A stretch of 37,377 nt of DNA. Source: Saccoglossus kowalevskii (lineage: Eukaryota > Hemichordata > Enteropneusta > Harrimaniidae). Location of the stretch: NCBI RefSeq assembly GCF_000003605.2, contig NW_003155736.1, forward strand, positions 99,567 to 136,943, written 5' to 3'. How positions within the stretch are numbered: the stretch's first letter is position 1; each line of letters begins with the position of its first letter. Positions 1 through 37,377 of this stretch are shown in pieces. The position numbers and the translations under genes were made by a program. The notes below the pieces were generated by a model that was not told where the DNA came from, searched no databases, and worked only from the letters and a program-made list of their open reading frames with translations.

Positions 1-238
1 ATATATAGTGAATGATGTTCATGTAGGATCTCGCAGCAACTTGTCCTGTCCACACTCGACTGGCGACGTTTTCCAATCTGTTCATGATGAAACATGAAAA
101 CATGCACCAGATCTGACTCCCTCCCTTAATTTCAACACATTTAGTGATATTAATATGGTCGTAAAATCAAAGAGTAACACAACCAAGCATGTATAGTGTG
201 GAACCACGTAGGCAGGGTACGAGTAGCTGGACGGTAGG
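1..238. other. Non-coding sequence left of the TAAA microsatellite
   Basis: No recognisable coding sequence or RNA gene is seen. The only long open frame here runs through the neighbouring microsatellite and is an artefact of its stop-free reading frame. Confidence 0.6.
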
Positions 239-431
<193 letters not shown>

Positions 432-623
432 GTACTTATCGATACATAATCACCAAATGACAATTTCTAGGGGTCACTAGTATTCGTAACACTTTTGACC
501 CTAAATACTATGTTGGGTCTGAGGTGGAAGTGATGTTATGGATCGCGGTAGACGATTAATTAAAATAGGGTGATCGTACAATTCTAAACACAATTTCACA
601 CAAAAAGGAAACTAGGTAGTAAT

Positions 624-951
624 GTTACGGAAAGACTTTGGGGTAACGTGGTGTTGATTATTTTACTGAATAATAAAGTTACGGAAACACTTTGGTTAAC
701 GTGGTATTGATTTTTTTTTTACTAAATACTAGTAACAAAATTACGGAAAGACTTTGGGGTAAAGATGTGTTGATTTTTTTACGGAATAATAAAGTTACGG
801 AAAGACTTTGGGGTAACGTGCTGTTGATGTTTTTACTAAATACTAGTAATAAAGTTACGGGAAGACTTTGGGGTAACGTGGTGTTGATTTTTTTACTGAA
901 TAATAAAGTTACGGAAAGACATTGGTGTAACGTGGTGTTGATTTTTTTTAC
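624..951. repeat. Six-copy tandem repeat with alternating 54-bp and ~60-bp units
   Basis: Units begin with (G/A)TTACGG at 624, 678, 740, 794, 854 and 908, giving spacings of 54, 62, 54, 60 and 54 bp. Each unit reads roughly GTTACGGAAAGACTTTGGGG, then TAACGTGGTGTTGAT, a T-run, and ACTGAATAATAAA or the longer ACTAAATACTAGTAATAAA. Short and long tails alternate, so the true repeat is a ~115-bp dimer. The open frames on both strands across this block are repeat artefacts. Confidence 0.9.
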
Positions 952-2960
952 GATGCCATATATCAAGCGGGTGGCATAATCACTTTAAATAGAGCGTAAT
1001 TCAATGCAGCCATTCCATACACATGTCTTAATACTGAGTCGGACCTTTACCACGTACAATAATAAAATTGCAAGACATCAAGTACCGGCAGGTATTCGGA
1101 ATATCCCCCATCAAACACGTGGAGCGAGATTGTGGGAATACCTCGACAAGCAGGGCTGTTGAAGTTATGCCAAGTATTGTCACCGAGCTGAACTTGAAGG
1201 GCATACTACAACGGTGTGTTTAAAAAAAAACTTGTAACCCGTAAACACAGCGTATCGAGTTGGAAAAAATAAAATCCACTTTTAGTATATCCGTGACGAG
1301 TTCAGACAAAGAGATCGGTTAACAATACTCTGGGAGCCGTTATAGGCTTATATCGTTTAGCAAAACATAAGAATGGAGAGGAGTCAAGCAAAAGTCAATT
1401 ACATGTATTGCCTTTAAAAAATGAAGTGCTGAGGGGAGCATTTGAAAAGAAAAAAAAACAGTACGAAAAAAAAAGTTTTAACGGGGGTTGCGTATCAGCT
1501 GCTCGCCAGGATAGATGGCAGACACGATTGACGGCAAATTTCATCTTCCAAGCGAGGCCTAGTCTGCAACTCGTGTACCCTTAAATTGGCGCTGAAGTTG
1601 AAGACACATTAGAGAAAGGTCAAGAGTCAATGGACTTGGAACAACAAAACCTGCATTTAGATAAAATAGTATTTCTATCGGATGACCCGATTTGAGATGA
1701 CATTGTCGTATAAATGTGAACTGTTTACGGCAGTTGGTAATAGTGTTTCCTCCTGTCAACTCACAGGCAACATTGAAATTTTGACAAAGTTTGAACATTG
1801 AATAAGTCCGACTCGTGCCATGAATAATTAAATAGATTTTTTAAGACTAAATTGTAGGAGCTGATACAATATAATCGTGATAAATATTTAATTCTGGACC
1901 CCACGCTTGTATTCCCGTGAAAAGTTTTATGACAAAGAAGAATTTCAAAATGGAAATTTGGTTGATTAATATTCTACTTGCGTTGTCTGCAACGTTCATA
2001 TATTATCATGCTGTAAACATATTTTATACGTTCCGTGGATTTGGCCGAAAAGCAAACGTGTTCGTTTCGTTCCGTGATCTTGGCGATAGGTAAGCAGGCC
2101 CATGCAAAAAACGACCGAACAACAAAAAATAACAATGCGATTTCGTTGTCTATAGAGGGGGACAAGGGGCATGCGATTTTGACGGCCTCGATCTGGTATT
2201 ACATGCTGTCAATAATTTGGAGGACATATCCAGGAATTGGTGATTACATGGGATCGTTGAAATTGGCAAGAGCTGACAGACCTAAATCCAATTAAAGCGC
2301 CGGATGAAGGGATAAATGGAAAATTGGAAAATTACCGTGATGTGTACTGTTAGTAAGGGAGCAATCTCATGGAAAACAATCGGTTCTGGTCGACTTGAAA
2401 AACCTACAAATGATACTCTAGTTCACAGCGGTAAGGTAAATATAATTTTAGCGGTCTATTCATGGTCACTGGTGCGACTGATGATAGCTTGTGCGGGGAT
2501 TTTGTGCGGGGTAAACTGGGTTCCATACGGACGTCGAGGAGGATTGTAACGATTCTTTGTCGTATGTTGAGCAGGCGACTGCGACGAATAAAGACGAACA
2601 CGGAATTTCGCCTCGGTGATGGGGATCGGTGATCACGCGTCTTCAGGACATTCAGCGCCACCAGTTTGGTTAGTCGAAGCTCTGTCTGACATGTGTACAT
2701 TGCAATGTGTACCTTGGCCTCGCTCTCGATGTGATGTTTTAAAAGCCTCTGTAACGATTGTATACGTTTGCGTCAATCTTCCACTAACACGTTGGAAGTT
2801 TTGTCGAAATGGCGAAGTCGTCCAATGGCAGCCACCGACACACGATCCTGTGCCATTTTTCACACAATACGAGTGTTTACCAAAATGGGTGGTCAGTTTC
2901 TCTTCAGAAAAATTCAAAATAAACAGTAGTGAAAGCGGCTTGGGTGGGCCGCTTTAATTG
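952..2960. other. FoxL1 distal upstream region, no supported gene
   Basis: About 2 kb of non-repetitive sequence. Several short open frames (under about 115 codons) occur on both strands, overlap one another and resemble no protein family I recognise. GC and CpG content rise towards the right, approaching the FoxL1 gene. I treat the stretch as non-coding upstream DNA that may hold regulatory elements. Confidence 0.5.
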
Positions 2961-2983
2961 GTGTTTGGATTTTATAAACAAAC
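2961..2983. promoter_or_regulatory. TATA-like element overlapping forkhead-type sites upstream of FoxL1
   Basis: The sequence GTGTTTGGATTTTATAAACA starts at 2961. It holds a TTTTATAAA core (TATA-box-like) and an ATAAACA at 2974-2980, which fits the forkhead consensus RTAAAYA. A TGTTTGG on the other side is a weaker inverted forkhead-like half. It lies about 425 bp before the FoxL1 ATG, so it could be a core promoter or an auto/cross-regulatory Fox site. No transcription start is proven. Confidence 0.25.
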
Positions 2984-3399
2984 TTTTCCCCGATGGCGGA
3001 TAGCGATTGGTGGAAACTCGTTCGACACGTGTTAATATGTCGTAATGTGCCATTGTCAAGACGTGTGGGTGGGCACTAGCACAAATCACTGTTTACCCAA
3101 TGTTGCAGATATACACTTGTGTGATGGCTCACCTAACCCTAAATACAACAACATTCAACAACTTTAAAACAAAGTGGCATACAAGACGCACGAACAACAC
3201 CGACTATCGGACAGTCCCCCAAGAGCCAGTTCGAGTCGACAGCTGTGAGTCAAGTATCCGTTGCTGCTCTGTCGGTCACCATTACCGGAGGAGAGGAACA
3301 GATCGGTTTTAGCAGGTGCGAAAACGTAACGGTGCCTTCCTGCTACGATACACCTGCTGTCAAGGTGATTGCTCAAAAAGGAACATTACTGTTAATGCC
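2984..3399 (+). other. Probable FoxL1 promoter-proximal region and 5' UTR
   Basis: In the FoxL1 frame an in-frame TAG stop at 3310-3312 precedes the gene, and the first in-frame ATG after it is at 3400. The sequence between is therefore 5' UTR or promoter. A TTTTAGCAG at 3307-3315 resembles a splice acceptor, so an upstream non-coding exon is possible. Short upstream ATGs in other frames could act as uORFs. None resembles a known protein. Confidence 0.4.
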
Positions 3400-4896
3400 A
3401 TGGCATCCATGGGCGGTCTGTACCCGGGACGCTTCGCCCCACACTCTCAGGGACATTTGAGCTACCTCACCCATCACCACACCGGTTGCTATTTCACGCA
3501 TAGAGACAGCACGTACAGTCCTCTTGCGCTAAATGTCCTGGAGCGCCGAGAGCAGCCACAGAAACCACCGTACTCTTACATCGCGCTGATCGCCATGGCT
3601 ATTCGCAGCGCTCCGGATCAGAAGACAACTTTGAACGGAATATATCAGTTTATTATGGAACGTTTCCCGTACTACCATGATAATAAGCAAGGGTGGCAGA
3701 ACTCGATACGTCACAACCTCAGCCTCAATGACTGTTTCGTCAAGGTTCCCAGAGAGAAAGGGAAGCCGGGAAAAGGAAATTACTGGTCACTGGCGCCCGA
3801 CTGTGAAGAGATGTTCGAAAACGGGAACTTTCGTCGTCGTAAGCGGCGACCAAAATCTTTTCTGAAAAGTGTTGAACGGGGGACTGAGAAAAGCACGAAA
3901 TGCGTAGATCAGCGGGCTGAACGCATCGCAAGTTGCGAAGCTAGCTCCGTGAAAGAAGATGCAGAATCCCCAACAACCATGCCAGGTGAGGAGAACATGA
4001 GCTTTTTAACACCTGGTACGATTACCGGTAACACTGACAAGAAGTCTTCCGAAATTGAGCACGATATTCTTGACGGTGATCGAGTGATTACCGATACGGA
4101 GTTAAACGATTGCAGTGGAGATGGTTCGTCTTCTGATTCCGAGGATGTATCCGACACTGAGAGCCACAAGGACGGATATCGCAACAAGACTGGGGAAGCC
4201 AAACACGGGCAGTACGTAACAGGACACGGACATTCGTTATCATCGACCCGCAACCAACATGTATGCCAGAGTAGTAGTATTTCCTTCACTATTGAAAATA
4301 TCATGAAACCGGAAAGAAGGGGTTACAATGACTACGATACGAAGGAATCTGAGAGGGGAAATTTTATTTCGGACAATAACCCTCACTTACTCAACCGGAC
4401 AATCAAAGTTGAGCCAGTTGATGAAGCCGGTACGATGTTTACCAGCAGGCAGGGGATTATCAACGGACAAACCAGCAACTGCGAAAAACTGATAAAATTA
4501 GCCAGCATAGCCGATAGAATTAACGCACCTGATAACTTGGACATTGGTAGAGTGTACCCTAGATTTGACGTGTCGAACGTTTCACGCCGAGAATGTTCGT
4601 ACCCAATCTCATCGAGGCCGCATTCACACCCCTCATCGTCCGCCCTACCCGCTCCAATGTCGCATACGGCGTATTCGAATTTGATGACGAGCACAGCGTA
4701 CCAACATCTGATCCCAATTAGGTATTCGCCGTACTCCCTACCATACTACTTCACCCAATATCCAACGCCATTAGATGTAGCGTCATTGCCTCATCCGAGT
4801 CCTACGGCACACATGGTTTCCCTCCCTTACGGGGTTAAGCCCTGGGCACTGAACGAAAGGTCGGCCAATGAAGGACGATTGCCTTGTTTATTATAG
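3400..4896 (+). CDS. FoxL1: Forkhead box transcription factor, FoxL1 class (single exon, 498 aa)
   Basis: A nuclear winged-helix DNA-binding transcription factor. The forkhead domain is at about residues 55-150, from [15 protein letters not shown] through recognition helix [10 protein letters not shown] (101-110) to a basic tail RRRKRRPKS (145-153) that probably serves as nuclear localisation signal. FoxL1-type features are [23 protein letters not shown] and [15 protein letters not shown]. FoxC proteins instead carry PRDDKKPGKG, and FoxF is quite different. After the domain come a Ser/Asp/Glu-rich stretch (238-258), an eh1-like motif FTIENIM (296-302), a SUMO-type motif IKVEP (335-339) and a Ser/Pro/Tyr-rich tail. 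The ATG at 3400 is the first in-frame Met after an upstream stop (TAG, 3310) and sits in a strong Kozak context (GCCATGG). The open frame could be extended upstream only with a non-ATG start at 3316. A single-exon structure is usual for this class. FoxC is the main alternative and is disfavoured. Confidence 0.93.
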
Positions 4897-5648
4897 TCCT
4901 CTAGTAAAACTTAACGGTGTTTATGACGGAACTGTGAGGACAAACACTGTGTTTGTAATATATTTCTAAATAATGTCAATTTCTGTTATTTCAAGATTTA
5001 TTGTAAAATACCACCACGGGTGGAAAGTGTCTGTGTATACTTGTAGACTACGTGTATACACATTTTTTTTAGTTTTAGATATTCAATATTACTGGGTTTT
5101 CTTGGCGGTAATTGCTGTTCTGAATGAATGGGTGGGGGGGGGGTAGGAAGTAGGGAACTTGAAGAAGAAATGGATGAGTGAACAAACGAACGAACGAACC
5201 ATCGAATGAACTTGATGAATGGGTTTAACTTGCGTTAACTAACCAAAATAATCACTTTTGATTGCCTTTTTGAATTTGGAATATAATTTTAGGCTGAACT
5301 ATTTCACAACTGTACACATATGAAGCTAACATGTACTTAGTTTTTATTATCAAAATGGTGAATACTGTACCTTGGATGTGAAAATTATGTTATGAATAGT
5401 ATTATCATTGCGATATCTACCTTTTTCAGAACATGCTTTTATAATATTTAAGTTGACGTCATGTCAGGCACGGAATTGGAAATATTGTTATAATTCTGAT
5501 TATGTTACAGGAACTCGGTCACGTGATACAAGTGAAACTTTCTGTAAGACATTGTCACCGAATTTGTTTTTCTCTTCAGTGAGGTCTGTACTTTTAAGTG
5601 AAACAAGAGAAATATATCATTGTCAAAGTTGGACTTGAACAAAATAAA
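4897..5648 (+). other. FoxL1: FoxL1 3' UTR with candidate poly(A) signal
   Basis: AATAAA at 5643-5648 is the first canonical poly(A) signal after the FoxL1 stop. It is followed by T/G-rich sequence of the kind that flanks cleavage sites, implying a 3' UTR of about 750 bases. The stretch includes a 10-base G run near 5136 and a short run of CGAA units near 5190. The open frame at 5408-5638 shows no family resemblance. Confidence 0.5.
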
Positions 5649-8127
5649 TAATTTGCAAAGTTTTTGTTAAAGTAATTTGTCTTGAGTGTTTATTAATTTA
5701 CGCTTCTTGTCAAGGATGATCAGCCTGAGCCTCGTTATGGGCGGATGGTGTTATTAGTCGGACTGCCCTACAACTGGTACATGATTGTTGAGTGGCGTCG
5801 ATTTGACACAATGTCAAGGTTGATTATTTATATTCCATCTTGAAAAAAATGTGACAGAAATGTTTTCCGCATGCGACAATAGTACTGCTGGAAGCCAACT
5901 TTGAATCTTCCAAACGATATGTCATTATTAAGCTAGAGAATATGGGAACCTGTCAACATTTCGAATATCGTTTCGGTTGACTTTTCTTTGGTACTGAGTA
6001 AAATCGAACTATATGACAATCAGTACATCATTGGGCGCTACTTTCATGACCATTAAAGATAACACATCCTGGTAATTTTGTTGGTATGACAGCATCACAA
6101 GCATACGTAATTGGGGGTATTTTAACGTGCATTTTGTTTCGAATGAGAAACATTTTACCAAAGCAGCTGAAACAGACAAGAGACTCGGAACTTGTGCCGA
6201 AATACCAATAAAATAAACTCGTGTTTTATACCAACGAAAGTACCAGGATGTGTTACCTTTAGAGGTCATAAAAGTCATACCTGAAAATGTATTTCGATGT
6301 TACATCGATTTATCACCAAACCTGGGAAAAAAGGGAGTCGCAAGAAAGTATCTAAGCCCAAACTTTCGTCGAATCCAGGAGAATAGTCACCCAATTTTCG
6401 ACTATATCCTTATTTCCATGAATAACAAAAATAATTCACTGATTTCGACATTTCTTTTTATGATTTGTCCAATTAATTCAATAGTAATTGCCAGCCACCG
6501 TGACTAGGTTATATTTATCAAAAGCAATTCCCAGTGGAAACTTATCTGCATGGACGTAAGCTTAATATATTTCATTTATCAAATTAAAAGTAATTTGTCT
6601 GTTACTGAGCCGAGAATACGAAGTGTTGTTAGCAGTCTTCCAAGACAATGTTTAATTTTCCCGTGAACAACAACACCCGTTTATTTGACTTCAATTCGAA
6701 GGAGTAGACAGGGAGGGTGGGAAGACTCAGCCATCATTGTTAGGCATACACAGGTAGAAGTGATCCCGGACGATCGCAACAAAACCGATATGAAGTTCTA
6801 CCTTTCGTGTAAATACCGATTTAACCGAACCCTGGAGTCAATAATATTGTTTCTGTGACCAGCGTTTATAAAAAAACAAACATCATCAACAATAAATAAT
6901 ATGCTCAGTATGTTGATTTCATCGGTGTTTATTAGTCCCTTCATCGGGGTAGCCTCCCTTTGTTAGACGCTTTGTCCGGTGGAGTCGTTGAATGGATGGG
7001 CTAGTTAAACAACAAGGTGGGGTTATGAAAAGGTGGATGCAGTTGACGGGCGTTAGGGAAAACATTATTAAGCATTCGCCTTTGTTCTCTTGAATTCCTT
7101 TTTTGATGTTTGGGCATTATGCTTAAGGGGAAATCACGGGGAAGAATGCCCACAAACAACAGTGCGTGTTCACGTTATAAGTAGGCAAGCCGAATGTACA
7201 CAACTTGGAGTTTGTTTGAGCAATGGTCATAGTTGACATAAATGGAAACATAAACTCGTATGTTTTACAATCGAAAAGAAGACGAATGTGGGAGACGGGA
7301 ACATTTCTACTCAGTGCCATAGTTTGAGAAAGCAGGACAGATACATTTTACAACTGACAGTCACACAATATTTGTATCAACACCATCACCAAATATGACG
7401 TAAAGTCACGTGGTAGAATTATGAAAATATGTAGTGTAACTTTCTTCAGCAGTTTCCCCGTACAGCTTCTGCCACTGTATTTCGCAGCAACCCTATTTTT
7501 TTTTTAAAGAAATCACGTGACAAATGAAACTAATCGATTTGTCAACAGCAAAGCTGCAAGTACAAACAAATGTAATTAAAAGCGGCAGTATAAACACTAA
7601 AGTTTGGAGACATCTTTCGCGAACAATGTGTACTAGTTTTTCGACGCCTGTCAATTAAGTCAGGAAATCGTACACCTGGGAAATCATTCATAGGTGAAGG
7701 CTAAAAAAGCTTAATTTGTAAAATGAGAATTTCGAAGTATCTCTCAGAAAACTTGCCGATCTTCACCAAGTTATGAACATGGGGTGCATTTTATTCATTT
7801 ATTCTTGCAATATTGGATAATCTGATTTCTGTGTGTATGGGAATTGCAAGTGTTGATATAGAACAGAAAAGACGAACAACTTCGGGTAGAGAAGATAAAT
7901 GGACGAACAAACATTGAACTACTTCACCATTCAAGTTCACCAATACCCAAGTGGTTACCACACTTTGTAAAACGCAGAGTTTAACTACTAGTATTGGCGA
8001 TCCTTAAAATGTGAAATTATGGGATAGTTGAAAGTTTGGCTTTCGGTAAGCAATGTTTAGTCTGTAATATGAACGGATGTAGATTTGCACAAAGTCTGTG
8101 TTTTTTTTCAATAAAATAAAATATCAA
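5649..8127. other. Intergenic sequence, no gene seen
   Basis: Unique AT-rich DNA downstream of FoxL1. Short open frames on either strand (up to about 90 codons) look like chance. TCACGTGA E-box palindromes at 5519-5526 (just to the left) and 7513-7520 are the only motifs I noted. Confidence 0.5.
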
Positions 8128-8195
8128 GGGAGTGTGTAAATGGCGAAAACCGAGTTACAAGGTTTTCTTGTTTGTTTCGCCATTTATAGACTCCC
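8128..8195. repeat. Imperfect inverted repeat (21-bp arms, 26-bp spacer)
   Basis: GGGAGTGTGTAAATGGCGAAA (8128-8148, 18 of 21 positions pairing) is the reverse complement of 8175-8195, apart from a central 3-base GTG/CTA difference. An inner alternative hairpin pairs GAAAACC (8145-8151) with GGTTTTC (8161-8167) around a 9-base loop. This could be a decayed MITE end pair or a transcribed stem-loop. No flanking duplication was identified. Confidence 0.6.
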
Positions 8196-10006
8196 ATACC
8201 CCCATATTTCATATTATAAAAAGTAACACAAAAAAATAAACAGAAGACTGTATGCAAGTCTAAAACAGATGATGGGGTGCTCCAGTAGTTCAATATAGAT
8301 GTTATTGCGCATGCGCGATATATGTGGCGTATGTATACAAATAAATAATATAAAACCGGTGATTGTTGTATTTTGTAGTAGATTAAAAATAAGTATATTT
8401 GGTTTTAGTAAAAATCTAAACTAGAAAATGAGGTAAACTCGTATATATCACGTGATGAAGTGATTGCATATGACGATAAATTAACTTTTGTTGAAAATAA
8501 CAAGCTATGGTGTACCTATAGAGGCGTTTTTCCGATTAAAACAAACGCGAGTTGTCCATTGCAAACAATTGAGCGTGTACTAGTACTAATAGGCTACGCT
8601 GGCCGCCAATAGTCGACCGGTACGTAAAGTCAACAGTGCATCTCACGCAACAGTTAAAATACATCGTATGCTTTGAAAATGAGCCACGACACATTTCTGG
8701 CTATGATCAAAGTGAAACAGCATACCGGATCCATCTGTGCCGGTATGCAATTCCACCCGGTTAATTCCAGGTGAATGACTAACGATATTAACTAGAAATT
8801 GAAATATATATTTTTATGCTTCGCATATGATTGATTTCATTTTCAGACCCATCTGCGGACAGTATTACCGAAATGTGACGTCATACTTGTGTTGCCTTAA
8901 CTACTAGTATATGAGTGTTCCACCACTATCATCGTGAAATTATGTAATCGACCCCAAAAATGGAGAGTTATTTAACATCGGAATCTGCCAATTTACATTG
9001 CCTCAATAGCCAGAAAAACTGTCGATCTTGTTTGACGAATATATTCTACTGAAGTTTAAAATAGACACCAATATAACGTAATGAAATATACACGTTGAAA
9101 TAATTTAAATTCAAGTTGATATGACAACTGTGTTATTAATTGTAGTCAATATTTCCGCCCACAGTATTTTTCTTAATTGCGTATTGTGGCAGACCTGTCA
9201 GTCAAATACATTTGAAGTACGGAGAACAAACGAATTCATCACAGCTTGTTTGGAAAAGGGGTGACCGTTTGCTTTTTTGACGGTACAAAGAAACAAGGTT
9301 TATTTTGCAAACGTTAGTTCTTTCCCCGTCCAGTTTACACAGTCTGTGCGTACAAATCCAATGGGAGTGTTTGGAAAAAAACAGTTGAGACCAACCGGTT
9401 TGTTGTATTTCCTCCTGTACATTTTATTGACCCGAGTTTGTATCCCATTCACACGCAATTGCTCGCCAATTGAATATTCGGGCTTTACAGTAGCATTTTG
9501 CAAACACTACAACGATGCGAAAATATAATTCCCAGTGTTGTTCTGCGACCAAGCGAGGAATGGCCCTTTCCGCTATGCTTCGCAACTAAAACCTAATGCG
9601 CTTGACGTGCCCGCTTATTATAAGACTCTCCCATGGTTGGATTGCAGAAAAGAAGAGGCTATTTTTCGGCGACTGTAACTCAAGTAACCCCGATCTAAGA
9701 TGTAAACAGCGACGGCAGGAAACGGTTCTTAAACCGCGGCCGTGGTTGATAGATTTGACTGTAAGACGAGAACCATTTCAGGAGTTGTTTCTAGAAGCAT
9801 ACTCCTTGCATTACAGTTTATACTTTTCTGTACTGTTCTACACCACGTCTCCTATTGTCCGCCATGTTTAATCTCAAGCAAACTTTTCAATGAGAACAAC
9901 TAATACTTTTCTCGTTTCTCTTCTATTTACCAACTTTACAGGTCACGCAGGCCAAATAAACGCCACCCCCCCTATTTCTATTTTGTCTTATCACAGAAAG
10001 TAAAAT
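8196..10006. other. Intergenic sequence, no gene seen
   Basis: A TGCGCATGCGC palindrome (NRF1-like) lies at 8306-8316, TCACGTGA at 8448-8455 and a CRE-type TGACGTCA near 8876. The open frames at 9277-9528 and 9596-9871 show no recognised domain and are considered chance. Confidence 0.45.
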
Positions 10007-10036
10007 CACAGTCCCTCAATCTATAGAGGGACTGTG
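10007..10036. repeat. Perfect 11-bp inverted repeat with 8-base loop, flanked by 7-bp direct repeats
   Basis: CACAGTCCCTC (10007-10017) pairs perfectly with GAGGGACTGTG (10026-10036). GTAAAAT occurs directly on both sides (10000-10006 and 10037-10043), imitating a target-site duplication around a 30-bp hairpin. The origin is unknown. Confidence 0.75.
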
Positions 10037-10043
10037 GTAAAAT

Positions 10044-11656
10044 TCATGTATTTGTGAAGGTGGTTTGCGTTATCTTCAGTGAGGTTTTCTTTTCCCCTAA
10101 GAGCTCTTGAGTTCCATACTACTCGGTTTTCATGGAGGCTAATTGTCGACGATCATTGTATTAAACCTATGCGGATCAATATCAGTGAAAGGTCGACTCA
10201 GTTGCGAATTATGCTAAACACAACGGAGACTGGAAAACATGTTTTCACACGGTTAGTGAGGTTCGCGGTTATCCATGATGACGAAGGTCTGTTTGTTTTA
10301 CTGCGATTTTCGCGTAGGTGTTTGTCCTGGCAAACCAATAATTGCTTTCAACGCCGATTGGATTACATTTCAAGAGCAGGCCTTTATATTTGCCATGGCA
10401 GCACGGGTGAAACAAAAGAACGTCTGCACTGTACGCTGGTCATGCCGACGTGTAGCATTATGAAATCAACTATGTTTAAATACTATTAATCAATATTTTA
10501 ATGCTTTATAGTGATACTATTTGTGTCTTTTCTTTAACTAGGGTGGGACAGTACAGGTGTGAAAAATTGGAGAATGGACCGGATAAGACACGGTTTATTA
10601 TTTAATGTACGTCACTGAAAAATGTGATTGGATATAATGGTACCTTCTTGCAATAAGTATATATCAATGTATTCGCGCCTGCGCCACGTGTGTCATCAGT
10701 AGTGAGACTTCAATGCGAGCCCCCCGAAAAGGTTGGATGTAGAGATCATAATTGGGCCCTCCTACACTTCGGAAGACTCTCTCCTAAGTTACGTGTACAT
10801 GGAAGAATGTAAAATTATGATTCGCAATTAAGCTGCCCGTAGGTATCACGTGACGATGTCTGGCGATGTTATTTACGGCTAGCGTTGCGTTGGTGCCAAT
10901 CAGGCTTACCCACCGTGTTTCTCCCGGAGTTTACGGAGTTAACCGTTCTTTGTAGCTGATTTTAATCTGATTAGAAACGTTTGTAGTAACATCCAAATTT
11001 GTTGCGAAAGCCAAATAAACAGAGAAGGAAAGTTTGGTACACAATTCCTCTCGAGTGTTTACATTTAGTTGAAAGGGCACAGGGGAAAACGAGCTCTTAG
11101 CCACGGAGCACTTATACGCCATTCTCACGAATATTACGCGGGCTTGAAGTGACCACACTCAGTGAATGGCACGCTCAATTCTTGTCCATTTCCAAATATT
11201 GCCTTATACAGTTTCCGCATACTCGAAGAGCTAAACGAAAAAACAACAACACGCATTTCACCATGACGCTTCAGAATCGGCGTACACCAGCCAACCGGAA
11301 AGACCCATCGTCTTCATAAAGAAAAAAAAGAACTGGGACTCACTCAAGCTTTCACCTCAACGAGTCTGCTTAGAAACATTTAGAGATATTTATTTGTCTT
11401 TGCCGGTATAATGTTATTAGGTTCCGCTGCTTTCGTAAATAGTGTTGAGCAATTTAATGGCTTTGTAGTCAGCCATCGACGTCACTGAAACTGGGAATCC
11501 TTTACATAGTGTATATGCCACGCTGTGGGTAATGGAAGATACCCCCATTAAAAGTGACAGTTTCGTTATGAAGATGAATATCACCGTGTGCGGTCCATAT
11601 GTCAGATGGTAGTCGGTACTTGAAATTAAAAAAAAGAAAGTCATGATGTAATGTTT
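10044..11656. other. Intergenic sequence, no gene seen
   Basis: Open frames at 10079-10489 (+), 10931-11158 (-) and 11417-11644 (-) have no recognisable family signature, and their residue composition looks like translated non-coding DNA. TCACGTGA occurs at 10846-10853. Confidence 0.45.

Positions 11657-11715
<59 letters not shown>
11657..11715. repeat. (ATC)n trinucleotide microsatellite running into an assembly gap
   Basis: About 20 uninterrupted ATC units reach the first N of the gap. The true length is unknown because the assembly stops inside or just after the repeat. Confidence 0.97.
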
Positions 11716-11765
11716 NNNNNNNNNNNNNNNNNNNNNNNNNNNNNNNNNNNNNNNNNNNNNNNNNN
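11716..11765. other. Assembly gap (50 N)
   Basis: Exactly 50 N follow the ATC microsatellite. A round number suggests a fixed-size placeholder rather than a measured length. The open frame crossing it is meaningless. Confidence 0.99.
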
Positions 11766-12716
11766 TATCAGTTTATAATGCTAGCATTGAGAGTGAAATA
11801 TTCGCAGTTCAGTGTCACTGCCATTCCGGTCACGGCTTACATGCACAGTCCAGCATCATATACGAGTGTTTTAATTCAACAAATCAGTGGAATAAATGCG
11901 GAAGCTGACGTCTGTTAGACAGTATAAACTTTCAAAGATCACCTTGCGTGAAAGCTATCGTGTTTTACTCTTATTCACTTCAATGGTTTTACACTTTATT
12001 AAAAAAAAAAGAGCTCAATGGGAAAACAACATAAAGAAATGAGCCCGTAAGACTATTACCCCCGAAGAATGCGATTAATTGGAAAGTTGGTCTACCCTAA
12101 AGGAACCAATAATGATGAACTGATATAAGGGGAGGGAGACGTTGAAACAAACTGAAATGCAAGTTAAACCACACAAACAAAGGAGTGAATTCCTGCTTTT
12201 GAAGGGATGTTTTGATTCACTTGGAATATAGGAACCAAACACGGGAGTCCGTTGTATGCTCGTTTGTCACTGTTATCGGCAATCAACTCGCCCCAATAAT
12301 CCGTTGATAAATCAGTATTGTATGAGTATAATAGTACCCCCAGGCAACATATGACCAGCCACTTCCCATTTTCTTCTCTTTTTTTTCAACAATAATTTGA
12401 TCCAGGCCACAAGTTTGGCTAGCCCGTAGTTATTGTTGTAAAAACACTTGTGTTGCCGATATCAAGTGATAATAACTTTTAATGTCATTGAACGCACCAC
12501 AACGCTGTGGTAAAACCTGCCCCGCAACTACTCGGAGGGTTATGGGTCACAGCCTTACTGCTCCGCTAAACTGCTTGATTTTCTACGGAGTTGGATAGAT
12601 CAGGGGGATGAAAGGGACTCCTTAGGTCGGGAGTATGGGATAAATAAACACTAAAAAGCGAGTCTGGCCTAATTGACAGCTGTCACAGTGTAGAGTCTTC
12701 CATTGACCATTTTCAG
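11766..12716. other. Intergenic sequence, no gene seen
   Basis: Unique sequence. No open frame of note and no repeat beyond short A and T runs. Confidence 0.5.
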
Positions 12717-12758
12717 TCGAACCATAGAGGTAAGAACATTTTTTACCTCCATGGTCGA
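12717..12758. repeat. Small imperfect hairpin
   Basis: TCGAACCATAGAGGTAA (12717-12733) pairs with TTACCTCCATGGTCGA (12743-12758) around a 9-base loop, with one bulged A and one A/G difference. It is short for an animal pre-miRNA, and no longer stem is visible. Confidence 0.55.
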
Positions 12759-15700
12759 ATATACACAAAGATACATATCCGAGACGCGTATCCGACAAAC
12801 TGAGTTAAATATATGTGGTTAGAATTTCGTATTTTACAAGTCGTTCTAGTCTAGCTATTCATAGAGGCACGAAGGGCCGACGAAATAATAAATAATAACC
12901 AGGATAAAGTAGTTCCAAATACAATTGCCCAACATTTGTTAAAAAGAAGGTAGACAGTAAGAATGTACTGGTATATATACCTCTACGCATGGTGATCGTA
13001 AACGTAACCATGGTAGTTTAAATTAACTGTAGGGTCATTGCCCGATACGTAACTTATCGTTAAGTAATAAATTTAAGCCAATAATTTGTATTACACTTTA
13101 CCACCATGATAGTACATGTCCCAGTCACTGGTTGCACACGCATATAACTTGAAACTGTAGCAGTAAACTAGTACAACGCGAGGTGGTGAAAACGTGTCAT
13201 CGCAAATTGAAAGCGACACAGTGTAGGCACATGTGAAACGTACAATTGCCGCCTTGCTAATTTATTTGTAGGTTTCATTACAAAATCAACGCTAGTATGT
13301 TTACAGAGTTTCCAAGTTACACGATAGCGAACATCGTTTATATTTTTTCTAGGGTTGTCTTCGCAATAATATCGCACATTGGGACAATAAGCAGATGATG
13401 AACAGAGATAAGACGTTGTACTAGGCGAGCGGGGTGCGACAGCTAATTATTCTAAATCCGGGCATCCGGTCTCAAAACATGCACAGCAGTCCCGGTGACG
13501 GGTGTTACAACTGGTGTTACTTACACACGCCACCAATCGGCGACGATTGTCGCGAAATTTTGCGATTACTTTAACCTCGTGTCACTTACTAAGTTAGCAT
13601 GTGCTCAGTGCTTCCAATTTTACGTAGCCATGGTAACTTGTGCCACGTGACGCAAAAACTTCGTCGTATCCTGTATTCCTTTGCAGGGGGGTGCGCGTCT
13701 GTAAATTCGAAATAATCTGTCTCCTTTCTTCATGAACCATTACTTCGGGTACCAATCGTTTCTTAACGTGAAATAAAACGCTACACAAACTGTTACAAGT
13801 AAAATTATATTTGACATATTTAGATTGTTCGTATGCCTTTTATTGAGAGATATAGTTCATATTTTAGATATCAACACTAACATAAAAATAATAACGTAAA
13901 ACGCGGTGTGTTACTACGTGTCATAGGAATCGAGAAATTCACCTCGTTTACATACGAGGACCGATGTCATCTCAATTAAAATCACGTGCTCAGCAACCTA
14001 AAACAAAACAAAAAAACAAAAAAAAAAAAAAAACTGACAACCGAATGAAGTGTCAATCACTTGGATGTGAATTTGAGTCAGACTAGGGGGTCAAATTCAA
14101 GTTTACTCGTCAGCGGATAGGACTTCCAACTGTTCGATCACGCTGGGGGCAACATGATCTGCCATTAAGGAGGAATGCTAGGATTTGTTTGTAGTATTCA
14201 TTGCAGAATGGGATCGAGATGAACGGCATGCTCAACAGAAGTGTGGTCAGATAGGCTAAATGACGACCAACCACCGGTATTGCTATGACAACAGCCATCG
14301 AGCGTCTTACATTACTTTTACTATCAAACGATGCAAGCGAGCTGAATTCTCACATGTAACGCGTTATTGCAGCCCCGGGGTATGATCGAAGGTCTAGTAA
14401 AGTGCTCCGTGCATGGTGGCTGAGTACTCGCTTCCATCTCCGCGCTCTTCGGATCTCGTCTATATCTTTGTTTATGTTTTCTATCTCGAAAGTTTTCAAG
14501 TGACTATTAAGTTTTATTTTAGCCAATTAAAATACAAATGTATTCGAGGCTAACGTTGATGAAGTACGTACAAATGAAAACACAATCATGTTTGCTTTGT
14601 TGATTTGTTTGTTAATGTGTGTGTTATGGATTGTGGAGTGGGTGTGGCACGCTGTGTCGATCAACCACGCGTGCGTTATGAAGATTTCCTCACGCTCATT
14701 GCTACCGCTGTACACACTAGTAACGCACACATACATTCGAACGACCGACATTTTTAGCGTCTATGATTCGATCTATTCAACGAGGACATTTAAAACAATT
14801 TGTTTCGAAAATGTTGCATAATTCGTGTAAGAAAAAAGTAAAAATAGACATTTTTGGAAGTATTTTCAACTTGAAGGGAACTTTTTACAACAAATATATG
14901 ATTCGTCAAATGATTTCCTAATAATTCGTGACACACAGAAGTACTTCTTCATAACTATAATTATTGTACCGTAACCAAACAAAAATGATAAGATCCTTTT
15001 ACTAACGGTAACTTGCTAAATAAAATTACAATTTAATAGAAAACTGACCCATGTTGGATTTTGTGGGCAAAAACATAAAATAAAGTCTGCTATGATAAAG
15101 GAAACGTGGCAACATGTTTTGATGGTAACCAACTACCTTAACATAGCGTTCGTTCGCGGCACCAACGTCGAAATAAAGAATATCGATATTGCTAACCATC
15201 TTTGGAACTGTTCCCGAGATCAGAATCAGGCACAGTGTGTAATTCTTTCATTTTGCCGAATTTATTTTGGGGTTTTTCCATGGTCCATACTGACACTGAC
15301 AGATTTGAATCCCGGACCATTTTACGAAGCTGAACGTCACTCGTGTTGCATAATAAACAATTTCACCACTTTTGTGACACTACAAAACACTATAAAATCT
15401 AATAATTTTTCCGAGCGAAATAATCCTTCAAATATATGACAAAAAGCAAATAAAAAGAGTGAACTTCCAAACTCGTTTCCATGGAAACAATGCAATTTCT
15501 CTATATCAATAAACTCTAATTTGGCGGCCATTTTGGATTGGAAATTGTCGGACAACAGACTGACAACTGGGGTTGATCAATATTTATTCTGTTCACGACA
15601 GTCTTGCAACCATGGAAGGCCGTCATCATCGGGACGACATTGAACCTGACATTGACACGTAATGTATTACCACGGGAAGTATTTATATCATTTGACTTGA

Positions 15701-16418
15701 TTTATTTCATAAACAATTTATTAGATTTCGGAAGTTTATAAACCATCCAGTCCCCCCGGCGTTTACTCCCGTTCTAAGTAAAGCGAATACCGTGAACTTT
15801 TCAAAGACCAATCAATGACTGTCACTGACTGCGAGGAACGCAGTAATCATTACCAATGTTTGTTATTACGTGAAATGATACGAACCATTTGTCAACGGGA
15901 ATCTATGAACGATACATGACGTGGGCAATCACGTGATGAACGCGATAAAAAACGGTAATACAGTATTCACAATTAATTTCGCAAGTTGTAAAATCAATAT
16001 ACGTCCGACTCCCTTTAAACTACATCGCGCCTTTTATTTGACAGCTTTCTAATATGGTAAAAAATACGCAAACATGGAAGATATATATTGTGACGTGATT
16101 ATTATCAATGTAAGATTGGTGGGATATAATTAAAAGTAGATCAAATAATACCCGGTGTAATATTCAAACATGGTCTATCTACTACACTATTCATTCTAAT
16201 TAATGCAAATTTTGCCCAGACTGCAGCACAGCATATTTTATAGTTTCACAACCGATTGATGAATAAACGAATACCATTTATCAGTTTATAGGGACAAATA
16301 AAACAACTCTGTAACATCAAAATCGGAAGAAGAGATTGAGTATAGTTTCAATAGCGCCGAGAATGCGGCAATAAAAAAAGTGTTATTGGTTTAATTTGCC
16401 GGCGTGGTAAAAAATAAT
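12759..16418. other. Intergenic sequence, no gene seen
   Basis: About 3.7 kb with only short, unrecognisable open frames (for example 14588-14821 and 15092-15439). Motifs of possible regulatory meaning are RFX X-box-like sequences at 13004-13017, 13624-13637 and 15475-15488, and TCACGTGA at 15929-15936. An A-rich tract lies near 14000-14033. Confidence 0.45.
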
Positions 16419-16841
16419 CTACAGCCATTCCCGCAATGTAATATCACGACAGTAGATTATATCGAACCGCGTTACGGTGAACTCTTGCCCCGAACTTTGA
16501 CTATACAGGTCCGCATTTCCCATTAAACGCAGTATAAGTGACACATCAACAATGCTGGCCACCCAGAAAGTGTACCGTCTCCAGGCAGATCGGTTGCCGG
16601 AAAACTTTAGAGCATTAGTACAACTAAATAGCGGACAGACCCCGTTGTCTCTCGACATCGCCCAAAGCACTATACAGTTCAGCGTTTTTGAGACAGAGAG
16701 AAGAAAAACAAGCCATATTGCATTAGAGGATGTGGAAGTGGGGGAGGAGTGTTTTATAAACAGATCACGAGTGAACGTTCTCATATAATCGCAAACGTGC
16801 GAAACGCTAATGCTTATACGTTTACAACAACAAACAAACAA
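16419..16841. other. Overlapping sense/antisense open frames, coding status unresolved
   Basis: A 140-codon frame on the - strand (16419-16841) fully contains a 78-codon frame on the + strand (16552-16788). Base composition is less AT-rich than the surroundings. I recognise no domain in either translation. The - frame is Cys/Ser-rich with hydrophobic patches, and the + frame is polar with several Gln and Glu residues. This could be a diverged exon, a conserved non-coding element or chance. I do not call a gene. Confidence 0.2.
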
Positions 16842-17548
16842 ACAAACAAGGGGTAAACCAGATATCAGCCTATGCTAGTATTTGAAGTTAGTTTCGCGTT
16901 ATGGAAGCACCATCTACTCCACTGGGCGAGGTCACGATTGCAATGACCCTTGAGTAAAGATATTGCTTCTCAGCTGGACAGCTGACAAATTGCTGAATGC
17001 AAACTTTCTGCGTGGATGTCACCTCCATCATAAACAACGCACAGAGTGTTAACGGATAGCATAAGCTTTAAACTGCGTTGTAGCAACAACAACAAAAATA
17101 TGATATGTGGTGGTTAGTCTCTTCAGCTCATTCGATAAAAGTGTGAATTTCGAGGTATCGTCTCAAAGTAGATGCAGCCACAACTTGGACGACCTTCGAC
17201 CTCTTTCCAGAATTTTAAAACTAGGCCATTTATAACATTTTTGAAAACAGAGTTGGGATTTAATAAACAAAAAGTACGAACGTGGCTCAAGTAACTCAGA
17301 GGTTTCAAATAATGTGTGTCTAAAACTAAGAAAAAAAGGCGTGGTTTCTATATACGTGTTTAGAAAACAATGCAGTACACTGCGAGCGGAGTGCATTCTA
17401 GTCAATAATATTGAAATCTACATGAATAGAAATCGACACGATACACATCAAAAACATTATGCGTTTTAAAAATGGCAGTCCTTATTCTCTCATTCAAATG
17501 CACCCAATTCAATGTATACGTATATCCCTGTAACATTTAATGAGAACA
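16842..17548. other. Intergenic sequence, no gene seen
   Basis: Contains a short CAAA run near 16829-16850. Otherwise unique, with chance open frames on the - strand only. Confidence 0.45.
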
Positions 17549-17639
17549 ACAAACAAACAAAACATGAAACGTGACCGAAAAAACGGTGCAACACGGGTTT
17601 AATAAACAAACAAAACATGACACGTGACTGAAAAAACGG
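17549..17639. repeat. Two-copy direct repeat, ~36-bp units about 54 bp apart
   Basis: Both copies contain AACAAACAAAACATGA, then ACGTGAC or ACGTGACT, then GAAAAAACGG. They end at 17586 and 17639, with a 17-base spacer between them. The copies differ at only a few positions. This is a local duplication with no gene content. Confidence 0.75.
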
Positions 17640-18399
17640 AAGAAGAAAATAATCCCACATCCAAATGTTATTTTTGCATCGATCGCATTTATATACCATA
17701 CACAACCCCTCGTCTTCTTTTTTTACATTTTCAGGAATGGATTATTTTCCTACCCGCATCTGTCTCTAACCTCATGTATATTTTCCCGAAATCATAAAAA
17801 TCAATAATCTGTCAAATTAATGGATGGGGCGTGGTGATGGCTTATTTGAGGATGGGATGTATATGTATTTTGTACACTTTTTAATTTTGCTGATACCGCG
17901 TTTGAGGGCTGTAGAGTTATGATTTATCGCAAACAATTGTCACTTTTGAAGCAATTGTTCTATGAACAATTATAATACACATTTGGAGTGACTGTTCAAC
18001 AATCGACACAACAAGCATATCCGTTGTTTTATGGAACGAATACTTACATCATGCACGAACACCATTTTTAGTCATAATCCTATTACATACACGTATTCAA
18101 CAACATGCACCATCAAACAGCAGCATTAGAAAATGATATGTTCTCATTTGTATTTTTATCTTCAAGGAAAAAGAAATACAATATTGAATGTTTTGTGTGT
18201 GAGTGTGTGTGTCTTTAAAATGTTCAAATATGTACTCAGTTTATTAATTGCCTACATTTCAGATTGCATCTAAGTCTGACACTGCCCGCGGCACTACATA
18301 TACCGGTTAATCGACTCACTGATGCGGCATTGCGTGTATCTATTGGCATAAAATAACATCCTCTCAGTCTCAGATTGAAAAGAAGGGGTGAAAAGTACT
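17640..18399. other. Intergenic sequence, no gene seen
   Basis: AT-rich unique sequence with a short GT-repeat near 18192-18212. No supportable feature otherwise. Confidence 0.5.
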
Positions 18400-19600
18400 C
18401 GATTTGGACATATATACTCATATTGATGTATATATGTATATATTACATTATATTGTCCCGCCACGCGACGTACCCACTTCTCCGTGTTTCTGTTTTTTGT
18501 TTAAATAAAAGCTGTACGTTTTAGAGCATAACACCGCGTTTAAGTATGTATTGGTAGAACCAGATGGGCGGATGAGCCCATAGGCGAATCACTACCTATA
18601 CCTAGTAGGTTAAGTAAGCGTATGTATTACGTTCGTGCTAGTGCAGTCTATACCTAGAGGGCGTAACTTAAGAGCATCCATAGTCTATTATTAGTGTGTC
18701 TATTAATAAAGGCAATACATATTATATCACATTTCCTAAATGGAAGAAGCTGTTTAAACGTTTGTGAAAAGGCAGACGTAATAGAAATCCCGATTGAATT
18801 GGGCAAGAGGGCGCTATTTTCGTATAAAAATAATGATGTATACGTGCAAAAACGATTAAAGCGATAGTATAGATAACGTTCTGTATTTTTATCATGGTTG
18901 ATATTATATATACATGTACGTACAATAATTCGATGCGCATGCGCGTGCGCACTAACACCTGCATAATTCATTATTGCTCCGAATATATACAGCCAAGCAA
19001 CACTTTCAGTTTACAACAAACCACACCACATTATTTTAATCATTGTACATTTCAAGCAAAAACATTTATAAACACGCTCAAAAATATTCAGTTATCCATA
19101 TTTTGTCAACTGATACAGCGTTTGTTATTACATTTAGTCGGTATCCAAACTATTTTAATTGAAATTAAATTCTACCAACCAGTGCAGAATCACCGCACAA
19201 TATTACAATATTTGTAAATTTTGCATCATAATATATCGTAGTGGAACGGAATTAATCATGCAAATCGAACAAAAAGGAAAGTGAAGATTGCCTAAAATTA
19301 TCTCATGGCTTTAAACAGTGTCACGCCAATTCAGGTTTTCATATTCATCGCGATTCATACTACGATTAATTGACTTAAAGCGGGAGGGTCGTCACCTGCG
19401 CACGCGCGAGGATCGAGTTCCAAGCGATAACACACGCTAAGAACGCGAAGGCTCATGGGTAGACGCTTGTTTGTAAACAATGACACACCTGACGCATGCG
19501 TAGTGGGTTGTCTAGTTTCTGAAGTTGAATACATGTACTAGTACTATACAGCATCATCACAAATATGAAAGTCCCAAATATAAAGCCGACCTGAGCACAG
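18400..19600. promoter_or_regulatory. CpG-richer patch with NRF1-like palindromes, candidate regulatory region
   Basis: TGCGCATGCGC at 18934-18944 and TGCGCACGCGC at 19397-19407 match the NRF1 consensus (YGCGCAYGCGC), and ACGCATGCGT occurs near 19493. AGAGGGCG cores (CTCF-like) occur at 18654-18664 and 18805-18815. An octamer ATGCAAAT is at 19258-19265. NRF1 sites typically mark CpG promoters in animals, so this could be the promoter of a transcript that is not otherwise visible. No supporting ORF was found; the 107-codon frame at 18894-19217 looks like chance. Confidence 0.25.
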
Positions 19601-20219
19601 TGACAATATAGAAAACGTTGATCCAGTCGAGTACACTTTCTAAACCATTTCTAATACGCTGATTCGGTAAAGTTTGAAAATACAAGTATACCATCCCTTG
19701 CAATTGTTATTTCAAAAACAGAAGGGATTAATTACATTCGTAAACCTTGGTGTTTCTGAACAAAGTAGTTACTGATACTACTTAATCGTTCTTACTGATA
19801 ATATAACCACAAGGAAAAACCAGATTCAACTGATGAAAGTACACATAGATGTTAATGCAAATTGATGATAAATTCAAAATTATTATAAAGATCCTGCCAA
19901 CAAAAGATTTATTCTGGTCAAGGGATGTTTATTGATATGGTTGTTATGGTAACAACAGGAGAAAAATGAGTGTAATTGAGACTTTTTCCAAATATCATTA
20001 AGCATGTTACTATAGCAACTTACACATCATCTGAAAACTTAGATATACTAAAGTGAATAAAGGTAATGCATATGCTTTACCAATCTTTGTCTAAGGGGTT
20101 ACCTGGCGGCCAATTTCGCTATTGACGTTTTTGAATATCAAACACTTTCAGTCACGCGAATGACCTGTGAATTGCACACGGGACGTTCATAACTCTGTAG
20201 GCCAGACGATCGCTCATTT
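19601..20219. other. Intergenic sequence with two RFX-like motifs
   Basis: GTTGTTATGGTAAC (19940-19953) and GTTACTATAGCAAC (20006-20019) are X-box-like and lie 66 bp apart. An octamer ATGCAAAT is at 19855-19862. No gene is seen. Confidence 0.4.
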
Positions 20220-20790
20220 GGTTTACCATCATTATTTTCACAACCAAATTACTACAGACATGATTCAGACGGTTGTAATTAGAAAACTAAAGCATGGAAA
20301 ATAAATGTCAAGAAATTGTAGAGAACATGCTAAAATCAATTATGCAAATTAGTTAATTCAAATGCACAGATGGATTCCTAACAATTATAAGTATTGAAAC
20401 TACACTAGCAGTATACATGCTCCCCAAGTTTCAAACATGCAAAACATGCTGCAAGTAATTAGATAGTATGTTAGCTAATTAAAATGCCCAAATTAAATCC
20501 ATTTTAAGGTTATACATTCAACTAAACACACATGCAGATATCAAGTTTTAATTAATCCATTTGTACAAATTGTTAGAAAATAAAAAAATATGACAAAAAC
20601 ACTTAATTAATGTGTAAATTAGCAAATTTAAATGCACAGATTAATTAGAGACAATCAACTGTACAAGTGGTATGCATGTACCAAGTTTCAATGCATTTGA
20701 GGGACCATTTATGATAGAGAAGCTGAAAGCATTTAAATAGCATGCAAATTAGCTAATTAATATGCACAGATGAATTAGAAACAAATATCA
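20220..20790. repeat. Diverged tandem repeat, ~130-140-bp units rich in octamer/TAATTA motifs
   Basis: Three to four imperfect units share a core reading AAATTAGCTAATTA, then AAATGCACAGAT, and further on CCAAGTTTCAA. Cores fall near 20342, 20470, 20615 and 20742. Units 1 and 4 keep an intact ATGCAAAT octamer (20342-20349 and 20742-20749). Divergence between units is substantial, so this is an old tandem array. Confidence 0.6.
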
Positions 20791-22714
20791 GGTATTGATC
20801 CATTCTAATCCAGCCTCTTGGAATATCAGTGGAACAAAAAAATAAAACACAAGCAGAAAGACAGATGGACAGCAGACATTGGGACAACATTACCTTCCCA
20901 AATAAAACAGTTATGACAAAAAACGCATCAAGTAAATCTAAAACAGAATTCAATCCCATGATGCATTTCACTATACTCAACAACCAAACATTACATGACA
21001 TCCAAAACTTTGTAATATTTTTTTTTTGAAGCATCATTGTCTTCATATACATGTATAATCCTGCCTTCTATTTTCAGGTTGCTATGGTTACCAACAAACA
21101 TGAACTAACACTATTGCAGAAACAAACAAACCTTATTAACCCCTTAAATTCTCAATCACTTTAATTCTATTAATAAATTAAAATACACTGACTTTATTAA
21201 CCCACCAGGTTCAAGGAAAACAAATATTTCAAGTTAAAAAAAAAAACTCATTTGTGACTAAAACAATCACCAAAAACTAATCACTACAGATCGGGCTTGG
21301 TTGGAGTTATTCAGTAATTTGAAAATGAAAATCAACAAAAATAGAAAATTTTTGACTCAGACATGATTTGAAATACAAGTAAATGAGTTTAACCAAGGCA
21401 CATATGCATCAGACATATACTCTTTAAACTTTTATCACACCAAAAATGTAAGTACATACGTAAACTATAACACCTTGGTAACTATAAATCTGAAAAATAG
21501 GCACACGCATAAAAAAAAAATGGCTGCAAATCTGCATTTTGGAGACAGAAATGGCAGTAAATCAGATCTTATCAAATCAGAACAACGTACTGCAGCGTCT
21601 GTAAACACAAACTACCAACAAAATCAGACATTTCTGATTTGCACACAAAGTACAATCGAACAAGCAATGATACCACAACAAACATTCAAACATTTAAGTC
21701 ACAAATATTTTGCATAATGTAAGATTAACCATCATAAATTGTAGAGCACCATCAATTTTGATATTATCATCATAAACACATGTATGTTACTTTCCAATAT
21801 TATGTTTTCCTGAGATTTATCTTGAATCCAGCAAGGAACATGGCAGTAGGATGAAAACAGACGCTGTGGGAAATGTACAATCTCTCAATAAATGTCAAGT
21901 ATGAACTTTTTTCAGCTAATGCCATCAAATAAACATCAAATAGTGACCACGGAAACCATAGACCCTACAAGGCACAGATACTGTGATTACCCACAACTAT
22001 TACTAACAAATAAATGTGCAATTACGGCATTTCCCCCCAAAAAATGTGAATTATACATCTTGCTGTATTTATAACTTTGTAATTGTAAGCTATATCTCTG
22101 ATTTCCTGAGTTTACAAAAAATTCAAATTGTCACTGAAAATTACAATTTCATAATTAACAAATAAATAACAAATTAAATATGCAGACATTTGATAAATAA
22201 GAGATGACTCCCATCATTGCATTAATTGCCTAGCTATGCTGCTAGTAATATCCCATTATTCATTTTGGCAGTTTGAAAGCAACATAATGGTGCAATCTCA
22301 GGTAACAGTTTATTTAATAACTTTCATTTATTTTGATGCAATTTAGTTTTTGCCATGTTAAATGTCATATGTGTTTGAACCAAAGACCATATCAACAAAT
22401 ACCTGTCTAAAATACCTGCGTATTCAAACCATTGTTTTGAGCACCTATTCTGAAATAAGTAAAAAATAAATACAGGTAACCATGGCACTCATTGGCATGG
22501 GCAAACATAGATAGATCCATAGATTGTGCGAAATACGCTTGTACATTTTACAGTGACATACACAAGAAATCAAGAAATTCACCCTCAACACCCCCCCACT
22601 TTTCTGACCCTTCTAATTTTACACATCACTCTTACCAGTACCCACTGTCTCACAACCTCTCACCTGTTTACATAAAATTTTTTACATTTTTTTTCACTAT
22701 CAAAGAAAAGAAGT
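20791..22714. other. Intergenic sequence between the tandem block and the first MITE
   Basis: AT-rich, with chance open frames only (for example 20829-21029, 21475-21717). X-box-like GTTGCTATGGTTAC is at 21078-21091 and GTAACCATGGCAC at 22476-22488. TTTATT at 22309-22314 and 22327-22332 would read AATAAA on the - strand and could be distant GMDS poly(A) signals. Confidence 0.4.
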
Positions 22715-22927
22715 TACTGTAAAATGACTAATTTTCCCTGGGTTTAATTTTGCTGATTTACCATTTCAGGCATAATCAGTGGGTTTTAAATTCACGATTT
22801 TATCATTTAGGTAATGTGTTCTATGCTAAATTTGACATATTCAGTGGGTTATTATAATTTAGTGCATTTTCCAGCCAGCGAAATAAGCAAAATTAAAACC
22901 CAGTGAATAATTAACCTTTTTACAGTA
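22715..22927. mobile_element. MITE copy 1 with CTGTAAAA terminal inverted repeats
   Basis: A 213-bp element (213 bp counting its flanking TA dinucleotides) starts TACTGTAAAATGACTAATTT and ends TTAACCTTTTTACAGTA. The inverted repeats extend inwards through CCCTGGGTTTAATTTTGC and GCAAAATTAAAACCCAGTG. The TA at each edge fits a TA target-site duplication, as in Tc1/mariner-derived MITEs. It has no coding capacity. It lies about 1 kb past the GMDS stop codon and could be inside a long 3' UTR. Confidence 0.8.
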
Positions 22928-23958
22928 CTAAATATTTAGGCTTTCAGAATATATATAAGATGGTGTGTACTTTAACGGAAATAAAAGTGTATTTTAAACA
23001 ATTCATCAGTCAAATAAAAAGTTTTAGAAGATACCGGTTCTATGGTGAAGACCGGCTCATAGTTAGATTGGTTTTACACGGGGTGTATTTGTTCTCAAAT
23101 TTGGTGATTTACAGACAGAAATTTGTCATTGTATTTTGGTGCATTTTAAATGGTCAAATGTTGTATTTAGATTTTACGTGATATCAATACAAAACAGGCA
23201 GATTCCTGTGTTCATACACACCGATTATAAGCAGTGCTGTCACTTGAACAAAATAATTCACCGAGTATTGTCCACTTCCATTTTGCATCAAAGTGTTAAA
23301 TCGGTTTTCGTCTCATGCCTGTATCCAATCTAGATTCAAGTCGATAGTGATTTCGAGATCACTTTGATCGTAGTCATGATTACACCGAGAAAAAGACATG
23401 ACCATTTTTAACCATATGTTGATATTGTCGCCATGGTGATCTGAGTATCACTATACAGTGATATTTACTTCTAATAAACATCACAAAACCTAAATTAGCA
23501 TGATTTAAATAATCACACTAAAAAATCAAACAAATAACAAACAAACAAAATTTCACCAATTACATGGACTCAATGAGCACACATGGAATGTAATTCAATG
23601 AAAGGAAGGCTAAATAAATAAATACAACAAATATCTACTCCCAAAAAAATGTTTCCCAATAAAATGTAAAATAAAATTTCTATTGTTAACTTAAAAAACG
23701 AATATTGGAAATTATTGATAAGTAGATAATTATTCTGAATGGATTTCATTTTTACAGTTCTGAGATGAAGACAATAACCAGTCTAGTTCCTCCCATCACC
23801 TCAACAAATGAATGTTACAAAAGAGAAAAATAAATCTGTTCTTAATATGCTGACCTCATATGCAAATACTGTCTGTACTGATAGTGGATGGAGCAGATAT
23901 TAAAAGAGGGTAAAATAAGCCAAAATAAATGAAACAACAGAATAAGTAATATATTTTT
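22928..23958 (-). other. GMDS: GMDS 3' flank / probable 3' UTR
   Basis: Immediately downstream (leftward) of the GMDS stop codon. I find no AATAAA on the - strand within this kilobase, so the cleavage site must use a variant signal or lie further left. Small + strand frames at 22960-23181 and 23136-23333 have no recognised homology. An octamer ATGCAAAT is at 23860-23867. Confidence 0.35.

Positions 23959-37377
<13,419 letters not shown>

What the first reader, a model, noticed from the sequence alone, without database searches (positions are those of the whole stretch)
3400..35401. FoxL1 and GMDS are adjacent and tail to tail, as expected for an undivided ancestral Fox cluster
Seen: FoxL1 on +, then ~19 kb without a gene, then GMDS on -. 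Known: in human, FOXQ1-FOXF2-FOXC1 sits beside GMDS with FOXC1 and GMDS convergent, while FOXF1-FOXC2-FOXL1 sits on another chromosome. Merging the two paralogous clusters predicts the order FoxQ1-FoxF-FoxC-FoxL1-GMDS. The window shows exactly the predicted FoxL1-GMDS junction and orientation. Inference: this lineage may keep the ancestral block, with GMDS as a bystander gene whose introns hold Fox enhancers.
Basis: partly seen in the sequence, partly recalled or inferred. Interest (0 to 1): 0.7.

Follow-up and report, generated by a model that had tools for sequence, protein, structure and literature searches.

The report
Ancestral Fox gene cluster beside GMDS
In this invertebrate genome three developmental control genes (FoxF, FoxC, FoxL1) lie in a row on one scaffold with the sugar enzyme gene GMDS facing them at the end, which is the arrangement expected before vertebrates duplicated the cluster and split it between two chromosomes.

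Summary
A single-exon FoxL1 gene lies at 3400-4896 (+) and the last six coding exons of GMDS at 35401-23959 (-), tail to tail, 19,062 bp apart. No Pfam family was found between them, though small-exon genes would be missed. The order is FoxF-FoxC-FoxL1-GMDS with the predicted orientations. FoxQ1 is on another scaffold (C1049), so its linkage is unresolved. Long N runs lie between the Fox genes, and a 50-N gap lies between FoxL1 and GMDS. That GMDS introns hold Fox enhancers is not shown: CpG content drops at about 19.8 kb and the GMDS side looks like one methylated transcription unit, with one CpG-retaining spot inside an intron. The cluster is known in bilaterians and FOXC1-GMDS in vertebrates; the FoxL1-GMDS junction that links the two was not in the paper listings I saw. 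Solid but expected; moderate interest.

The parts
3400..4896 (+). FoxL1 coding sequence, single exon, 498 aa (C4503:102966-104462)
   Evidence: ORF and Pfam forkhead; groups with human FOXL1
3559..3855 (+). Forkhead DNA-binding domain of FoxL1 (protein 54-152)
   Evidence: coordinates; Pfam, PDB FoxC2 match
4285..4305 (+). EH1-like Groucho-binding motif FTIENIM in FoxL1 (protein 296-302)
   Evidence: pattern match, coordinates; the EH1 pattern is recalled, and a paper on EH1 in Fox proteins was seen in a search listing only
4897..19800 (.). Interval without a detected gene and with normal CpG content, like the readable FoxF/FoxC surroundings; probable Fox-side regulatory DNA (inferred)
   Evidence: no Pfam match in six frames; CpG o/e 1.10 over 4897-19500
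11716..11765 (.). 50-N gap next to an (ATC)n array
19501..20400 (.). CpG boundary; best single change point 19,800
23959..24021 (-). GMDS last coding exon, with stop codon
24186..24254 (-). GMDS penultimate coding exon
24255..32418 (-). 8.2-kb GMDS intron, CpG-poor (o/e 0.44), with a 21/42-bp minisatellite at 26600-27218 and one CpG-retaining spot at 27701-28200
32419..32515 (-). GMDS coding exon
32793..32911 (-). GMDS coding exon
   Evidence: Pfam PF16363
33943..34070 (-). GMDS coding exon
   Evidence: Pfam; PDB
35297..35401 (-). GMDS coding exon, the most 5' one found in the window
   Evidence: Pfam

Best explanation
The window is the 3' end of a FoxF-FoxC-FoxL1 cluster with GMDS as its tail-to-tail neighbour, and this is the ancestral arrangement. 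Shown: FoxF (+), FoxC (+), FoxL1 (+) and the 3' half of GMDS (-) on one scaffold, in that order. Inferred: before the vertebrate genome duplications the same row, with FoxQ1 in front, existed once. After duplication one copy kept Q1-F-C-[L1 lost]-GMDS (human chromosome 6) and the other kept [Q1 lost]-F-C-L1-[GMDS lost] (human chromosome 16). How it works (inferred): the Fox genes are regulators set in long gene-poor, CpG-normal DNA that probably carries shared enhancers, and selection against breaking gene-enhancer spacing keeps the row together. GMDS is a gene-body-methylated enzyme gene at the edge of that domain. The CpG boundary at about 19.8 kb suggests that the Fox-side landscape ends some 4 kb before the GMDS stop codon, so in this animal GMDS need not house Fox enhancers.
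For: Forkhead domains on C4503 at 23501, 73667 and 103125, all +. Class assignments by tree: FoxF 100/97, FoxC 99/97, FoxL1 91/94. Relatives of FoxD, FoxE, FoxG, FoxI, FoxL2, FoxA and FoxB lie on other contigs. GMDS exons and orientation. Human order FOXQ1, FOXF2, FOXC1, GMDS and FOXF1, FLJ12998, FOXC2, FOXL1 as listed in PMC1634998 (passages). Whole or partial cluster reported in hemichordate, scorpion, tardigrade, insects and, for FoxC-FoxL1 only, an annelid (passages of PMC4077281, PMC8918179, PMC9539403). CpG o/e 1.10 against 0.38-0.44; it is normal again at C4503:151117-161423 (1.16).
Against: Of 49,074 bases between the FoxF and FoxC frames 16,991 read N, and of 28,075 between FoxC and FoxL1 20,723 read N; genes could hide there, and no reads check the joins. 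FoxQ1 is on C1049, not C4503. The 5' half of GMDS was not found by a protein search of the genome (no positive control), so an intact GMDS is not proved. In the 17-row tree the recalled Drosophila FoxL1 row did not join the window gene and human FOXL1; I left that row out of the 30-row tree. The 30-row data do not reject FoxL1 with FoxC as one group (p 0.12, 13.75 log units worse). The annelid case in PMC9539403 shows that the cluster can break up while expression is kept. No second invertebrate was compared.
Confidence: 0.82

Rival explanations
1. Genomic regulatory block in the strict sense: GMDS stays next to FoxL1 because its introns contain Fox enhancers.
For: In human two conserved elements studied as FOXC1 candidates lie between GMDS exons 7 and 8, and their zebrafish counterparts stay downstream of foxc1a although gmds is absent there (passages of PMC9597995). 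Enhancers were validated in the FOXC1-GMDS interval and in a GMDS intron (passages of PMC4701781). The 8.2-kb intron here holds one CpG-retaining spot at 27701-28200.
Against: The GMDS side in the window is CpG-poor almost throughout, while the 15 kb without a detected gene on the Fox side is not. PMC4701781 considers the intronic element CE4 more likely to regulate GMDS (passage). Conserved noncoding elements could not be tested here.
Confidence: 0.3
2. Coincidence or recent event: FoxL1 and GMDS became neighbours in this lineage alone, and the match to human FOXC1-GMDS is chance.
For: Only one invertebrate genome was examined. The literature listings seen showed no other invertebrate case.
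Confidence: 0.08
3. Assembly artefact: the FoxL1 part and the GMDS part were joined wrongly at the 50-N gap (window 11716-11765).
For: A gap next to an (ATC)n microsatellite lies between the two genes.
Against: CpG content is similar on both sides of the gap; the change lies about 8 kb further on. A wrong join would have to create the predicted neighbour and orientation by accident.
Confidence: 0.05

Closest known systems
Human 6p25 cluster FOXQ1-FOXF2-FOXC1-GMDS
   Same: Fox genes in the same order with GMDS at the end of the row (order from the Results passages of PMC1634998; the convergent orientation is recalled)
   Different: Here FoxL1 lies between FoxC and GMDS; the human list has no Fox gene in that place. 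FoxQ1 is not shown to be linked here.
Human 16q24 cluster FOXF1-FOXC2-FOXL1
   Same: FoxF, FoxC, FoxL1 in the same order (PMC1634998 passages)
   Different: GMDS is not in the human list for this copy, and FLJ12998 lies between FOXF1 and FOXC2 there.
Hemichordate (Saccoglossus kowalevskii) foxQ1-foxF-foxC-foxL1 linkage
   Same: foxC and foxL1 on one scaffold, foxF linked in one of two assemblies, foxQ1 only by genome walking (PMC4077281 passages); a very similar state of evidence
   Different: No GMDS neighbour is mentioned in the passages seen; its additional figure was not available.
Scorpion (Centruroides sculpturatus) Q1-F-C-L1 cluster
   Same: Complete four-gene cluster in a protostome (PMC8918179 passages)
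   Different: No GMDS neighbour is mentioned in the passages seen.

Membership tests
FoxL1 class | Forkhead domain grouping with FOXL1 rather than FoxC, FoxL2 or others | tested here: met
   82 identical positions with human FOXL1, next best FOXC1 76. Groups: 92/89 for window plus human FOXL1 in 17 rows; 91/94 in 30 rows, where the long-branch array row also falls in the group.
FoxL1 class | Single-exon coding sequence (clade I Fox genes) | tested here: met
   one open frame 3400-4896; rule as given in PMC9539403, which also lists exceptions
FoxL1 class | EH1-like repressor motif C-terminal of the forkhead domain | tested here: met
   FTIENIM at residue 296; the expectation is recalled
GMDS (GDP-mannose 4,6-dehydratase) | GDP_Man_Dehyd domain, best match human GMDS | tested here: met
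   130 of 191 aligned residues (human sequence recalled); Pfam and PDB matches
GMDS (GDP-mannose 4,6-dehydratase) | Complete enzyme with N-terminal NAD-binding half | tested here: inconclusive
   not found in C4503:136944-176000, where 28,750 bases read N; genome search with the N half found nothing, without a positive control
Bilaterian FoxQ1-FoxF-FoxC-FoxL1 cluster | FoxF, FoxC and FoxL1 on one scaffold in that order | tested here: met
Bilaterian FoxQ1-FoxF-FoxC-FoxL1 cluster | Same transcriptional orientation | tested here: met
   all three on +; that this defines the cluster is recalled from the human arrangement
Bilaterian FoxQ1-FoxF-FoxC-FoxL1 cluster | FoxQ1 linked in front of FoxF | tested here: inconclusive
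   FoxQ1 is at C1049:72683-73948 (-), 73 kb from that contig's left end; C4503 ends 23 kb left of FoxF, of which 1-18731 reads N
Bilaterian FoxQ1-FoxF-FoxC-FoxL1 cluster | No unrelated genes between the members | tested here: inconclusive
   no gene-like frame of 100 aa or more noticed by eye in the readable parts, but 16,991 and 20,723 bases read N; this part was not scanned with Pfam
Genomic regulatory block with bystander gene | Enhancers of the developmental gene inside bystander introns | not testable with these tools
   no relatives and no chromatin data; CpG profile only

The most novel reading that the evidence does not exclude
[quoted passage not shown] The FoxL1-GMDS junction kept here is then the missing link that explains why FOXC1 and not FOXL1 touches GMDS in human. 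It would polarise the cluster and tell which duplicate lost what.
Probability: 0.75. Interest if true: 0.5.

Novelty: new member of a known kind. Interest (0 to 1): 0.45.

Why it matters
The Fox cluster is one of the few non-Hox clusters traced across bilaterians, and why it is kept is debated (PMC9539403 and PMC8918179, passages). A fixed non-Fox neighbour in an invertebrate gives an outside anchor. It predicts which genes were lost after the vertebrate duplications, and it allows a test of whether the FOXC1-GMDS regulatory neighbourhood, studied for eye and brain malformation (PMC9597995, PMC4701781, passages), is older than vertebrates or arose after FoxL1 was lost from that copy.

Tried and rejected
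Considered and rejected: FoxC identity of the window gene (the best PDB hit is FoxC2, but no FoxL1 is named among its 46 hits, and a separate FoxC gene lies at C4503:73 kb); an extra gene hidden between FoxL1 and GMDS (no Pfam match, with limited power for small exons); the hit on C2851 as the missing GMDS half (identity to GMDS only 28-40% in the pieces; it looks like UXS1, a recalled name). Two weak Pfam matches in the large GMDS intron (PF04129, E 1.5e-4, below its cut-off; PF20678, E 6.7e-7, above its cut-off) fall inside the 26600-27218 minisatellite and are taken as chance matches of repetitive sequence.

Led nowhere: viral-contig search with FoxL1 found no relative. The COX4 search of the genome rang nowhere, controls included, so it says nothing. 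Searches meant to find EXOC2 (PF15469), IRF (PF00605), homeobox genes (PF00046) and a specific GMD model (TIGR01472) in the own genome were sent repeatedly and never answered, so the FoxQ1 side and the phylum stay open. Irimia 2012 is not held. The phylum can only be narrowed by Fox content, using passages of PMC9539403: FoxAB-like gene present (class lost in vertebrates); FoxI and FoxQ1 present (both lost in molluscs, or at least Conchifera); FoxE, FoxI and FoxAB present (lost in panarthropods). A hemichordate, echinoderm, cephalochordate, brachiopod, phoronid or nemertean would fit; this is inference. The names FoxAB and FoxQ2 for rows without a reference in the tree are by eye.

Full report
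Observation. The window carries a single-exon FoxL1 gene at 3400-4896 on the + strand and the last six coding exons of GMDS on the - strand between 35401 and 23959. The five introns between them have GT and AG borders. The spliced 192-residue piece matches human GMDS (recalled) at 130 of 191 aligned positions, and Pfam and PDB matches of the larger exons agree. The distance between the two coding sequences is 19,062 bp. Twelve of 12 frame pieces covering it show no Pfam family at E 0.01. The same method recovered 3 of 6 known GMDS exons (the rest missed), so it would miss genes built of very short exons. The left 3.4 kb is empty in six frames, as is the + strand opposite GMDS. On the - strand of 23950-30650 one frame was empty and two gave one weak match each inside a minisatellite, which I take as chance.

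Identity of the forkhead gene. Against 16 recalled reference domains human FOXL1 is the best match (82 identities; FOXC1 76), and the window gene pairs with it at 92/89, while the recalled Drosophila FoxL1 row stays outside. In a tree of 30 domains, 18 from this genome and 12 recalled, the window gene, FOXL1 and the long-branch array row group at 91/94; FoxC and FoxF of this genome sit with their namesakes at 99/97 and 100/97, and FoxQ1 with its namesake and a diverged second copy at 97/94. Holding the window gene and FOXL1 together is not rejected (p 0.535); holding it with FoxC is 13.75 log units worse but not rejected (p 0.12). A separate FoxC gene on the same scaffold settles the matter in practice.

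The cluster. The own-genome search places the window at C4503:99567-136943 and finds two more forkhead domains on that scaffold, at 23501 and 73667, both +. Their open frames are FoxF (23213-24379, stop to stop) and FoxC (73457-74887, stop to stop). Caution is due: the fetched part of C4503 (1-176000) holds N runs at 1-18731, 32627-47995, 58495-60116, 78844-99566, 111282-111331, 136944-151116 and 161424-176000. Of 49,074 bases between the FoxF and FoxC frames 16,991 read N; of 28,075 between FoxC and FoxL1 20,723 read N. The FoxL1-GMDS interval crosses only the 50-N gap. Whether the N runs are assembly gaps or withheld stretches I cannot tell.

FoxQ1. The best FoxQ1 is at C1049:72683-73948 on the - strand, 73 kb from that scaffold's left end, and ends in an EH1-like sequence, FSVENLI (by eye). 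Turned round, C1049 could precede C4503 with FoxQ1 in the predicted orientation, but nothing here proves it. A second, divergent FoxQ1-like gene lies at C1049:88566-89672 (+). Only 60001-70000, 72500-84500 and 88000-90000 of C1049 were read.

GMDS upstream half. It was not found in C4503:136944-176000, where 28,750 bases read N, nor by a genome search with a recalled human N-terminal half (no control). CpG content is normal again at 151117-161423 (1.16), so the GMDS unit probably ends inside the unread 136944-151116; this is inference.

CpG landscape. CpG observed/expected is 1.16, 1.10 and 1.10 over the left flank, the FoxL1 coding sequence and 4897-19500, and 0.43, 0.44 and 0.38 over the GMDS 3' flank, the 8.2-kb intron and 32520-37377, with the best single break at 19,800. 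The readable 5-kb bins around FoxF and FoxC lie at 0.97-1.29. In mosaic-methylated invertebrate genomes CpG loss marks methylated gene bodies (established knowledge, recalled). So the GMDS transcription unit probably reaches to about 20 kb and the Fox landscape ends there. Within the low domain only 20001-20400, 23101-23500 and 27701-28200 pass my mark of at least 6 CpG and o/e above 0.9 per 300 bp; the last lies in the large intron and is the one intronic candidate. In human, two conserved candidate elements do lie in a GMDS intron, and their zebrafish counterparts persist by foxc1a without gmds (PMC9597995 passages), while PMC4701781 leans towards GMDS as the target of its intronic element CE4 (passage).

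What is known. PMC1634998 (passages) lists human FOXQ1, FOXF2, FOXC1, GMDS and FOXF1, FLJ12998, FOXC2, FOXL1 in its Results (its Background passage names the genes of the two chromosomes differently) and treats them as duplicates of one cluster, single in amphioxus. PMC4077281 and PMC8918179 (passages) report whole or partial clusters in hemichordate, scorpion, tardigrade and insects; PMC9539403 (passages) finds only FoxC-FoxL1 tightly linked in an annelid. Searches of the held library for FoxL1 with GMDS (6 of 6 papers listed), GMDS, FoxC and synteny (4 of 4), two of GMDS, forkhead, microsynteny (20 of 121), three of six cluster terms (20 of 37), GMDS, bystander and genomic regulatory block (1 of 1), and microsynteny, bilaterian and GMDS (1 of 1) showed no title or abstract on GMDS beside a Fox gene outside vertebrates. 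Subscription papers and supplements were not searched, and most listed papers were not opened.

Verdict. The finding is real and its core reading is well supported. It is a new instance of a known cluster plus a junction that ties the two vertebrate copies together. It is satisfying rather than surprising.

Noticed in passing
own genome, contigs C3072, C112, C4502, C2214, C3756, C434 (samples L032-L035): 87 of the 119 forkhead matches in the genome lie on six contigs of at most about 58 kb where length was seen (27, 23, 12, 9, 9 and 7 matches; a few are two pieces of one copy, lengths of four contigs). In the one stretch compared (L033) the unit is about 1.94 kb and 93-95% identical; most sampled copies are open frames for a divergent forkhead protein with an EH1-like FSIAKIL (by eye), and some matches carry stops. 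A very large tandem expansion of a forkhead transcription factor, possibly more surprising than the finding itself. In the tree it sits by FoxL1 on a long branch that is not to be trusted.
   Followed up: partly
C1049:88566-89672 (+): A second, strongly diverged FoxQ1-like gene about 15 kb from FoxQ1.
   Followed up: no
window 19501-20400: Sharp CpG depletion boundary about 4 kb beyond the GMDS stop codon; a short repeat at 19375-19503 with copies near FoxQ1 on C1049 lies at its edge.
   Followed up: partly
window 26600-27218: Minisatellite of 21/42-bp units in the large GMDS intron, open in frame as a repetitive peptide, which draws two weak Pfam matches.
   Followed up: partly
window 22715-22927, 24692-24896, 32179-32370: Short elements of about 200 bp with TACTGTAAAA-type inverted ends; the first and third have 81-89% identical copies in other fetched loci, so probably a MITE family.
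   Followed up: partly
window 34619-35175: About 557-bp element with 21-nt inverted ends (TATTAAGGTAGAAGCCTA) in a GMDS intron.
   Followed up: no
window 6040-6275: Inverted repeat with 48-nt arms, 88% complementary, in the FoxL1-GMDS interval.
   Followed up: no
window 239-431 and 611-948: Perfect (TAAA)n array and a 54/114-bp tandem repeat upstream of FoxL1.
   Followed up: no
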